This document shows, one piece after another, positions 1 to 64,000 of a stretch of 64,000 bases of DNA. Location of the stretch: assembly GCF_947331435.1 (NCBI RefSeq), contig NZ_CAMZOF010000001.1:248001-312000 (forward strand). The letters are read 5' to 3'. The notes beneath the pieces are model-generated. The model worked only from the letters and a program-made list of their open reading frames with translations, made no database searches and was not told the origin of the DNA. Position numbers and translations under genes: made by a program. Position 1 is the stretch's first letter; the number at the start of each line of letters is the position of its first letter. Source of the DNA: Pelagibius sp. Alg239-R121. Lineage in GTDB: Bacteria > Pseudomonadota > Alphaproteobacteria > Kiloniellales > Kiloniellaceae.

Positions 1-182
1 GGGGACAGGAAGGGCGCGATAAGGCCGGCAAGAACCATCAGAGCCAGCACGATGCCTGCAATCATCGCCGCCTTGTTTTTCCTGAATCGTGCCCAGATCA
101 GTTGTCCTTGGCTGGCCGTAAAGTATGCTTCCTTACGCTTTTGCTCTGAGAGCGATCCTGATTGAAGGCTTTGATCGGACAT
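1..182 (-). CDS. Peptide-type ABC transporter permease, DppC/OppC family (partial)
   Basis: This is the 5' end of a gene that runs off the left edge. About 60 residues are visible: a charged cytoplasmic leader followed by a hydrophobic segment ending near Ala-Pro-Phe. The pattern of a short N-terminal tail with the phrase FRKNKAAMIAG before the first membrane segment is typical of the DppC/OppC/GsiD permease. The start codon lies 4 bases beyond the stop of the DppB-like gene, so the two permeases are translationally linked and should form the inner-membrane heterodimer of one importer. Downstream ATPase genes would be expected outside the window. The family is firm; the substrate is unknown. 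Confidence 0.85.
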   Translation of the reverse strand, partial: MSDQSLQSGSLSEQKRKEAYFTASQGQLIWARFRKNKAAMIAGIVLALMVLAGLIAPFLS

Positions 183-186
183 TAAC

Positions 187-1197
187 CTAACCTCCCATCA
201 CGCTGCGGCGGACACGGGGATCGAGAACTGCCAGCAGCATGTCCGTTATGAAATTCAAAAAGACAATCGAGGCTGTCAGTATGAATATGATCGCGCCCGC
301 GAGCTGCTGATCATTCGATCGCGCCAGGGATTCGAGCAGTAGCGCACCCATCTCGGTAAGCGTGAGGATAACCGCGACGATCGGCAACTCGTTAAAGACC
401 CGATTAAGGTCAAAGCCGAGCGAATTGACGATCGGACCAAGAGCATGGCGAGCCGGATACCGCCACAGAAGCCGAGCGCCGGAAACACCGCGCGCTTTGG
501 CGGCGGTCACATAGAGTTTGCCGATTTCGTCCGACATCAGAGCGCGCACGGTCTGCAGAGCAAAGGCAGTTGCCGACCAACCGAGAATAAAGATCGGCAG
601 CCATGCCCGGGACAGAAAGTCGATCACCCGGTCATAAGACCAGGGGGCATCTCTGAATTCTTTGGAAAAAAGTCCGGTCAGGCTGTCGCCGAAGACTACG
701 GTCGAAAACAACATGATCATCAGGGCCAGCAAGAAGTTCGGCATGGCGAGGCCGAGGTAGGACACGAAACGGACAGCATTGTTGGCCGTTGCGCTGGTCG
801 AGGTAGCCGAAATCATGCCGAAAGGAATGGCAATCAAATAGGCAAAAAGAAGGGATGTAAAACAGATGCCTAGTGTCAGGAAAATCTTTTCGCCAAGCAG
901 TCTGTTGATGCTCAGGCGCAGGATACAACTTTCGCCGAAATCGCCCTTAAGAAACACGTTCCCGACCCAGCTGCCCCAACGAACAATGAAGGGACGGTCG
1001 AGCCCAAGTCGTTTTTCCTCGGCCGCGATATCTTCGACAGTGATCTGAGAGCCCTGTGTGTTCTTGAAGGCAAGGTAGCGTTCCGCACAGTTCCCGGGGA
1101 CCAGCTCCATCAGGCTAAAAACGATAAAGGAAACCAGCAGCAATGTGACGATTGCCAGGCCGAAACGGGTCGCTGCAAACTGAGCAAATTGAAACAC
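187..1197 (-). CDS. Peptide-type ABC transporter permease, DppB/OppB family
   Basis: The 336-residue inner-membrane protein starts with a hydrophobic segment and a short periplasmic loop (ELVPGN), as DppB/OppB proteins do. Its EAA-type coupling loop is recognisable in the second half (YVTAAKARGVSGARLLWRYP), where it contacts the ATPase. It sits between the substrate-binding protein gene upstream and the DppC-like permease downstream, all read leftwards. Family assignment is clear. The cargo is not known, but the position directly behind phnW-phnA-phnY suggests a phosphonate-containing substrate or phosphonopeptide rather than an ordinary peptide; that link is inference. Confidence 0.88.
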   Translation of the reverse strand: MFQFAQFAATRFGLAIVTLLLVSFIVFSLMELVPGNCAERYLAFKNTQGSQITVEDIAAEEKRLGLDRPFIVRWGSWVGNVFLKGDFGESCILRLSINRLLGEKIFLTLGICFTSLLFAYLIAIPFGMISATSTSATANNAVRFVSYLGLAMPNFLLALMIMLFSTVVFGDSLTGLFSKEFRDAPWSYDRVIDFLSRAWLPIFILGWSATAFALQTVRALMSDEIGKLYVTAAKARGVSGARLLWRYPARHALGPIVNSLGFDLNRVFNELPIVAVILTLTEMGALLLESLARSNDQQLAGAIIFILTASIVFLNFITDMLLAVLDPRVRRSVMGG

Positions 1198-1282
1198 TAG
1201 ACTCCCCCCAATAAAGCCGACTCTTATTTTGGCTCAACGACCCCTGCGCAAGAGGAGAATTGCCAAAGAATCAGAAAGCAGC

Positions 1283-1318
1283 AAAAGGAGGCTGACCCTG
1301 ATTCGGGCACAGCCTCCT
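1283..1318 (-). terminator. Hairpin between binding-protein and permease genes
   Basis: A 9-bp perfect inverted repeat (AGGAGGCTG / CAGCCTCCT) at 1286-1294 and 1310-1318, with a further 3-bp stem inside the loop, is followed on the minus strand by four T residues. It lies after the binding-protein stop codon and before the permease start. Such hairpins commonly stabilise the abundant binding-protein mRNA and reduce read-through to the permease. The T tract is short, so partial termination is more likely than full termination. Confidence 0.6.
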
Positions 1319-1343
1319 GTATTTGCTCGCTAACCGTTCATCA

Positions 1344-3428
1344 TTATTCGGCCAGGAACCACTGCTGCGGGCGGTATGGGTAAGTCCGGTAATACTCGTA
1401 AGAAGCCGTCTTGAAGGGAACGAAATTCTTCAGAGCATTGCGGTGAAAAATCGGATCGACTGCATGCACTGTTCCGATCATCACCAGGTTACCAGTCAGA
1501 TTCTCAACTAGCCGAGCGCCGATCTCGTTAGATGCATCACTGCCCACCGTTGCGGACTGGAAAGCGTCGATGTCGTCTTTCATGTCGTAGACCCATTTCG
1601 GGGGTTCGACACCCGATTTACCTTCCGTATCGATGTACTCGGCCCAGAGCATACCCGTACGGTGATTGAAGTAATCGCCGAATGGCGCAACAAAGCTCTC
1701 GTTAAGGCCCAGAACGTAGGCCAACGGCAGGCCCATTTCCCACGCACCGATGTCAAGTTGGTTCGACGACTGAGCCGAGCGGTACTCATCCGGCGTCACT
1801 TCTTTCGACGTCGTCTTAACGCCAACATCCGACCAATGCTGTGCGACCAACTCAACAACCTGGCTGGCTACACCCTGCGTGGCGAACTGAATGTTAAGCA
1901 CCAGCTTGTCACCGTTCGGCAAGTCCCGGAATCCGTCGTTGTCCTTATCGACCAAGCCGATCTCGTCGAGTTTCTTTTTCGCCCCGTCCGGATCGAAAGC
2001 AACGAAATGCTGTTCCCACTTGGGATCGACGAAGTCAGGTGACGGTGAGAAACCGGTGTACTGTTTCGGCGTGCCCAACTCAAAGAACGCAACCTCGTTG
2101 ATCTCGTCACGATTGATCGCCGATGACATCGCTTCGCGGAATTTGAGATCCCCGAAAACCTTGCGCTTTTCCATGTCGTCGGAGGTCAGGTTGAAAGAGA
2201 AGACCGGCATGGAAATGGTCGGCTTCAGGTCGATGGTGTAGTCGCCCTTTTCCTGACCGTCCATCAACATCGGTGCGGAAGGCAGTCGCAGCGACTGGGC
2301 TTTGTAGTCAACTTCCGCATTAACGAGCTTCAGCAAACGAACTTCGTTTTCGTTGATGTAGACTTCATCTTGCTCATTGATGTAGGGCAGCTGGTTGCCC
2401 GCGGTATCCACCATGTGGAAATAAGGATTGGCAACGAGGTGCCGTCCCTCGGTGGTATCGCTGATGGTAATGTGGCTTTCGAGCGTCGGCACGACTGCTT
2501 TTGGCATATTGCCGACCTGGTCGGGCTTCGACAGAAGCGGCGACGGTGTGTCGGTCCAGTCGGAATTGCCGAAATACGCTGCAATGACCTCATAACCGTT
2601 CTCGAAACCCAACGCCTTGGCTTTTTCGTCAGCATCTGCCGAGATATCCGGATGATACTGGCCGAGGAAGTGTTTCGGCTGAAAGCCCTGCGCATAGGAC
2701 GTTGCAAAGTGAGCCAGAAGACCCGGCTTGGGGGCCGGCAGATTAAAGCGCACGGTCTGCGGGTCGATCACCTCGACCGTCATGCGCTCTCCCGCAACCA
2801 ACACATAGTCTTTCGGCTTTTCGATAACCTTTGGATCGAGTGACAGGTTATCGTACCAAAACTTAACATCTTCGGCGGTAAAGGGCGCACCATCGGACCA
2901 TTTATGCCCTTTGCGCAGATGAAACGTGAGCTGGGTGAAATCGTCGTTCCATTCCCAGTCCTTTGCGACATTCGGCACGATTGTCGTCAAGTCATCCGCG
3001 TAACGCACCAGATTCACATGCCGGACAGATAGAAAGTCGGATGTTCCGGCTTCTGTCGCATTGGAGAGTACGTCCAGTGTTCCACCGTATTTGCCCACTT
3101 CAGCGTAAGGAACAACCACCAGGGGCTCTTCCGGCAAGCGCTCGGCCAGCGATGGCAGATCCGGATTCCCTTTGATCTTGCCGTTCAGGTCCGCACTTGC
3201 AGGATTTCCGGCAAATTCGAGCTCGCAGCTGGCCAAAGATTGAAATTCGGCAAGTTCATACTGCTGCGGATTGGCGCCTGCCTTCACGCCTTTCATGTCT
3301 GCGATCGTTACTGCAGGGCAAGCGGCCTCAGCGCTGCCGGAGACAGCGATTGAAGCGGCGCCTGCAAGCCCGCCCGCAAGGGCGACGGCTGCAACACCGT
3401 TCACATATTTGGATACGTTGATCTTCAT
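1344..3428 (-). CDS. ABC transporter substrate-binding protein, SBP_bac_5 (oligopeptide) family
   Basis: The 694-residue exported protein has a signal peptide of about 35 residues (basic start, Ala-rich core, cleavage near AEA-A). No convincing lipobox precedes Cys37, so a soluble periplasmic protein is more likely than a lipoprotein. The body carries the family-5 pattern: a GKYGGTLDVLS start of domain I, then LRKGHKWSDGAPFTAEDVKFWYD. It is longer than the usual 500-550 residues and resembles the large subclass of this family. It should deliver a ligand to the two permeases that follow. It lies 179 bp downstream of phnY in the same direction, so it may have its own promoter. Ligand unknown. 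Confidence 0.88.
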   Translation of the reverse strand: MKINVSKYVNGVAAVALAGGLAGAASIAVSGSAEAACPAVTIADMKGVKAGANPQQYELAEFQSLASCELEFAGNPASADLNGKIKGNPDLPSLAERLPEEPLVVVPYAEVGKYGGTLDVLSNATEAGTSDFLSVRHVNLVRYADDLTTIVPNVAKDWEWNDDFTQLTFHLRKGHKWSDGAPFTAEDVKFWYDNLSLDPKVIEKPKDYVLVAGERMTVEVIDPQTVRFNLPAPKPGLLAHFATSYAQGFQPKHFLGQYHPDISADADEKAKALGFENGYEVIAAYFGNSDWTDTPSPLLSKPDQVGNMPKAVVPTLESHITISDTTEGRHLVANPYFHMVDTAGNQLPYINEQDEVYINENEVRLLKLVNAEVDYKAQSLRLPSAPMLMDGQEKGDYTIDLKPTISMPVFSFNLTSDDMEKRKVFGDLKFREAMSSAINRDEINEVAFFELGTPKQYTGFSPSPDFVDPKWEQHFVAFDPDGAKKKLDEIGLVDKDNDGFRDLPNGDKLVLNIQFATQGVASQVVELVAQHWSDVGVKTTSKEVTPDEYRSAQSSNQLDIGAWEMGLPLAYVLGLNESFVAPFGDYFNHRTGMLWAEYIDTEGKSGVEPPKWVYDMKDDIDAFQSATVGSDASNEIGARLVENLTGNLVMIGTVHAVDPIFHRNALKNFVPFKTASYEYYRTYPYRPQQWFLAE

Positions 3429-3471
3429 TTTTTACTTCCCTGTCCGTTTGACGATTTGAGTATTTCCGTCG

Positions 3472-3488
3472 TGGGGGTATGTCCCCCA
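3472..3488 (-). other. GC hairpin in the leader of the binding-protein gene
   Basis: GGGGG and CCCCC separated by five bases form a short strong stem about 45 bases upstream of the binding-protein start, in the phnY-SBP gap. No T run follows on the minus strand, so it is not a standard terminator. It could limit read-through from phnY or stabilise the transcript 5' end. Confidence 0.3.
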
Positions 3489-3607
3489 TTCTCAGGATAT
3501 ACGGAAATTACGCTTATTCTCTATAGCCTTGGTTCGGTGATCGTTGAACTCCTTTTCGCCACATCTGATCCTACTCCCCTTATCCTTGTCCTGTCAGGCG
3601 AACCGCG

Positions 3608-5071
3608 TCAAGCAGGCCAGGGCAGTGAGTAGGTTTTGATGTTCGAGAAACTCTTCATGGCTTCAAGCACGCCCTCTTTATAGCCGAGCCCCGAATCCTT
3701 GATCCCGCCAAAAGGCGACATCTCGATCCGATATCCCGGCACTTCCCAGATATTCACCGTACCGACAACCAGGCCATTCACAAAGTTCGTTATGCGGTCG
3801 AGCTGATTGGTGCAAACACCAGCAGAAAGCCCAAATGCCGTCGAATTTGAGATCCGCATAACCTCGGCATCGTCGTTCGGAACCCGGACGATCGGAATGA
3901 CTGGTCCAAAGGTCTCTTCAAGCACCAGTTCCGATGTGTGATCGACCTTGTCGATGACGATCGGCGGCAACAATGCGCCCTGGCGTCCCGGATTGTACAG
4001 GATTTCCGCCCCAGCTTCGGCTGCTTTGTGAACCCGGGCCTCAAAAAGTGCCGCGGCCTCCTCATGCACCACCGTACCCAGATCCGTCTTGGGATCGAAT
4101 GGGTCGCCAAACACGATCTTCCGGGCTCTTTCCTCAACCAGCGGCACAAAGCGTTCGGCGACATCCTGCTGAACCAGGATCCGTTTGACCGCTGTGCAGC
4201 GTTGACCGGAGTTCTTCGTCGCACCAGCCACTGCCAGATCTGCGGCCTTGGCCAGATCATCGTCCGAAAGGTCATTCAGGATGATCAGCGGATCGTTGCC
4301 GCCCAACTCCAACACCGTCCGCCGATAACCGGCCCGGTTTGCGATCAGCTTGCCGACCGGAACGCCGCCGGTAAAGGTGATCAGCTCGATGTTGTCGTTA
4401 GTAATGAATTCATCACCCAAATCCTCTGGCATGCCGGTGACGACCGACAGCATTTCCGGCGGCAGGCCGGCTTCGTAGAGGATATCCGCCAAGATCAGTG
4501 CCGTCATGGGGGTAAGGTCAGTCGGCTTGCAGACGATACAGTTGTTGGTCGCCACCGCCGGTGCAATCTTGTGCGAGATCATGTTCAGCGGATGATTGAA
4601 GGGCGTGATCGCACTGATTGCCTTGAGGGGCTCGCGCATGGTGTAGATCCGACGGGCCTTGCCTTGCGGGCTAACGTCGCAGGAGAAGATTTCGCCGTCG
4701 TCGCGAATGCAGAGCTGTGCCGTTAGAGTGTAAACGTCGAAGGCCCGGCCCACTTCGTAGAGCGAATCCTTTTTGGAGAGACCGAGTTCCAGGGAAATCA
4801 GGTCCGAGATCTCATCGCGCCGGGAGTTGATAATCTCTGCCGTGCGGAACAGGATCTGCTGACGCTCATAGCGGCTCAGCGTCGGTTTATAATCGCCGGC
4901 GATCTGAAAAGCCTCGCGCGCGTGCGCAGCCGTGCCACGTGGGACCGTTCCAATCACCTGATTGGTGTAGGGGTAGCGTACCTCGATCACGCCTTCGGCG
5001 TCGACCTTGCGGCCTGCAATGCGCATGGGCTCGTGCCGCGGTTTACCCGCCAAATCTTCCGCTAAACTCAT
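3608..5071 (-). CDS. phnY: Phosphonoacetaldehyde dehydrogenase
   Basis: The 487-residue aldehyde dehydrogenase oxidises phosphonoacetaldehyde to phosphonoacetate with NAD. The ALDH catalytic Cys292 lies in NSGQRCTAV, the general base Glu256 in LELGGND, and the oxyanion Asn159 in TPFNHPLN. Full length and the neighbouring phnA and phnW genes point to PhnY as described in Sinorhizobium meliloti rather than a general ALDH. It is the middle step of AEP breakdown. The start ATG is preceded by a purine-rich AGATGAGAGATG region on the minus strand. It follows phnA after a 74-bp gap and probably shares its transcript. This PhnY is unrelated to the 2-oxoglutarate dioxygenase PhnY* that partners PhnZ. 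Confidence 0.93.
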
Positions 5072-5145
5072 CTCTCATCTTCCTAATTCATGCGGCAAAA
5101 CATCCACCGCTAAGTACCAACAACTGATTCTTTTCGCCTGCAGCG

Positions 5146-6405
<1,260 letters not shown>

Positions 6406-6446
6406 TTAGTCCTCAAATACTTAGTTTTGCAACGGCAGTGCGAACC

Positions 6447-7625
6447 CTACTCCGCAGCCGTTGTCGTCCGACGCGGCGAAGCATCGCGCACATTCAGCTC
6501 TGCGAGCACCTCGCGCACAGCGCAGAGAAGCCCAGTGATATCTTGCTCTTCAAGAGCGCCGATGGTCCCAACCCGGAAGGTCGGGGCCGCTGTCAGCTTG
6601 CCCGGATAGATGACGAAGCCTCGTTTCGCCAAAAGGTCGTAAAACGCTTGAAAGGTGAAGTTTGGGTCGTTTGGCTCAATAAAAGTGGTGATAATCGGTG
6701 ACTGGATCTCATCGGACAACAGCGTTTCAAACCCGATCGCGCGCATGCCATCGACTAAGACGCGGTGATTTTGCGCGTAACGGCCACCCCGGCCCTCGAC
6801 ACCACCCTCGGCAGCATGTTCGCGGATAGCTTCGACCAATGCTGCCGCCGAGTGAGTCGGTGGCGTAAAGCGCCAGCGGCCGGATTTTTCCAGATAGACC
6901 CACTGGTCGTGCAGATCAAGCGACAGGGAGTGTGCGTTGCCTGCCGACGCTTCCAAGGTGCTCCTGCGCAGTACGGCAAAACCCATACCAGGCACGCCCT
7001 GAATGCACTTGTTTGCAGACGAAACCATTCCGTCGCAGGGTAGGTCACAGACATTGAGCGGCAGGGCGGCAAAGGAGCTCATTGCGTCCACAAGCAACGA
7101 GCGGCCGTGGCGTGCTGTCACTTCTGAAATGGCGGTCAAAGGATTGAGGACGCCGCTGGTGGTTTCGCAATGTACCGCAGCCACGTGGCTAATCGTCTTG
7201 TCGCCGATCAAGGCTTGTTCGAGCGCGGCGACATCGTAGACGTCGGTCTCGGCGGTCTTCAGTACCGTACAGCGGCGTCCCATCACTCGAAGCGTCTTGA
7301 CGATCCGGTCACCGTAAGCCCCATTGACCAGGACAGCGCAGTGACCGTCGCGGGGCACCATAGTACCTAACATTGCCTCGACGACGAAGGTGCCGCTGCC
7401 CTGCATCGGTACACAGACGAACTCGCTGCCACCCCCCGCAAGGTCAACAAGACTGCGACAAATTTCTGCCGTCAGATCGATGAAAGGCTGGTCCCAAGAG
7501 CCCCAGTCGCGCTGCATTGCCGCCTTCACCTTTTTTGACGTGGTCAAAGGCCCCGGCGTCAGCAGGAATTCGTGGTTTTCGCCGGTCCGGCCGGCGCGCT
7601 CCAGAACATTGTAATCAGCAGACAT
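6447..7625 (-). CDS. phnW: 2-aminoethylphosphonate:pyruvate transaminase
   Basis: This PLP enzyme moves the amino group of 2-aminoethylphosphonate to pyruvate, giving phosphonoacetaldehyde and alanine. PhnW hallmarks are LLTPGPLTTSKKVK near the start, GSWDQPF, and the PLP-lysine segment SSANKCIQGVPG. I chose the inner ATG (392 residues) because GGGGAAG lies 8 bases before it; an upstream in-frame ATG would add 18 residues with no support. It is the first gene of phnW-phnA-phnY and is divergent from a LysR gene about 100 bp away, the usual arrangement for an AEP-responsive activator. Confidence 0.94.
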   Translation of the reverse strand: MSADYNVLERAGRTGENHEFLLTPGPLTTSKKVKAAMQRDWGSWDQPFIDLTAEICRSLVDLAGGGSEFVCVPMQGSGTFVVEAMLGTMVPRDGHCAVLVNGAYGDRIVKTLRVMGRRCTVLKTAETDVYDVAALEQALIGDKTISHVAAVHCETTSGVLNPLTAISEVTARHGRSLLVDAMSSFAALPLNVCDLPCDGMVSSANKCIQGVPGMGFAVLRRSTLEASAGNAHSLSLDLHDQWVYLEKSGRWRFTPPTHSAAALVEAIREHAAEGGVEGRGGRYAQNHRVLVDGMRAIGFETLLSDEIQSPIITTFIEPNDPNFTFQAFYDLLAKRGFVIYPGKLTAAPTFRVGTIGALEEQDITGLLCAVREVLAELNVRDASPRRTTTAAE

Positions 7626-7726
7626 TTCGCTGCGCTTCCCCGCTTGGTTCACATCAAGTGTAGCGCGAGAATATGTCACGTTGATTTCATATGTAAAATC
7701 GATGTTTTCGATGTATATTATAGATT
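7626..7726. promoter_or_regulatory. Divergent phnW / LysR control region
   Basis: This 101-bp spacer between two divergent genes becomes AT-rich towards the LysR gene. It contains a near-palindrome around CATATG (TTTCATATGTAAA, 7686-7698) with the T-N11-A spacing of LysR boxes, and two close copies of CGATG near 7702-7714. A LysR-type protein would be expected to bind here and control phnW while repressing itself. The exact promoter elements cannot be assigned with confidence. Confidence 0.45.
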
Positions 7727-8590
7727 ATGTCTATTATTTATTCGCAAATTCGGGCGTTCCATGCGGTCGCCAGCCACGGCAGCTATACACGCGCGGCGGC
7801 AACGCTGAACGTGTCACAACCAACCCTGTCTTCGCAGGTCAAGGCGTTGGAGGAGATTTACGACGTGGCGCTGTTCATGCCGGCTGGTCGGGGCATTGAA
7901 ATCACACCGCTGGGCCGGCAGTTGCACGCCATAACGCAGCGACAATTCCGCCTGGAAGCTGAGGCAGAGCTTCTGTTGTCATCGACCCGCAGCCTGAAAG
8001 CCGGTTTCTTGAGAATCGGAGCGGATTCGCCCTATCACGCTCTCCCGCTGATCGCGCGCTACAAGGAACGCTATCCGGGTATCGAGATATCGATGAATTT
8101 TGGCAACTCCCGGGAGATACTTGCCGATCTTTTTGCGCGGCGAATCGATGTCGCGATGATCCCGCCACCACAAGACGATCCGCGCCTGATCTCCCGGCTC
8201 TTGCTGGCCGATCGGCTTGTCGCCTTTGTGCCGGTCACGCACAAATGGGCAAAGCGACAGGGCGTGACCCTCAAGCAGTTGGCTGGCGCCAGGGTGATTT
8301 TGCGGGAACAGGGCTCGACCACGCGGGCCGTCTTCGAAGCTGCGATTTCCGAAGCGAAGCTGGCCTTGCTGGATGTCTTCGAAATCGGCAGCCGCGAAGC
8401 CGTTCGTGCCGCGGTGGTTGAAGGCCTGGGCGTTGGCGTAGTCTCCGAGGCCGAACTGATCCTGGACGAAACCATCCACGTCCTGCCCATAATGGACGCC
8501 GATCTAAGGGTGCCCGAACTCCTGGTCTGTCTCACTGAATGTGCACCGCAACGGACAATCAAAGCCCTGTTCGATTTGATTGGGGATTAA
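7727..8590 (+). CDS. LysR-type regulator of AEP degradation
   Basis: The 287-residue protein has an N-terminal winged HTH (residues 3-62, with SYTRAAATLNVSQPTLSSQVKALE) and a LysR substrate-binding domain (about 90-285) starting LRIGADSPYHALPL. It is divergent from phnW, so it most likely senses AEP or a pathway intermediate and activates phnW-phnA-phnY. LysR proteins paired with phnWAY clusters are well established in Rhizobiales and Vibrio. Ligand and operator are inferred from position only. Confidence 0.9.
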   Translation: MSIIYSQIRAFHAVASHGSYTRAAATLNVSQPTLSSQVKALEEIYDVALFMPAGRGIEITPLGRQLHAITQRQFRLEAEAELLLSSTRSLKAGFLRIGADSPYHALPLIARYKERYPGIEISMNFGNSREILADLFARRIDVAMIPPPQDDPRLISRLLLADRLVAFVPVTHKWAKRQGVTLKQLAGARVILREQGSTTRAVFEAAISEAKLALLDVFEIGSREAVRAAVVEGLGVGVVSEAELILDETIHVLPIMDADLRVPELLVCLTECAPQRTIKALFDLIGD

Positions 8591-8664
8591 CCTCACTTAA
8601 GAGCATTAATCGAGTGCTTCTTCGGAACGGGACTTAGTAAGCAGCATTTATCGGTTTGAGGCAT

Positions 8665-9198
8665 CTACTTGCAGCCCACCACTGGTTTAAACATCCGTTT
8701 CACAATGCCGTCCCGACCGATGAAGGCGTGTTTGGCGGCTCCCAAGATGTGGAGTGCGATTAGAGGAGGGAAGAGGTGTCCCGAGATTTCGTGAAGCTCC
8801 TCCATGAACTCGTGCAAACCGCGACTGGCTCCCATCGGGGAAGGGATTGAGGCCAAGCCGAAAAAATCGAGCGGTCTACCCAGCGACCAGGGCAGGAGAT
8901 AGCCCGAGATGACCACGACGACAATCGCCACCAAAAAACCCCAGATCACGATTCGCGATGCAAGATTTAGAAGCGCTGCCTGATCCGGTTTTTCCGTCAT
9001 TCCGGAATAAAGGCGGTGCCAGACCCGCCACAGCAAAAAAAGTCCGGCAATTGCGCCGCCGCTGACATGAAGCATACGTTCTGTGCTGCCGCGTTCCCCC
9101 TCGTGCGTGAAGAACAGAGCAATGACCAGTAGGGCGGCAAACCAATGCGTGGCAATCGAAATTCGCGAATAGCCGTCAGTTCGCCGAGCACCTGTCAT
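8665..9198 (-). CDS. Cytochrome b561 family membrane protein
   Basis: The 177-residue protein has four predicted membrane segments and conserved histidines able to bind two b hemes: ATHWFA in helix 1, MLHVSG in helix 2, and LHEISGH plus LHILGAAKHAF in the C-terminal half. Bacterial b561 proteins pass electrons from ubiquinol, in some cases to superoxide. I chose ATG 9198 because GAGGAG precedes it by 8 bases; a GTG one codon earlier is possible. It lies alone between the LysR gene and phnC, divergent from phnC, and has no evident link to phosphonates. Confidence 0.85.
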   Translation of the reverse strand: MTGARRTDGYSRISIATHWFAALLVIALFFTHEGERGSTERMLHVSGGAIAGLFLLWRVWHRLYSGMTEKPDQAALLNLASRIVIWGFLVAIVVVVISGYLLPWSLGRPLDFFGLASIPSPMGASRGLHEFMEELHEISGHLFPPLIALHILGAAKHAFIGRDGIVKRMFKPVVGCK

Positions 9199-9388
9199 CA
9201 CATATACTCCTCTATTGCAATGCCATCCTATGCCCCGAAAATGCTTGCGTACAGGGGAGTGGTTTCGGATTTAGCTTCACTGCTTTCCCTGCTCCATCAC
9301 AGGCAAATTTAACAAAACCGAAAAGTTATTGTCATCTCTCCGTCAGGGCTTTCCGTCAGGCTGTTTCAAACAGAGACGGGAGTGGAAT

Positions 9389-10282
9389 ATGGAGCCAGCC
9401 ATTGAGGTCAATGGGCTGTCGAAGACCTTTCGGAAACATCGTGCGCTGAACAATGTCTCGCTGGCGGTCGACCGCGGCGAGATGGTGGCGCTGATTGGTG
9501 CGTCCGGTTCGGGGAAATCGACTTTGATACGTTTGATGTCCGGTCTGGAGCGCGGCGATCGCAGCGCAGATTCACCCCGACAAACAAGTAACAGACAAAC
9601 AAGTGACAGACAGACGAGTGGCGGACAGATCCAGGTACTGGGTTCCCCGGTTCAGAGCGGTGGAAGGCTGGATGGCAGTATCCGCAGTCTGCGTGCCCGG
9701 ATCGGGGTCATTTTTCAGCAGTTCAATCTGGTTGGCCGTCTGTCCTTACTGACCAACGTAGTCTTAGGGGTTTTGGGCCGCATTCCCGCCTGGCGCGGGA
9801 CCCTTGGCCTCTTTACCAGGGAAGAAAAACTCCAGGCTATGGAAGCCCTACGCCGCGTCGGCATGGACCAATACGCAAGTCAGCGAGCCTCAACTCTATC
9901 CGGCGGTCAGCAGCAGCGCGGCGCCATCGCCCGTGCGCTGATGCAAGAAGCCGAGGTGCTGTTGGCCGACGAACCTATCGCCTCGCTGGACCCGGAATCG
10001 GCCCGGCGCGTAATGGAGAATCTGGCACGTATCAATCGCGAGGACGGCATCACGATCGTAGTGTCTCTGCATCAGGTGTCCTACGCCATGCGGTACTGTC
10101 CCAGGACCGTAGCTCTGCGGGCAGGAGAAGTGGTTTACGACGGACCAAGCGAAGCACTGACGCCGACATTCCTTCGCGAACTCTACGGTGCCGACAGCGA
10201 AGAACTGGTGATGGACGAGACCCTCGGCACCGCCGTGCGTGACGTCGAATTGACACCTCTGCCAGTCGCCGTGGTCGCCTGA
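9389..10282 (+). CDS. phnC: Phosphonate ABC transporter ATP-binding protein
   Basis: The ATPase of the PhnCDE importer has Walker [10 protein letters not shown], signature [15 protein letters not shown], Walker [13 protein letters not shown] and a switch His in VSLHQV. The start ATG follows GGGAG by 7 bases; an in-frame GTG/ATG extension from 9329 adds 20 unsupported residues. Between Walker A and the Q-loop the protein carries an extra stretch coded by three tandem 15-bp units (9578-9622), giving [10 protein letters not shown] and RQTSG at residues 64-78. The usual family runs directly from LERGD-type sequence into the GG-I-V-G strand, so this is an insertion in a surface loop. First gene of phnC-D-E-N. 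Confidence 0.93.
9578..9622 (+). repeat. Three tandem 15-bp repeats inside phnC
   Basis: Three in-frame units of 15 bp begin at 9578, 9593 and 9608, each coding Arg-Gln-Thr-Ser plus a variable residue (Asn, Asp, Gly). Units one and two differ at only three of 15 bases. The repeat preserves the reading frame and adds a polar loop. Confidence 0.85.
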
Positions 10283-10378
10283 CGAGAGCTTTCGTCTTTG
10301 CACGCGCAATAACCCAAGCACCGAAACAACCGATAAATCCGCATTACTTTTTAATACTGCACAACGAGGAGAAGCCTA

Positions 10379-11377
10379 ATGTTCGCCAAGTTCGCCGGCG
10401 CCGCTGCTGTGGCCGCGACCGCCCTGACAAGCACTCTTGCCTTCACGTCGGCCGCCTATGCCGAAAAGCTCGAGACCCTAAACTTCGGCATTATCTCAAC
10501 CGAATCCACGCAGAATCTGAAGAGCGTCTGGAATCCGTTCCTCGCCGATATGGAAAAGAAGCTGGGTACGAAGGTTAAAGCCTTCTTCGCGCCTGACTAC
10601 GCCGGTGTGATCGAAGCCATGCGCTTCAACAAGGTCGACGTGGCTTGGTTCGGTAACAAATCGGCCATGGAAGCCGTTGACCGCGCCGGTGGTGAAGTCT
10701 TCGTGCAAACCGTCGATGTAACCGGTAACCCCGGCTACTGGTCGCTGCTGCTCGCGCACAAGGACAGCAAGCTCGAGAAGCTCGAGGACGTCCTGGCCTG
10801 TAAGGGAGAGCTCGCGTTTGGCAACGGCGATCCTAACTCCACCTCCGGCTTCCTGGTGCCAAGCTACTACGTCTTCGCCCAGAACAGCGTTGATCCGAAG
10901 AAGTGCTACAAGACCGTGCGCAGCGCCAATCACGAGACCAACGCGCTGGCCGTGGCCAACAAACAGGTCGACTTCGCGACCAACAACACTGAAAGCCTGA
11001 GCCGGATCAAAGAGAACAATCCAAAGGCCTTCGAAAACATCAAGGTGATCTGGCAGTCGCCACTGATCCCTTCCGATCCAATCGTCTATCGTAAGAATCT
11101 CTCAGATGACACCAAAGCACAGCTCAAGGCTTTCTTCCTGGGTTACGGCCGTCTGGGCAACGATCTGGAGAACGAAAAAAAGATTCTTGCCGATCTCCAG
11201 TGGGCGCCTTTCCGCGACTCCTCCAACGCGCAGCTTTACCCGATCCGGCAGCTTCAGCTGTTCCGCGACAAGGTCAAGCTGGAGGGCGATGAGCGGATGG
11301 AAACCGGTGAGAAGACGGCGAAGATCGAGACCATCGACGAGAAGCTGGCAACCCTGAAGGTTCTGGCCAACAACTGA
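10379..11377 (+). CDS. phnD: Phosphonate ABC transporter substrate-binding protein
   Basis: The 332-residue periplasmic protein has a clear signal peptide (about 28 residues, cleavage after AYA). The mature protein begins with the PhnD pattern [18 protein letters not shown] and includes [20 protein letters not shown], which forms the phosphonate pocket. GAGGAGAAG precedes the start by 5 bases. It follows phnC and precedes phnE, completing the binding protein of the importer. Ligand breadth (AEP or alkylphosphonates) cannot be told from sequence. A stem-loop after its stop resembles the 3' hairpins that protect binding-protein transcripts. Confidence 0.93.
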
Positions 11378-11398
11378 CATCAGAATTTGGAAAACTGA

Positions 11399-11426
11399 CG
11401 GCAGCGTTCCCTCTCGGGCGCTGCCG
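11399..11426 (+). other. Stem-loop between phnD and phnE
   Basis: A perfect 8-bp inverted repeat CGGCAGCG / CGCTGCCG with a 12-base loop lies 22 bases after the phnD stop. Only TTT follows, so it is probably a 3'-stabilising or attenuating hairpin that makes phnD more abundant than phnE. Confidence 0.55.
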
Positions 11427-11480
11427 AATTTCCATCCGGTAAGTCCTCACCCAAAAAACACAAACCTCCGGATTACTCCC

Positions 11481-12317
11481 ATGACAGACATCACTCAGCA
11501 CAGCAGCAGGTTCAAAAGCGCAACGCAAAAACCGCCCGCGCTTGAACTTCCACCGCGCGACCTGAAACGCAGCACGTTCAACTTCATCGGTTGGGGGTTG
11601 TTTCTCGTGGTCCTGATGTGGTCGTGGGAAGGCGCCGAAATGCGGCCGCTGGATCTCTTTATCTATGGCGAAAACATGGGCGCATTTGCAACCGGGTTCT
11701 TCCCGCCCAACTTTCATGAATGGCCGACATTTCTCGAGCAGATGATCGTTACCGTGCAGATCGCCCTGTGGGGCACGGTCCTAGCTGTGGTCTGTGCCGT
11801 GCCCTTCGGTGTCCTGTCTGCCGAGAACATCGCCCCCATGTGGATCTACCATCCGACTCGCCGCCTGATGGATTCCGCCCGTGCAATCAATGAAATTGTC
11901 TTTGCCATGCTGTTCGTCGTCGCCGTGGGCCTTGGCCCCTTCGCAGGTGTGCTGGCTTTATGGATCCACACCACCGGCGTTCTCGCCAAACTCTTTTCCG
12001 AAGCCGTCGAAGCGATCGATCCACGCCCGGTCGAAGGCATTCGCGCGACCGGTGCCGGCAAGGTGCAAGAAGTGGTCTTCGGTGTGATCCCGCAGGTTCT
12101 GCCGCTCTGGATCTCTTTCTCGCTCTATCGCTTCGAATCCAACGTGCGCTCAGCCACCGTTGTCGGTATCGTGGGGGCCGGCGGCATCGGTGTCGTCCTG
12201 TGGGAATATATCCGTGGTTTCTACTACTCCGAAACGGCCGCCGTCATGATTATCATCATCGCTACCGTCGTCGTGCTGGATGTGATCTCCCAACGTCTGC
12301 GCAAGCTGGTTCTGTGA
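11481..12317 (+). CDS. phnE: Phosphonate ABC transporter permease
   Basis: The 278-residue inner-membrane protein has a cytoplasmic head of about 35 residues, then six membrane segments. It carries the PhnE coupling region [20 protein letters not shown] and the downstream [10 protein letters not shown] segment. Only one permease gene is present; many alphaproteobacteria have phnE1 and phnE2, so this one should act as a homodimer. Its TGA overlaps the GTG start of phnN, indicating translational coupling. Confidence 0.93.
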
Positions 12318-12907
12318 CCTCGAAGCGCGCAGGGCGCGGCACGCTCGTCCTGGTCGTCGGGCCGTCCGGTTCAGGCAAAGACAGCATTCTCGGTGGCGTC
12401 GAAACTGCACTCGGCAAGGATCGTGACTTCTATTTTCCCCGCCGCGATATCACCCGCCCTGGAGCTTTCGGCGGCGAACCATATCGTTCACTTTCAGTTG
12501 ATGAATTTCAGGACCAAAAGGCGAAAGGCGCTTATAGTCTGTCCTGGTTTGCGCACGGACTCAGTTACGGCATTCCTAAAGTCATCGAACGGCAGCTGGA
12601 TAACGGCCATCATGTCGTAGTGAATGTCTCCCGCGGAGTCATTCCCGAAGCACGGCAGCGTCTGCAGCCAGTCCGGATTGTCTCCATTGAAGTGCCCCAA
12701 GAAACCCTGCGGCACCGCCTGAAGGGACGCAATCGCGAATCTGAATCCGAGATCGAGCTGCGGCTCGAACGCGCAGCGGCTTTTAAGATAAAGGGACAGG
12801 ATGTGTTCGGCTTGAACAATGAGTCAACTTTGGACTCAGCGGTGGAAAAATTCGTCGCCTTGCTGACAGAGATCAGCCAAGCAATGGAAAACGCCCGCGC
12901 TCATTAA
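12314..12907 (+). CDS. phnN: Ribose 1,5-bisphosphokinase
   Basis: The 197-residue protein has a guanylate-kinase-like fold with P-loop GPSGSGKDS and the PhnN-typical FPRRDITRP segment. It phosphorylates ribose 1,5-bisphosphate to PRPP, the last step of the C-P lyase route. I start it at GTG 12314, which overlaps the phnE stop; the longer open frame upstream lies inside phnE in another frame and has no similarity to the family. Its 3' end overlaps the 3' end of the convergent DUF1045 gene by 35 bp (12873-12907), so the two transcripts are antisense at their tails. Confidence 0.92.
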
Positions 12908-13568
12908 ATCGCGCACCAGCCTCCGGCTGCTCACACAGCGAAATGGCCTCGATGGTCAGAGGTTTTTCGACAAGCGGTTCAAGTATCGGCTTTAAGATAG
13001 ACAGCAAGCGTGATTGTCCGGTTTCATCCAGCCGGTTACTCAGGGTCATGTGGAACCGGAACTCTTCCAAGACGTAAGGATAACCCCATTTCATAAGTAG
13101 GTCTTCCTGGCGTTCGGTCAGCCCTGCGCCCCGACGGATCGCCAGCTCTTCGTCCGTTGACGGTTTGCGGAACGCGTCCAGACGACGGACGGCATCGCCT
13201 GCCAAAGCGTCAAGATCCGACGTTGATTCGGAAGTCCTCAAGGCAAGGAAATCACCCAGAATGACCAGTTCCATCGGTGGCAGAACAACACGTGGGCGTT
13301 CGGCTGCAAAATCGGCCAGAGCCATTTCAAGGGCCGTCAATTCCATATCTTCAGCCAGAAAAAACGGGGGCTTTAAAGTCGCGTGAAAGCCGTAAGTCCG
13401 CGGCGCGGATGTCATCGATCGCCGGTGATCCGGGTCGATCAGCCCGGACCAAGGAACTTCGTCTCCAAACACGGTTGCACCTGGCTCGTCGTTCAGCCAG
13501 GCATTTGCAAAACGCGCCAGATCACTGGAACGCTCAGGTGTGTAATAAATTGCGTAGCGTGCAGTCAC
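12873..13568 (-). CDS. DUF1045 phosphonate-operon protein, 2H phosphoesterase-like
   Basis: This 231-residue protein of the DUF1045 family (known as a putative phosphonate metabolism protein) is found in C-P lyase operons. It contains two His-x-Thr motifs about 110 residues apart, at 62-64 (FHATLK) and 173-175 (FHMTLS). This is the signature of 2H phosphoesterases such as LigT, which open cyclic phosphodiesters. The C-P lyase route yields 5-phosphoribosyl 1,2-cyclic phosphate, normally opened by PhnP. No phnP lies in this window, so this protein is a reasonable candidate for that step (inference). It overlaps the HD gene by 4 bp and is the last gene of the phnG-M transcript. Confidence 0.87.
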   Translation of the reverse strand: MTARYAIYYTPERSSDLARFANAWLNDEPGATVFGDEVPWSGLIDPDHRRSMTSAPRTYGFHATLKPPFFLAEDMELTALEMALADFAAERPRVVLPPMELVILGDFLALRTSESTSDLDALAGDAVRRLDAFRKPSTDEELAIRRGAGLTERQEDLLMKWGYPYVLEEFRFHMTLSNRLDETGQSRLLSILKPILEPLVEKPLTIEAISLCEQPEAGARFNERGRFPLLG

Positions 13569-14131
13569 GTCAATCCAGACCGCAGTGAGTTTTCAATGTG
13601 TTCGCGATACGCCTCGAACCCAGGTACCACTGCGTCGACATCCTTGGCCATATCGTCCCAACGTCGAAGCTTGACGGCATCCTCTGCTCCAGGCTGCCGC
13701 GACCAGGATTCCGCTTCATCGGCAGAAAAAGCGCCCCCTTGCAGTTCAAGACTTCGAACCGACACGGGCGACAGGATCTCGGCGTAACCAGGTTCGGTCG
13801 CAACAAGATAACGCTTGGCTGCAACGTGGTGCCGAATCGCATCTGTCACCTCCTCCTTGAACCAACGACTCAGGAAGGCCGCTCCGCAGGTCTCATGAAG
13901 AGCATCTTCGCCGCGCTCGGCCGCACCCTTTTCATCGCCATTTAGCAAGTGTCCGATGTCGTGCAGCAAGGCTGCGACAATCAGGTGTGACGCAGCCCCG
14001 GACTTTTCCGCCTGGTCCGCCGACTGCAAAGCGTGCTCGAGCTGTGTAACGGCTTCAGCGTCATAGAGCTGTCCGCCGCCATTCTCGTAGATATCGCGCA
14101 TCAGGGTGAAGGGATCTTCCGTCACAGCCAA
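13565..14131 (-). CDS. PhnZ-like HD-domain mixed-valence di-iron oxygenase
   Basis: The 188-residue protein matches the phosphonate-operon HDIG family that includes PhnZ, which cleaves 1-hydroxy-2-aminoethylphosphonate to glycine and phosphate with O2. The di-iron ligands can be placed by recall of PhnZ: His33, His57-Asp58 (LLHDIGHL), His79, His102 (HHVAAKRYLV) and Asp159 (RWDD). The PhnZ substrate-lid residues Tyr and Glu are kept as Tyr23 and Glu26. The required partner PhnY* dioxygenase is not in this window, so the substrate may be a pre-hydroxylated or different phosphonate. It sits between phnM and the DUF1045 gene. Confidence 0.87.
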   Translation of the reverse strand: MAVTEDPFTLMRDIYENGGGQLYDAEAVTQLEHALQSADQAEKSGAASHLIVAALLHDIGHLLNGDEKGAAERGEDALHETCGAAFLSRWFKEEVTDAIRHHVAAKRYLVATEPGYAEILSPVSVRSLELQGGAFSADEAESWSRQPGAEDAVKLRRWDDMAKDVDAVVPGFEAYREHIENSLRSGLT

Positions 14132-14160
14132 GCCTCCGATTGCTTTTAATCACCAAGACC

Positions 14161-15303
14161 TTATACGACGCGCACACCCTCGCGCCAGACACAGCGTACA
14201 ACCGGCATGTCTTTATGATCGCAAACCCGCACGAGATCGGCGCGCAGGCCCGGCGCGATTTCGCCACGATCGTCCAATGCAACCATGCGGGCTGGGTTTT
14301 TGGTCACAATCGCCATGGCGTCGGGCAACGTCAGCCCCACGCGCCGGTGGAGACAGAAGGCACCGTGCAGCAGACTGATCGGCGCATAATCCGACGAGAG
14401 GCTATCCAGAAGTCCTTTTTCGGCCAACTCCGATGCCGAAACATTGCCAGAGTGAGAACGGCCCCGCACGACATTCGGTGCGCCGGCGACTGTCGCCATG
14501 CCACTATCGTGGGCAGCGCGTGCAGCCTCCAGCGTCGTCGGGAATTCTGAAATCGTAATTCCGAGAGAGTCCGCCTCCTTGATGTGATCTTCCGTCGCAT
14601 CGTCGTGACTCGCCAAAGGAATAGATTGATCATTACAAATCCCGGACAGAGCCTGCCGGTTCTTGTCGGCATAGCGCAGGTGTTCCTGCTGCTGGCTGTC
14701 GATGAAGGCGTTCAACTCCTCATCGTTCATCTTGTACTTACCGCTGTAATAGTTTTTGAACTGTGCCAGATCAACAAACTGGCGTTGACCAGGCGTGTGA
14801 TCCATCAAAGATACAAGGCGAAGCAAAGGCGCATCCTTGATCCGGCCGAACGTGCTCAAGACGTTCTCGGTCGCCAACTCGCAGCGCAGGTGGACGTAGT
14901 GTTCGCTGCGCAGGAGGTCGTTATCCTGCGCCTGCTCGATCCCCTCAATCGCGGCCGTAACAGTCTCTTCCATGGCAACATCGGAAGAACGGTCGCCGAT
15001 GCGAAGGGCGTCGAAAACCGTGGTGATGCCGGCGGCCGCCAGAACGGAATCATGAGTAAAGAGAGCAGGAAGCATGGGCCAGACAACACCCGGCCGAGGG
15101 CGAATGTGACCTTCCAGATTATCGGTGTGAACCTCGATCAGGCCCGGAACCAGATAATCTCCCTCAAGATCGATTACCGATGGCAGTTGACTGTTTCCTG
15201 GTTCGATAGATTTTATGCGGCCATCTTCCACCGCCACCGTACCTTCGACGACCTCGTCGGCCGTAACGATCTTGGCGTTGGTAAAGAGTGTTTCCATGGT
15301 CAT
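14161..15303 (-). CDS. phnM: Alpha-D-ribose 1-methylphosphonate 5-triphosphate diphosphatase
   Basis: The 380-residue amidohydrolase-fold enzyme removes pyrophosphate from ribose 1-alkylphosphonate 5-triphosphate. The metal-binding start VPGLIEVHTDNLEGH and the later SLMDHTPGQ and LASHDDAT segments match PhnM. It overlaps phnL by ATGA, indicating coupling. It supplies the 5-phosphate substrate of PhnJ. Length agrees with the E. coli protein. Confidence 0.95.
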   Translation of the reverse strand: MTMETLFTNAKIVTADEVVEGTVAVEDGRIKSIEPGNSQLPSVIDLEGDYLVPGLIEVHTDNLEGHIRPRPGVVWPMLPALFTHDSVLAAAGITTVFDALRIGDRSSDVAMEETVTAAIEGIEQAQDNDLLRSEHYVHLRCELATENVLSTFGRIKDAPLLRLVSLMDHTPGQRQFVDLAQFKNYYSGKYKMNDEELNAFIDSQQQEHLRYADKNRQALSGICNDQSIPLASHDDATEDHIKEADSLGITISEFPTTLEAARAAHDSGMATVAGAPNVVRGRSHSGNVSASELAEKGLLDSLSSDYAPISLLHGAFCLHRRVGLTLPDAMAIVTKNPARMVALDDRGEIAPGLRADLVRVCDHKDMPVVRCVWREGVRVV

Positions 15304-16076
15304 ATCGCGAGATCCTGCCTGTCTTCGCTATCCACTGTGTCCGGGGCATCCCGGTTTCCGTCCGGGGCTGCGACGTGGTGGCGATGGGTGCAAACCGCGT
15401 CACGCACTTCTTCGTCATGAAAAATTCCCACGACGGCCGCACCGCGGTCGCGTGCCTCCAGAATCAATTCAATGACGGTTTGTCGATTGTCCGCATCCAG
15501 CGAAGCGGTCGGCTCATCCAGCAGCAATGCCGGATAGTCTACCACCATGGTGCGTGCAATGTTGATCCTTTGCTGTTCGCCGCCTGAGAAAGTTGCGGGG
15601 GCCAGATCCCAATGGCGCGTAGGGATTCGAAGACGCGTGAGCAGGGTCGCAGCCTTCTCGCGCGCGGCTTCAGGTTCAACCCCCAAGGTAATTAAAGGTT
15701 CACTGACCAAATCAATCGATGCGATGCGCGGAATGACGCGCAGGAACTGACTAACGTATCCAAGCGTCTCGCGCCGAAGGGCCAGAACCACCCGCGGTTC
15801 TGCACCAACAAGATTGGTCATTCGACCCTTGTGCCGGATGAGGACAGCACCGGACTGCGGCAGATAGTTTCCATAGAGGCATCGCAACACCGTTGATTTT
15901 CCCGCCCCGGAGGGCCCCATCAAGGCAACACAGTCGCCCGGCGCCACTGACAGGTCCGTGGAGGAGAGAACATCGAGTTTGATACCGCCCTGTGTATGCA
16001 GTGTGAAACTTTTGTGAAGATTCCGAACCTGGATGATGGGCGCCGTAGGTTTCAAATCGCTCATATCTCCGGTCAT
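15300..16076 (-). CDS. phnL: C-P lyase subunit, ABC-type ATPase PhnL
   Basis: The 258-residue ABC ATPase has Walker A GPSGAGKST, signature FSGGEQQRINIART and Walker B LLLDEPTASLD. PhnL forms ABC dimers with PhnK on the C-P lyase core complex rather than serving transport. The C-terminal tail is longer than E. coli PhnL and rich in Asp and His. Two nearby starts are possible (Met1 and Met5). It lies 77 bp after phnK and overlaps phnM by 4 bp. Confidence 0.93.
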   Translation of the reverse strand: MTGDMSDLKPTAPIIQVRNLHKSFTLHTQGGIKLDVLSSTDLSVAPGDCVALMGPSGAGKSTVLRCLYGNYLPQSGAVLIRHKGRMTNLVGAEPRVVLALRRETLGYVSQFLRVIPRIASIDLVSEPLITLGVEPEAAREKAATLLTRLRIPTRHWDLAPATFSGGEQQRINIARTMVVDYPALLLDEPTASLDADNRQTVIELILEARDRGAAVVGIFHDEEVRDAVCTHRHHVAAPDGNRDAPDTVDSEDRQDLAI

Positions 16077-16153
16077 CGCGAACCAAACCTCTTTTTCATC
16101 GCAGAACTTGTCGTTCTATATCTCATCCTGGCCCCTTCATCCTGGCACTCGAG

Positions 16154-16981
16154 TTAAACCGGTAAAATGGAAGACACCAGCATCTGGCTGTAAGGGTGCT
16201 GCGGGTCGTCAAGCACTTGATCCGTCAATCCTGTCTCCACAACTTCGCCTCCCTGCATGACCATAATGCGATGAGACAGCAGGCGTGCGACCGCAAGATC
16301 ATGTGTCACCAGAACAGCGGAGAGCTGCAACTTCGTCACGAGGCTGCGCAACAGGTCCAACAACCTTGCTTGTACCGATACATCGAGACCACCCGTAGGT
16401 TCGTCCATGAACACCAATCGTGGATGGGTCACCAGATTGCGGGCTATTTGAAGGCGTTGTTGCATGCCTCCGGAGAAGGTATTCGGCTGATGGTCAAGGC
16501 GTGCAGAATCCAGTTCGACCCGATCCATCCAGTTCTCCGCAGCGCCGCGTATCTTACCATAATTGCGTGCCCCGACCGCGATCATACGCTCGGCAATGTT
16601 GGCTCCGGCACTGACCCGCATACGCAGGCCTTCGCGCGGATTCTGATGCACGAACCCCCAGTCGGTGCGCATCAGAAATCTCCGTTCCGCCTCGCTCAAA
16701 GCGTGAATGTCACGCATCACGCCGTCACGCATCAGATATTCGATCTGCCCGGTGTCGCAGGACAGCAGAGCCGAAATGCACTTCAGCAGCGTCGTCTTAC
16801 CGGATCCGGATTCCCCCACGACGGCCAGAATTTCCCCTGGCCAGAGATCAAAGGAAACATCACGGCAGGCCGGGAGGCCGCCGTAGCTCTTGGCGAGTTC
16901 AGTGACCCGCAGCAGAGGCAGTTCGCTAGCAGGCGTTCCGGCTTGCGACATATGGGCTCGCGTCCTATCGGTCTGAGTCAC
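16154..16981 (-). CDS. phnK: C-P lyase subunit, ABC-type ATPase PhnK
   Basis: The 275-residue ABC ATPase has Walker A GESGSGKTT, signature FSGGMQQRLQIARNL and Walker B LVFMDEPTGGLD. PhnK docks on the PhnJ surface of the PhnGHIJ core. Its start overlaps the phnJ stop by 4 bp (ATGA), consistent with stoichiometric production. About 20 residues precede the first ABC strand, more than in E. coli; an internal start is possible. Confidence 0.94.
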   Translation of the reverse strand: MTQTDRTRAHMSQAGTPASELPLLRVTELAKSYGGLPACRDVSFDLWPGEILAVVGESGSGKTTLLKCISALLSCDTGQIEYLMRDGVMRDIHALSEAERRFLMRTDWGFVHQNPREGLRMRVSAGANIAERMIAVGARNYGKIRGAAENWMDRVELDSARLDHQPNTFSGGMQQRLQIARNLVTHPRLVFMDEPTGGLDVSVQARLLDLLRSLVTKLQLSAVLVTHDLAVARLLSHRIMVMQGGEVVETGLTDQVLDDPQHPYSQMLVSSILPV

Positions 16982-17889
16982 TCGGCGGCCTCCCGCTTTC
17001 GATTGCAGTGATCCGAGTCCGAGCAGACAAACATGCGACCGCCGCGGTCATCGGTGACGACTTCGTCGAGGAAGGTATTTTCCGCGCCACAAAGTTCACA
17101 GGACTGTTCCCATTGCTGGATCTCGAAGGGATGGTCTTCGAAATCCAAGCTATAAACCGCCGTATGTGGTGGAATGGCGTAGATCCGTTTTTCGCGGCCC
17201 GCACCGAACAGCTGCAACGCCGGCATGCGGTGCATTTTCGGATTGTCGAATTTCGGTGTCGGCGAGGGGTCCATGATGTAGTGACTGTTGACCTTGACCG
17301 GATAAGCATAGGTGGTTGCGATGTGCCCATGCGTCGCAATGTCTTCATAAAGTTTGACGTGCATGAGGCCGTATTCACCCAGGGCATGCATCTTGCGCGT
17401 TTCGCTTTCGCGCGGCTCCAGGAAGCGCAAAGGTTCTGGAATCGGCACTTGATAAACCAGGATCTGATCCTCGCTTAGCGGCTTCTCGGGAATGCGATGC
17501 CGGGTCTGGATGATCGAAGCTTCTTCCGTGTGCTCGGTGGTTTCGACTGCGGCGGTGCGCACAAAGAACTGGCGGATGCTGACGGCGTTGGTGGTGTCGT
17601 CAGCGCCCTGATCGATGACTTTCAAAACATCATCAGGGCCCAGAATGCTCGCGGTCACCTGAACGCCGCCGGTGCCCCAGCCGTACGGCATCGGCATCTC
17701 ACGGCTGGCAAAGGGCACCTGATATCCTGGGATCGCAACCGCTTTCAGAATCGCGCGGCGGATCATCCGTTTGGTCTGTTCGTCCAGGTAAGCGAAGTTG
17801 TAGTTGGGATCCGGTCCAATCTTGTCAGCGTGGCCATGCTCGACCGCTTCGCTCTGCGCCGGATTTTTCTGAGCTGACTGCGTCATCAC
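16978..17889 (-). CDS. phnJ: Carbon-phosphorus lyase, radical SAM-type catalytic subunit PhnJ
   Basis: The 303-residue enzyme breaks the C-P bond with a 5'-deoxyadenosyl radical, giving the alkane and 5-phosphoribosyl 1,2-cyclic phosphate. The C-terminal cluster motif is fully kept as C-X2-C-X21-C-X5-C, where three Cys hold the 4Fe-4S cluster and the last is the proposed thiyl radical Cys. The core AIPGYQVPFASREMPMPYGWG-like region near residue 55 is also typical. It lies between phnI and phnK in the operon and is the most diagnostic gene of the pathway. Confidence 0.97.
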   Translation of the reverse strand: MMTQSAQKNPAQSEAVEHGHADKIGPDPNYNFAYLDEQTKRMIRRAILKAVAIPGYQVPFASREMPMPYGWGTGGVQVTASILGPDDVLKVIDQGADDTTNAVSIRQFFVRTAAVETTEHTEEASIIQTRHRIPEKPLSEDQILVYQVPIPEPLRFLEPRESETRKMHALGEYGLMHVKLYEDIATHGHIATTYAYPVKVNSHYIMDPSPTPKFDNPKMHRMPALQLFGAGREKRIYAIPPHTAVYSLDFEDHPFEIQQWEQSCELCGAENTFLDEVVTDDRGGRMFVCSDSDHCNRKREAAE

Positions 17890-17901
17890 TTCACCCTGTC
17901 C

Positions 17902-19044
17902 CTATTCTGCGGCTTCGACGGCTTGAGGGTCTTTTTCACCCAAATCCGCCTCTCGCCGTTCGCGGCGCATCTTGCGCACCAGCTCCAGTTCCGACTGGAA
18001 GTCCACGTAGTGCGGCAGTTTGAGGTGCTCCACGAAGCCGCTGGCTTGAATATTGTCGCTGTGCTCCATGACGAATTCTTCGTCCTGCGCTGGACTGTCC
18101 ACCACTTCCCCTAGTTCGCGTCCCTTCAGAGCACGATCGACCAGAGCCATGGCCATGACCTTGCGCTCACAGTGTCCGAAACTGAGGCCATAGCCGCGCG
18201 TGAATTGCGGCGGCGCTTCTGTGGAACCCTTGAACTGGTTGACCATCTGACATTCGCTGAGGGTCACCTCGCCGATTTCGATGGGAAAACCAAGATCCTC
18301 CGGCACGAATTCGACCGCCACTTCGCCGAGGCGTATCTCGCCGGCGAAGGGGTGGCTGCGGCCATAACCTCGCTGAGTCGAATACCCCAGGGCCAACAGA
18401 AATCCCTCATCACCACGTGCCAGATTCTGCAGCCGGACGTCGCGGTCCACGGGAAAGTTCATGGGCTCGCGGGTCAGATCACCGATGGACTCGGGTTTTT
18501 CCCCAGGCCGCTCTTCCTCAATCAAACCTTCATGCTTAAGAAGATCAACGACGCGCGGCATGGAGTCGTCCAATTGCGCAACCCCATCGGGCAGCTCGGC
18601 AAAATCGGATCCGGAGGTCTCACCTTCGTCCCCTTCTTCCGCGGCCAGCTTGAAATCCAACAGGCGGTGAGTGTAATCGAAGGTCGGCCCCAGAACCTGA
18701 CCGCCGGGAATATCCTTGAAGGTCGCGGAGATCCGGCGCCGGATGCCCATTTTGGCCGTATCGACCGCAGCGGAGTAACCGAAGCGGGGCAAGGTGGTCC
18801 GATAAGCACGGATCAGAAAGATCGCCTCGATCAGATCGCCACGTGCCTGTTTGATGGCAAGCGCTGCCAGTTTGCGGTCGTATAGCGAACCCTCCGTCAT
18901 AACCCGGTCGACCGACAAGCTGAGTTGCTCTTCGATCTGTGCAGTCGAAAGTTCAGGCACGGCAAGGTCGCCCCTGCGCTCTTCCGCAAGAAGCTTGTGC
19001 GCCTCATTGATTGCCGCTTCGCCGCCCTTGACCGCGACATACAT
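17902..19044 (-). CDS. phnI: C-P lyase core subunit PhnI
   Basis: The 380-residue PhnI begins MYVAVKGGEAAINEAHKLL, the typical start, and contains the FDYTHRLLDFKL and GYGRSHPFAGEIR segments of the family. With PhnG, PhnH and PhnL it displaces adenine from MgATP to attach ribose triphosphate to the phosphonate; it also forms the PhnI-PhnJ interface of the core. It is 3 bp after phnH and 12 bp before phnJ. An insert rich in Glu, Asp and Gly near residues 130-160 is a small lineage feature. Confidence 0.96.
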   Translation of the reverse strand: MYVAVKGGEAAINEAHKLLAEERRGDLAVPELSTAQIEEQLSLSVDRVMTEGSLYDRKLAALAIKQARGDLIEAIFLIRAYRTTLPRFGYSAAVDTAKMGIRRRISATFKDIPGGQVLGPTFDYTHRLLDFKLAAEEGDEGETSGSDFAELPDGVAQLDDSMPRVVDLLKHEGLIEEERPGEKPESIGDLTREPMNFPVDRDVRLQNLARGDEGFLLALGYSTQRGYGRSHPFAGEIRLGEVAVEFVPEDLGFPIEIGEVTLSECQMVNQFKGSTEAPPQFTRGYGLSFGHCERKVMAMALVDRALKGRELGEVVDSPAQDEEFVMEHSDNIQASGFVEHLKLPHYVDFQSELELVRKMRRERREADLGEKDPQAVEAAE

Positions 19045-19047
19045 GGC

Positions 19048-19683
19048 TCAGACCTCCACTTGCGTTGTACGAGGCAGCGCCGCAATCCGGTCTTCTGCGC
19101 AGAGAACGATGTCCACACCCTTGGGGAAACGCGCATGATTCTCCTGAACCTGCTGCCAGAAACCGCCAGGAAGACCTTTGCCCTGAATCGTCTGTTTGTT
19201 TTCGATGCCCGGACCGCGCAGAACGACACCACGGCTATCGTCCAGGCGTTCGACCTGGATGAGAAGCGTCGCGGATTTGTCCGGATATTCATCGCTGCCT
19301 TCCGGGAAGGCATCGAGCGACGGCATTTTACAGGGATCGGTGATAATTGCGAATGCCGCATGACCGTGCGCCTCGACAATGGGACAACCACAGTGAAAGC
19401 GGAGATAATCGACCAAAGCCTGTTGCGCAGCGGCAGCAGGGTCCAGCCAGAGGGGCGTATCGAAGTCGAGCAGTGTCAGGGCTGCGGCTGCAGTCGTCTG
19501 CGCCAGAGATGCCGGCACCTCCAGCAATAATTCACAGGGAACTATATGCCCCGGCCGGGACATCGCGCTCAACAGGACCCGGTACATGGCCTGCGACTGC
19601 AAGACAGGGTTATCGAAGCCCACGTTCGTGACCGCAATGCCTTCCGCACCACGGCCGGACGTCTGGCTATCTGTTCCGATCAT
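19048..19683 (-). CDS. phnH: C-P lyase core subunit PhnH
   Basis: The 211-residue PhnH has the family features FDNPVLQSQAMYRVLLSAMSRPG near the start and FPKGVDIVLCAEDRIAALPRTT at the end. It is a structural subunit related to PLP-transferase folds but without catalytic lysine, and is needed for the nucleosidase step. Its ATG shares one base with the phnG stop (TGATG), so translation is coupled. Confidence 0.95.
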   Translation of the reverse strand: MIGTDSQTSGRGAEGIAVTNVGFDNPVLQSQAMYRVLLSAMSRPGHIVPCELLLEVPASLAQTTAAAALTLLDFDTPLWLDPAAAAQQALVDYLRFHCGCPIVEAHGHAAFAIITDPCKMPSLDAFPEGSDEYPDKSATLLIQVERLDDSRGVVLRGPGIENKQTIQGKGLPGGFWQQVQENHARFPKGVDIVLCAEDRIAALPRTTQVEV

Positions 19684-20210
19684 CAGTCTTCCCCTCTGAC
19701 AAGCGTAAAGAAATCGACCTTGGTCGCGGCCGATTTGGCGGAAGCTTGATGACGGCGAGCCTCCAGACGCGCAGCAAGTGGCTTGATTACGGCATCTTCC
19801 AACGCCGGTCGCCGTTCGGAATTCTGTAGCAGCGCATCAAAAAGCGCCGCTAGCTCGGCATGGCGGCGGTTCCGCCCGGCCAAATAACCCTGCCCGGTGT
19901 AACTCTGGTCAGCGCCATTTTCTCCGCCTTCGGTAACCACTGCGCAGCGTGTCACGGTGATTTCACCCAGATTGAAAGGCGCTCCTGTACCGCCCGCCCG
20001 ACCGCGCACCATGACCAGGCCCGTCTCCGGTTTGCGTAACCAGCGCCACTTCGGCTTGTCTTCGAGATCATCCCAGGCGCGAATCAGATCGTCCGGATCT
20101 GATTTCGCCAGTACGGACATCCAGGTGCCTCGTAGGCTGGTCACCGCATCGGACGAGGTCTGACCGGCCTCTTTTTCTGAAGTTGATGCTATATGATTTG
20201 ACATATTCAT
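19683..20210 (-). CDS. phnG: C-P lyase core subunit PhnG
   Basis: The 175-residue PhnG is recognised by TWMSVLAKS near residue 29 (the start of the E. coli protein), by EITVTRCAV, and by GYLAGRNRRHAELAALFDALLQ. About 20 extra N-terminal residues precede the conserved part. Its start lies inside the phnF promoter spacer, so its own promoter must lie farther right, overlapping the phnF leader. First gene of the phnG-H-I-J-K-L-M-HD-DUF1045 transcript. Confidence 0.93.
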   Translation of the reverse strand: MNMSNHIASTSEKEAGQTSSDAVTSLRGTWMSVLAKSDPDDLIRAWDDLEDKPKWRWLRKPETGLVMVRGRAGGTGAPFNLGEITVTRCAVVTEGGENGADQSYTGQGYLAGRNRRHAELAALFDALLQNSERRPALEDAVIKPLAARLEARRHQASAKSAATKVDFFTLVRGED

Positions 20211-20230
20211 CTATTCATCCATATGATTTG
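20191..20230. promoter_or_regulatory. Repeated operator-like site in the phnG/phnF divergent region
   Basis: ATATGATTTG occurs at 20191-20200 and again at 20221-20230, exactly 30 bp apart (about three helical turns on one face). The first copy is also half of an inverted repeat ATATG-N6-CATAT. The repeats frame the phnF promoter. Given the HutC-type regulator encoded next to it, this is a likely PhnF binding region; the protein contact is inferred. Confidence 0.5.
20198..20227 (+). promoter_or_regulatory. Likely phnF promoter
   Basis: A perfect -35 box TTGACA at 20198-20203 and a -10 box TATGAT at 20222-20227 are separated by 18 bp. Transcription would start near 20234 and give a leader of about 50 bases containing a short upstream reading frame. 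Both boxes touch the ATATGATTTG repeats, so bound PhnF would block RNA polymerase. Confidence 0.55.
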
Positions 20231-20249
20231 TCCTAGAGTGAGGCAAAAG

Positions 20250-20285
20250 ATGGGATCCGTAAAGGATCAAAAAATGAAGTTTTGA
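20250..20285 (+). CDS. Short upstream reading frame coupled to phnF
   Basis: An 11-codon frame (MGSVKDQKMKF) has a plausible ribosome site TGAGG 6 bases upstream. Its TGA stop shares its last base with the ATG of phnF (TGATG). This arrangement suits translational coupling and gives phnF, which lacks a good site of its own, a source of ribosomes. No function for the peptide is implied. Confidence 0.4.
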   Translation: MGSVKDQKMKF

Positions 20286-21064
20286 TGACCACGGGCAATG
20301 CCCTCGAGGAAACAGCGCGGAACCTGAGAATAGACGGAAACAATATGATTGAACGTGGAACGGGGATCGCTCTATGGCGCCAGATTGAACAGCAGCTGGC
20401 GGATGACGTCACCTCGGGTAACTTTCCGGAAGGCAGTCGCCTGCCGACGGAACCGGAACTGGCCGAACGTTTTGGAGTCAACCGCCACACCTTGAGGCGG
20501 GCGGTATCCGGATTGGTCGAACAGGGGCTGCTGCGCGTCGAACAGGGTCGCGGCACCTTCGTTCAGGAGAATGTCGTCGACTATCTCATCGGTAAGCGGA
20601 CCCGCTTCAGCGAGATCATCACCAAACAGCACCGCAATCCCGCGGGACGCCTGTTACGGGCATACGAAATCGAGGCCGATCAAAGTGTTGCTTCCGGCCT
20701 GGAAATAAAACCCGGAACAGCTTGCATCCTTTTAAAAACCATCAATGACGTTGACGAGCGGCCGCTATCGGTCTCCTGGAATTACTTCCCTGCCCGACGC
20801 TTCCCCGATCTGATTCCGGTTTATTCAGAAACCCGCTCGGTGACCAAAGCCCTGACCCACCATGGCGCTGGAAACTACACGCGCCGTAGGACCAAGGTCA
20901 CGGCCCGTCTGCCCGATGCGGAAGACGCCAAAATCCTTAAACAACCGGCCAATCGCCCCGTGCTCGTCGTCGAAAGCGTCAATGTCGACGAGACCGGCAA
21001 GCCTGTTCAATTCTGCATTGCCCACTTTATCGCCGACCGCATGCAGATCGTTTTTGAGACTTGA
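20285..21064 (+). CDS. phnF: GntR/HutC-family regulator of the C-P lyase operon
   Basis: The roughly 259-residue protein has an N-terminal GntR winged HTH (about residues 25-95, with SRLPTEPELAERFGVNRHTLRRAVSGL) and a C-terminal UTRA effector domain ending in FIADRMQIVF. PhnF proteins repress phn genes. It is divergent from phnG, and the spacer carries repeated operator-like sites. Start choice is uncertain: ATG 20285 is coupled to an upstream reading frame, while ATG 20345 would begin just before the HTH. Confidence 0.92.
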   Translation: MTTGNALEETARNLRIDGNNMIERGTGIALWRQIEQQLADDVTSGNFPEGSRLPTEPELAERFGVNRHTLRRAVSGLVEQGLLRVEQGRGTFVQENVVDYLIGKRTRFSEIITKQHRNPAGRLLRAYEIEADQSVASGLEIKPGTACILLKTINDVDERPLSVSWNYFPARRFPDLIPVYSETRSVTKALTHHGAGNYTRRRTKVTARLPDAEDAKILKQPANRPVLVVESVNVDETGKPVQFCIAHFIADRMQIVFET

Positions 21065-21440
21065 ATTTGCGCTGCTTGACCGGAAACGGGAAATCCAAAC
21101 ATAAAGTATATTCATCTATATCTTTTGAAGTTCGTTGACGACACATCAGGATGGTTAAAGTTATCGCACGGGGATCGGATCCTGTTGCTCTGTCCTGGCA
21201 ACAGGTGAAAACCTGTCGATAGGGTTGATCGACGTTTGAAGGTGCAGGCAGCGACATAACAACATAGCACCGCCTGGTTGAAATTTTCATTAGCATACAT
21301 ATCGTTCTTCGATGTAATCTTGCCGCGGTGTCGACGGCGGGGCGCGCACATGCCTGATTCTTTTTAGAATCTGGTTCCTTCACTTTGGTGGAGGGCGAAA
21401 CACATCCAGTCTTTTGCTTTTTGGATTTAAGAGGGAAGTG
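21065..21440 (+). other. Intergenic region with possible structured RNA
   Basis: This 376-bp stretch between phnF and the SGNH gene has no credible gene. It contains a second copy of TATTCATCTAT (21109-21119; the first is at 20204-20214 in the phnF control region), mutually exclusive hairpins at 21181-21216, a GATTCT/AGAATC stem at 21356-21371, and the ribosome site GAGGGA just before the SGNH start. Confidence 0.5.
21181..21216 (+). ncRNA. Candidate switch-like RNA structure
   Basis: CCTGTTGC (21181-21188) pairs perfectly with GCAACAGG (21198-21205). ACAGGT (21201-21206) also pairs perfectly with ACCTGT (21211-21216) across a GAAA loop. The two stems share ACAGG and cannot form together. 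Such competition is typical of attenuators and riboswitch platforms. It lies about 225 bases upstream of the SGNH gene. Whether the region is transcribed is unknown. Confidence 0.3.
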
Positions 21441-22841
21441 ATGGTGACGATTCCAGACGAATACATGCGGCCAGAAATGATGGCGATTGGAGATTCGCTT
21501 TATCAGGGCGTGCGGTCCCTGACCATGAAGAGTGGCATGATGCAACTCAGCGCGCCGGCGCTTGCAGCCGAGGGACTCGGCATCCGCCACAGGTTTTCCT
21601 GCCCCGACCCGCAGCGCCCGATCATTGTCGACATGGAGAAATGGCTGCGCATGCTGCCTGACATCGGCCGCATCAAAGAGGATATGGCGAAGAACATCGA
21701 TTACTGGTTTAAAACCAAACCTCCATCGTCACCTTCCGGACGCCTGTTGTTCGAGAATATCTCAATCGCGTCGGCCACCATCGCTGACCTTTACACTCAA
21801 ACCTGGCAATCCTCCGACGATTTTCTCAAGACGCTGCCACCTGGTGCCAAGACCAGAATCAAGAAACTCAATCTCGCAGAAATCAAACTCAGCCCGACAA
21901 TTCAGGCCCTCAACGCACGCTTCACGCTGAACCCTTCGGGTCAGGCAGAGTACAGGAATCTCAGTCAGGTCGGCATGGTCGCAGCGCGCAAGCCAAAACG
22001 CCTGCTGGTCAACATCGGCAGTAACAACGGTCTCTGGGAAATCGCCTTTGAATGCAATCCGAATGCGCGGATGAAATTCAAGACCGAACTGAAAAAACTG
22101 GCGCAAGCATTAAACGCCCTGCCGCCCGAAGTCGAACATATCTATTTCAACAATCTCGGTCTACCCAGCACCGTCCCGAATTTAATGCCGGTACCTGAGC
22201 AGGTCGAATGGGACGAGACGAACAAGCCGGGCAAGGGCAAGTACTACGACACTTACGAAAACCGCTTCGGGTTTGGCTATGGCTGTATGACCGGTAAACA
22301 GTTGAAGAAGCTTGATGAGCATATCGCGGAGGTGAACAAGGAAGCCGCACAGATCCTGAAATCCGCCTTCGATAAACCCTCGAGGCTTCACTTCGTCGAC
22401 ATCGCAAAACTGCTTCTTAGTTATGATTCAAAACATCAGAAACGCACCGACAAAAATGTCGTCAATCTGGCCAACGGAAAAACGATTACCAATGTGATGG
22501 TCAATGCCAGCCCGTTTGGAAATTTTCGGCGCGGCGGCACACAGGGGCTCGATGGCATGCACGCAAGCGTGGTGGGGTATGGCCTGATGGCACAGCAGGT
22601 GCTCGATTGTATTGAAAAGGCCGAACCTGGACTCAAGCCAAGCAAGATCGATCTCAATGCCGCGTTCGATCGCGATAAACTACTCAACGACTTGCCTCCA
22701 GTGTGGAACGCAGGCCTTTGGCTGTGGCGGGACATTCGCCGTGCTCAAGCCGAGAAAAAACCTGAACCGGTGGAAATATCCGACGACGAAACAATGCGGG
22801 ATGTCATGAGATTCTCCAGTCAGGCGGTCGGACGCCCCTAG
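21441..22841 (+). CDS. SGNH/GDSL-type hydrolase, unknown substrate
   Basis: This 466-residue protein has SGNH family blocks: block I GDSLYQGV with nucleophile Ser19, block III NIGSNNG with Asn195/Asn196, and block V DGMH with Asp371 and His374 followed by SVVGYGLMA. The catalytic triad is therefore present. There is no signal peptide, and it is longer than most GDSL esterases, with a large middle insertion. ATG 21441 is preceded by GAGGGA; the upstream in-frame start adds nine unsupported residues. It lies alone between phnF and a second GntR gene. Substrate class (ester, thioester or acetyl group) cannot be told. Confidence 0.75.
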   Translation: MVTIPDEYMRPEMMAIGDSLYQGVRSLTMKSGMMQLSAPALAAEGLGIRHRFSCPDPQRPIIVDMEKWLRMLPDIGRIKEDMAKNIDYWFKTKPPSSPSGRLLFENISIASATIADLYTQTWQSSDDFLKTLPPGAKTRIKKLNLAEIKLSPTIQALNARFTLNPSGQAEYRNLSQVGMVAARKPKRLLVNIGSNNGLWEIAFECNPNARMKFKTELKKLAQALNALPPEVEHIYFNNLGLPSTVPNLMPVPEQVEWDETNKPGKGKYYDTYENRFGFGYGCMTGKQLKKLDEHIAEVNKEAAQILKSAFDKPSRLHFVDIAKLLLSYDSKHQKRTDKNVVNLANGKTITNVMVNASPFGNFRRGGTQGLDGMHASVVGYGLMAQQVLDCIEKAEPGLKPSKIDLNAAFDRDKLLNDLPPVWNAGLWLWRDIRRAQAEKKPEPVEISDDETMRDVMRFSSQAVGRP

Positions 22842-22899
22842 GGAATAGCCGGAGCCTGATTGTCTGAGAGTCCGTCATCCACTCAGTGCGCTTGACTTT

Positions 22900-22921
22900 T
22901 GCTATAATGTTATATCAACAT
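22900..22921 (+). promoter_or_regulatory. Extended -10 promoter with overlapping palindrome
   Basis: TGCTATAAT (22900-22908) is a consensus extended -10 element. The inverted repeat ATGTT-N5-AACAT (22907-22921) overlaps its downstream edge, where transcription should start. It precedes the GntR gene, so it is a likely self-operator. Confidence 0.5.
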
Positions 22922-22994
22922 ATCATTAGCTCAATAAATTTAAGCGACCCACCATGCTGTGCAAGTTTCGATTGGCGGCACAACAGAGAACGGC

Positions 22995-23879
22995 ATGAAC
23001 CAGGCCCAGCAAAACCGCTCGCAGCAGGGCTCCACTGTAGATGGTACGCAGGTGCCAGCGGGTGATCTTGCGCATCCACAGTTGCAACTCGGCGCGCTGG
23101 GCCTCAAGACTCCGCTCTATCATCAGATCTATCTCATCCTGAAAAATCAGATTACCGACGGCATCTACCGCACCGATGCCCGCCTGCCGAGCGAGCAGGA
23201 TCTGACCGAACGTTTTGGCGTTTCACGCATCACCGCGAAACGCGCCATGGACGAACTGGCCGCTGAAGGACTTGTGGTTCGTGAACGCGCCCGTGGCACA
23301 CGGGTCATCTACGAGCCACCCTCAAGCCCGATTGTCTCTTCGGTTGAAGGTCTGTTGGAAAATCTGATCGCCATGGGACTGGAAACCAAGGCGCAACTTT
23401 TGACGTTCGAGTATCTGCAAGCTTCGGAAGCTATCGCGCAGGCCTTGGAGATCGAGCTTGGGGATGAAATTCAGCGAGCCGTCCGTGTGCGCTACATTGA
23501 CGACGCGCCGTTCTCCCACCTAACCACCTATGTCCCCGGGAAGATCGGTCGTCAGTTCGACGCCGACGAGCTCTCTAGCACATCGCTGTTGTCGCTTCTG
23601 GAGCGCTGTGGCGTGCAGGTGGAGTCCGCGGACCAGACCATTTCGGCGACACTCGCGGACGCGGTCGTGGCCCAGCACCTCGGCGTCGACGCCGGTGCCG
23701 CCCTGATGAAAATCACCCGTGTGGTCCGCGACCAGAATGCTTCCCCGGTCGAATTTATCACCGCACTCTATAGGCCGGACCGCTACCAATATCGCATGGC
23801 GCTGTCACGTGTGCAGGGAGAAGTACAGAATCGCTGGACGCCGGAGGCCGAAAAACCTGACGAAACCCAAAGCCAATAG
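22995..23879 (+). CDS. GntR/HutC-family regulator of the adjacent catabolic operon
   Basis: This 294-residue protein (from ATG 22995; an in-frame GTG/ATG at 22959 adds 12 residues) has a GntR winged HTH (ARLPSEQDLTERFGVSRITAKRAMDEL) and a UTRA domain with the usual end FITALYRPDRYQY. About 30 low-complexity residues rich in Gln precede the HTH. It heads the same-strand operon running to 32451 and is separated from it by 98 bp, so it probably senses the substrate or an intermediate of that pathway. A palindrome overlaps its own promoter. Confidence 0.9.
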   Translation: MNQAQQNRSQQGSTVDGTQVPAGDLAHPQLQLGALGLKTPLYHQIYLILKNQITDGIYRTDARLPSEQDLTERFGVSRITAKRAMDELAAEGLVVRERARGTRVIYEPPSSPIVSSVEGLLENLIAMGLETKAQLLTFEYLQASEAIAQALEIELGDEIQRAVRVRYIDDAPFSHLTTYVPGKIGRQFDADELSSTSLLSLLERCGVQVESADQTISATLADAVVAQHLGVDAGAALMKITRVVRDQNASPVEFITALYRPDRYQYRMALSRVQGEVQNRWTPEAEKPDETQSQ

Positions 23880-23977
23880 CGAAAGTACCGATGAAAACGA
23901 AGGCACTCGATATACGCCCACGGTCAGGATGCAATGCGTAGCAACGATCTAAAAAAAGTCGATCCGCGGATGGCACG

Positions 23978-25267
23978 ATGACAGAAGCACCTCAGACACT
24001 GGCGGAAAAGATCATTGCGAATGCCGCCGGTCGCGAATCAGTGAAAGCCGGCGAGGTCGTCACCTGCACTGTTGATCTCGCGATGATCCACGATAGCGGC
24101 GGACCGCGCCGGGTCAAACCGATGCTGGAACGCCTTGGGGTGAAGGTCTGGGATCCCACGAAAATCGTATTGGTGTCAGATCACTATGTCCCCGCCTTCG
24201 ATGCGCAGAGCGCCGCTATCCTGAAGCTCACGCGCGACTGGGCACGCGACCAGGAGATCGAAGGCTTCTACGACCAACAGGGCATCTGCCACGTGGTCTT
24301 GCCCGAACGTGGACATCTGTCACCCGGTATGTTCGTGGTTGGTGGGGATAGCCATTCCCCGACAGGCGGTGCGTTTGGAGCCTACATGTTCGGTATCGGC
24401 GCAACCGATATGGCGGGCGTTCTGGCAACCGGCGAAACCTGGATCAAGGTGCCCGCTACTATACTGCTGCGCTGGAACGGAGCTCTGTGCGACGGAGTCA
24501 CCGCGAAAGACATGATGCTGAAGCTCTGTGCTTCACTGGGCATGGATGGCGGTGACTATCAATCCATCGAGTACACCGGCTCGACGCTTTCCGGCCTGTC
24601 GATGCAAGAGCGCATGACCCTGAGCAACATGGCGGCGGAGCTGGGAGCGCAAACAGGATTGATTGCGCCGGATGCTGTCACTGCAGAGGCGATTGAAGAA
24701 ACCGGCGGCGAAGCCGGAGATTGGGCGCACTGGTCGAGTGATGCGGGCGCCGGATACCGCAAGGTTCATGAATTCGAGGCGTCGGAGCTGTCTCCTCAGA
24801 TCGCGGCACCACACAGTCCCGCCAACGCAGGATCGGTCGAAGATGTTGGAAAGGTCGCCGTCGACCAATGTTACATCGGCGCCTGCACCGGCGCGAAGCT
24901 GGTCGATCTGCATGCCGCCGCGCGCGTGCTCAAAGGCCGCAAAGTGGCAGCCAGCACCCGGCTGATGATCGCGCCGGCCTCAACCCGGACGACGGCAGCG
25001 GCGGCAGCCGATGGTTCTCTCGCGGCACTCACCGAGGCAGGCGCAATCCTGTTGCCTTCCGGCTGCGGCGCCTGCGCTGGATATGGGGCCGGCGTCCTGG
25101 CAGAAGGCGAAGTCTGCATGGCCTCAACCGCCCGCAACTTCAAAGGCCGGATGGGATCGCGGGAATCATTCGTTTATTTAGGCTCGCCCTATAGCGTTGC
25201 AGCGGCTGCGGTCATGGGCCGTATCGCCGATCCACGACCGTTGCTGGCGGAGAATAAAATATCATGA
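23978..25267 (+). CDS. Aconitase-superfamily hydro-lyase large subunit (LeuC/DmdA-like)
   Basis: The 429-residue protein is the large subunit of a LeuCD-type dehydratase. The 4Fe-4S ligands are Cys303 (YIGACTG), Cys363 and Cys366 (GCGAC), with the C-X59-C-X2-C spacing of the family. Other conserved parts are DHYVPAFD and GGDSHSPTGGAFG. The consensus IGSCTNGR of true isopropylmalate isomerases is changed to IGACTGAK, which suggests a substrate other than isopropylmalate. Adjacent small subunit and dimethylmalate-lyase-like genes point to hydration of a substituted maleate, as with dimethylmaleate hydratase DmdAB of nicotinate fermenters. Substrate inferred. Confidence 0.85.
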   Translation: MTEAPQTLAEKIIANAAGRESVKAGEVVTCTVDLAMIHDSGGPRRVKPMLERLGVKVWDPTKIVLVSDHYVPAFDAQSAAILKLTRDWARDQEIEGFYDQQGICHVVLPERGHLSPGMFVVGGDSHSPTGGAFGAYMFGIGATDMAGVLATGETWIKVPATILLRWNGALCDGVTAKDMMLKLCASLGMDGGDYQSIEYTGSTLSGLSMQERMTLSNMAAELGAQTGLIAPDAVTAEAIEETGGEAGDWAHWSSDAGAGYRKVHEFEASELSPQIAAPHSPANAGSVEDVGKVAVDQCYIGACTGAKLVDLHAAARVLKGRKVAASTRLMIAPASTRTTAAAAADGSLAALTEAGAILLPSGCGACAGYGAGVLAEGEVCMASTARNFKGRMGSRESFVYLGSPYSVAAAAVMGRIADPRPLLAENKIS

Positions 25268-25767
25268 GCCATGAACTAGCGGCCGGACGGGTCTGGAAAT
25301 ACGGTGACGGCGTCGACACCGACCTCTTAGCGCCCGGCACCTACATGAAAAGCTCTATGGAAGATTTGGCAAGCCACTGTTTGGAAGCCATCGACCCCGC
25401 TTTCGCCGGGCAGGTCAAAAACGGCGATATCCTGGTCGCAGGCAAAAATTTTGGCATCGGATCAAGTCGCGAGCAGGCGGCAGAGGTACTTCGCATGCTC
25501 GGTGTCACGGCGGTGATCGCAAAATCCTTTGGCGGCATCTTCTACCGCAATGCCTTTAATCTAGGTCTCTACGCCCTGGTTTCCAACGATGTCGATCGCA
25601 TCGAAAAAGATCACAAGGTTGCAATCGATCCCTTGACCGGCCGCATAATCAACGAAACCACAGGCGACAGGCTGGCCTGTGAACAGGTCCCCGAACACCT
25701 CGCGGCGATCGTTACGGCGGGTGGACTGATTCCCCATCTCGAAGAAAAATTGAGGAAAACTCTATGA
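25264..25767 (+). CDS. Aconitase-superfamily hydro-lyase small subunit (LeuD/DmdB-like)
   Basis: The 167-residue swivelling domain protein has the small-subunit motif GKNFGIGSSREQAAEVL and the segment SFGGIFYRNAFNLGL. It overlaps the large-subunit gene by ATGA and the next gene by four bases, so all three are coupled. Together with the large subunit it forms the active dehydratase/hydratase. Confidence 0.88.
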   Translation: MSHELAAGRVWKYGDGVDTDLLAPGTYMKSSMEDLASHCLEAIDPAFAGQVKNGDILVAGKNFGIGSSREQAAEVLRMLGVTAVIAKSFGGIFYRNAFNLGLYALVSNDVDRIEKDHKVAIDPLTGRIINETTGDRLACEQVPEHLAAIVTAGGLIPHLEEKLRKTL

Positions 25768-26633
25768 CGCCGCAAAAACGGCTCAGGCAGCAACTCTCGG
25801 ACGACGGAATCGTCGTCGCGCCTGGTATCTACGATGCTTTCGGCGCCATGATGGCAGAGCGCGCCGGCTTCGAGACACTCTATCTTTCCGGAGCCTCGAT
25901 CTCCTATACCCAGTTGGGCAGCCCGGACATCGGCCTCGTAGGGATGGATGAAGTTGCCGGTGTGGTGGGGCGGGTCCGCGAGCGGGTCGATCTGCCGATC
26001 GTGGTCGACGGCGACGCCGGGTTCGGCAACGCGCTGAACGTGCAACGCACGATCGGGGTCTTTGAGCGCAACGGTGCCAGCGCAATCCAACTGGAGGATC
26101 AGCAGCTCCCGAAGCGCTGCGGCCATCTGGACGGCAAGAACCTTGTTTCGATCGGCGAGATGAGCGGCAAGATCAAAGCCGCCACCGACAGCCGCGCAGA
26201 CGCTGACACCATCATAATCGCCCGTACCGATGCCGTTGCAGTGGAGGGTTTTGAAGCCGCGCTGGAACGCAGCGAGGCTTATCTGGAAGCAGGTGCGGAC
26301 ATGTTGTTCGTCGAGGCCGTAAAGACCGAACAGGAAATGCGCCGGGTTGTCGCACAATTTGCCGGCCGGCTGCCCCTGATGGTCAATATGGTCGAAGGTG
26401 GGAAGACACCCGTTATGCCCGCCAAGCACCTGGCGAGGATTGGCTTCAAGCTAGTGATCTTCCCGGGTGGGCTAGCCCGAGCTATCGCTAAGACCATGAG
26501 CGCCTACTTCGAAAGCCTCCAGCAGGAAGGAACGACGGCACCCTTTATGGACGATATGCTGAACTTCACCCAGCTCAACGATCTGCTTGGCACCCAGAAG
26601 ATACTGGACGGCAGTCAGAAGTACGAGGATTGA
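25764..26633 (+). CDS. Isocitrate lyase/PEP mutase-family lyase (2,3-dimethylmalate lyase-like)
   Basis: This 289-residue TIM-barrel enzyme has the metal site VDGDAGFG (Asp82, Asp84), the acidic segment QLEDQ, and the catalytic Cys119 in PKRCGH. The Cys marks carbon-carbon lyases rather than PEP mutases, and it is shorter than isocitrate lyase, like methylisocitrate and dimethylmalate lyases. Phosphonopyruvate hydrolase belongs to the same family, but the neighbouring hydratase genes favour cleavage of an alkyl-malate to pyruvate and a carboxylate. The exact substrate is inferred. Confidence 0.85.
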   Translation: MTPQKRLRQQLSDDGIVVAPGIYDAFGAMMAERAGFETLYLSGASISYTQLGSPDIGLVGMDEVAGVVGRVRERVDLPIVVDGDAGFGNALNVQRTIGVFERNGASAIQLEDQQLPKRCGHLDGKNLVSIGEMSGKIKAATDSRADADTIIIARTDAVAVEGFEAALERSEAYLEAGADMLFVEAVKTEQEMRRVVAQFAGRLPLMVNMVEGGKTPVMPAKHLARIGFKLVIFPGGLARAIAKTMSAYFESLQQEGTTAPFMDDMLNFTQLNDLLGTQKILDGSQKYED

Positions 26634-26637
26634 CCCG

Positions 26638-28377
26638 ATGACCACGATCGATCCCGTAACGCTCTCGGTCCTGAAGGGCCGTCTGGAGCAGATCGCCGAC
26701 GAGATGGACGCAACGCTGTTCCGCTCCGCGTTCAATCCGATCATCGCCGAGGCACACGACGCCAGTCATGGTCTTTATGACGCAAAAAGCGGTGATACTC
26801 TGATCCAGGGCAAGAGCGGCCTGCCGGTCTTCGTTGGTGCCATGTCCTTTGCGGTGAAGGCGGTGATCGACAAGGCAGCCGCGTCAGGAGACGTCCCCCA
26901 GGATGGCGACGTTTACATCTTCAACGACCCCTACGACGGCGGCACGCATCTCTCGGATTTCAAGTTAGTGCGGCCATTCTATCGCAACGGCGATCTTTTC
27001 TGCTATCTGGCCTCAGTCGGGCATTGGCACGACGTCGGCGGCAACGTTCCGGGCAACTACAATCCGGTGGCCACAGAGTGCTTTCAGGAAGGCATGCTGA
27101 TCCCACCGGTCAAGCTCTACGACAAGGGTGAATTGCGACAAGACATCATAACGATCCTGCAAGCCAACTCCCGTTTGCCGGGCAGCCTGTACGGCGACCT
27201 CAACGGACAGCTCAATGCTCTTGATCTCGGTGTACAGCGGTTGCATAAGCTGCTCGACGAATATGGCGAGACTGCCATCTCTGAAACCTTGGTCGAGTTG
27301 CGCAGACGGGCCGCACAATTGATGTCGAGTTTCATCTCGGAACTGCCCGAGGGCCGCTATTCAGCGGAAGACTGGCTGGACAACGACGGCATCACGGACG
27401 AGCCCTTGAAAATCGCCCTGGACATGGACATCGGGGGTGGGCGCATGACTCTCGATTTTTCCCGCAGCTCACTAGCCTGCGCCGGTCCGGTCAATATCGC
27501 CCGCTCGACGACGGTGGCCTCCTGCTACGTCGCACTGAAACACATCTTCAAGGACGTCCCCGCCAACGCCGGCGTACTGGATCCTATCGACTTCGTGATT
27601 CCGGAAGACAGCCTGCTGAGTGTCAAAGCGCCCAAGCCGGTTGGGGGTTACACGGAAACCATCCTGCGTATTATCGACGTGATCTTTGTCGCCCTGTCTC
27701 AGGCGAACCCCGACATCACAAATGGCTGTGCCTACGGCACCATCAATGCGCTGTCGCTTGCGGGTCACCGGAAAGATGGGCGCCGTTGGGTGATGTTCTC
27801 CTTCTTCGGTGGCGGCCACGGCGGCCATCCGAAAGGCGATGGACTCAACCACGGCAACGCGCCTATTTCTACGGCAACCATTCCTCCGCTTGAAATTCTG
27901 GAGGCGGCCTATCCGGTGCGCTTTACCCAATGGGCCCTGCGGCCGGACAGTGGAGGAGTGGGCGCGCATCGCGGCGGTTGCGGTGCAATTTATGAGCTTG
28001 AGTTACTGGAGCAGAACGCCGAAGTGTTCCTCTTCGGTGAGCGGGGCAGGTATGCCCCGCCTGGAGTGGCCGGTGGATCATCGGGCGCCAAAAATCTTTT
28101 CAGCTACCAGCAGGACGATGGCGATCATACGCCGCCGATGGCGTCCAAGATGGTAGGGATCAAGCTGACCAAAGGACAACGCCTGCATCTGGAAACACCC
28201 GGCGGTGGTGGCTACGGCCCGGCATTGGAACGGAATCTTGCCGAGATCGGCGAGGACGTTCGGCTGGGCTATATCACCAGAGAATCGGCCCGAAAAGACT
28301 ATGCCTGTGTCGTCGATGACCAAGGATCACCGGATCTGCAGGCGACCGAGGCCTTGCGCCGGGAGATCGCCTCGTGA
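26638..28377 (+). CDS. hyuB: Hydantoinase B / acetone carboxylase alpha-type subunit
   Basis: This 579-residue HyuB protein carries the conserved FNDPYDGGTHLSDFKLVRPF segment, SVGHWHDVGG, and DFSRSSLACAGPVN. Family members work with HyuA to hydrolyse hydantoins, oxoproline or lactams with ATP, or to carboxylate ketones. I start at ATG 26638, 4 bases after the preceding stop; an earlier in-frame start lies within the upstream gene. The gene overlaps hyuA by GTGA. Substrate unknown. Confidence 0.92.
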   Translation: MTTIDPVTLSVLKGRLEQIADEMDATLFRSAFNPIIAEAHDASHGLYDAKSGDTLIQGKSGLPVFVGAMSFAVKAVIDKAAASGDVPQDGDVYIFNDPYDGGTHLSDFKLVRPFYRNGDLFCYLASVGHWHDVGGNVPGNYNPVATECFQEGMLIPPVKLYDKGELRQDIITILQANSRLPGSLYGDLNGQLNALDLGVQRLHKLLDEYGETAISETLVELRRRAAQLMSSFISELPEGRYSAEDWLDNDGITDEPLKIALDMDIGGGRMTLDFSRSSLACAGPVNIARSTTVASCYVALKHIFKDVPANAGVLDPIDFVIPEDSLLSVKAPKPVGGYTETILRIIDVIFVALSQANPDITNGCAYGTINALSLAGHRKDGRRWVMFSFFGGGHGGHPKGDGLNHGNAPISTATIPPLEILEAAYPVRFTQWALRPDSGGVGAHRGGCGAIYELELLEQNAEVFLFGERGRYAPPGVAGGSSGAKNLFSYQQDDGDHTPPMASKMVGIKLTKGQRLHLETPGGGGYGPALERNLAEIGEDVRLGYITRESARKDYACVVDDQGSPDLQATEALRREIAS

Positions 28378-30449
28378 GCGAACAAGAGCGCAAGACCGTC
28401 ATCGGTGTCGACGTCGGCGGAACCTATACGGATGTGTTCTTTCTCAATGAGGCCGACGGGGCCTGCGATGTCGCAAAGGTGCCCACAACACGCGGCGATC
28501 AATCTCAAGGTATCCGCAGCGGTATTCAGCAGCGGCTCGAAGAACTTGGCAGCATCTCGACTATCGTCCACGGCACGACGGTCGGCACCAATGCTCTGCT
28601 GGAACGCAAAGGCGCGCGCTGTGGCGTGATCACCACGAAGGGCTTTCGCGACGTGCTTGAAATGCGCCGCCGCGACCGGCCTCAGACATGGGGTCTCTGG
28701 GGGAACTTCGAGCCGATCGTGCCGCGCGATCTGCGTGTCGAGGTCAGCGAACGGGTTCTTGCAGACGGCACTCTGCTGGAACACGTCGATCAGAGTGAAG
28801 TCCAGGCTGCCGCGCGTAATTTGCTTGAGACGGGCGCAGAATCGCTCTGCATCTTCTTCATCAACTCCTACGCCAACGACGAAAATGAGCGCACTGCCGT
28901 ACAGGCCGTCCGCGATATCTGGCCCAGCGAGCACGTTACCGCGTCATCCGAAATTCTGCCGGAGGTACGGGAGTTCGAGCGCGCTTCGACCGCATCATTG
29001 AACGCGTACCTGCAGCCACCGGTCGGTAGCTATCTCGAGCGCCTTGAAGCGGGCCTTCGCGACGGGGGTTTCGGCGGACAGGTTCTTATCGTGCAGTCAA
29101 ACGGTGGCGTGATGGCGGTGGAAACAGCACAACGCTTTCCGGTCCGTACGGCACTTTCCGGGCCGGCAGCGGGCGTCATCGCGGCGGCACATATTGCGGG
29201 CTCGGCAGGTTTTCCCAATGTCATTACTTGCGATATGGGCGGGACCAGCTTCGATGTTTCGCTTATCGCCGACGGCAAGAGCGCACTCTTTCCGCAGACT
29301 TCGATCGATTTCGGCATGGTGATCCGCACGCCGATGATCGAGATCACCACTATTGGCGCCGGTGGCGGCTCCATCGCCTGGGTCGATCGCGGTGGGCTGC
29401 TCCAGGTCGGTCCTGAAAGCGCGGGATCGGACCCAGGACCGGCTTGCTATGGCCTGGGCAACGACCGGCCGACAGTGACGGACGCCAACGTGGTCATGGG
29501 CCGAATCAACGCAGACCGGCCGATCGGCGGCAAGCTTGAACGGCTCAACGTGGAGGCCTCCAAAGCGGCGATCCTGAAACATGTCGCCGAGCCGCTCGGC
29601 CTCCATGTGATGGCGGCCGCGGAAGCAATTATCCGCGTCGCCAATGCTAAAATGGCCGGCGCCATCCGGTTGGTATCCGTTGAACGTGGGCACGACCCGA
29701 AGAGCTTTTCGGCCATGCCTTTCGGTGGCGGTGGCGCCCTGCATACCGGCGCCCTGATCAAAGACGTCGGGCTGAAGAGCGCGCTGGTCCCGCGCTATCC
29801 AGGTGTGACCAGCGCACTGGGCTGTGTCATCGCTGATATGCGCCATGACCGGGTGATGACGATCAATCAGATGCTGGACGATCTGGATGTCCCGGCGCTG
29901 GACCGGCAGATGAGCGTAACGGCCGCGGCGGGACAAAAGTTGCTTGAAGAAGCTGACATTGCCTTTGAAGGTGTCGTCTACGAATTCGAACTGGATATGC
30001 ATTACCTCGGGCAAACGCATACCGTCACTGTTCCGCTGCCGCTCAGTTTCAATGAGGGCGCGACAGGCGTCACGCCAGAGATCATCCGTGATGCCTTCGA
30101 GATAACTTACCGGCAAACCTACGGCCGCCTGCTCGATAGCATCCCTATCCGGATCATGAACCTGCGGGTCACAGTGGTGGGCCGGCGACCTAAGTTTGAC
30201 CTGTCGATCCTCGCCCCCGCGACGGAGAAAGGCATGGAGATACAGGCAAACACTACCCGCCAGATCTGGGCGGAAGGCCGCTGGCATGACGCGTCGGTTT
30301 TCGAGCGTCTCACGTTGCCCGAAGGCGCAATCGTGTCTGGACCAGCCATTCTGGAACAACCGGATACGACGATCTTTATCGACCCTGACCTGAAAGGCGA
30401 GGTCGACCGCTTTGGCAATCTTTTGATAGCGCGAAAGGACGAGGTGTGA
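28374..30449 (+). CDS. hyuA: Hydantoinase A / 5-oxoprolinase N-terminal type subunit
   Basis: This 691-residue ATP-dependent subunit starts with VIGVDVGGTYTDVF, the ASKHA phosphate-binding loop, followed by HGTTVGTNALLERKGA and DMGGTSFDVSLI. It phosphorylates or activates the cyclic amide bond that HyuB opens. Note that hyuB precedes hyuA here. The GTG start overlaps the hyuB stop. Its place between the malate-lyase-like gene and the isochorismatase-like gene ties ring opening to the hydratase/lyase steps. Confidence 0.92.
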   Translation: MSEQERKTVIGVDVGGTYTDVFFLNEADGACDVAKVPTTRGDQSQGIRSGIQQRLEELGSISTIVHGTTVGTNALLERKGARCGVITTKGFRDVLEMRRRDRPQTWGLWGNFEPIVPRDLRVEVSERVLADGTLLEHVDQSEVQAAARNLLETGAESLCIFFINSYANDENERTAVQAVRDIWPSEHVTASSEILPEVREFERASTASLNAYLQPPVGSYLERLEAGLRDGGFGGQVLIVQSNGGVMAVETAQRFPVRTALSGPAAGVIAAAHIAGSAGFPNVITCDMGGTSFDVSLIADGKSALFPQTSIDFGMVIRTPMIEITTIGAGGGSIAWVDRGGLLQVGPESAGSDPGPACYGLGNDRPTVTDANVVMGRINADRPIGGKLERLNVEASKAAILKHVAEPLGLHVMAAAEAIIRVANAKMAGAIRLVSVERGHDPKSFSAMPFGGGGALHTGALIKDVGLKSALVPRYPGVTSALGCVIADMRHDRVMTINQMLDDLDVPALDRQMSVTAAAGQKLLEEADIAFEGVVYEFELDMHYLGQTHTVTVPLPLSFNEGATGVTPEIIRDAFEITYRQTYGRLLDSIPIRIMNLRVTVVGRRPKFDLSILAPATEKGMEIQANTTRQIWAEGRWHDASVFERLTLPEGAIVSGPAILEQPDTTIFIDPDLKGEVDRFGNLLIARKDEV

Positions 30450-30450
30450 C

Positions 30451-31053
30451 ATGAGCAGCTACGGCAGCGAGCAAACGGCGTTGTTGCTGGTCGATATGCA
30501 GAATGACTTTCTGCATCCCGATGGCGCTTATGCCCGCGGCGGTGCAAAGTCCGAAGCCATCGCCGCTTTGTCCTCACGCTTGAAACCGGTTGCCGACGCC
30601 ATGCGTGCCAGCGGCGGCTGGATTGTCTCGACACACTTCACGCTGGTGCCTGATAAAGGTGGGGCGCCTTTCATTTCACCTCACCTGAAGCAGCTGCGGC
30701 CTTTTCTGACGACGGGCGACTTCGCCCCCGGCAGTTTCGGTCAGGCCTTGATCGATGATCTGGCGCCCGCCGACATTTCTGTGGAGAAAGTTGCCTACTC
30801 CGCCTTCTACATGAGCCGCCTCGAATGGGTGCTCGGGCGCGCGGGGATCAAGCGCCTGATCTTCGCCGGTATCGTGACCAACGGCGGAGTTGCCTCCACT
30901 CTGCGCGATGCGCACGTGCGGGACTATCACACCACCCTCTTGACCGACGGCTGTGCAGCCTTTGACCCCCAGGTGCACGAAACCGCCATCGCCAGCATGA
31001 AGGGCATCGCCGAACTCACGAGCTGTGCCAATCTTCTGACCAGCCTGAGTTAG
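30451..31053 (+). CDS. Isochorismatase-fold hydrolase lacking the nucleophilic Cys
   Basis: This 200-residue protein has the isochorismatase-like fold with Asp15 (LLVDMQNDF) and Lys113 (VEKVAYSAF). At the position of the catalytic Cys in amidases of this fold (TNxCV), it has Gly146 (TNGGVAS). Amidases such as nicotinamidase and N-carbamoylsarcosine amidase need that Cys. The vinyl-ether hydrolase PhzD also lacks it, so this enzyme may hydrolyse an enol ether or hydrate rather than an amide. It starts one base after the hyuA stop and is part of the same operon. Confidence 0.85.
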   Translation: MSSYGSEQTALLLVDMQNDFLHPDGAYARGGAKSEAIAALSSRLKPVADAMRASGGWIVSTHFTLVPDKGGAPFISPHLKQLRPFLTTGDFAPGSFGQALIDDLAPADISVEKVAYSAFYMSRLEWVLGRAGIKRLIFAGIVTNGGVASTLRDAHVRDYHTTLLTDGCAAFDPQVHETAIASMKGIAELTSCANLLTSLS

Positions 31054-31059
31054 CAATCG

Positions 31060-32451
31060 GTGACGATACTCTCCGCAAAAGACGTCGACTTCCCGATCAC
31101 TGTCTCCGTGGCAATTGTCGGCGCAGGCGCCTGCGGCCTGACGGCGGCCTTGGCGGCCGGCGATGCCGGTGCCGGAGTGCTGATTGTAGAACGCGATCCG
31201 ATGCCGGCAGGTTCAACCGCACTGTCCTCCGGGCTAATCCCCGCTGCGGGCACACGGTTTCAGTCAGCCCTCAGGATAGATGACACTGCGGCTCTCATGG
31301 CCGATGACATCCAAGCCAAAGCGAGGGGTGACGCGGATCCCGACATCGTGGACTGTGTTGCCAGGGAAGCGGGACCCAGCCTTGAATGGCTTGCCGACCG
31401 CCATGGATTGGAATGGGTAGTACTCGACGACTTTCTGTATCCCGGTCATTCGCGGCATCGTATGCATGCGGTTCCGGAGAAAACCGGCTCAGCTTTGATC
31501 GGGCGCCTGTTGGGCGCGGCCCAAGCCGCGGGCATCGACATTCTTTCGAATGCGCAGGTTGTCGCACTCTACGCAGATGAAACCAACGGCCAGATAGCAG
31601 GCCTGCGTATCGAACGCCCGAAAGGCGAGACGGAAGATATCGGTTGTGAGGCGGTGATCCTGGCCTGCAACGGCTACGGCGGCGATCCGGAGATGGTCCG
31701 CGCACATATTCCCGAGATGGCGGAGGCCGATTACTTCGGGCACACAGGAAACCAGGGAGATGCAGTTAAATGGGGGATGGCGCTGGGCGCAGCTGCGCAA
31801 CATCTTAGCGCCTGTCAGGGTCATGGCTCGGTCGCGACACCGCACGGCATCCTCATCACCTGGGCCCTGATGATGGAGGGCGGCATACAGGTGAACTTAG
31901 AGGGCAACCGTTTCTCGAACGAACACCAAGGATATTCCGAACAGGCGGTCGATGTCTTGAAACAGCCCAGCGGAACTGTCTGGAACATCTTCGATGCGCG
32001 CCTGCACGAACTGGGTCTGTCATTCGACGACTACCGCAATGCGGAGAAGCAAGGCGCAGTTCGGAGCGCCCAATCCCTGCAGGAACTCTCACGAATCACC
32101 GGCCTGCCGCTCGAAGCACTTAAAGCCTCGGTTAGAGAAACGGCTGATGAAAAAACCGATCGGTTCGGCCGCGATTTCTCGAAAACCTCCGCACTCGCAT
32201 CACCCTATTATGCAGTTAAGGTCACCGGTGCGCTTTTTCATACTCAGGGCGGCTTGTGCATCGATCGAAATGCCCGCGTTCTGCGCGAAAATACCACCCC
32301 CATGCCGAACCTCTTCGCCGGCGGCGGCGCAGCCTGCGGTGTTTCGGGGCCCAGAATCGACGGTTACCTTTCTGGTAACGGTCTTTTGACGGCTGTCACT
32401 TTGGGGCGGATCGCCGGACAAAAAGCGGCAGAACTTGTGTCGCAAAACTAA
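31060..32451 (+). CDS. FAD-dependent oxidoreductase, fumarate reductase/ketosteroid dehydrogenase type
   Basis: This 463-residue flavoprotein has the dinucleotide motif VAIVGAGACGLTAALAAGDAG and a C-terminal FAD segment ending GNGLLTAVTLGRIAG. Two conserved Arg/His-rich segments in the middle resemble the FAD_binding_2 family, which reduces or forms carbon-carbon double bonds next to carbonyls. It lacks heme or signal sequences, so it is cytoplasmic. It begins with GTG 6 bases after the preceding stop. In the inferred pathway it could interconvert a succinate and a maleate/fumarate type intermediate. Confidence 0.85.
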   Translation: MTILSAKDVDFPITVSVAIVGAGACGLTAALAAGDAGAGVLIVERDPMPAGSTALSSGLIPAAGTRFQSALRIDDTAALMADDIQAKARGDADPDIVDCVAREAGPSLEWLADRHGLEWVVLDDFLYPGHSRHRMHAVPEKTGSALIGRLLGAAQAAGIDILSNAQVVALYADETNGQIAGLRIERPKGETEDIGCEAVILACNGYGGDPEMVRAHIPEMAEADYFGHTGNQGDAVKWGMALGAAAQHLSACQGHGSVATPHGILITWALMMEGGIQVNLEGNRFSNEHQGYSEQAVDVLKQPSGTVWNIFDARLHELGLSFDDYRNAEKQGAVRSAQSLQELSRITGLPLEALKASVRETADEKTDRFGRDFSKTSALASPYYAVKVTGALFHTQGGLCIDRNARVLRENTTPMPNLFAGGGAACGVSGPRIDGYLSGNGLLTAVTLGRIAGQKAAELVSQN

Positions 32452-32557
32452 CCGTCAAGCCAGGTGCCGGTCGACGCAACGGCAAAATTGAGGCAAGCTC
32501 CCCAGTACTCGCCGAGCAGGTCTTTGGGCACCGCGGCGACAGAGCGGGAGCAGTTGC

Positions 32558-33049
32558 ATGCAGTCGCGCCTTCGTTCCAGCTGCTTATCAATGGCGATGG
32601 GCCTGTTGTTGGTCTTCGCAACACCAAACGCTGCCGCTGCTGGGGCGCTCTACTTGAACAACTACGGCAGTGGCTGGGGTCTTTGGCTGCGCGGACACTA
32701 TGTCCTCAAGGAGACCGAGAACGACTACGTCCTGGAGGTGGAACGGATTTCCGTGGAACCCAATCGCGCGTATCCGCAGAGCTTCGATATTTCCGGCTTC
32801 AAGCTAACCTACTACTTTCGGGACAAAGATAGTGGCGAGGCTTTGGATCGCGATGTCGTGGCCGGACCACCGGCACATTTTCCAGCCAAACTTCGGCCGA
32901 CCGAAGCCCTAATCGTCGAAGGGGTAACGATGGCAGTTGCTAAAACAACCCAGCCCAACGCAAACGAATCACTGATCTTGGAACTTCACGTGATCACCAC
33001 ATCAGGCGCCTCAATCGGCGTCGCAGTCGGTGAGTTTTTCAGCGACTAA
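32558..33049 (+). CDS. Exported hypothetical protein
   Basis: This 163-residue protein starts with a signal peptide of about 28 residues (cleavage near AAA-G). The mature part is rich in beta-type sequence (YLNNYGSGWGLWLRG, YVLEVERISVEP) and has no catalytic motif I recognise. It is not obviously part of the catabolic operon, from which it is 106 bp away, and it converges on an aldo/keto reductase gene. Function unknown. Confidence 0.65.
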   Translation: MQSRLRSSCLSMAMGLLLVFATPNAAAAGALYLNNYGSGWGLWLRGHYVLKETENDYVLEVERISVEPNRAYPQSFDISGFKLTYYFRDKDSGEALDRDVVAGPPAHFPAKLRPTEALIVEGVTMAVAKTTQPNANESLILELHVITTSGASIGVAVGEFFSD

Positions 33050-33056
33050 AGCGTTT

Positions 33057-33076
33057 ATACCAACGCTTCTTGGTAT
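33057..33076. terminator. Short palindrome between convergent genes
   Basis: ATACCAA / TTGGTAT forms a 7-bp stem with a 6-base loop exactly between the stop codons of two convergent genes. No T run follows in either direction, so termination is only suggested by position. Confidence 0.3.
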
Positions 33077-33900
33077 TAATCCCAGTCCGGCGAAAAGTCG
33101 AAATCGCAGATCCGGTGGTTGCGTTCCCGCAACGCGGAGATGGCAGCCATCTCATCATCAGAAAGCGCGAAGTCGAAGACCTCGAAATTCTGACGGATGC
33201 GCTCGGCATTGCTCGAACGCGGAATGGCTATCACGCCCTCCTGCTGCACGTGCCAGCGCAACACGATCTGCGCCGGTGTCTTGCCATGAGATTGAGCCGG
33301 ATCGGCAACTTCCGGCAAGCCAAAAAGATCTGATCCACGCGCCAAAGGACAATAAGACACCATCGCCATACCATGCCTGTTGCAAGCCGACTTGACCGTA
33401 TCCTGGTTCAGGAAGGGATGATACTCGACCTGATTACAGGCCAGTGGGTGCGTTGATAGCGCCACAGCTTCTTCAATGAGAGTAGAGGTAAAGTTCGACA
33501 CACCTATATTGCGGGTCAAGCCGCGCGTGTGCACCTCGTTGAGAGCTCCAATTGAATCCGCCAAAGCTACCGACTTGGAGGGCCAATGAATAAGGGCAAG
33601 ATCCAGATAATCAGTACCGAGGCGCTTGAGGCTCGCTTCTACGGAACGCTGCAGATCACCCTCGGCGATATCCGTATACCAGATCTTACTGGTCAAAAAG
33701 ATCTCGTCCCGCGCCAGACCCGAAGCACGAAGTCCCGCACCGACCGCCTCTTCGTTCTCATACATCGCAGCAGTATCGATGTGCCGGTACCCTGACTTAA
33801 TGGCGCTTTCGACAAGTTCGGAAGCGGCTTCATCTCTCAGGGTCCAGGTGCCCAGACCGATTGCCGGAATTTTCGCGCCGTTTGCTGAAACTCTGTGCAT
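33076..33900 (-). CDS. Aldo/keto reductase
   Basis: This 274-residue NADPH-dependent AKR has the full catalytic tetrad: Asp42 and Tyr47 (HIDTAAMYENE), Lys72 (TSKIW) and His105 (LIHWPS). The NADPH-binding end IPRSSNAERIRQNFEVFDF is also present. It is closest in pattern to 2,5-diketo-D-gluconate reductases. ATG 33900 has AAGGA 9 bases upstream; an earlier in-frame start adds 11 residues. It stands alone. Confidence 0.92.
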   Translation of the reverse strand: MHRVSANGAKIPAIGLGTWTLRDEAASELVESAIKSGYRHIDTAAMYENEEAVGAGLRASGLARDEIFLTSKIWYTDIAEGDLQRSVEASLKRLGTDYLDLALIHWPSKSVALADSIGALNEVHTRGLTRNIGVSNFTSTLIEEAVALSTHPLACNQVEYHPFLNQDTVKSACNRHGMAMVSYCPLARGSDLFGLPEVADPAQSHGKTPAQIVLRWHVQQEGVIAIPRSSNAERIRQNFEVFDFALSDDEMAAISALRERNHRICDFDFSPDWD

Positions 33901-34157
33901 GGATGTAGTCCTTCGAAATTCTGTCGGCAGCAAGGATGTTACCCTTCTGGCTTAGCTCTTTACCGCACAGCGGGCAAGTGCCGAGAAGGCAGAGTGTCAT
34001 CGCTTTACTAGACAGATTCTGCTCGCTGATTCTGGGGCCCGTTTGTATGAGCAGTTGGCGCAAAAGAGATAAATTGTATTCGCGTCTGAACCATAAATGC
34101 CTCTGGATTGATTGATACTCATCGATGAAATCGAATCCAGGCCAGATGAGGACGCAA

Positions 34158-34481
34158 ATGATTGTTATGCATGGACTGTTCGGGCTCAAGGATGATTGTG
34201 ACGAGGTGCAGTTTCGTGATTCCTTCGACGCCTTCTCCGGCCATTTAAAGCAGCTCAATTTGCTCATCACCTGGAGGTTTATGCGCCAAGAACCTCACGA
34301 TGGCTACAATCGCCGGCCACCGGAGGCGCCTTACTACGTCTCGATGGAGTTTTTGGACAACGATCAAGCCGAGGCCTGTTGGGCCTATGTCGAACAGGAT
34401 GAAGAACCGTTGAAATCACTGCATCGCGCGATGAACCGTCAGGTTCAGAACACACAGTTCTTTCTATCCTCCGACGTTTAA
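34158..34481 (+). CDS. Small hypothetical protein
   Basis: This 107-residue protein is soluble and unrecognised. It has the order MHGLFGLKDD, a central WRFMRQEPHDG, and YVSMEFLDNDQAEACWAYVEQ, which is reminiscent of ferredoxin-like small dimeric (Dabb/NIPSNAP-type) proteins. ATG 34158 follows GAGGA by 5 bases; a longer reading frame from 34125 has no ribosome site. Confidence 0.6.
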   Translation: MIVMHGLFGLKDDCDEVQFRDSFDAFSGHLKQLNLLITWRFMRQEPHDGYNRRPPEAPYYVSMEFLDNDQAEACWAYVEQDEEPLKSLHRAMNRQVQNTQFFLSSDV

Positions 34482-34588
34482 ATCAGATTAAAAGTGAGAG
34501 TATCACGAGTATCTCCCAACCTCAGAATTCTTACCTCGTGCAATCTTCAATGTTCCAGAATCAAACTGAACGAGAACCATAGAAGCCG

Positions 34589-35224
34589 ATGACCAGTTTC
34601 GCCGACAAGGTCGCGCAATCCTTTCCAAGCGGAATCAGTCTTCCGGATGAGCTTCGGGCGCTATTTGATTGGATGGAATCAACTGGCGCGTTTGTAAGAG
34701 GCCGAAACGCTGATTGTGCCATGCTGTATCCATTGGGATCGGTTGAAGAAGAAAGCTTGATGATGTTCTTTACGCCTGCAGATGCGGAGGACATACCAGC
34801 ATGGTTTGGGACCAATGATCCCGACATCACAAATAGGGTAACCAAATTATTTTGTACCGGTGGTGACGGTTCTTACGCCGGGATCTGGTTGGATGATGAT
34901 GGCAAACAACAATTTGTGCATCTCGGATCAGGTTCCGGGTCAGTTTTGTGTTGCGTGGTCACGGACGACCCGGTCGATTTTCTTCGACTACTTGCCATCG
35001 GTTACGAAGAGCTATGTTGGCCCGAGCACTACGAGCTTCTGCCGGAGGACGTCGAAGACCGTGATGGCCTACCAAAACCCGTCGAACTGCAGAAGTGGGT
35101 CAAGACAACATTCGGCGTTTCCATTCCAAGGACTGCATCCGAAATCGTCGCTCCGATCGCGGAGATGACTGACAAACAGTCAGACGATCCATTTTGGCGA
35201 TGGACCGAAAAGGTTGGAGGATAA
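34589..35224 (+). CDS. SUKH (SMI1/KNR4)-like protein, possible orphan immunity protein
   Basis: The 211-residue protein shows a SUKH-like order: an N-terminal helix ending in a Pro, a hydrophobic strand, GDGSYAGIWLDDDGKQQFVHLGSGSG, and the closing helix DPVDFLRLLAIGYEEL. SUKH proteins often neutralise polymorphic or contact-dependent toxins. No toxin gene is next to it, so it may be an orphan acquired for protection. It is tail-to-tail with the HAL-like gene, 9 bp apart. Assignment is by pattern only. Confidence 0.55.
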   Translation: MTSFADKVAQSFPSGISLPDELRALFDWMESTGAFVRGRNADCAMLYPLGSVEEESLMMFFTPADAEDIPAWFGTNDPDITNRVTKLFCTGGDGSYAGIWLDDDGKQQFVHLGSGSGSVLCCVVTDDPVDFLRLLAIGYEELCWPEHYELLPEDVEDRDGLPKPVELQKWVKTTFGVSIPRTASEIVAPIAEMTDKQSDDPFWRWTEKVGG

Positions 35225-35233
35225 GTACGTCGA

Positions 35234-36775
35234 TCAGTACGACTTTTGATCGGCCCCACTATCGATATCGGCAATGACAAGCAGCCGCCCTGATCCTACC
35301 AAGCTCGCAGCAACTGCTTCGATCTCGCGACCCAGAGGCCGGTCCAATTCGACAGTGGGTGAGATTTTCCTCACCTCGTCAAGCACGGCAGCAAGACGAG
35401 GCGCGATAGGGTCGGGGTTTGCCAGCTCAATCGCCTGAGCTGCGAACAGCAGTTCGATTGCAATCAGGTGATCCAGCTTGTTCAGGAGCTTGAGAAGCTT
35501 GCGCGCCGAGATCGGCGTGTGGGTTAGAATATCCTCGACACCCTCGGCCGAGGAGCTGTTGGCCAGCGGTGCTGGATTGGCAAGAAGTGTAATCTCGCCA
35601 ACCAGTGCTTCAGCGGGTTTCATGAGTGGCGCAAAACCGGCCGACTCGCTACCACCCAGGGAAAGAAAACGGGGCAATCCGCTAAGTGCAGGGGAAAGCA
35701 GCCGAGCAATCCGGGCGAGGCTCGCCGTGGCCAGACCCGACAGTGCGCGAGCGACACTATCCAAAGCGATACCCAGAAGGGGTGCCTGGAAATTGCCGTT
35801 GGAGATCATCTCACCACTCTCTGTCAGCAAGGGATTGTCACTTGAACCGTTCAGATCCGCCGTCAAGGGTCCTGCGAGGAAATCGAGCGTTCCATAGACT
35901 GCGCCATGGGTCTGAGCCAGGCAGCGGATAGAAAGCGGGTCCTGCAGGCGGCGCGCTGCGCCGCCCTCGAGCAGCAACCCGCCGGACAGCAGTACCTTCA
36001 GCTCTTCCCCTGCCGTGATCTGCCCAGGCTGGGGCCGCGCCCGCAAAGCCTCTTCGCGCAAGGGCGAACAATTGGCACGAAAGCCTTCCATAGTCATAGC
36101 GGCGGCAATCTGCGCAGCGCGTAGAGACCTCAGGGCAGCAACCTGTCCCAACGCCGCCAAACCGGTTGAGAAAGCTGAAGAGCTGCAAATGGCAAGGCCA
36201 TCCTTAGGCCCTAACTCTAAAGGCTCGATACCCGCCCGCTGCATCGCTTCCGCAGCAGGAAGGCGCTCTTCATTGAAGAACATTTCTCCTTCACCCGTCA
36301 GGGCGAGTCCCATGACCGCCTGAACGCAAAGATCGCTCGCGCCAACCGATCCGGTCTGCGGCATGACCGGCGTCGCACCCCGGTTCAGACATTCAACCAG
36401 GATCTCGGCGACCGCAGGACTTGCTCCACTGCCGCCCGCACAAAGACTGTTCAGGCGTGCCACCAATACCGCCCGTGCCAGCGGCCAGGGCAAGGGATCG
36501 CCAAGTGCCTGGGCGCGGCCGCGGAGGGTCTGCAACGAGAAGGCGGCAAGCTGATCGCGCGGCAAAGCTTCGGTCGACTTGGATCCCAAACCGGTGGTCA
36601 GGCCGTAAACCGGGTCGCCGGCATCGACGTGGCGGTCGACCACCGCACGGTCGCGCTTCAGGCGCTTCATCACGTCGGGTGCCAACGCTACTTTGCATCC
36701 ATCAATCGCGATGTCATGAAGGCGCTGTGGCGTAAGATCCCGCCCTGTCAGAGTGAGATAGTTATCAGATGGCAA
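35234..36775 (-). CDS. Aromatic amino acid lyase (HAL/PAL) family protein with altered MIO triad
   Basis: This 513-residue member of the MIO-dependent ammonia-lyase/aminomutase family has the catalytic Tyr57 (VYGLTTGLGS), NGSSDNPLL and NGNFQAPLLGIALD. The prosthetic-group triad is normally Ala-Ser-Gly followed by Asp-Leu; here it reads GSVGASDL, so Ala146-Ser147 are followed directly by Asp148 with Gly missing. The HAL His/PAL specificity position is also not His. It may be inactive, form a variant MIO, or act on another amino acid. Divergent from the mandelate-racemase-like gene. Confidence 0.85.
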   Translation of the reverse strand: MPSDNYLTLTGRDLTPQRLHDIAIDGCKVALAPDVMKRLKRDRAVVDRHVDAGDPVYGLTTGLGSKSTEALPRDQLAAFSLQTLRGRAQALGDPLPWPLARAVLVARLNSLCAGGSGASPAVAEILVECLNRGATPVMPQTGSVGASDLCVQAVMGLALTGEGEMFFNEERLPAAEAMQRAGIEPLELGPKDGLAICSSSAFSTGLAALGQVAALRSLRAAQIAAAMTMEGFRANCSPLREEALRARPQPGQITAGEELKVLLSGGLLLEGGAARRLQDPLSIRCLAQTHGAVYGTLDFLAGPLTADLNGSSDNPLLTESGEMISNGNFQAPLLGIALDSVARALSGLATASLARIARLLSPALSGLPRFLSLGGSESAGFAPLMKPAEALVGEITLLANPAPLANSSSAEGVEDILTHTPISARKLLKLLNKLDHLIAIELLFAAQAIELANPDPIAPRLAAVLDEVRKISPTVELDRPLGREIEAVAASLVGSGRLLVIADIDSGADQKSY

Positions 36776-36925
36776 TGCTGTACTCCCTGATGCCTTTTCT
36801 CGTTGCAGCTTGCGACCAAATTTCAGAGTTGTGCAAGAGTGTTGCGAAAGCGTGACTGTACAAAACGGCGCAGGGCTTCGTAAGCTCGCACCTTCAACGC
36901 AAGCACCTCAGGAGCCACCGCCCAG
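36776..36925. promoter_or_regulatory. Divergent control region of lyase and racemase genes
   Basis: A 150-bp spacer separates the starts of the HAL-like gene (minus) and the mandelate-racemase-like gene (plus). AGGAG lies 12 bases before the plus-strand ATG. No regulator gene is adjacent and no clear palindrome is seen. The layout implies shared control. Confidence 0.35.
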
Positions 36926-38005
36926 ATGACCGAGAAGCTGACCATCACTGCACTCAAAAGCCGCGCTATCGTCGCTCCGCTTGCCCGACCCGTGCGGACC
37001 GCGGTGGGAACCTTGGCCAACGCGCCGCTGGTGCTGATTGATGTGGAAACGGATCAGGGCGTTACAGGCTGTGCCTATATCTTTGGCTACACCCCGACAA
37101 CACTCAAAGCGATCGCGGCTTTTTTATCCGATCTCGAGGAGAGTCTTGTCGGCCAAGTGGTTGCACCCGCGGAACAGGCCCGGTTTTACGAGAACCGCTT
37201 TCGCTTGCTGGGGCGACAGGGACTGGTCGGTATGACCCTGTCCTGCCTCGACATGGCGCTGTGGGATGCGCTTGGAAAAAGCGCCGGCCATCCTGTCGTT
37301 CGTTTGCTAGGGGGCCTGCCACGGCCAATGCCCGCCTACGACAGCTACGGCGTTGTCGATCCGATCGAGGATCGAGGCGATCTGGAGCGCTCGCTGGAGC
37401 GCGGCTTCCGCGCGATCAAAATCAAGGTTGGCGACGGTGATCTGATGCGGGACATCGAAATGGTGTCCGGCGTACGCGACATCATCGGTCCGGATGTCGA
37501 ACTGATGATCGATTTCAATCAATCGCGCACGGTGCCTGATGCCGTCCGCAGGATTGATGCTCTAAGCAACTTCGACTTGACCTGGGTCGAGGAACCGGTG
37601 CCCGCGGAAGATTTCGTTGGACACGCGGAAGTCCGGGCCGCTTCAACCCCGCCGATCCAGACCGGCGAGAATTGGTGGTTCCCACAGGACATGGCCAAGG
37701 CGATCGATGCCGGTGCTTGTGACTGCGCCATGCCGGATCTGATGAAGATCGGCGGCATCACTGCTTGGATACGGGCTGCCGGAATCGCCGAAACAAAATC
37801 CATTCCGGTCTCCAGCCATCTCTTCGTCGAAGCCAGCGCGCATGTTCTGCCGGTGACACCGACCGCCCATTATCTGGAATTCCTCGACATCGCCGGCTCG
37901 ATTTTGCAAGAACCAATGCTCGTGGAAGACGGCAAGGTCACCGCCCGCGGTCCGGGGTTGGGTATGGTTTGGAACGAAGACGCCGTCGCGCGCTACACAC
38001 TCTGA
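36926..38005 (+). CDS. Mandelate racemase-like enolase superfamily enzyme
   Basis: This 359-residue enzyme has the same length as Pseudomonas putida mandelate racemase. Each known catalytic residue is present one position on: Lys165 and Lys167 (KIKVG), Asp196, Glu222 and Glu248 as metal ligands, Asp271 and His298 as the His-Asp dyad, and Glu318. It is therefore a racemase or acid-sugar dehydratase of the mandelate racemase subgroup, abstracting the alpha-proton of a carboxylate. Residues that set mandelate specificity cannot be judged safely. It is followed by an MmgE/PrpD gene in the same direction. Confidence 0.88.
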   Translation: MTEKLTITALKSRAIVAPLARPVRTAVGTLANAPLVLIDVETDQGVTGCAYIFGYTPTTLKAIAAFLSDLEESLVGQVVAPAEQARFYENRFRLLGRQGLVGMTLSCLDMALWDALGKSAGHPVVRLLGGLPRPMPAYDSYGVVDPIEDRGDLERSLERGFRAIKIKVGDGDLMRDIEMVSGVRDIIGPDVELMIDFNQSRTVPDAVRRIDALSNFDLTWVEEPVPAEDFVGHAEVRAASTPPIQTGENWWFPQDMAKAIDAGACDCAMPDLMKIGGITAWIRAAGIAETKSIPVSSHLFVEASAHVLPVTPTAHYLEFLDIAGSILQEPMLVEDGKVTARGPGLGMVWNEDAVARYTL

Positions 38006-38123
38006 CGTCTTTAACGAGACGATCGCAGATAACTCGGAGTCGGAGTGGGAACCGTGTCGGTCCGCTGCAGCCACTAGGCTGAAGAGTACATATGGCTTTA
38101 AGCGCGGCACTGGGGAGTAAAAG

Positions 38124-39497
38124 GTGGCGATTACAAAGACGTTAGCATTCCTGCACGGCTTATCATTCGACGACCTGCCCGGCGAGGTCAAACACCAGGC
38201 CTGGCGTTGCCTGCTAGATCTTTGCGGCGTTGCGGCTGCCGGCAGTGGAACAGAACTCTCGCACATCATTCGCAACCACGCAGCCGCGCAGTTCGGTGCC
38301 GGAAGCGGCGCTGCCGCGCACTTGATGTTCGATGGACGACGCGTCAGTCCGGCGGGCGCGGCGCTGGCCGGCGGCATGACCATCGACAGTGTCGATGCGC
38401 ATGACGGTTATCCCGGCGCGAAAGGCCATGCGGGTGCGGCGATATTGCCTGCGCTTCTTGCGTTGGCCGGTCATTCCGGTGACAGCGCTGAAATGGACGC
38501 CAAAGAGTTCATGACCAGCTTTGTGATCGGCTATGAACTCGCCATCCGTGATGGGCTTGCACTCCATGCCACCGTTCCCGACTACCACACGTCAGGCGCT
38601 TGGGTGGCAGTTGCCTGTGCGGGATTAGGGGCACGGCACCTGGGGCTGGACAACGCCCACAGCCGCCATGCGCTTGGAATTGCCGAGTATCATGGCCCAC
38701 GCAGTCAGATGATGCGCTGCATCGATCACCCAACCATGCTGAAAGACGGGGCCGGCTGGGGGGCTATGTCCGGTGTCAGCGCTGCATATCTCGCCGCGGA
38801 CGGCTTTACCGGTGCACCGGCACTCACGATGGAATCGGACGAAGCAGCATCGCACTGGGCGGACCTCGGGACACGCTGGCTGATGCTGGAGCAGTATTTC
38901 AAACCCTATCCGGTCTGCCGCTGGGCACAGCCTGCAACGGAAGCAGCGCTGGATCTGCGCAACGACCATGGCTTGACCGCAAGCGACATTGACCATGTCG
39001 AGGTCTTCTCATTTCACGAGGCGATCCGTCTGGCCACGCGCGAACCGGCGAACACAGAAGCGGCCCAATACAGTCTGCCTTTTCCCTTGGCCGCCGCACT
39101 GGTGCACGGACAACTGGAAGCGAGGCAAATTGACGGACAAGCGCTGCAGGATCCCGAAATTCTTCGCCTAAGTCGCTCCCTGATCCTTCGGGAGAGCGAT
39201 GACTACAACGCGCTGTTCCCGTCAGAGCGATTCGCCCATGTCACCCTGCACCTGAAGGATGGTCGTCAGTTGACGTCGGAACCATCTGCGGGACGCGGGA
39301 ATGCCGAAAACCCCTTAAGCGACGAGGAGATCATAGAGAAATTTCGGCGTTATGCTGCTTGTGCCCTTTCGCCAGCCAGATGCGACGCACTCCAAATGGC
39401 CGTGAACACAATCTCAAGAGGCGAAGGCTCGGCTGCAGGGTTGCTCAAGGCGATCACCGCAGCCGCCGATGCACAGAAACGCTCTTCTGCCGCCTAA
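38124..39497 (+). CDS. MmgE/PrpD family protein
   Basis: This 457-residue protein belongs to the family that includes 2-methylcitrate dehydratase, cis-aconitate decarboxylase and iminodisuccinate epimerase. Typical segments are DLCGVAAAGS, SVDAHDGYPGAKGHAGAAILPALLAL, and FKPYPVCRWAQPATEA. It starts with GTG preceded by GGGGAG. It lies 118 bp after the mandelate-racemase-like gene and probably works on a polycarboxylate in the same pathway. Specific activity unknown. Confidence 0.87.
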   Translation: MAITKTLAFLHGLSFDDLPGEVKHQAWRCLLDLCGVAAAGSGTELSHIIRNHAAAQFGAGSGAAAHLMFDGRRVSPAGAALAGGMTIDSVDAHDGYPGAKGHAGAAILPALLALAGHSGDSAEMDAKEFMTSFVIGYELAIRDGLALHATVPDYHTSGAWVAVACAGLGARHLGLDNAHSRHALGIAEYHGPRSQMMRCIDHPTMLKDGAGWGAMSGVSAAYLAADGFTGAPALTMESDEAASHWADLGTRWLMLEQYFKPYPVCRWAQPATEAALDLRNDHGLTASDIDHVEVFSFHEAIRLATREPANTEAAQYSLPFPLAAALVHGQLEARQIDGQALQDPEILRLSRSLILRESDDYNALFPSERFAHVTLHLKDGRQLTSEPSAGRGNAENPLSDEEIIEKFRRYAACALSPARCDALQMAVNTISRGEGSAAGLLKAITAAADAQKRSSAA

Positions 39498-39500
39498 GGT

Positions 39501-40658
39501 TCAAGGTGCCGAGGTTGAGCGCGAGCGAAAGAGGCTGAAAAGACTCATGCCGTCCAGCGAATATGGCCTCTCGACCAAAAGAAAAAGTCCAGCCGAAACG
39601 ACACTTGCCGCGATAAAAGCAGGCAGAAACAGCAGCCAGAACCAAAAGAAGCCGGCGTAGCTCTCGGACGGCAGAACAACCCCCAACACCAAGAAAAAGA
39701 ACTTCAGCGTCAAGCCGTGAATCAGATAGAAAGAATAGCTGATGTTGCCGAAATAGCGCAGATAACGCCGTGAGAAGAAGCGGGAAAGCCAACCATCTTT
39801 GCAGAAAACAGCGACGCACAACAAATAACAGGCGCCGAACAACATCACTTGATTGACTTTTCCGGCATTCTTGAAAGTCACCAGATCGAAATGGATTGAG
39901 GTCTTGAATGCCAGAACCACCACAAAAGCAGCCAATGCGAGCAGAGTCAGTGCGGGTGAACTCCGCTCGCGAACGATCACTTGCGCGGTCTCGTAGACCA
40001 TGATGCCAGCAATGAACATCGACGCGCGGAAGTGCTGGGGCACCGCCAGATAGACCACTACCCAAAGCGCAAACCAGAAAATCACCCGCAGTCTGGGAGA
40101 AAGTTCGCGCAGCCGAAAAATCGGCAGGATCAGCGGCATAACTAAGTAAAAAAACATTTCGTAGCTCAGCGACCAAGCCACCGTGATCATTGGATCGATA
40201 TCCAGAATTCCTGGAAATAACAGGTAGTTGGCGACAAGGTACCAAGCAGCTTCGCTCTCGCCGGCAGGTATCTTGCTTTGATCGGGCAAAGCCAGCGACA
40301 GGGCCGTGTAAAGCAACATGACGGCAAGAAAGACGGGATAGATTCGAAAGATCCGCCGCTTCGCATAAGGCAAGATCGGCCGTTCTCTGCGAATCAACAT
40401 GGCGTAGATCAGAAACCCGCTGATGGCGAAGAAGACGTCGACACCGACGTTGCCGATGGAAAAGAGGGTCTCGTTGAGGTCGTAAGTGAAGGATCCCTCT
40501 GGCACCCAAGGTTTGACCAAAGTGGCATAGTGCACGAGAAACACCATAAAGGCGCCGAGGCCACGAAGACCTTCGATGGACTGCATCCAGCTTTTGGAAT
40601 GCCCCTGAAGCTCAAAAGCCCTATCGGCTGCGTGATCTAAACTTGCCAAGATCTTCAT
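39501..40658 (-). CDS. Acyltransferase family 3 membrane protein
   Basis: This 385-residue protein has about ten membrane segments and the AT3 motifs SIEGLRGLGAFMVFLVHY (His in the first segment), GVDVFFAISGFLI and RRIFRIYP. Such enzymes transfer acetyl or other acyl groups to surface sugars. A second AT3 protein lies at 51199-53178. It is convergent with the MmgE/PrpD gene and stands alone; the sugar target is unknown. Confidence 0.88.
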   Translation of the reverse strand: MKILASLDHAADRAFELQGHSKSWMQSIEGLRGLGAFMVFLVHYATLVKPWVPEGSFTYDLNETLFSIGNVGVDVFFAISGFLIYAMLIRRERPILPYAKRRIFRIYPVFLAVMLLYTALSLALPDQSKIPAGESEAAWYLVANYLLFPGILDIDPMITVAWSLSYEMFFYLVMPLILPIFRLRELSPRLRVIFWFALWVVVYLAVPQHFRASMFIAGIMVYETAQVIVRERSSPALTLLALAAFVVVLAFKTSIHFDLVTFKNAGKVNQVMLFGACYLLCVAVFCKDGWLSRFFSRRYLRYFGNISYSFYLIHGLTLKFFFLVLGVVLPSESYAGFFWFWLLFLPAFIAASVVSAGLFLLVERPYSLDGMSLFSLFRSRSTSAP

Positions 40659-40847
40659 AAAAAGAAATCCGCTGCGGCGACTATGCGCCTGCTGACCACT
40701 CCGATTGCAAAAAACGGCACCACTTTAGGGCTCACGACCATACGCGATAGAATTTCGCCGCCAAGGATTTTTATTCCGTTAAACTTTGCACAAACCCGTC
40801 TCTAAGCTTACTGGACGGACCTGCGCTTCTCCGGCATTCTCCCCGCC

Positions 40848-43655
40848 ATGAACAACTCGATTCCCTTCAATCACATCTACCTGATCGACGGTTCCGGCTA
40901 CATCTTCCGGGCGTTTTTTGGGATCCCCCGCATGTCCCGCCCCGACGGCACGCCCGTCAACGCGGTCTTTGGTTACACCAACATGCTGATTAAGCTGCTG
41001 AACGACCACGATTCAGATGGGTTCGCGGTAATCTTCGATGCGGGACGAGAGTCCTTCCGCAACGAATTCTATCCGGAATACAAGGCCCAGCGGCCGGACG
41101 TCCCGGAAGATCTGATCCCGCAGTTTGCCTTGATTCGCGAAGCGACGCGCGCTTTCAATCTGCCGTCGATCGAGATGAAGGGCTACGAAGCCGACGATCT
41201 GATCGCAACCTACGCACAGCAAGCCAAGGCCGCCGGCGTAAAGGTTACGATCGTGTCGTCGGACAAGGATCTGATGCAGCTGGTCGAGCCCGGGATCGAA
41301 TTGCTCGACCCCATGAAGAACATCCCGATCGGTGAAGAACAGGTGCTCGAAAAGTTCGGCGTCAAGCCGGACAGGGTGATCGATGTTCAGGCTCTTGCTG
41401 GCGACTCTGTAGACAACGTGCCCGGCGTACCCGGAATCGGTATCAAAACCGCCGCGCAATTGATCAATGAATACGGCGACCTGGAATCCCTGCTGAACCG
41501 CGCCGAGGAAATCAAACAGCCGAAACGGCGCCAGAATCTGATTGAATTTGCTGAATTGGCGCGTGTGAGCCGTCGCCTGGTGGAACTGAAACGAGACGTA
41601 CCGGTCGACGACGACCTCGCCGGCTTTGACCGCAATGATCCCGACGGCATTGTCCTACGTGCCTTCCTGGAAGAAAACGGTTTTCGATCGATCATCGCCC
41701 GTCTGGGTGAAATTCTGGGAAGCGATGATGCAGCTGGGGTCGTCGCTGCGCCGGAGGAGGAACCGTCCGAAGCAGAGTACGAACTGGTGCAAACCCGCGC
41801 CGAATTGGAAAGCTGGATTGCGGCTGCCAACAAGGAAGGTATCGTCACCATCGATACCGAAACCACCTCACTGGATGCTCATAGCGCCGAACTCGTCGGA
41901 GTCAGTCTGTCCGTTAAATCCGGAAAAGCCTGCTACATTCCAGTCGGCCATCGCTCTCCCGAAGCTGCGGCAGCGGCTGAGTCCGACCAGGGTGGACTGG
42001 ATCTCGCGGCGCCCCAGGATAAGGCGCCGGACGCCCCTAAGCAGATTCCTCGGGATGAGGCCGTCGCGTTGCTCAAGCCGTTGCTGGAGGATCCGGGTAT
42101 TCTCAAGGTCGGCCAGAACATCAAGTACGATATGATCGTCCTGGCGCGCTGCGGCATCGAAATGTCGCCGATCGACGACACCATGCTGCTGTCATATGTG
42201 GTCGAAGGCGGCCTACATGGCCACGGCATGGACGATCTCGCCCAACTGCATCTTGGCCACGACACCATCAAGTTTAAAGACGTCGCCGGTAGTGGCAAAT
42301 CCCAGGTCACCTTCGACAAGGTACCGCTCGACAAGGCTCTGGACTACGCTGCCGAAGATGCAGATATCACAGGGCGTCTGCATCGCCTGCTGAAGCCCCG
42401 GCTGGTCACCGACCAGATGGCCACGGTCTACGAAACGATCGAACGCCCTCTCGTGCCGGTCTTGGCAACCATGGAACGCACCGGCATCAAAGTTGACCGT
42501 GACGTCCTGCGTCGAATGTCCAACGATTTCGCCCAGCGGCTGGCAGAGCTGGAAACCCAGATCCATGGTCTGGCCGGACGGCCCTTCACCATCGGCTCCC
42601 CCAAACAGCTCGGCGAGATCCTCTTCGATGAAATGAGCCTGCCGGGCGGCAAAAAGGGGAAAAGTGGAGCCTACGCCACCGGGGCAGACATCTTGGAAAG
42701 CCTGGCAGCCCAGGGCCACGACCTGCCTGCCCGGGTTTTGGATTGGCGGCAGCTAGCCAAACTCAAGAGCACCTACACAGACTCACTTCAGGAACAGATC
42801 AATCCGGAAACCGGACGGATCCATACGTCCTACTCGCAAGCCATCGCCTCAACCGGACGGCTGTCGTCCAACGACCCAAACCTCCAGAACATCCCGATCC
42901 GCACCGAGGAGGGCCGAAAGATCCGCGAAGCTTTCGTGGCTGAAGACGGCTGCAAACTGCTATCGGTCGATTACAGCCAGATCGAATTGCGCCTCGCGGC
43001 GGAGATCGCCGAGGTCGAATCCCTGCGGCAAGCCTTCCTGGAAGGCCAGGATATTCACGCCATCACAGCCAGCCAGGTTTTCGGTGTGCCGGTCGAGGGT
43101 ATGGATCCGATGATCCGGCGCCAGGCCAAGGCAATCAACTTCGGCATTATCTACGGTATCTCGGCCTTCGGATTGGCAAACAACCTGCGCATTCCGCAGA
43201 ATGATGCCAAGAACTACATTGCCGCCTATTTCGAGCGCTACCCCGGAATCCGCGCCTATATGGATCGGGCAAAGGAGCAGTGCAAGAAGCAAGGCTTCGT
43301 GACGACCCTCTTCGGGCGAAAGATTCACATCCCTGCGATCGGGGAAAAGAACCCGGCGCGCAAGAATTTTGGCGAGCGCGCGGCCATAAACGCACCGATC
43401 CAGGGTACAGCCGCGGATATCATCAAGCGCGCCATGATCCGCGTTCCGCGGGCCATGAGCCAGGCCGGCCTGGACGCAAAAATGCTGCTGCAGGTGCACG
43501 ACGAACTGCTGTTCGAAGTACCCGAAGGGCAGATTGAGGAGACCACAGCCGTTGTGCGCGAAGTCATGGAAACGGCTTGCGATCCCGTGCTCGAACTTTC
43601 GGTGCCGCTCGTGGCCGATGCAGGCGTCGCCAACAATTGGGCCGAAGCCCACTAG
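40848..43655 (+). CDS. polA: DNA polymerase I
   Basis: This 935-residue enzyme has the complete architecture: 5' nuclease (residues 1-270, with IDGSGYIFRAFFG and the SSDKDLMQL segment), 3'-5' exonuclease (around 330, TIDTETTSLDAH with the Asp-x-Glu pair intact, so proofreading is likely), and polymerase (about 530-935) with motif A SVDYSQIELR near 705, motif B RRQAKAINFG near 757 and motif C QVHDELLFE near 882. It fills gaps in repair and removes RNA primers. Length is normal. It stands as a single transcription unit. Confidence 0.97.
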   Translation: MNNSIPFNHIYLIDGSGYIFRAFFGIPRMSRPDGTPVNAVFGYTNMLIKLLNDHDSDGFAVIFDAGRESFRNEFYPEYKAQRPDVPEDLIPQFALIREATRAFNLPSIEMKGYEADDLIATYAQQAKAAGVKVTIVSSDKDLMQLVEPGIELLDPMKNIPIGEEQVLEKFGVKPDRVIDVQALAGDSVDNVPGVPGIGIKTAAQLINEYGDLESLLNRAEEIKQPKRRQNLIEFAELARVSRRLVELKRDVPVDDDLAGFDRNDPDGIVLRAFLEENGFRSIIARLGEILGSDDAAGVVAAPEEEPSEAEYELVQTRAELESWIAAANKEGIVTIDTETTSLDAHSAELVGVSLSVKSGKACYIPVGHRSPEAAAAAESDQGGLDLAAPQDKAPDAPKQIPRDEAVALLKPLLEDPGILKVGQNIKYDMIVLARCGIEMSPIDDTMLLSYVVEGGLHGHGMDDLAQLHLGHDTIKFKDVAGSGKSQVTFDKVPLDKALDYAAEDADITGRLHRLLKPRLVTDQMATVYETIERPLVPVLATMERTGIKVDRDVLRRMSNDFAQRLAELETQIHGLAGRPFTIGSPKQLGEILFDEMSLPGGKKGKSGAYATGADILESLAAQGHDLPARVLDWRQLAKLKSTYTDSLQEQINPETGRIHTSYSQAIASTGRLSSNDPNLQNIPIRTEEGRKIREAFVAEDGCKLLSVDYSQIELRLAAEIAEVESLRQAFLEGQDIHAITASQVFGVPVEGMDPMIRRQAKAINFGIIYGISAFGLANNLRIPQNDAKNYIAAYFERYPGIRAYMDRAKEQCKKQGFVTTLFGRKIHIPAIGEKNPARKNFGERAAINAPIQGTAADIIKRAMIRVPRAMSQAGLDAKMLLQVHDELLFEVPEGQIEETTAVVREVMETACDPVLELSVPLVADAGVANNWAEAH

Positions 43656-43699
43656 AGTCTATTCCAGTAGCAGATGATCAGACTTCAGAGTCTGACCAC

Positions 43700-43746
43700 A
43701 AAAAAAGCTTAACCCCGAAGCAGAGCAAAATGCTTCGGGGTTAAGC
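43700..43746 (-). terminator. Strong hairpin terminator for the minus-strand small gene
   Basis: A 16-bp perfect stem (43707-43722 with 43731-43746, loop of eight bases) is followed on the minus strand by seven T residues (43700-43706). It ends transcription from the right. On the plus strand no T run follows, but the hairpin lies about 50 bp after polA and could also trim its transcript. Confidence 0.85.
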
Positions 43747-43860
43747 CGTTCGGTTTCACTGGCTGGGGAGGGAAACCTGCTTTGCGGTTTTTCCGGCTAT
43801 TTTGCCAACCGCCTGAAAATGTCTTTGTCGTTTGTCGGTCGCGATTAGGTAGGCAAGGCG

Positions 43861-44103
43861 TTAGTGGGTCGTCGTCGGACTGCCGTAATCGCTATAACTA
43901 GGGTGATCGGCGTAGTAGGCTTCTTCGAGCGGTGCGTAGGTCATACCCTTTGTCGTGGCGAGAAATGCACGGTCCTGCTCCTGAAAGTGAATCGCGTGAA
44001 ACTCTTCACGCAGACCTTCGAAAAAGCGGTCGGTGCCTTCGATCAGCCGGCCGGTCCAAGCAAAAAATGCGGTGGAAGAAGTTATTGTGCCTCTGAGCTG
44101 CAT
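43861..44103 (-). CDS. Small hypothetical protein
   Basis: This 80-residue protein is unrecognised. It begins MQLRGTITSSTAFF, contains LIEGTDRFFEGLREEFHAIHF and ends in a Tyr-, Ser- and Pro-rich tail. ATG 44103 follows AAAGGA by 9 bases; a longer frame would add 17 residues without a ribosome site. A strong terminator lies 115 bp downstream on the same strand, which supports a real transcript. Confidence 0.6.
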   Translation of the reverse strand: MQLRGTITSSTAFFAWTGRLIEGTDRFFEGLREEFHAIHFQEQDRAFLATTKGMTYAPLEEAYYADHPSYSDYGSPTTTH

Positions 44104-44442
44104 GTCCGTCGATCCTTTAGCGCGGGGTTTGGTGTCGCTTCCGACAGCACCCAATAAACGCCTGAGACCTTAACGTGAGCTTAACAAACCGCCTCGCAGC
44201 CGAGAGAAACCAGTATATCACAACGATGTCACGGATGTATCGCAATGCTGATAAAATTTCTCATAAAACGAGAGATACATCAGCCGATACCCGCGTAAGC
44301 TATGATCTGGGACGAATTGACGCTTTCGGGCCGCGCGAACAACCTCGAGAATCAGGACGATGACCCAAAAACGAACGGCCCCCGCTATGCGGAGGCCGTT
44401 GTTCCAAAGGCATTCAGCCATCATTGATGGCAAGGTTTCACA
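44104..44442. other. Intergenic region
   Basis: The 339 bp between the small minus-strand gene and pckA hold the pckA terminator at 44367-44400 and an AT-rich stretch around 44200-44290 that may include the promoter of the small gene. A 62-codon plus-strand frame at 44175-44363 has no coding character. Confidence 0.4.
44367..44400 (-). terminator. pckA terminator
   Basis: AACGGCC (44374-44380) pairs with GGCCGTT (44394-44400), with an inner CCGC-TAT-GCGG stem separated by one mismatch. Five T residues follow on the minus strand after two bases. It lies 43 bp beyond the pckA stop. Confidence 0.8.
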
Positions 44443-46050
44443 TCATGCGGCTTCGTGAATACCGGCAGCCTTGATATCTTCGTCGACATAGGCTTCGAAC
44501 TGCTTGAAGTTCGTGGCAAAGCGCTTGGTCAGTTCTCGCGCAGTCTGGTCATAAGAGGATTTGTCCGCCCAGGTCAGGCGCGGATCCAGCACATCGGACG
44601 GAACATCTGGGCAGTTCCGCGGGATCAACAGTCCGAAATCCGGATGCCTGGCCGTGTTCACGCCCGCCAGCTTACCGTCCAGTGCAGCCCTCACCATGGC
44701 CCGGGTATGAGCGATACTCATACGCTGGCCGGTACCGTAGGCACCACCCGTCCAGCCAGTGTTGACCAGCCAGCACTTGGCGCCGCTGGTTTTGATCTTT
44801 TCACCCAGCATGCGGGCGTAGACCGAAGGATGCCGCGGCATGAAAGGGGCCCCAAAACAGGTCGAAAAGGTCGCTTTGGGCTCTGTGACGCCCTTTTCAG
44901 TCCCCGCAACACGCGCCGTATAGCCCGAAAGGAAATGGTACATGGCCTGTTCGGCTGACAGCTCACTGATGGGAGGCAGCACGCCGAAGGCATCGGCTGT
45001 CAGCATCACGATGTTCTGCGGCTGGCCCCCGCGTCCATCCATAGACACGTTGGGAATGAACTCGATGGGATAGCTGGCGCGGGTGTTTTCGGTAAGACTC
45101 CCATCATTGAAATCAAGTTGCCGGCTGTCCGGATGCATCACGACGTTTTCCAGCACCGTGCCGAAACGCTGCGTCGTTGCGAAGATCTCAGGTTCGGCTT
45201 CCTGCGAAAGATTGATAACTTTGGCGTAACAGCCGCCTTCAAAGTTGAAGACGCCGCCGCTTGACCAGCCATGCTCATCATCCCCCACCAGGGTACGGCT
45301 GCCGTCAGCCGAAATCGTCGTCTTGCCGGTTCCCGAAAGACCGAAAAAGACCGCTGCATCCCCGCTCGGACCAATGTTAGCCGAACAGTGCATAGGCAGA
45401 ACATCCCGGTCGGGCAGCAAATAGTTCAGAATTGAGAAAATCGACTTCTTGATCTCGCCTGCATAAACGGTGCCGCCTATCAACACGACTCGCTCGGCAA
45501 AATTGACAACGACGAAGCACTCGGAAGTCGTGCCGTCAGTGGCCGGGTCAGCATGAAGAAAAGGCGCATGCAGAACCGTGAAATCCGGAACAAAATCGGT
45601 CAGCTCAGCAAGCGCCGGCTGAATGAACATGTTGCGGGCAAACAAACTGTGCCAGGGACTTTCACTAACCACACGGGCACGTAGACGATAATCGCTGTCG
45701 GCACCCGCATAAACATCCTGAACAAAGAGATCACGCTTCTGAAAGTGGGCCTGTACCTTGCTGTAGAGGCGGGCGTAGTTCTCCGCGCTCATTGCAACGT
45801 TGACGTCACCCCACCAGATGTCACCGCTGGTCGATGGCTCGTCGACGATGAACTTGTCTTTGGGCGAACGTCCTGTGTGGTGACCGGTACGCACCACCAG
45901 CGCACCACCCGGCGCAATAACGCCGTCACCTCGCCGCACCGACATTTCGTAAAGGGCCGGCGCATCCAGGTTCCAATATGCAGTGTTGAAATTGCGGACA
46001 GCATGCCTGTCCAGGCCGTGACTGCTCACGGCCGGGCCTAAGTTGGTCAC
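44443..46050 (-). CDS. pckA: Phosphoenolpyruvate carboxykinase (ATP)
   Basis: This 535-residue enzyme converts oxaloacetate and ATP to PEP, the first step of gluconeogenesis. The kinase loop GLSGTGKTTIS and the metal and substrate segments GVFNFEGGCYAK and NVSMDGRGG are intact. The start is GTG with GGGAGA upstream. In many alphaproteobacteria pckA is divergent from chvI; here about 7.5 kb of other genes separate them. Growth on acetate or pyruvate from phosphonates would require this enzyme. Confidence 0.97.
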   Translation of the reverse strand: MTNLGPAVSSHGLDRHAVRNFNTAYWNLDAPALYEMSVRRGDGVIAPGGALVVRTGHHTGRSPKDKFIVDEPSTSGDIWWGDVNVAMSAENYARLYSKVQAHFQKRDLFVQDVYAGADSDYRLRARVVSESPWHSLFARNMFIQPALAELTDFVPDFTVLHAPFLHADPATDGTTSECFVVVNFAERVVLIGGTVYAGEIKKSIFSILNYLLPDRDVLPMHCSANIGPSGDAAVFFGLSGTGKTTISADGSRTLVGDDEHGWSSGGVFNFEGGCYAKVINLSQEAEPEIFATTQRFGTVLENVVMHPDSRQLDFNDGSLTENTRASYPIEFIPNVSMDGRGGQPQNIVMLTADAFGVLPPISELSAEQAMYHFLSGYTARVAGTEKGVTEPKATFSTCFGAPFMPRHPSVYARMLGEKIKTSGAKCWLVNTGWTGGAYGTGQRMSIAHTRAMVRAALDGKLAGVNTARHPDFGLLIPRNCPDVPSDVLDPRLTWADKSSYDQTARELTKRFATNFKQFEAYVDEDIKAAGIHEAA

Positions 46051-46385
46051 GTCGTGTCTCCCTTTGCGTGGCCATGTTGTCGACCCTCTTCAATTCAGCA
46101 GGCTAATTTTGACCTCGTGGCCTGCAAACAGAGAGAGCTCAGCTTGTTTGTACAGAGGTAACGCAGAATGAAAAGGGATGCGAGTCCGTATCATAGTTAA
46201 CAATGCAAAAATTCCACCGACCCCTATCGTACAACCGGCTGAACATTTTTGATTTCGGTATAAATAATACTTTTCAGATAAAATTAACGAAGAAACACCA
46301 GAAGTGAACGCAACAAAGAGTTGTTTAAACATCAATAAATAGAATCGATTCTACAAATTTACTTTTCATACCCATGTATGATTAA
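46051..46385. other. Divergent intergenic region of pckA and the PAS gene
   Basis: This 335-bp region is clearly more AT-rich than its neighbours, particularly 46230-46380. It must hold the pckA and PAS-gene promoters. It contains an inverted repeat GCAGGC/GCCTGC near 46101-46127 and a perfect 14-bp palindrome at 46340-46353. No gene is supported. Confidence 0.5.
46340..46353. promoter_or_regulatory. Perfect 14-bp palindrome TAGAATCGATTCTA
   Basis: The sequence equals its own reverse complement. It ends 32 bp before the start codon of the PAS-domain gene, where an operator would overlap the promoter. The binding protein is unknown. Confidence 0.45.
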
Positions 46386-47042
46386 ATGCGAATTCTGGAC
46401 CTCGGTGGAGTGGGAGTAGTTGAGATAGATACCTACGGTGATTGGCGGCTCCCCGGTCGCGAGCACGCGCGACCAACTAGGCCTGATTCCTGGCGGAAAG
46501 CGGCAGTTCGAGCCGCAGAATTCGTATTTTGCGAAGAAACCCTGGTCCTTCTCAATCATTGGCGGGGTCTCGGACAACTCGCCCGGCCGCCTGGTCGCAG
46601 AGACCTTAATCCGGCGCAGCTCGGTGCTGCTCTCTCCCATATCTGGCTAATGGACTTCGAATCGCGGGAGCGCCGGCTCTACTACCGCGAAGTCGGTGAA
46701 GATGCTGCCAGCCGCTACACAGAAAGCCTGATCGGCAAATACCTCCACGAAATTGTCGAACCCGAAGCCTATCCACGGGTCGCGCCCTACTTTCTCGCCT
46801 GTGTCGAACTGCCGGCCATCTCCATCGTTTCCGGCCGCCTGTTCCATGAGTGGCCAAGGCCCTGGTTTGGAGAGCGCCTGCTGCTGCCGCTGTTCGACGA
46901 AAACGGTCAACCCGAGGGCCTGGTCGGCGTTGTCAATTGCCGGAAGACCAGCCTTGATAAAGCGGATGCCGAGAGAACGACGGAACGCCGGGTACGCATT
47001 ATCCCGCTCGAAGGTGGCGATATCATCGAGTCGGTCAGTTAA
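46386..47042 (+). CDS. PAS-domain protein (alphaproteobacterial PAS_5 type)
   Basis: This 218-residue protein has the PAS_5 core after about residue 45: LLNHWRGLGQLARPPGRRDLNP, then a strand pair ending LMDFESRERRLYYREVGEDAASRY, LIGKYLHEIV and LPLFDENGQPEGLVGVV. Such stand-alone PAS proteins are common in alphaproteobacteria, and their function is mostly unknown. The first 40 residues lack a match, so the start may lie further in. A palindrome lies just upstream. Confidence 0.75.
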   Translation: MRILDLGGVGVVEIDTYGDWRLPGREHARPTRPDSWRKAAVRAAEFVFCEETLVLLNHWRGLGQLARPPGRRDLNPAQLGAALSHIWLMDFESRERRLYYREVGEDAASRYTESLIGKYLHEIVEPEAYPRVAPYFLACVELPAISIVSGRLFHEWPRPWFGERLLLPLFDENGQPEGLVGVVNCRKTSLDKADAERTTERRVRIIPLEGGDIIESVS

Positions 47043-47411
47043 ATATCTGAACCAACGCATTTTTTAGAATCTGGATTGCATTAAGTTCTTGATTGAACAC
47101 ATCGAGAACCAACCGCTTGATGCACACGATGAATTAATGCCTCGCTGGGCCCGTGCATTAATCGGGTCCATCTCCATTGCGCACACAAATTCCCTCCTGA
47201 AATTTCCGGCAGGCAAGATTGCCTCCGTGGCAACATCAGGTCTGCGCGTTTCAATTCCCAATTAAACACCGGAGTTGAGCAGCGTCAGCCATAGCGGCGA
47301 TGCGCTAATTCTCCGCACTCGACAATCGGCAATATTTTTCCCTTTATCGAATAAAATTTATTGTTTATCGATAATTTTCTATTGATTATCGGATTTCCTA
47401 TAGATATCTAG
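47043..47411. other. Intergenic region with iterons
   Basis: The 369 bp between the PAS gene and the DUF2975 gene contain no credible gene. The last 70 bp are very AT-rich and hold three TTATCG units spaced 21 bp apart, immediately before the DUF2975 start. Confidence 0.5.
47343..47405 (+). repeat. Three 21-bp iterons before the DUF2975/HTH pair
   Basis: Units begin at 47343, 47364 and 47385. Each has TTATCG at the same place (47344, 47365, 47386), exactly 21 bp or two helical turns apart. Units one and two agree at 15 of 21 bases, and unit three is weaker. The array ends 6 bp before the DUF2975 start codon, so bound protein would cover the promoter or start site. The Cro-like regulator encoded two genes on is the natural candidate. 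Confidence 0.6.
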
Positions 47412-48068
47412 ATGCCAATCACACAACGCATGAGGAAAACGATGGACGGGATAGACCATCAAATCAGTCGCTTCAGTCATCGCATCCGGATGGGCCTCTT
47501 CGCCCTTCTCGGGGTGATCGCTGTCGCGACGTTGCTCGCCCTGGTGATGGACAAGGGAACCGTTTGGCTTGGGATCGACGGCATCAATCTTGGTGTAGTG
47601 TCCGGCGACGGGGGAGAGTTCGGCGAAGCCGGTCAGCCTGGGGAGGAAACAGCCGAAGAAGAACGCCTGCTCGAGGCGTTTGAAGATCGGCTGGAGTGGG
47701 TACTCGTAACCCAGCTTCTTCTCACGGCTTCATTCTACATTCTACTGGTCTTCCAGCTCGAGCGCCTGTTTGCCGCCTATCAGCGTGGAGAGCTTTTCTC
47801 GCAGATGAACGCACGGCGGATCCGCAATATCGGGCTGTTGTTCTGTGTTGCCGCCGGCATCGCAATCCTGGACAGCCTGCTTGACCTCTATATCACGCAG
47901 GAATTCATGGCCGCCTCCACAGAGGTCGATCGCGAGCTCGATTGGGATCTGGTTCGTGAGATCCGACTCCCTCTCCCTTTCTTACTTGGTGGTGTAGCGA
48001 TCGTGCTCATCGCCCGGGTGATGGAAAAGGGTGCCCAACTCCAAGACGAAATGGACCACCTGATCTAG
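47412..48068 (+). CDS. DUF2975 membrane protein
   Basis: This 218-residue protein has four membrane segments (about residues 27-47, 97-117, 139-160 and 187-205) with an acidic loop rich in Gly and Glu between the first and second. The segment LERLFAAYQRGELFS is typical of DUF2975 proteins. They are regularly followed by a small Cro-like regulator, as here (24 bp downstream). Role unknown; possibly sensing membrane state and passing it to the regulator. Confidence 0.82.
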   Translation: MPITQRMRKTMDGIDHQISRFSHRIRMGLFALLGVIAVATLLALVMDKGTVWLGIDGINLGVVSGDGGEFGEAGQPGEETAEEERLLEAFEDRLEWVLVTQLLLTASFYILLVFQLERLFAAYQRGELFSQMNARRIRNIGLLFCVAAGIAILDSLLDLYITQEFMAASTEVDRELDWDLVREIRLPLPFLLGGVAIVLIARVMEKGAQLQDEMDHLI

Positions 48069-48091
48069 CACGAGGCCACAAGGAAGCAGAT

Positions 48092-48328
48092 ATGATTATC
48101 GTCAATCTCGACGTCGTTCTGGCCCAACGCAAGATGCAGTTGAGCCAGCTCGCCGAACAAATCGGCATCACCTTGCCCAATCTTTCGATCCTGAAGTCCG
48201 GACGCGCCAGGGCGATCCGCTTTTCCACACTGGATGCGATCTGCGACGCGTTGGATTGCCAGCCCGGCGACATCCTGGCCTTCGAACCCAATGCCGGCGA
48301 CGACAAAGACGCCGCGGCAAACACCTAG
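48092..48328 (+). CDS. Cro/CI-like HTH regulator (YozG/HTH_26 type)
   Basis: This 78-residue protein is essentially one HTH domain: QLAEQIGITLPNLSILKSGRARAIRFSTLDAICDALDCQPGDIL. HTH_26 proteins typically accompany DUF2975 membrane proteins. It probably controls its own operon through the iterons upstream of the first gene. The acidic C-terminal tail is short. Confidence 0.9.
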   Translation: MIIVNLDVVLAQRKMQLSQLAEQIGITLPNLSILKSGRARAIRFSTLDAICDALDCQPGDILAFEPNAGDDKDAAANT

Positions 48329-48348
48329 TTTTGTTGAGGATGTACATC

Positions 48349-48876
48349 ATGAAATCAAACCTCTCCGACCTCCTGCCCCGCTGGGAGACTGGCTTTCTCG
48401 TCTCGGTCTTTTCGGTCGGCTTTTTCGCCACGCTGCTGTCCGTTGCCGTCATGATTTCGGACGCCGATGCCAAAGAAAATTACTGCCGGGAATACCAGAC
48501 CAAAGTGATGATCGGCGGAAAGGAAGAAAAAGCCTATGGCACGGTCTGCCGAAAGCCCGGCGGTGCCTGGAAAGTTCAAGCTGATGCTTCGGGCCGTACG
48601 CAACTTGCCATTGCCCAAACACATCAAGACTCAGCACCACGAACTGTCCTTGTCGTGCCGGCGCCGGTCGCCGATGCCGTATACTTCGAGGACGGGGTTC
48701 TCCTGCTGGATGACTGGCCGGATGAGGCAGAAGTCCTTTATTACGACGATAGCGGGACGACCGTCATAGTCGAGGAGTACGCTGCTTTCGAAGATGAAGA
48801 AATCTATGTCTACGGCGAGCCCAACCGTGTGATCATCCTGGAGAACGACGATGACGAAGTCATTATCCTGGACTAA
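48349..48876 (+). CDS. Membrane-anchored protein with surface-antigen-like Cys motif
   Basis: This 175-residue protein has one N-terminal membrane segment (residues 13-37), then the motif NYCREYQTKVMIGGKEEKAYGTVCR followed by Pro-Gly-Gly-x-Trp. This matches the C-terminal motif of rickettsial-type 17-kDa surface antigens, where two Cys may form a disulfide. The second half is strongly acidic and rich in Tyr and Val. TGAGGA precedes ATG 48349 by 8 bases; the longer open frame upstream overlaps the regulator gene in another frame. Confidence 0.7.
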   Translation: MKSNLSDLLPRWETGFLVSVFSVGFFATLLSVAVMISDADAKENYCREYQTKVMIGGKEEKAYGTVCRKPGGAWKVQADASGRTQLAIAQTHQDSAPRTVLVVPAPVADAVYFEDGVLLLDDWPDEAEVLYYDDSGTTVIVEEYAAFEDEEIYVYGEPNRVIILENDDDEVIILD

Positions 48877-49137
48877 GCCCGATGTCTCCTCGGGACCTGC
48901 AACGCACTTTTGCGGTTACCCAGGATTTGGAAGAGCCGTACTCTGGCGAACATTACGCTTCGCACTACTGCTAAAAACGGCCGGAGCGCAGCGCAGCGCC
49001 ATCGTGAAGCACATCAAATGGCCTTTTCGAGCCCGGTCAGTTTTGATCGAGTTGATCAAGACCCTGGATCGTCCATTATACTATTAACGACTGGTTGCAC
49101 CTCGTTCTCGGCCATTTCTGCCAAGAACGGCCGTCTC

Positions 49138-49920
49138 TTAGGAGGGCGCGTCTTCCTGCTGTCTGGCGCGCTTTGTCAAGCGCACGAGTTCGACCCTCGC
49201 CGTTTCGGCGTCTGTAACACTCTTGTCAAAATCTGCCCGTGCAAGAAGGCTGTGACAGCGCAAGTCACAGCCTTCCGGATCAACACCGGTCAAAACCCAC
49301 GCTGGTTCATCGCCGCCTCCCTGACGCCCGGCAAGCGGAGAGGCAATCCGGGCCGCAATCAAGGCGACAGCGTCTGCGTGATCCTGGTTCATGTGCGACA
49401 CGATGTCCTCTTCGGCGCTGGCCAGCTTCGTGGCTCGAGTGACGTCCAAGAGGACATCTGCCGCTTCCACCCAGTGAATTTGCCCGAACCCTGCGACCAG
49501 GTGTGCAGACTCAATCTGTAAGCGATAGAGATTGAAATCCTTGAAGCCGGCGTAAAGTTCAGAACTTGGATGGCGACGCATAAAGCGGTTCAGGAGACGC
49601 CGGTCTTTCACTACTTCGGCATTGCCGAGAACCGATGCACGCGGCCCGGCTAGAGGGTCCCGGTAGCTTCCGGTTCCGTCGAACAGCAATGCAAGTTCCG
49701 GCCGGGCCTTTAGATTGGCGGTATGATCTGCAAGATCCGAGAGCAGCAGCAACGGGCTGGCATCGTGGTCCAGCGCCACCAGTGCCAAGGAAACATAGGG
49801 TCGCCCAGATCCATCACGCGCCAGCGCGGTAGAGACACTGACCTGGGGCGCAGATCGCATGAGACCGCGTATTACGGCACCGGCTGGTGTCGGCTGCTCG
49901 CTCGCATCCTGACTCGGCAT
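49138..49920 (-). CDS. HugZ-like FMN-binding split-barrel protein
   Basis: This 260-residue protein joins an N-terminal pyridoxamine-phosphate-oxidase-like split barrel (residues 13-160, with SPLLLLSDLADHTANLKARPELALLF) to a C-terminal DUF2470-like domain starting EEDIVSHMNQDHADAVALIA. This combination is typical of HugZ, a heme-binding or heme-degrading oxygenase. It stands alone, so involvement in heme use is inferred from the family. Confidence 0.85.
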   Translation of the reverse strand: MPSQDASEQPTPAGAVIRGLMRSAPQVSVSTALARDGSGRPYVSLALVALDHDASPLLLLSDLADHTANLKARPELALLFDGTGSYRDPLAGPRASVLGNAEVVKDRRLLNRFMRRHPSSELYAGFKDFNLYRLQIESAHLVAGFGQIHWVEAADVLLDVTRATKLASAEEDIVSHMNQDHADAVALIAARIASPLAGRQGGGDEPAWVLTGVDPEGCDLRCHSLLARADFDKSVTDAETARVELVRLTKRARQQEDAPS

Positions 49921-50064
49921 AGAATTCCTTTCACGACCTCGGCTTTCCGACGTTTGGACGGGGCACGCTCTGGAGTCTGATCTCTTCCACTGAATAAGCG
50001 ATAACCTGAATCAGCCTCTTTTTCACATACCTAGAGCAGGTCAAACTTGACGAACAAATGATAT

Positions 50065-51084
50065 CTAGCCGATCGGCACGCCCTTTGACGTCGAGTACTC
50101 GAAATGCAGTTCCTGCTCCGGATAGACCAGCGGATGAATCGCATGTGCTGCCATTGCCGCCTCGGAAAAGCCGGTCAGGATCAGCTTCAGTTTTCCGTTG
50201 TAGGTCGATACATCACCGATCGCGAAGATACCCGGCTGGTTGGTCTGACTCGATGCAGGATCCACCAGAATATGGTTTCGTTCAGCATTCAACCCCCAGC
50301 CTGCAATCGGACCGAGGGACGTTGCCAAGCCATAGAAAGGCAAGAGGATGTCCGCCTCAAGGCTTCGTTCCTCACCGTCCAACGTTGAAACACGGACCGC
50401 GGAAAGCTTACCGTCGCTGCCGTCGAGTCCGCTCAATTGATAGGGAACGACAAGATCCAGTTTTGACGTCTCCGCTAGCGCATGCAGCCGCGCCACGCTT
50501 TCCGGCGCGGCGCGAAAGCGGTCACGGCGGTGCACGACATAGACTTTTTCGGCCACATCAGAGAGTGACAGTGCCCAGTCTACGGCTGAATCGCCGCCAC
50601 CGGCGATCACGATCCGACGGCCGCGTAAGTCCTCGCGCCGCCTGACCATATAAAAGATCGACTTGCCTTCGTAGTCTTCCAACCCCTCCAGAGGGGGGCG
50701 GTTGGGGCCAAAGGCACCGGCACCTGCAGCAATCACGACCGCCTTGGCATCGATACGGGTGCCGTTACTGGTTTCCAGAAGCCAACGGCCGTCGCCGTTG
50801 GGAACCAAACTGTCGACCTGTTGCGCCAACTGGTAAACCGGATCGAACGGCGCCGCCTGTGTTTCCAATTGATCGATCAGTTCGGCTGCATGAACGCAGG
50901 GGTAGCCGGGAATGTCGTAGATGGGTTTTTCGGGATAGAGCGCCGTACACTGGCCACCGATACCTTCAAGAGAATCGATAACATGGCAGCGCATCTTCAG
51001 CATACCGCATTCGAACACTGCGAAGAGCCCGACCGGTCCGGCGCCGATAATTGCAACATCAGTGGTTTGGATGTCCTTGGTCAT
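50065..51084 (-). CDS. Thioredoxin-reductase-like ferredoxin/flavodoxin-NADP reductase
   Basis: This 339-residue flavoprotein has the FAD motif GAGPVGLFAVFECG, the NADP motif GGGDSAVDWAL and the C-terminal FAD segment GIFAIGDVSTYNGKLKLILTGF. It lacks the CxxC of thioredoxin reductase and so belongs to the TrxR-like FNR group of Bacillus YumC and alphaproteobacterial enzymes. I use ATG 51084; a TTG ten codons upstream is less likely. It could supply electrons to ferredoxin for radical or oxygenase reactions. Confidence 0.9.
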   Translation of the reverse strand: MTKDIQTTDVAIIGAGPVGLFAVFECGMLKMRCHVIDSLEGIGGQCTALYPEKPIYDIPGYPCVHAAELIDQLETQAAPFDPVYQLAQQVDSLVPNGDGRWLLETSNGTRIDAKAVVIAAGAGAFGPNRPPLEGLEDYEGKSIFYMVRRREDLRGRRIVIAGGGDSAVDWALSLSDVAEKVYVVHRRDRFRAAPESVARLHALAETSKLDLVVPYQLSGLDGSDGKLSAVRVSTLDGEERSLEADILLPFYGLATSLGPIAGWGLNAERNHILVDPASSQTNQPGIFAIGDVSTYNGKLKLILTGFSEAAMAAHAIHPLVYPEQELHFEYSTSKGVPIG

Positions 51085-51198
51085 GGCGCCATCTTTAGCG
51101 CCGTCAAGCGCCAAAGACCATAGAGGAAAATGCGTCTCACAAAATTAAGGTACCGTCGCGCTTCAAGACCAATCAAAAAACATGGATGCCGCTTCAGG

Positions 51199-53178
51199 TC
51201 AGTCTTCAGCCATCTGATGCGACTTGTGTTTGATCAGGGCAAATGGCAACGGAAGCCCCTGATGCCGCAGTATCTTCTGACCCAGGTTCCAGGATGCGCT
51301 CATCGTTATATGTGCGAAATCACGATACTGCCTTAAGCCGTTCTTATCGAACGCGGCGCACTGACCTTTGGGGCAGAGGTAGGGCGTTGCATCGAAATAA
51401 GCGACATTCTGATGTTTCGCGGCAAAGGCGCGGAGCCGGCCATTCACATCCGTTATCTCATCCGCGACCGGGTTGTTGGGGTTGGGACAATCGAGAAAAG
51501 GTATCGAGAGTGATTTTTCGAGACATCGGTGATCAAATCTCGCAATCGTCGGAACTTTCCCGAGCAGGATGACCAGCTTCTCCATCCGCGCGAGCCTTTC
51601 AGCGGTCTTCATTGCTGCTTGTATAAGCCTGTCTGATCGACCCCGGTAGCTGGACCAGGAAGAGGACAGAATGACAACGTCAAAGGCTTCGAGCCGCGGT
51701 CGAACAATATTAAGCGACAACCGGCAGTCCGACAGTCTGTTCGCCGCGACAAAGGGCTTCGGATCGCCGTCAATCCCCGGGCAGGCGCCGACCGCAACGT
51801 TTCGAAATTTAAAGCCGGCTTCCCGCGCAAAGCTGGCAAGCATCCCCACGTAGTGGCTGGCGTTGGAATCGCCCCACAGAATGACGTTCGCATCGTCGGC
51901 GAAGCTGGGGCCCAGAATACAGTCGTCGTTCTGCAAATCGCCCCTGGCCAGCCGCTTTTCCTGGCAAACATAGCTGTAATTGAAGCTGCGCGTTTTCTGG
52001 GCTCTGATCTTATGCAACTCCGTCGGATAACTTCCCGACAGGGACCGTAACCCGAAGCCGTCGAGATACATGGCACCCAGACCTAGACAAGCGATCAACC
52101 CTGCCGGCGCAATGTATTGCTGGAAAAACACGGTGACCGCCCGCGACCGCGACCGGCGTGCTGGCTGCTCGACAAAACGATAGGTCATCCAGGCAAGCGC
52201 CAAAGTGCCGCACAATGCCGCAGCCCCTGTAATCGGCGTGATTTCATTATAGCCATAATGCAGGAACGCGAGCAGAGGCCAATGCCAGAGGTAAGCCGAA
52301 TAGGAAATGAGGCCGATGGCAACAAGGGGTCTGATGCTCAGCGAGCGGCGCAGAAAATCGTTCTGACAATGCCCGGAAAAAATGATCGCTGCCGTCCCCA
52401 GGGACGGGGGAATGGCGTAGAGGCCCGGGAAAACGTCTTTTTCGCTTAAACCGACCAGGCTTCCCACGACAAGAACGGCGCCGATCCACCCCAAAGGCAC
52501 GATCACCTGAGACGAAACAGCGCGCTCGGCCTGGTTCAGAACCGCGATCGCCACTAGGGCGCCAGAAAGTAACTCTCCCGCCCGAGTCGGAAGCATGTAG
52601 TAGGCAAAGGACGGGTCATCGACGAATACGTGTTCGGCGTAAACGAACGACGATAGCGCCACACACAACAACGCTATGAAAAGAATACGGACGCGGCAAA
52701 ACCGGTAGAACAACATTAGGAAAAGCGGCCACATAAGATAGAACTGCTCTTCAACTCCCAGCGACCAGAGATGCAGAAGAGGAAGCTCATTGCTTGCTTC
52801 CGCGAAGTAGCCAGTGTCCAAATTCAGCCAGAAATAAAAATTCGATAGCGAAAACAAAGACCAAAGGGCAGAGTCAGCAGTGCGTTCAGCGTCTTCCGGC
52901 AGCAGCCAGAACTGAGCAAACACAAGGGTCGTAAAGACCACGAGCAGCAAAGCCGGTGCAATTCGCTTCACACGCCGGTGATAGAACTCGAGGATCGAAA
53001 AGCTGCCGTCCGTGATGCCCGTCACTATGTTTCGGGTGATCAGAAATCCCGAGATTACAAAAAAGATATCGACGCCGACGAACCCTCCCGGCAGAAGTTC
53101 CTTGTCGATATGAAAGACAATAACCGAGAGGACGGCAATAGCACGCAATCCATCGATGTCAGGTCGATAGTCCGTCAT
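51199..53178 (-). CDS. AT3-SGNH acyltransferase (surface polysaccharide O-acetylation)
   Basis: This 659-residue fusion has an N-terminal acyltransferase-3 domain with about ten or eleven membrane segments (YRPDIDGLRAIAVLSVIVFH, GVDIFFVISGFLI, LWSLGVEEQFYLMWP) and a C-terminal periplasmic SGNH domain (ILWGDSNASHY with the GDS nucleophile, and DFAHIT near the end for Asp and His). Such proteins O-acetylate lipopolysaccharide or exopolysaccharide. Target glycan unknown. No partner sugar genes are adjacent. Confidence 0.93.
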   Translation of the reverse strand: MTDYRPDIDGLRAIAVLSVIVFHIDKELLPGGFVGVDIFFVISGFLITRNIVTGITDGSFSILEFYHRRVKRIAPALLLVVFTTLVFAQFWLLPEDAERTADSALWSLFSLSNFYFWLNLDTGYFAEASNELPLLHLWSLGVEEQFYLMWPLFLMLFYRFCRVRILFIALLCVALSSFVYAEHVFVDDPSFAYYMLPTRAGELLSGALVAIAVLNQAERAVSSQVIVPLGWIGAVLVVGSLVGLSEKDVFPGLYAIPPSLGTAAIIFSGHCQNDFLRRSLSIRPLVAIGLISYSAYLWHWPLLAFLHYGYNEITPITGAAALCGTLALAWMTYRFVEQPARRSRSRAVTVFFQQYIAPAGLIACLGLGAMYLDGFGLRSLSGSYPTELHKIRAQKTRSFNYSYVCQEKRLARGDLQNDDCILGPSFADDANVILWGDSNASHYVGMLASFAREAGFKFRNVAVGACPGIDGDPKPFVAANRLSDCRLSLNIVRPRLEAFDVVILSSSWSSYRGRSDRLIQAAMKTAERLARMEKLVILLGKVPTIARFDHRCLEKSLSIPFLDCPNPNNPVADEITDVNGRLRAFAAKHQNVAYFDATPYLCPKGQCAAFDKNGLRQYRDFAHITMSASWNLGQKILRHQGLPLPFALIKHKSHQMAED

Positions 53179-53618
53179 GGAATTTACGTTCCTCGACCCA
53201 AAACGTTCCCTGAACCGCGCCAGACAGTCGGATCCAGCGCCGGTCGTCCTCGGTTAATGACGATTGCAGATGTAGCTTTTTGATTTCAAAGAATAAATAG
53301 CAGGGGCGCCTGCAGCCGGCCTGCGTCAAAACTGTGATAGGTCACGGGTCTGTTTTAATAAGCGAGCGCTCTGAATTCTACGATTTGGATGCGCCGGCGA
53401 GCGCTACTTTGCTGCAGGAATAACTTGAATTATCTGCCGTTAGGAGAATTTAACAGGGGTCAGCTGCCGGATCGGTTTTACCAATGATCCCCGTTGCGCC
53501 CAACAGTTGCCCCAAAAACGCCACAGTGTGGCGATTAGTGAGACACTGAAAGCCACAGAAATGCCCCGGTTAAGTGCAAGTTGTTCCCCGTGGGCGAAAA
53601 ACACTATAAAGAAAGACG
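53179..53618. other. Intergenic region upstream of chvI
   Basis: The 440 bp between the divergent AT3-SGNH gene and chvI contain no credible gene. The chvI promoter must lie here, but no strong -35/-10 pair stands out. Only a weak purine-rich site (AAAGAAAGA) precedes the chvI ATG. Confidence 0.4.
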
Positions 53619-54323
53619 ATGATGCAGCCGACAATTGCCCTGGTCGACGACGACCGCAACATCCTTACTTCGGTCTCGATCGCTCTCGAGGCCGAGGGAT
53701 TCAAGGTGCGCACCTATAACGACGGTACGGAAGCCATGCGCGGTTTGGCCGCCAATCCGGTAGATCTGGCCGTGCTTGATATCAAGATGCCACGTATGGA
53801 CGGCATGGAACTGCTTGGTCGCCTGCGCCAGAATTCCAACGTACCCGTCATCTTTCTAACTTCGAAAGACGACGAGATCGATGAAGTCCTGGGACTGCGC
53901 ATGGGTGCGGACGACTACATCACCAAACCCTTCTCCCAGCGTCTTCTGATCGAACGTATCCGCGCCCTTCTGCGGCGTGAACGCGCGGCGCAGGACGATT
54001 CGGAACAGGAAGGCGTCGAACCACCCCTGGTGCGCGGCGACCTGATGCTGGATCCTGCCCGCCATCTCTGCACCTGGAAGAGCGAACCGGTCAATCTGAC
54101 GGTGACGGAATTCCTGATCCTGAAGGCCCTCGCCCAGCGCCCCGGCCACGTGAAGAACCGCGATCAGCTTATGGATGCGGCTTACGGCGATTCGATCTAT
54201 GTCGATGACCGAACAATTGATAGCCATATCAAACGCTTACGAAAAAAATTCAAGGATGCCGACGACGACTTCGCGCAGATCGAGACGCTCTATGGCGTGG
54301 GGTATCGGTACCGCGAACAGTGA
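53619..54323 (+). CDS. chvI: OmpR-family response regulator ChvI
   Basis: This 234-residue regulator has a receiver domain (acidic pocket Asp10-Asp11, phospho-accepting Asp54 in [12 protein letters not shown], Lys in ITKPFS) and a C-terminal winged helix ([23 protein letters not shown]). With ChvG it responds to acid or envelope stress and controls surface polysaccharides, motility and symbiosis genes in alphaproteobacteria. Its stop overlaps the GTG start of chvG. Confidence 0.95.
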
Positions 54324-56128
54324 CGGACCGACGGGCCGGGAGTGTCGGAAACCGACGTGTAACCATCGATAGCGATCGTCGGGCAAGACCGACGCAATTG
54401 GTGGTGCCGGCCCGGTCACGCAAAAAGCTTGAGAAGGTCAGTCAGTCTCACGATGCGGAAGAAACACCGTCTCCCGTTCCCTCACCCCTGACTGCGATGT
54501 CCGAAGCGGCCAGCCCGCCCGTCGCCAAGAGGCGTTGGCGCAGGTCGTGGCGGTCACCGCTGACGCGCCGGATTTTGGCGCTCAATACACTAGTGCTTCT
54601 GATTCCTGTTTTCGGTCTGCTGCATCTCACTCAATACCAGAGCTCCCTGATCGGCTCGGAGCTCGACTCTCTGCGAATCCAGGCACGCGCCTTTTCCTTG
54701 AGCCTGGCCAACAGTGCAGTGGTGACCGCGCAGGTCGGCGAAGAACAGCTGGTGCCGGACCAGGCCCGCAGCCTCATGCGCGTCCTGCTGGCGGAAACCG
54801 GGGTCAGAGCCCGGCTTTTTGCCGAAACCGGCGGAATTCTGGCGGACAGCTATGTTTTGAGCGGACCCGGTGGTCAGGTACAGATGATCGAGCTGCCGCC
54901 CCCCGAAGACGGCATCCCCATGACTTGGATGGGCCGCCACCTTGATCGGCTTGTGAACTGGCTGCCCGGTCAGGACAATTTCGAGCTCTACACTGAAGCC
55001 TCCAAGCAACATTCCGACGACTATATGGAGGTTGAGAAGGCACTGAAGGGGGACAGCCCTGGAATGGTGCGCCAGGACCGGTCGTCCCACCTGGTGCTCT
55101 CCGTAGCCGTTCCGGTCCAGCGTTACCGCCGCATTCTCGGTGCGTTGATGCTCTCGACGGGCGGAAGCAGCATCGAAGCTGCGGTAAGAGACCGGCGGAT
55201 CGACATTCTGATGGTCTGTGGCGTGGCCCTCGGCATGACCATCCTCATTTCACTCTATCTTGCAGGCAATATCGCGCGGCCCCTTGTCCGTCTCGCGGAA
55301 GCTGCCGATCGCGTGCGCTACGGCAAGGGACGTCAGTACGAAATCCCGGACTTTACCTCTCGCCGCGACGAAATAGGGGAATTGTCCGGCGCATTGCGCG
55401 ACATGACCGAGGCCATGTGGAACCGGCTGGACGCTATCGAGGGATTTGCCGCAGATGTCGCACATGAAATCAAAAACCCGCTGACATCGCTGCGCAGTGC
55501 AGTCGAAACCGTGGCACGCATCGAGGACCCCTCGCAGCAAAAGCGCTTAATGGCCATTATTCTGGACGACGTGCAGCGTCTGGACCGCCTGATCTCGGAT
55601 ATATCCGACGCTTCCCGCCTGGACGCCGAACTGTCACGCGCCCACACCGAATCGGTCGATGTCGGCCGGCTGCTCGACGCCCTGGTCGAGGTCCATCGTG
55701 CCACTGCAAGCGAAGGTGGCCCCCGTTTTCAAGTTGAAGTCTCCGACAATCGGCCGCTCGTTGTGCAGGGAATCGAGGGGCGTCTAGGTCAGGTTCTGCG
55801 CAATCTGATCAGCAATGCGATCACCTTCAGCCCACCGGACGGCCTGATCAGATTGCATGCCGAACGCAATGACAATGACATCGTGCTTTCCATCTCAGAC
55901 GAAGGTCCCGGCGTTCCAGAAGGCAAACTGGAAGCTGTTTTCGACCGCTTTTATACCGAACGCCCGAAATCCGAGAAATTCGGCACCCATTCGGGCCTGG
56001 GTTTGAGTATCTCGAAACAGATTGTCGATGCGCACGGAGGCAAGATCGTCGCGCAAAACCGTTACAATGGCTCGGGCGAAGTCACAGGCACCTGCTTCAA
56101 GATCACGCTGCCTGCTGAGGAGGCTTAA
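54320..56128 (+). CDS. chvG: Sensor histidine kinase ChvG (ExoS)
   Basis: This 602-residue kinase has a long basic cytoplasmic head (about 80 residues), membrane segments near 84-104 and 296-318 flanking a periplasmic sensor domain, HAMP, the H-box with His382 ([12 protein letters not shown]), and ATPase motifs [20 protein letters not shown] and GLGLSI. In rhizobia the periplasmic protein ExoR holds ChvG inactive. The GTG start overlaps chvI (GTGA). The head is longer than usual and Arg-rich; a later start is possible. Confidence 0.94.
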
Positions 56129-56132
56129 AGCA

Positions 56133-56633
56133 GTGGAAGATAGGGATGCCGACGTTGATGTCGCAGCGGATACCCTCACCTATTCGATACTCTTACATGC
56201 TACCTGTGTGTCGTTTTCGGGCAATGCAGACAAGACTTTGGGCGTTTTGCTATCCGGACCCTCCGGCGCCGGTAAATCCGATTTGGCGCTACGGCTCATT
56301 GATCAGGGCGCAGTCCTTGTTTCGGACGATCAGACCCGTGTTTCGCTGCGCGACGGCAGGCTTTGGGCGGCCCCGCCAGAGACCCTTGCGGGGCGGATGG
56401 AAGTACGGGGTTTGGGCATTGTCGAGGTGCCGTATCAAGAGAGGGCGCTCTTGGGCGCCTGTTTTGACCTCGTGGAAGCTGCTAAGATCGAACGCCTGCC
56501 GGAGCCCGAGACCCGCAGGTTCCTGGGCATTTCCCTCCCCAGCCTCCAACTTTATCCCTTCGAAGTCTCCGCGACAGTAAAGCTGCGGCTTGCCGTGCGG
56601 GAGATGAGCGGGTTTATTATGGATCAGGATTAA
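56133..56633 (+). CDS. hprK: HPr kinase/phosphorylase, short alphaproteobacterial form
   Basis: This 166-residue protein has only the C-terminal kinase domain of HprK: P-loop GPSGAGKSDLAL (42-49), VSDDQTRVSLRDGRLWA and MEVRGLGIVEVPY. The N-terminal domain of Firmicutes HprK is absent, as usual in alphaproteobacteria. It phosphorylates the regulatory Ser of HPr. GTG 56133 is preceded by GAGGAGG; the longer open frame upstream lies within chvG. Confidence 0.93.
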   Translation: MEDRDADVDVAADTLTYSILLHATCVSFSGNADKTLGVLLSGPSGAGKSDLALRLIDQGAVLVSDDQTRVSLRDGRLWAAPPETLAGRMEVRGLGIVEVPYQERALLGACFDLVEAAKIERLPEPETRRFLGISLPSLQLYPFEVSATVKLRLAVREMSGFIMDQD

Positions 56634-56687
56634 GAGACTCGGCGCAATCATGTCGATCTCGTCTTTTTTTGAATGTGACGAAATCGG

Positions 56688-57623
56688 ATGTCTCAAGAGA
56701 CGCCTCCATTGCCTGTTGTTCTTATCACCGGCCTGTCCGGTGCAGGTCGCTCTTCGGCCCTTAGCGTTCTCGAGGACGTCGGTTACGAGGCTATCGATAA
56801 TCTGCCCTTGAATCTTCTGGAAACAATGATCGACGAGGGCAGTGCCGAACGTGCCGTCGCCGTTGGCGTTGATATCCGTACACGCAACTTCGCCGTCGAG
56901 CCGTTTTTGCAGCAGCTGGATAAACTGGAACGCCGTCAAGATCTTGATCTGAAACTGGTTTTCCTGGATTGCGACGACGAGGTGCTGAGCCGTCGCTTTA
57001 CCGAGACCCGTCGTCGCCATCCCCTGGCCCAGGATCGGCCTTTGCATGACGGCATCGTGGCGGAGCGGCGTTTGGTGTTTCCGCTACGCAGTAGAGCGGA
57101 CCATGTCATCGACACCTCCAGTTTGACACTTGGCGGCCTTCGCCAACAAATCATCGGCCAGCTCGGCCTGTCCGAAGCATCCGGCATGGCGATTTTCGTC
57201 ACTTCCTTCTCCTACCGGCTTGGTCTGCCGCGGGAGGCGGATCTGGTCTTCGATGTGAGGTTCTTGACGAACCCGCACTACGTGCCGGATCTCAGGCCCC
57301 AGTCAGGCCGGGATAAGGCCGTTGTCGACTACATTGCCGCGGATTCCGCTTTTCAGCCCTTCTTCAAGGAGCTAACGGCGATGCTGAAACCGCTGCTACC
57401 GCGTTACGAGAGCGAGGGAAAGAGCTACCTGACCATCGCTTTTGGTTGCACAGGTGGGCGGCACCGCTCCGTCGCCCTGGCGGAGCGGCTATCGGACTGG
57501 TTGACGGATCACTGGGGCAATGTGAGCCTGATGCACAGGGATATTGACAGAGAATCACAAAGAGAACGGGCCGCGAATCCTCCTTCCGGCACCAAGCCGG
57601 AAACAACGAAAACGCCCGCATGA
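56688..57623 (+). CDS. rapZ: RNase adapter / nucleotide-binding protein RapZ
   Basis: This 311-residue P-loop protein has Walker A GLSGAGRSS (residues 15-23, with Arg in place of Lys), a DNLPLNLLE segment, and the RapZ C-terminal metabolite-binding domain with SFSYRLGLPREADLVFDVRFLTNP and FGCTGGRHRSV. In E. coli RapZ directs glmZ sRNA to RNase E; in alphaproteobacteria its partner RNA is not settled. A disordered, Lys/Thr-rich tail of about 25 residues is extra. It is embedded between hprK and the PTS genes. Confidence 0.94.
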   Translation: MSQETPPLPVVLITGLSGAGRSSALSVLEDVGYEAIDNLPLNLLETMIDEGSAERAVAVGVDIRTRNFAVEPFLQQLDKLERRQDLDLKLVFLDCDDEVLSRRFTETRRRHPLAQDRPLHDGIVAERRLVFPLRSRADHVIDTSSLTLGGLRQQIIGQLGLSEASGMAIFVTSFSYRLGLPREADLVFDVRFLTNPHYVPDLRPQSGRDKAVVDYIAADSAFQPFFKELTAMLKPLLPRYESEGKSYLTIAFGCTGGRHRSVALAERLSDWLTDHWGNVSLMHRDIDRESQRERAANPPSGTKPETTKTPA

Positions 57624-57653
57624 GGCAGCCCGCATGAGACTGAAGGACGAACA

Positions 57654-58061
57654 ATGATCGGAATGGTTTTGGTCACACATGGGCGGCTCGCCGAAGAGTT
57701 TGCCGATGCGCTTGAACATGTGGTCGGGCCACAGCCAAACCTCGCCTGCATCTGTATCGGCGCTGAAGACGACATGGAGCAGCGGCGCCAGGACATCATA
57801 GAGAGCGTCAAAAAGGTTGATCAGGGCAAAGGTGTCGTGCTGTTGACAGACATGTTCGGGGGAACACCATCGAACCTGGCGATCTCTGTGCTTGATTACG
57901 GCGAAGTCGAGGTCATTGCCGGCATCAATCTGCCGATGCTGATCAAGCTGGCCAGTTTGCGCGAAACCCACGATATGAATGCCGCAGTCAAAGAGGCACA
58001 GGACGCCGGGCGCAAATACATTAATGTTGCTTCGCAACTCCTGACCAACGAGCAGTCGTGA
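57654..58061 (+). CDS. PTS EIIA component, mannose/fructose (ManX) type
   Basis: This 135-residue EIIA-man domain protein carries the phospho-accepting His9 in VLVTHGRLAEEF and the LLTDMFGGTPSNLA segment. No IIB, IIC or IID transport subunits are nearby, so it is the output domain of a regulatory PTS rather than a sugar importer. The HPr gene overlaps its stop by 4 bp. Confidence 0.94.
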   Translation: MIGMVLVTHGRLAEEFADALEHVVGPQPNLACICIGAEDDMEQRRQDIIESVKKVDQGKGVVLLTDMFGGTPSNLAISVLDYGEVEVIAGINLPMLIKLASLRETHDMNAAVKEAQDAGRKYINVASQLLTNEQS

Positions 58062-58336
58062 ATACAGCTATGATTTGTCGTTTGGTCACGATACAGAACC
58101 AACGTGGTCTGCATGCGCGGGCATCGGCCAAGTTCGTCAAGGTGGCCGGCGCTTTCGATGCCGAAGTGCTGGTGCGGAAGAATGATACGGAGGTATCCGG
58201 CTGCTCAATCATGGGCCTCATGATGCTTGCGGCGTCACCAGGAAGCCAAATTGAACTGCGGGCCACGGGACCGGCAGCCGAGGAAGTTGTGAACGCCTTG
58301 ACGGCACTTATCGTCAGTAAATTCGATGAAGACTGA
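58058..58336 (+). CDS. ptsH: HPr phosphocarrier protein
   Basis: This 92-residue HPr has the EI-dependent His19 (RGLHARASAKFV) and the HprK-dependent Ser50 (VSGCSIMGLMML). Both sites together with hprK next door indicate dual control of the phosphorelay. It starts with GTG overlapping the EIIA stop and itself overlaps the EI gene start by 11 bp. Confidence 0.95.
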   Translation: MNTAMICRLVTIQNQRGLHARASAKFVKVAGAFDAEVLVRKNDTEVSGCSIMGLMMLAASPGSQIELRATGPAAEEVVNALTALIVSKFDED

Positions 58337-60110
58337 AACGACAGTATCTGCGCGCGAAGAAGCGGGCGAACAGGTTTTCGAAGGCCTGGGGGTATCCTCC
58401 GGGATCATCGTCGGCCCGGCGCATCTGCGCGATAGCGGCGAGATCCAGGTTCTCGAATATCGCTTACCGCAAGCCAAGCTGGACGATGAGGTTGTTCGCT
58501 TTCAGGACGCGGTGGAAAAAGCGCGGCGGCAAGTCGGAAAGTTGAAATCCAAGGCTGAAAGCTACCATGGAGCGGCGGCTGAAGAGCTGGGATATCTGCT
58601 CGATGCGCATCTTCAGATGCTCAAAAGCAACAGTCTGCTGGGTGCCGTCGAACGTCGGATGCGCGGTGAAATGCTGAACGCCGAAGCTGCGGTCATGGCC
58701 GAAATCGGCGAAATCTCCAAGAATTTCGCTGAAATGGACGATTCCTACCTGCGGGCCCGCGCGCAGGAGGTGCGCGAAGTGGGATTGCGGATCGTCCGGA
58801 ACCTCACAAAGACGGAATACGGCGGCTTCGAACATCTGGCGCCGGGCAGTATCGTCATCGCGGAGGAAATCACGCCCGCCGACACGGCCTTGATGGACCC
58901 GAAACGGATCGGCGGTTTCGCAACGGATCTTGGTGGCGCCGAGGGACATACCGCGATCATGGCGCGTTCTCTCGGTCTGCCCGCGGTGCTCGGTGTGACC
59001 GGCCTCTTCGCAGGCATCAAGACAGGCGACAGGGTCCTGGTCGACGGCAGTAATGGCCGGGTTATCGTCAACCCGACAGATAAAAGACTCTCCGACTACA
59101 AGCTGCGCCGCAAGGCTATCGAACAGGAATCCCGCTCGCTTGCCCTGCTCAGGGATGTGGACGCGACGACCAGGGACGGTAGAAACGTCAGCCTGCAGGC
59201 CAACCTGGAACTCCCGCGGGATCTGGTACAGGCAGTTGCGTCCGGCGCCCAAGGAGTCGGCCTGCTGCGCACCGAATTCATGTTCATGAACCGCGAGGAT
59301 CTGCCCGACGAAGAAGAGCAATATGAATCTCTGAGAACCATCGTCGAAGGTATGGACGGGCAAACAGTTACGATCCGCACGCTCGACGTCGGTGGCGAGA
59401 AACTAACCTCTTCGCTCGGCGGACATATGGGCAGCGCCCTAAATCCTGCATTGGGACTTCGCGCGATCCGGCTGTCGCTAAAAGAAATCTCCCTCCTGGA
59501 AACTCAGCTCTCGGCAATCTTGAGAGCGGGAGCCCATGGTCCGGTGCGCATCCTTCTGCCAATGATCTCAAACGTTGGTGAGGTTAAGGAAGTCAAAAAA
59601 GTCCTGACGTCAGTCGCCCGAAAGCTGACCGCGCGGGGTGTGGACATCGCCGATCCGCTTCCGCCGCTTGGCGCCATGATCGAAATTCCCGGTGCCGCCC
59701 TGGCCGCCGACGCCCTGGCGCAGGTTGTGGACTTCTTTGCCATAGGCACCAACGACCTGACCATGTACACGCTGGCCATCGACCGCAGTGAGGAGCAGGT
59801 GGCGCACCTCTATAATCCATTGCATCCAGCGGTGTTGCGATTGATCCAATTTTCCGTCGAAGCCGCCCTGCGGGCCCGTATTCCGGTATCGGTCTGCGGG
59901 GAAATGGCGGGCGACCCTAAATATACCGCCTTGTTGCTGGGTCTTGGCGTACGCGATCTCTCGATGTCGGCAACGGGCCTTCCGCGTGTAAAGAAGCGAA
60001 TTCTGAAGATTGACCTCCGAGCGGCCAGCCATCACGCCATGGCGGTTATGGATCAGCACGATTCGGGACGGATTGCGGCTTTGCTTGACGATTTCAACGA
60101 AGGTTATTAA
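58326..60110 (+). CDS. ptsI: PTS enzyme I (PEP-protein phosphotransferase)
   Basis: This 594-residue enzyme passes phosphate from PEP to HPr. His208 (GGAEGHTAIMARSLG) is the phospho-site. The PEP-binding barrel contains LLRTEFMFMNREDLP, LGAMIEIPGAALAAD, GTNDLTMYTLAIDR and the catalytic Cys in PVSVCGEMAGD. It has no N-terminal GAF domain, so it differs from the nitrogen-type PtsP. The start overlaps HPr. It completes the EI-HPr-EIIA relay. Confidence 0.96.
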   Translation: MKTETTVSAREEAGEQVFEGLGVSSGIIVGPAHLRDSGEIQVLEYRLPQAKLDDEVVRFQDAVEKARRQVGKLKSKAESYHGAAAEELGYLLDAHLQMLKSNSLLGAVERRMRGEMLNAEAAVMAEIGEISKNFAEMDDSYLRARAQEVREVGLRIVRNLTKTEYGGFEHLAPGSIVIAEEITPADTALMDPKRIGGFATDLGGAEGHTAIMARSLGLPAVLGVTGLFAGIKTGDRVLVDGSNGRVIVNPTDKRLSDYKLRRKAIEQESRSLALLRDVDATTRDGRNVSLQANLELPRDLVQAVASGAQGVGLLRTEFMFMNREDLPDEEEQYESLRTIVEGMDGQTVTIRTLDVGGEKLTSSLGGHMGSALNPALGLRAIRLSLKEISLLETQLSAILRAGAHGPVRILLPMISNVGEVKEVKKVLTSVARKLTARGVDIADPLPPLGAMIEIPGAALAADALAQVVDFFAIGTNDLTMYTLAIDRSEEQVAHLYNPLHPAVLRLIQFSVEAALRARIPVSVCGEMAGDPKYTALLLGLGVRDLSMSATGLPRVKKRILKIDLRAASHHAMAVMDQHDSGRIAALLDDFNEGY

Positions 60111-60279
60111 CTCTGCGGTAAGCCACAGCGGTTAAATCAGGTGAATTGCGAAAGCGCCAGGATCGGCCTTTTGCCGTTGCGATAAGCTTCTGACCCTGTT
60201 TTGTAGCCTTGAAGCCACAGGTTTTCGCTGTTACATGAGCCCCCAGAAATTAATGCTCAATAGTCTTGGCGCCTTCTGA

Positions 60280-61605
<1,326 letters not shown>

Positions 61606-61699
61606 TTTAAGGGCCGTCCTTCACCTTACGCCCGAAAAGCGTGGGATTGGCCGCTCAGCGGCCACCCAGGGTGGAAGGAAAGGCACGAAGTATCGAACG
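61606..61699 (+). ncRNA. Structured 3' region of ahcY (possible RNA element)
   Basis: TCCTTCACC (61617-61625) pairs with GGTGGAAGGA (61670-61679, one bulge) to close a domain that contains a perfect TGGCCGC-TCA-GCGGCCA hairpin (61648-61664) and a smaller ACGC/GCGT stem (61627-61641). A normal terminator follows at 61700. This is much more structure than termination needs, so a stable 3' fragment or regulatory RNA is possible. Confidence 0.4.
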
Positions 61700-61730
61700 G
61701 GGAGGTCAGAATTGACCTCCCTGTTTTTTT
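61700..61730 (+). terminator. ahcY rho-independent terminator
   Basis: GGGAGGTCA (61700-61708) pairs with TGACCTCCC (61713-61721) across a GAAT loop, followed by seven T residues (61724-61730). Confidence 0.9.
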
Positions 61731-61901
61731 GTTCCGCAGCTTCGCCCCGCCAACGGCTTGTCGCGGCGCGCGTAAACCCTTAGACTCTTAGCATGAATCC
61801 GAACCGAGACCGTTTGCCGAACCGGCACGCGGGGTTTGGTTGTATCTGATCGGATCCGGGCAGGCGGCGGATTCGATCCGGTTGGTTGGGGGGAAGACAA
61901 C

Positions 61902-64000
61902 TTGGCCGGACTACCGGTATATCTGCCGGGACTGTTACTTGCGGCGATCGGCGTGACCGGGGCCGTTTTGTTGGCGCTTGCCTACCGTAAGCGCTGGCTC
62001 GACGCCGAAGCTGCAGTTGTGAACGGAACGCAACAAGCCCGGATTCTCAGCACGGTTCTTTCGTCTGCGCCTTTTGCCTGTCTTGCCTTCCATCATGAAA
62101 GCGGCCGCCTCAACCGGAGCGGCAATCTGGCAGCTATTCTGGGTATGAATCCGGAGCAAGTCACCAGCCTGGAAGATATCTGCGCAGCATTTTTCGAGCA
62201 CGACGGGCGCCAACTCTCGGAATCCGATCAGGCGCTCAAAACCTCCGGCGAGAACTTTATTCTCAGCCTCCGGCACCGGGACGGCACCCGAATCTTTGAA
62301 GCCCTTGGCTTGCGGTCCCTTTCCGGTGAGGGTACGCCAGTCGCCGACAGCATCTGGTTCCGTGACGTGACGGCTCAACAGAGCGTATTGAACAGCGCGA
62401 TGCGGGAGACGGAAGACCTCAGCACGATTTTAGACGCCCTACAGATACCGATCTGGCGCCGCGACACTGATCTAAATCTGACCTACTGCAACGCGGCTTA
62501 TGCCTCTGCCCTCGACACAACGCCAGAAGGCGCCATGGCGGAGAGCCTTGAACTCCTTGGTCTGTCACAAGGCCGTATCGGCCAGGCCATTGCGCAACGC
62601 GCCAAGGAAAGCGGCAAGATGGAGACGGAAAGCCATCATATCGTCGTCGGCGGCGCGCGACGGCTCTATCAGGTCAAAGAACGCCCGTTAAAGGATGGCC
62701 GCCTAATCGGTTATGCCTTCGACGATACGACCCGCGAAGACCTGCAATTGGAGTTGACCCGTCACATCGACGCCCAGGCAACCGTGCTCGAAAATCTCGG
62801 AACCGCGATCGCGATTCTTGGACCCGATATGCGCTTGAAGTTCTTCAATTCAGCTTACGCGGCTCTATGGCGGATCGACGAGGACTTCCTAAACAGTGGT
62901 CCTGATATGAGCGACATCCTGGATGCAGCCCGAGACGAACGCCGCCTGCCTGAATACGCCAACTACCCTGAATTCAAGCAGCAGCGCCTGCGTGAGTTCC
63001 GCACCATGATCGAACCTCTTGAGGAACTGCAGCACCTGCCCGACGGCAATACCCTGCGGATGGTTGCCACGCCCCATCCCTTTGGCGGTGTGCTCATGAC
63101 CTATGAGGATGTGACCGACCGCCTTACTCTGGAGCGCTCCTACAACACCTTGATCGACGTGCAGCGGGAAACGCTGGACAATCTCTATGAAGGCGTCGCG
63201 GTCTACGGCGCTGACGGCCGCCTGAAGCTATCCAATCCGGCGTTTGCACGCATCTGGAACCTCCCCGTAGAGATGCTTTCCAGCGAGCCGCACGCGCGGC
63301 AAGTCATCGATCGCATGCGTGATTTCTTCGACGTCACTCCGGAAGAATGGCCCGAGATCCTGGAGACCATGGTGGCCCAGGCAACCGAAGCCGAATCCAT
63401 GAGCGGACGTTTCGAACGGGCCGACGGGTCGATTGTCGATTGGGCGCAGGTGCCGCTGCCGGATGGCGCGTCGCTCTATACTTTCCTGGACGTTACGGAT
63501 TCAATTCGCGTCGAGCGGGCTCTGCTGGAACGCAATGAGGCGCTGGAAACTGCCGATCGTCTGAAGTCCGAGTTTATCGCCAACATCTCCTATGAGCTTC
63601 GAACGCCTCTGAACGCCATCGTCGGCTTCGCGGAGATCCTTGAAAATCAATTCTTCGGCAGCCTCAACGAACGTCAGTTGGAATACAGCCACGCGATCGT
63701 CGAATCCTCTCAACGTTTGATGACCCTGATCAACGACATTCTCGACTTGGCCTCGATCGAAGCTGGTTATCTCCATCTGGACCGCACCGAAACTTCGATA
63801 AGCGGTCTGTTGGAAACGATCGAAACCCTGGGTCACGAACGGGCGCTCAACCGGAACATCCGCCTCAAGCTGGACTGTCCGGACGATGCCGGGACCGCCT
63901 TTGTCGATGAACGACGCTTGAAACAGGCACTTTTCAATCTGCTCTCCAATGCCATCAAGTTCACCCCACAGGGCGGCTCGGTCACCCTTGGAGCAGAACG
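61902..64000 (+). CDS. divL: DivL-like multi-PAS histidine-kinase homologue with Tyr in the H-box (partial)
   Basis: The 3' end is outside the window; about 699 residues are visible. A short N-terminal membrane segment (residues 4-25) is followed by several PAS domains (about 40-160, 170-270, 280-400 and 410-540) and a HisKA/ATPase module. The H-box reads NISYELRTPLNAIVGF: Tyr564 replaces the phospho-accepting His. DivL of Caulobacter has the same change (Tyr550) and a similar layout; it gates CckA to control CtrA and the cell cycle. I place the start at TTG 61902, preceded by GGGGGGA; no ATG is in frame after the upstream stop. The N-box NLLSNAIKFTPQG is intact. Confidence 0.85.
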   Translation, partial: MAGLPVYLPGLLLAAIGVTGAVLLALAYRKRWLDAEAAVVNGTQQARILSTVLSSAPFACLAFHHESGRLNRSGNLAAILGMNPEQVTSLEDICAAFFEHDGRQLSESDQALKTSGENFILSLRHRDGTRIFEALGLRSLSGEGTPVADSIWFRDVTAQQSVLNSAMRETEDLSTILDALQIPIWRRDTDLNLTYCNAAYASALDTTPEGAMAESLELLGLSQGRIGQAIAQRAKESGKMETESHHIVVGGARRLYQVKERPLKDGRLIGYAFDDTTREDLQLELTRHIDAQATVLENLGTAIAILGPDMRLKFFNSAYAALWRIDEDFLNSGPDMSDILDAARDERRLPEYANYPEFKQQRLREFRTMIEPLEELQHLPDGNTLRMVATPHPFGGVLMTYEDVTDRLTLERSYNTLIDVQRETLDNLYEGVAVYGADGRLKLSNPAFARIWNLPVEMLSSEPHARQVIDRMRDFFDVTPEEWPEILETMVAQATEAESMSGRFERADGSIVDWAQVPLPDGASLYTFLDVTDSIRVERALLERNEALETADRLKSEFIANISYELRTPLNAIVGFAEILENQFFGSLNERQLEYSHAIVESSQRLMTLINDILDLASIEAGYLHLDRTETSISGLLETIETLGHERALNRNIRLKLDCPDDAGTAFVDERRLKQALFNLLSNAIKFTPQGGSVTLGAE

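Follow-up and report, generated by a model that had tools for sequence, protein, structure and literature searches.

In the anaerobic fermentation of nicotinate, 2,3-dimethylmaleate hydratase (DmdAB) acts first and 2,3-dimethylmalate lyase follows. The likely operon described here resembles this pair in having a LeuCD-type hydratase and then an ICL-family lyase that would act on a substituted maleate and release pyruvate, but we propose that its maleate originates in an imide and bears a carboxyethyl substituent, with glutarate instead of propionate as the second product; none of the other nicotinate genes is found among its eight, as the initial annotation had said. The 2-methylcitrate cycle, with its aconitase-type step and PrpB, is similar in its lyase chemistry and in most of the active-site residues, but the present lyase is 39% identical to E. 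coli PrpB and falls in a separate clade, there is no methylcitrate synthase, and the proposed substrate is one methylene longer. The ring-opening protein shares both subunits, the ATP motif and the metal ligands with caprolactamase (CapAB), N-methylhydantoinase and 5-oxoprolinase, although it stays below the caprolactamase cut-offs and is proposed to take a substituted maleimide. The flavoprotein aligns over its FAD and catalytic domains with flavocytochrome c fumarate reductase and the 3-ketosteroid dehydrogenases, including what we take to be a catalytic Arg and two active-site His; it differs from the fumarate reductase in having Tyr for the carboxylate Arg and in not keeping the presumed proton-relay Glu and Arg. 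Finally, the imidase-amidase routes (HxnM and HxnN of Aspergillus, in the accessible text of PMC9304392; Ami, NicF) convert an imide in two steps to a half-amide and a diacid. Proteins exchanged in related loci resemble these families, whereas in the window (the whole stretch of 64,000 nucleotides that was analysed) we attribute the two steps to HyuAB, which depends on ATP, and to a Cys-less protein of the isochorismatase fold.

Heme and chlorophyll are synthesised and broken down in enormous quantities, and hematinic acid is a known breakdown product of the two. It is given as an end product in leaves undergoing senescence, in sediments and in fossil leaves in the accessible parts of PMC7318184 and PMC12860425. 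A literature search that covered few subscription journals returned no paper on microbial use of hematinic acid, and the accessible part of PMC8669743 contains nothing on its catabolism. We think that the operon probably serves the catabolism of a cyclic imide, a conclusion that the sequences support well, and on balance we favour as its substrate hematinic acid (3-methyl-4-(2-carboxyethyl)maleimide), together with the dihydro form, which would enter through the flavoprotein. The initial annotation is supported in its outline, and substrate and products can now be drawn more narrowly.

The route would have six steps. The flavoprotein would oxidise the succinimide to the maleimide; HyuA/HyuB would open the imide with ATP to an alkylmaleamate; the Cys-less enzyme would convert this to the substituted maleate and ammonia, with the adjacent carboxylate on the substrate itself probably replacing the missing Cys; LeuC/LeuD would hydrate the maleate to 2-methylhomoisocitrate; the lyase would cleave the latter to pyruvate (and not glyoxylate, if the substrate bears the methyl group) and glutarate; and a CoA-transferase and a glutaryl-CoA dehydrogenase, encoded elsewhere in the genome, would lead from glutarate to crotonyl-CoA.

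Layout of the likely operon and choice of related loci

The eight genes lie on the + strand between 22959 and 32451 with no stop inside any, and all are present, in intact frames, where a regulator and seven packed enzyme genes had been described. The first encodes a GntR/UTRA (HutC-type) regulator (22959..23879; Pfam GntR and UTRA), for which the GTG at 22959 is the earliest possible start, the true one perhaps lying further in. After 98 bp come LeuC, LeuD, the PrpB-like lyase, HyuB, HyuA, the isochorismatase fold and the flavoprotein, all assigned from Pfam and NCBIfam models. The overlaps of 4 bp that were said to prevail are found at three of the six enzyme-gene junctions, but the other three are gaps of 4, 1 and 6 bp. 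Promoter-like matches in the region number three, against a mean of 3.1 in shuffled sequence, and none is above chance. The upstream neighbours of the operon are C-P lyase genes. Within the window we saw nothing that ties the operon to heme or chlorophyll breakdown.

A search for the neighbourhood in other genomes, which the initial annotation had proposed, found the same genes together in many of them, which is more than chance; the gene order is kept in other Alphaproteobacteria, and relatives of the regulator, 54-74% identical, stand before LeuC in L005-L007, L014, L146, L147 and L164. L006, from Denitrobaculum tricleocarpae R148, is one of the loci with the operon. Of 94 confirmed relatives, 80 were kept. 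In the class, 46 genomes have a lyase, our own included, and the other 45 were all fetched; the plasmid loci are nine of the 30 listed among 221 records and seven of the 30 listed among 68, two of these seven without annotation. For counting, 92 loci whose best lyase match is at least 49% identical to the window protein were set against 41 controls below 49%, after removal of L138, L159, L171 and L172 (copies or near copies), the loci of our own genome, the E. coli references and the short loci L107-L135, and with L002 left out of the controls. The identity thresholds were 55% for Hyu, 50% for CE4, 50% for the CoA-transferase, 60% for the dehydrogenase and 45% for the flavoprotein; absence in a locus means absence within the fetched stretch, and the counts ignore kinship. 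The controls include L103 and L104, fetched by a CE4 query, so that two of the 41 carry CE4; a bacterial-type LeuC occurs in four of them.

Hydratase, lyase and the genes for glutarate

LeuC (23978..25267), the large subunit of an aconitase-family hydratase, reaches three broad NCBIfam subfamily models (PRK00402, hacA_fam and IPMI_arch), fails the leuC equivalog with 234.8 against a cut-off of 560.25, and is 33% identical to E. coli LeuC; its Cys 298, 363 and 366 presumably have the Fe-S role. The small subunit, LeuD (25264..25767), is above the cut-off of the NCBIfam LeuD/DmdB subfamily and fails the leuD equivalog (48 against 116.25). A separate pair elsewhere in the genome is 66% and 51% identical to E. 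coli LeuC and LeuD, and these leucine-type genes, together with the equivalog cut-offs, rule out leucine biosynthesis for the operon pair. We propose that the latter is a substituted-maleate hydratase. At one loop position LeuD has Lys or Arg in 57 of 64 matches, a basic residue that we assume, by analogy with the homoaconitase loop, to suit an extra carboxylate on the substrate; our literature search found no source for this role of the loop, nor for the PrpB pocket residues considered below.

The lyase (25764..26633; Pfam/NCBIfam PEP_mutase/ICL) has the catalytic Cys that had been reported for it, C119, in 96 of 96 aligned relatives, near-identical copies being kept in this alignment. The Lys, Cys, Gly and His of K-x-C-G-H and the metal-site Asp and Glu are equally invariant, which places the protein in the ICL/PEP-mutase superfamily. 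It also keeps the residues that we take to be those of catalysis and of the methyl pocket in PrpB, among them the Phe and Pro presumed to face the methyl group (96 of 96 and 95 of 96). Against the NCBIfam prpB equivalog it scores 299 bits, below the cut-off of 354.4, and in a tree of 122 rows (after removal of 10 names, those present out of 16 marked for exclusion), whose only other references are E. coli PrpB and our own paralogue L002, with dimethylmalate lyase outside the reference set, it belongs to a clade of 91 rows with support 99, several branches from E. coli PrpB, the chosen root. The cut-off and the tree rule out the PrpB of the methylcitrate cycle. Phylogeny, which by the account of the initial annotation could have joined these genes to ordinary leucine and methylcitrate enzymes, keeps them apart from both. 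Solved relatives of the lyase include methylisocitrate lyases, up to 202 bits, and the 2,3-dimethylmalate lyase 3fa3, at 165 bits. The parallel once drawn with dimethylmaleate hydratase and dimethylmalate lyase stands for the logic of hydration and cleavage, but 2,3-dimethylmalate is not our first choice of substrate; we propose that a malate-type intermediate is split into pyruvate and glutarate.

It is the neighbours of related lyase genes that point to glutarate. Glutaryl-CoA dehydrogenase genes (their products match the solved enzyme at 735 and 596 bits), at least 60% identical, are present in 10 of the 92 loci and in none of the 41 controls (Fisher p 0.03, kinship ignored), a modest enrichment; the ten loci span four lineages, as read from the lyase tree, and none is found among the 39 Hyu-type loci. 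A glutarate-type CoA-transferase (363 bits to 9br7), at least 50% identical, is found in four of the 92, one of them the Hyu-type locus L158, whose operon has it after LeuC and before the isochorismatase-fold gene or in the reverse order; weaker matches (33-44%) in L033, L039, L041, L098, L157, L161 and L165 are uncounted. Our own genome has both enzymes outside the operon, 74% (dehydrogenase) and 56% (CoA-transferase) identical. The absence of the dehydrogenase from the Hyu-type loci counts against the proposal, and for the Hyu type the link to glutarate would come from one CoA-transferase and from orthology. Since the dehydrogenase and the CoA-transferase are linked to some of the lyase loci, glutarate is the likely product of the lyase, and pyruvate plus glutarate would in turn imply hematinic acid as the substrate. 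The fragments of tetrapyrroles suggested in the initial annotation are thereby given a specific form.

Dialkylmaleimides or dialkylsuccinimides without the side-chain acid (dimethyl- or methylethylmaleimide), yielding pyruvate and propionate or butyrate as in nicotinate fermentation, would leave the logic of ring opening, hydration and cleavage unchanged, and one solved relative of the lyase is indeed 3fa3. It is outscored, however, by the methylisocitrate lyases; the genes linked in related loci are those for glutarate, the dehydrogenase never with Hyu; and the basic residue of LeuD, in the role that we assume for it, suits an extra carboxylate. Methylethylmaleimide is itself listed as a product of heme and chlorophyll in the accessible part of PMC7318184, and we consider such substrates unlikely without dismissing them. 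A methyl-free imide, (2-carboxyethyl)maleimide, passing through homoaconitate and homoisocitrate to glyoxylate and glutarate, would agree with the reach of LeuC to hacA_fam and with the linked glutarate genes. The lyase is nevertheless PrpB-like and retains the Phe and Pro that presumably face a methyl group, and we know of no natural source for this imide, which makes it an improbable substrate.

Proposed ring opening and its exchangeable block

HyuB (26638..28377; Pfam Hydantoinase_B), the metal-binding subunit of an ATP-dependent cyclic amide/imide hydrolase, has D41, H104, D107 and H129 at the positions that align with the metal-binding residues of caprolactamase CapB, as given in the accessible part of PMC8453981. 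The closest solved chains to HyuA (28374..30449; Pfam Hydant_A_N and Hydantoinase_A), the ATP-binding subunit, are N-methylhydantoinase and 6yra_A (labelled 5-oxoprolinase); its DxGGTxTD motif and the ligands of HyuB place the pair in the ATP-dependent lactamase/hydantoinase family, and the caprolactamase CapA/CapB equivalogs are missed (524 and 306 bits against cut-offs of 1000).

The hydrolase of the isochorismatase fold (30451..31053; Pfam/NCBIfam isochorismatase fold) had been described as lacking the Cys, and Gly146 does align with the nucleophilic Cys of RutB. It had not been foreseen that, among the Hyu-linked copies examined, this Gly is invariant (38 of 38 of the window type). With Asp15 and Lys113, invariant among 13 sequences, the protein has two members of the Asp-Lys-Cys triad of Cys amidases, and because the copies examined all have Gly where the nucleophile would be, we reject an ordinary Cys amidase. 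The predicted fold (mean pLDDT 76.8) first matches the Cys amidases RutB and BiuH; AngB and VibB follow at ranks 41 and 47 and maleamate amidases at 42-44 and 48, so that the model hardly decides between a maleamate amidase and an isochorismatase-type vinyl-ether hydrolase. We propose an alkylmaleamate amidohydrolase, against which it must be said that an amidase without the Cys would be unusual. Carboxyl-assisted cleavage of the amide in maleamic acids, dependent on substitution, is described in the accessible part of PMC3913492, and by analogy such assistance may suffice for the alkylmaleamates of this pathway.

The nature of the ring is indicated by an exchange. In L149 the order is GntR, SBP, LeuC, LeuD, lyase, then a block of Cys amidase, CE4a and CE4b, then flavoprotein; L141 has the same order with HyuB, HyuA and the Cys-less protein in the place of this block, and the window has the arrangement of L141 minus the transporter. 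A further instance is L164, whose fetched stretch has no flavoprotein gene. Hyu is found in 39 of the 92 loci, the CE4 imidase pair in 15, and both in none; on the lyase tree each ring-opener label requires at least seven changes on starred branches, the labels being set by hand and loci of short stretch perhaps mislabelled 'other'. CE4a matches PuuE allantoinase and 3qbu, a PuuE-type fold being linked to cyclic imidases in the accessible text of PMC9304392, and the best solved match of the Cys amidase is 4l07, titled maleamate amidase Ami. Because an imidase-like pair and a maleamate-amidase-like enzyme can take the place of the Hyu block, the imide would be opened to the maleamate and then to the maleate, and the swap at the same gene order favours the sequence of reactions read earlier from the genes (imide, acid amide, maleate, malate, pyruvate plus a carboxylate). 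The Hyu-type operon and the imidase-type loci would presumably share one substrate.

HyuAB might also open a lactam or hydantoin, with the Cys-less protein hydrolysing an enamine or enol ether in the manner of true isochorismatases, which function without the Cys and which, as AngB and VibB, appear beside the maleamate amidases in the fold search. Lactams and hydantoins are the substrates of known HyuAB relatives in the accessible part of PMC8453981. We give this reading little credence, however, since imidase-like CE4 proteins and a maleamate-amidase-like Cys enzyme replace the block in some loci with gene order unchanged, the top fold matches are Cys amidases, and an opened hydantoin or lactam has no direct route to the maleate-type acid that LeuCD require. 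That leucine-type LeuCD and a methylcitrate-cycle PrpB merely lie beside a hydantoinase is very improbable: all the families are common and LeuC reaches the broad IPMI_arch model, but the gene set is conserved across many genera, the genome has its separate leucine-type LeuCD, the lyase clade is apart from PrpB and no citrate synthase is among the eight genes.

Several observations nevertheless count against a cyclic imide module of this composition. Among the 64 loci that span 15 kb or more, 23 lack both Hyu and CE4 in the fetched stretch; the Tistrella locus L093 combines genes for lyase, flavoprotein and PrpD but shows no ring opener of either kind in 19 kb; L096 and L099, among the nine lyase-bearing plasmid loci fetched, show no such cluster; and the CE4 pair occurs without LeuCD or a close lyase in L100 (CE4a 88% identical), L101 and L106, L101 having a distant HyuAB pair beside it.

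In L102 and L103, bacterial-type LeuCD, CoA-transferase and HMG-CoA-lyase-like genes adjoin the CE4 pair and appear to form a similar pathway that takes different imides.

The flavoprotein and the possible role of the module

The last gene encodes an FAD_binding_2 flavoprotein (31060..32451) whose closest solved relative is flavocytochrome c fumarate reductase, in agreement with the type first assigned to it, but one fumarate-binding Arg is missing, which had not been anticipated. Among the matches covering the positions, one Arg, presumably the catalytic one, is kept in 35 of 35, and the other, which we take to bind a carboxylate of fumarate, is replaced by Tyr in 34 of 34, so that the Arg pair of fumarate reductase is incomplete; a Tyr at this position is, we believe, as in ketosteroid dehydrogenases. 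We propose that the enzyme converts the substrate between its succinimide and its maleimide form. It is present in 34 of the 92 loci, which counts against the proposed route.

Taken in its widest sense, the module may be a dedicated and widespread route by which prokaryotes regain both carbon and nitrogen from the ring of heme and chlorophyll that bears the propionate, taking hematinic acid and its dihydro form through desaturation, an ATP-driven imidase, a Cys-less deamidation using the carboxylate of the substrate, hydration, and cleavage to pyruvate and glutarate, its ring-opening half having been swapped many times for an unrelated imidase/amidase set; we advance this tentatively, as a real possibility to which we do not quite give even chances. 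If it is true, the module supplies the genes and the products of hematinic acid use, and proteins annotated as 3-isopropylmalate dehydratase, cysteine hydrolase, oxaloacetate decarboxylase and hydantoinase would be renamed.

The operon and its surroundings in the window

The GntR/UTRA regulator (22959-23879) and the seven enzyme genes (23978-32451) described in the initial annotation are present, all on the forward (+) strand, in a genome of 8.0 Mb in 48 contigs. The "mostly 4-bp overlaps" of that description apply to three of the enzyme-gene junctions, the other three being gaps of 4, 1 and 6 bp. On the 5' side lie the C-P lyase genes phnG, phnH, phnI and phnJ with an ABC-type ATPase and an Amidohydro_3 gene (14161-20210, minus strand), a second GntR/UTRA regulator near them (20285-21064, +) and, next to the operon regulator, a gene (21441-22841, +) for a 466-aa protein without a Pfam match at 1e-8; this protein is conserved, again adjoining the operon regulator, in the Kiloniellaceae loci L005-L007 (L-numbers designate loci fetched from other genomes), where the phnG-J block also adjoins the operon. 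An MmgE/PrpD-family gene (38124-39497, +) stands 3' of a mandelate-racemase/enolase-type gene; one is close to the operon in L006 and L007 too, and a PrpD relative lies immediately 5' of the lyase in L034, L091, L092 and L093.

The hydratase and lyase differ from the ordinary leucine and methylcitrate enzymes. LeuC and LeuD both fall below the leucine equivalog cut-offs (LeuC passes the broad subfamily models PRK00402, hacA_fam and IPMI_arch, LeuD the LeuD/DmdB model), and the genome carries two further LeuCD pairs, respectively 66%/51% and 52%/41% identical to E. coli LeuC/LeuD; the missed cut-offs and the separate leucine-type pair make a role in leucine biosynthesis very unlikely. The lyase shares 39% identity with E. 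coli PrpB and, in a FastTree phylogeny of 122 rows rooted on that protein, belongs to a clade of 91 rows (support 99; many branches within it are weakly supported) that leaves out the paralogue from the same genome (L002), so that a methylcitrate-cycle PrpB is very unlikely as well. Of 64 LeuD matches, 57 have Lys or Arg at one loop position, five have His, and Glu and Val occur once each; homoaconitase uses Arg at this position.

Conservation and exchange of the predicted ring openers

When species genomes were searched with the lyase as query, 94 relatives were confirmed and 80 loci retained. A lyase at E 1e-80 or better is present in 46 of 385 genomes of the window's class. Few genomes of the phylum have a close HyuB: at E 1e-200 or better it occurs in 8 of 398. 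Both counts include the genome studied here. The order LeuC-LeuD-lyase-HyuB-HyuA-isochorismatase fold is common to L005-L007, to the Rhodospirillales/Rhodospirillaceae MAGs L008-L011 and L014, to the Rhodobacterales-type L015, L021 and L031, and to Allorhizobium L043. The flavoprotein follows this block in L005-L007, L015, L021, L031 and L043, and is absent after it in L008-L011. Immediately upstream of the operon in L015, L021, L031 and L043 are a branched-chain amino acid type solute-binding protein (type assigned by Pfam for L015) and four transporter-size genes; a five-gene transporter of this type is annotated next to the lyase on Neorhizobium, Roseomonas, Tistrella and Azospirillum plasmids, and the operon of L010 comes with a TRAP transporter. 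We also observed, on one 9.5 kb contig of a record titled Thermoplasmata archaeon MAG (L041), a lyase, LeuC, LeuD, a Cys isochorismatase-fold protein and a CoA-transferase, and, at LeuCD-lyase loci, a heme-oxygenase-like (Haem_oxygenas_2/TenA) gene near UbiD-family and other genes (L017, 8179-8895; also L025 and L044).

Many loci of the 91-row clade have no Hyu genes. Among the 92 loci whose best lyase match is at least 49% identical to that of the window, Hyu occurs in 39 and PuuE-type CE4-fold proteins in 15, 11 of the latter with an isochorismatase-fold protein that has its Cys, and the two openers are never found together (Fisher p 0.0001, kinship ignored); on the lyase tree each label changes at least seven times on starred branches. 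In L149 the regulator and the solute-binding protein are followed, in this order, by LeuC, LeuD, the lyase, the Cys protein, CE4a, CE4b and the flavoprotein, and in L141 the Cys protein and CE4 pair are replaced by HyuB, HyuA and the Cys-less protein, the same block as in the window, which differs in having no transporter. L164 repeats the L149 arrangement, with no flavoprotein within the stretch.

CE4a of L095 matches the PuuE allantoinase 1z7a (116 bits) and 3qbu (56 bits), and both CE4 proteins of L026 fall under the PuuE equivalog cut-off. 3qbu is described as a relative of PuuE and as the nearest structure to the imidase HxnM, which shares 64% identity with a cyclic imide hydrolase homologue from P. 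putida (PMC9304392). The best solved match of the Cys protein of L095 is the maleamate amidase Ami of Pseudomonas putida S16 (4l07, 119 bits). A possible third opener, of the allantoinase/hydantoinase superfamily and under the equivalog cut-offs, lies at most two genes from LeuC in L016, L025 and L044. We think that the simplest common denominator of the exchanged blocks would be conversion of a cyclic imide to a maleamate and then to a maleate acceptable to a LeuCD-type hydratase. The CE4 pair also occurs without LeuCD or a close lyase (L100, L101 and L106), which speaks against an exclusive context. On the Salipiger abyssi plasmid (L101, 8234-16390) it is found with an isochorismatase-family gene and amidases, adjoining a distant HyuAB pair; in L102 (6071-14236) and L103 (4607-13655) it accompanies an isochorismatase-family gene, bacterial-type LeuCD, a CaiB/BaiF CoA-transferase and HMG-CoA-lyase-like genes, a combination that may process a simpler maleimide by a parallel route.

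Proposed ring opening, the Cys-less protein and the flavoprotein

The HyuA ATP motif and the four CapB metal ligands are retained in the window. Hydrolysis of caprolactam is described as unfavourable (PMC8453981), and ATP-driven opening would by analogy suit a ring that closes easily. At the nucleophile position the isochorismatase-fold protein of the window type has Gly in 38/38 copies, 37 of them with Hyu in the locus, and the other type has Cys in 11/11, all with CE4; Asp15 and Lys113 are retained in the Cys-less protein (13 sequences). Its predicted structure is closest to the Cys amidases RutB and BiuH, and since maleamate amidases (ranks 42-44 and 48) and the isochorismatases AngB (41) and VibB (47) follow together, the fold alone hardly decides between the two activities. 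In maleamic acids the amide is reported to be cleaved by the neighbouring carboxyl (PMC3913492), so that the Cys may be dispensable here.

The flavoprotein aligns to fumarate reductase over its positions 14-462. One Arg, which we take to be the catalytic one, is conserved in 35/35 covering matches, and a second, presumably the carboxylate-binding Arg, is replaced by Tyr in 34/34. Ketosteroid dehydrogenases have Tyr at this position, and the residue would suit an uncharged carbonyl group like those of an imide.

Glutarate genes and the candidate substrate

After the imidase-type cluster of Burkholderia plantarii (L095) come genes for a porin, ETF, an acyl-CoA dehydrogenase and a CaiB/BaiF CoA-transferase. 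Of these, the dehydrogenase matches a solved glutaryl-CoA dehydrogenase at 735 bits; the best match of the transferase is an unnamed CaiB/BaiF protein (406 bits), and the next is the succinate-hydroxymethylglutarate CoA-transferase 9br7 (363 bits), the glutarate-activating SUGCT. In L024 the gene transcribed divergently from LeuC likewise matches glutaryl-CoA dehydrogenase (596 bits). Counted at 60% identity or more to the L095 copy, the dehydrogenase is present in 10 of the 92 loci (L020, L024, L026, L029, L032, L033, L039, L095, L179 and L180; four lineages on our reading of the lyase tree) and in none of the 41 controls with a more distant lyase (Fisher p 0.03, kinship ignored). None of these ten loci is Hyu-type: six belong to the imidase type, and the stretch contains no opener in the other four. 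At 50% identity or more, the CoA-transferase is present in L022, L038, L095 and L158, and in the Hyu operon of L158 it sits between a bacterial-type LeuC and the Cys-less gene. The window's close relatives have no operon-linked glutarate genes; its own genome has the dehydrogenase (74%) and the CoA-transferase (56%) at a distance from the operon.

If the PrpB-like lyase released glutarate as its carboxylate, the acid cleaved would bear a carboxyethyl group. Pyruvate is a product of PrpB, and the positions that we take to form its methyl pocket are either unchanged or conservatively substituted in the lyases (F in 96/96, P in 95/96, L to I in 96/96), so that the second substituent would most simply be methyl. 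The imide that fits both substituents would be hematinic acid. This compound is described as arising in heme degradation by ChuS (PMC8131568, PMC11442138), and as a chlorophyll product it has been reported from leaves (fossil ones included) and sediments (PMC7318184, PMC12860425); in the literature searched, outside which most subscription journals lie, we found no report of its catabolism by bacteria.

Both openers are absent from the stretch in 23 of the 64 long loci, the Tistrella locus (L093) combines a lyase, a flavoprotein and PrpD genes and carries neither Hyu nor CE4 within the stretch, and in L096 and L099 the lyase occurs without the cluster. Close to the lyase and flavoprotein, both L093 and L091 have an aspartate/glutamate racemase-family pair and a tautomerase-like gene. 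We consider the predicted assignment to the cyclic-imide class much firmer than the choice of the exact imide, and, given the loci without openers, the LeuCD-lyase lower half of the pathway may serve further acids as well.
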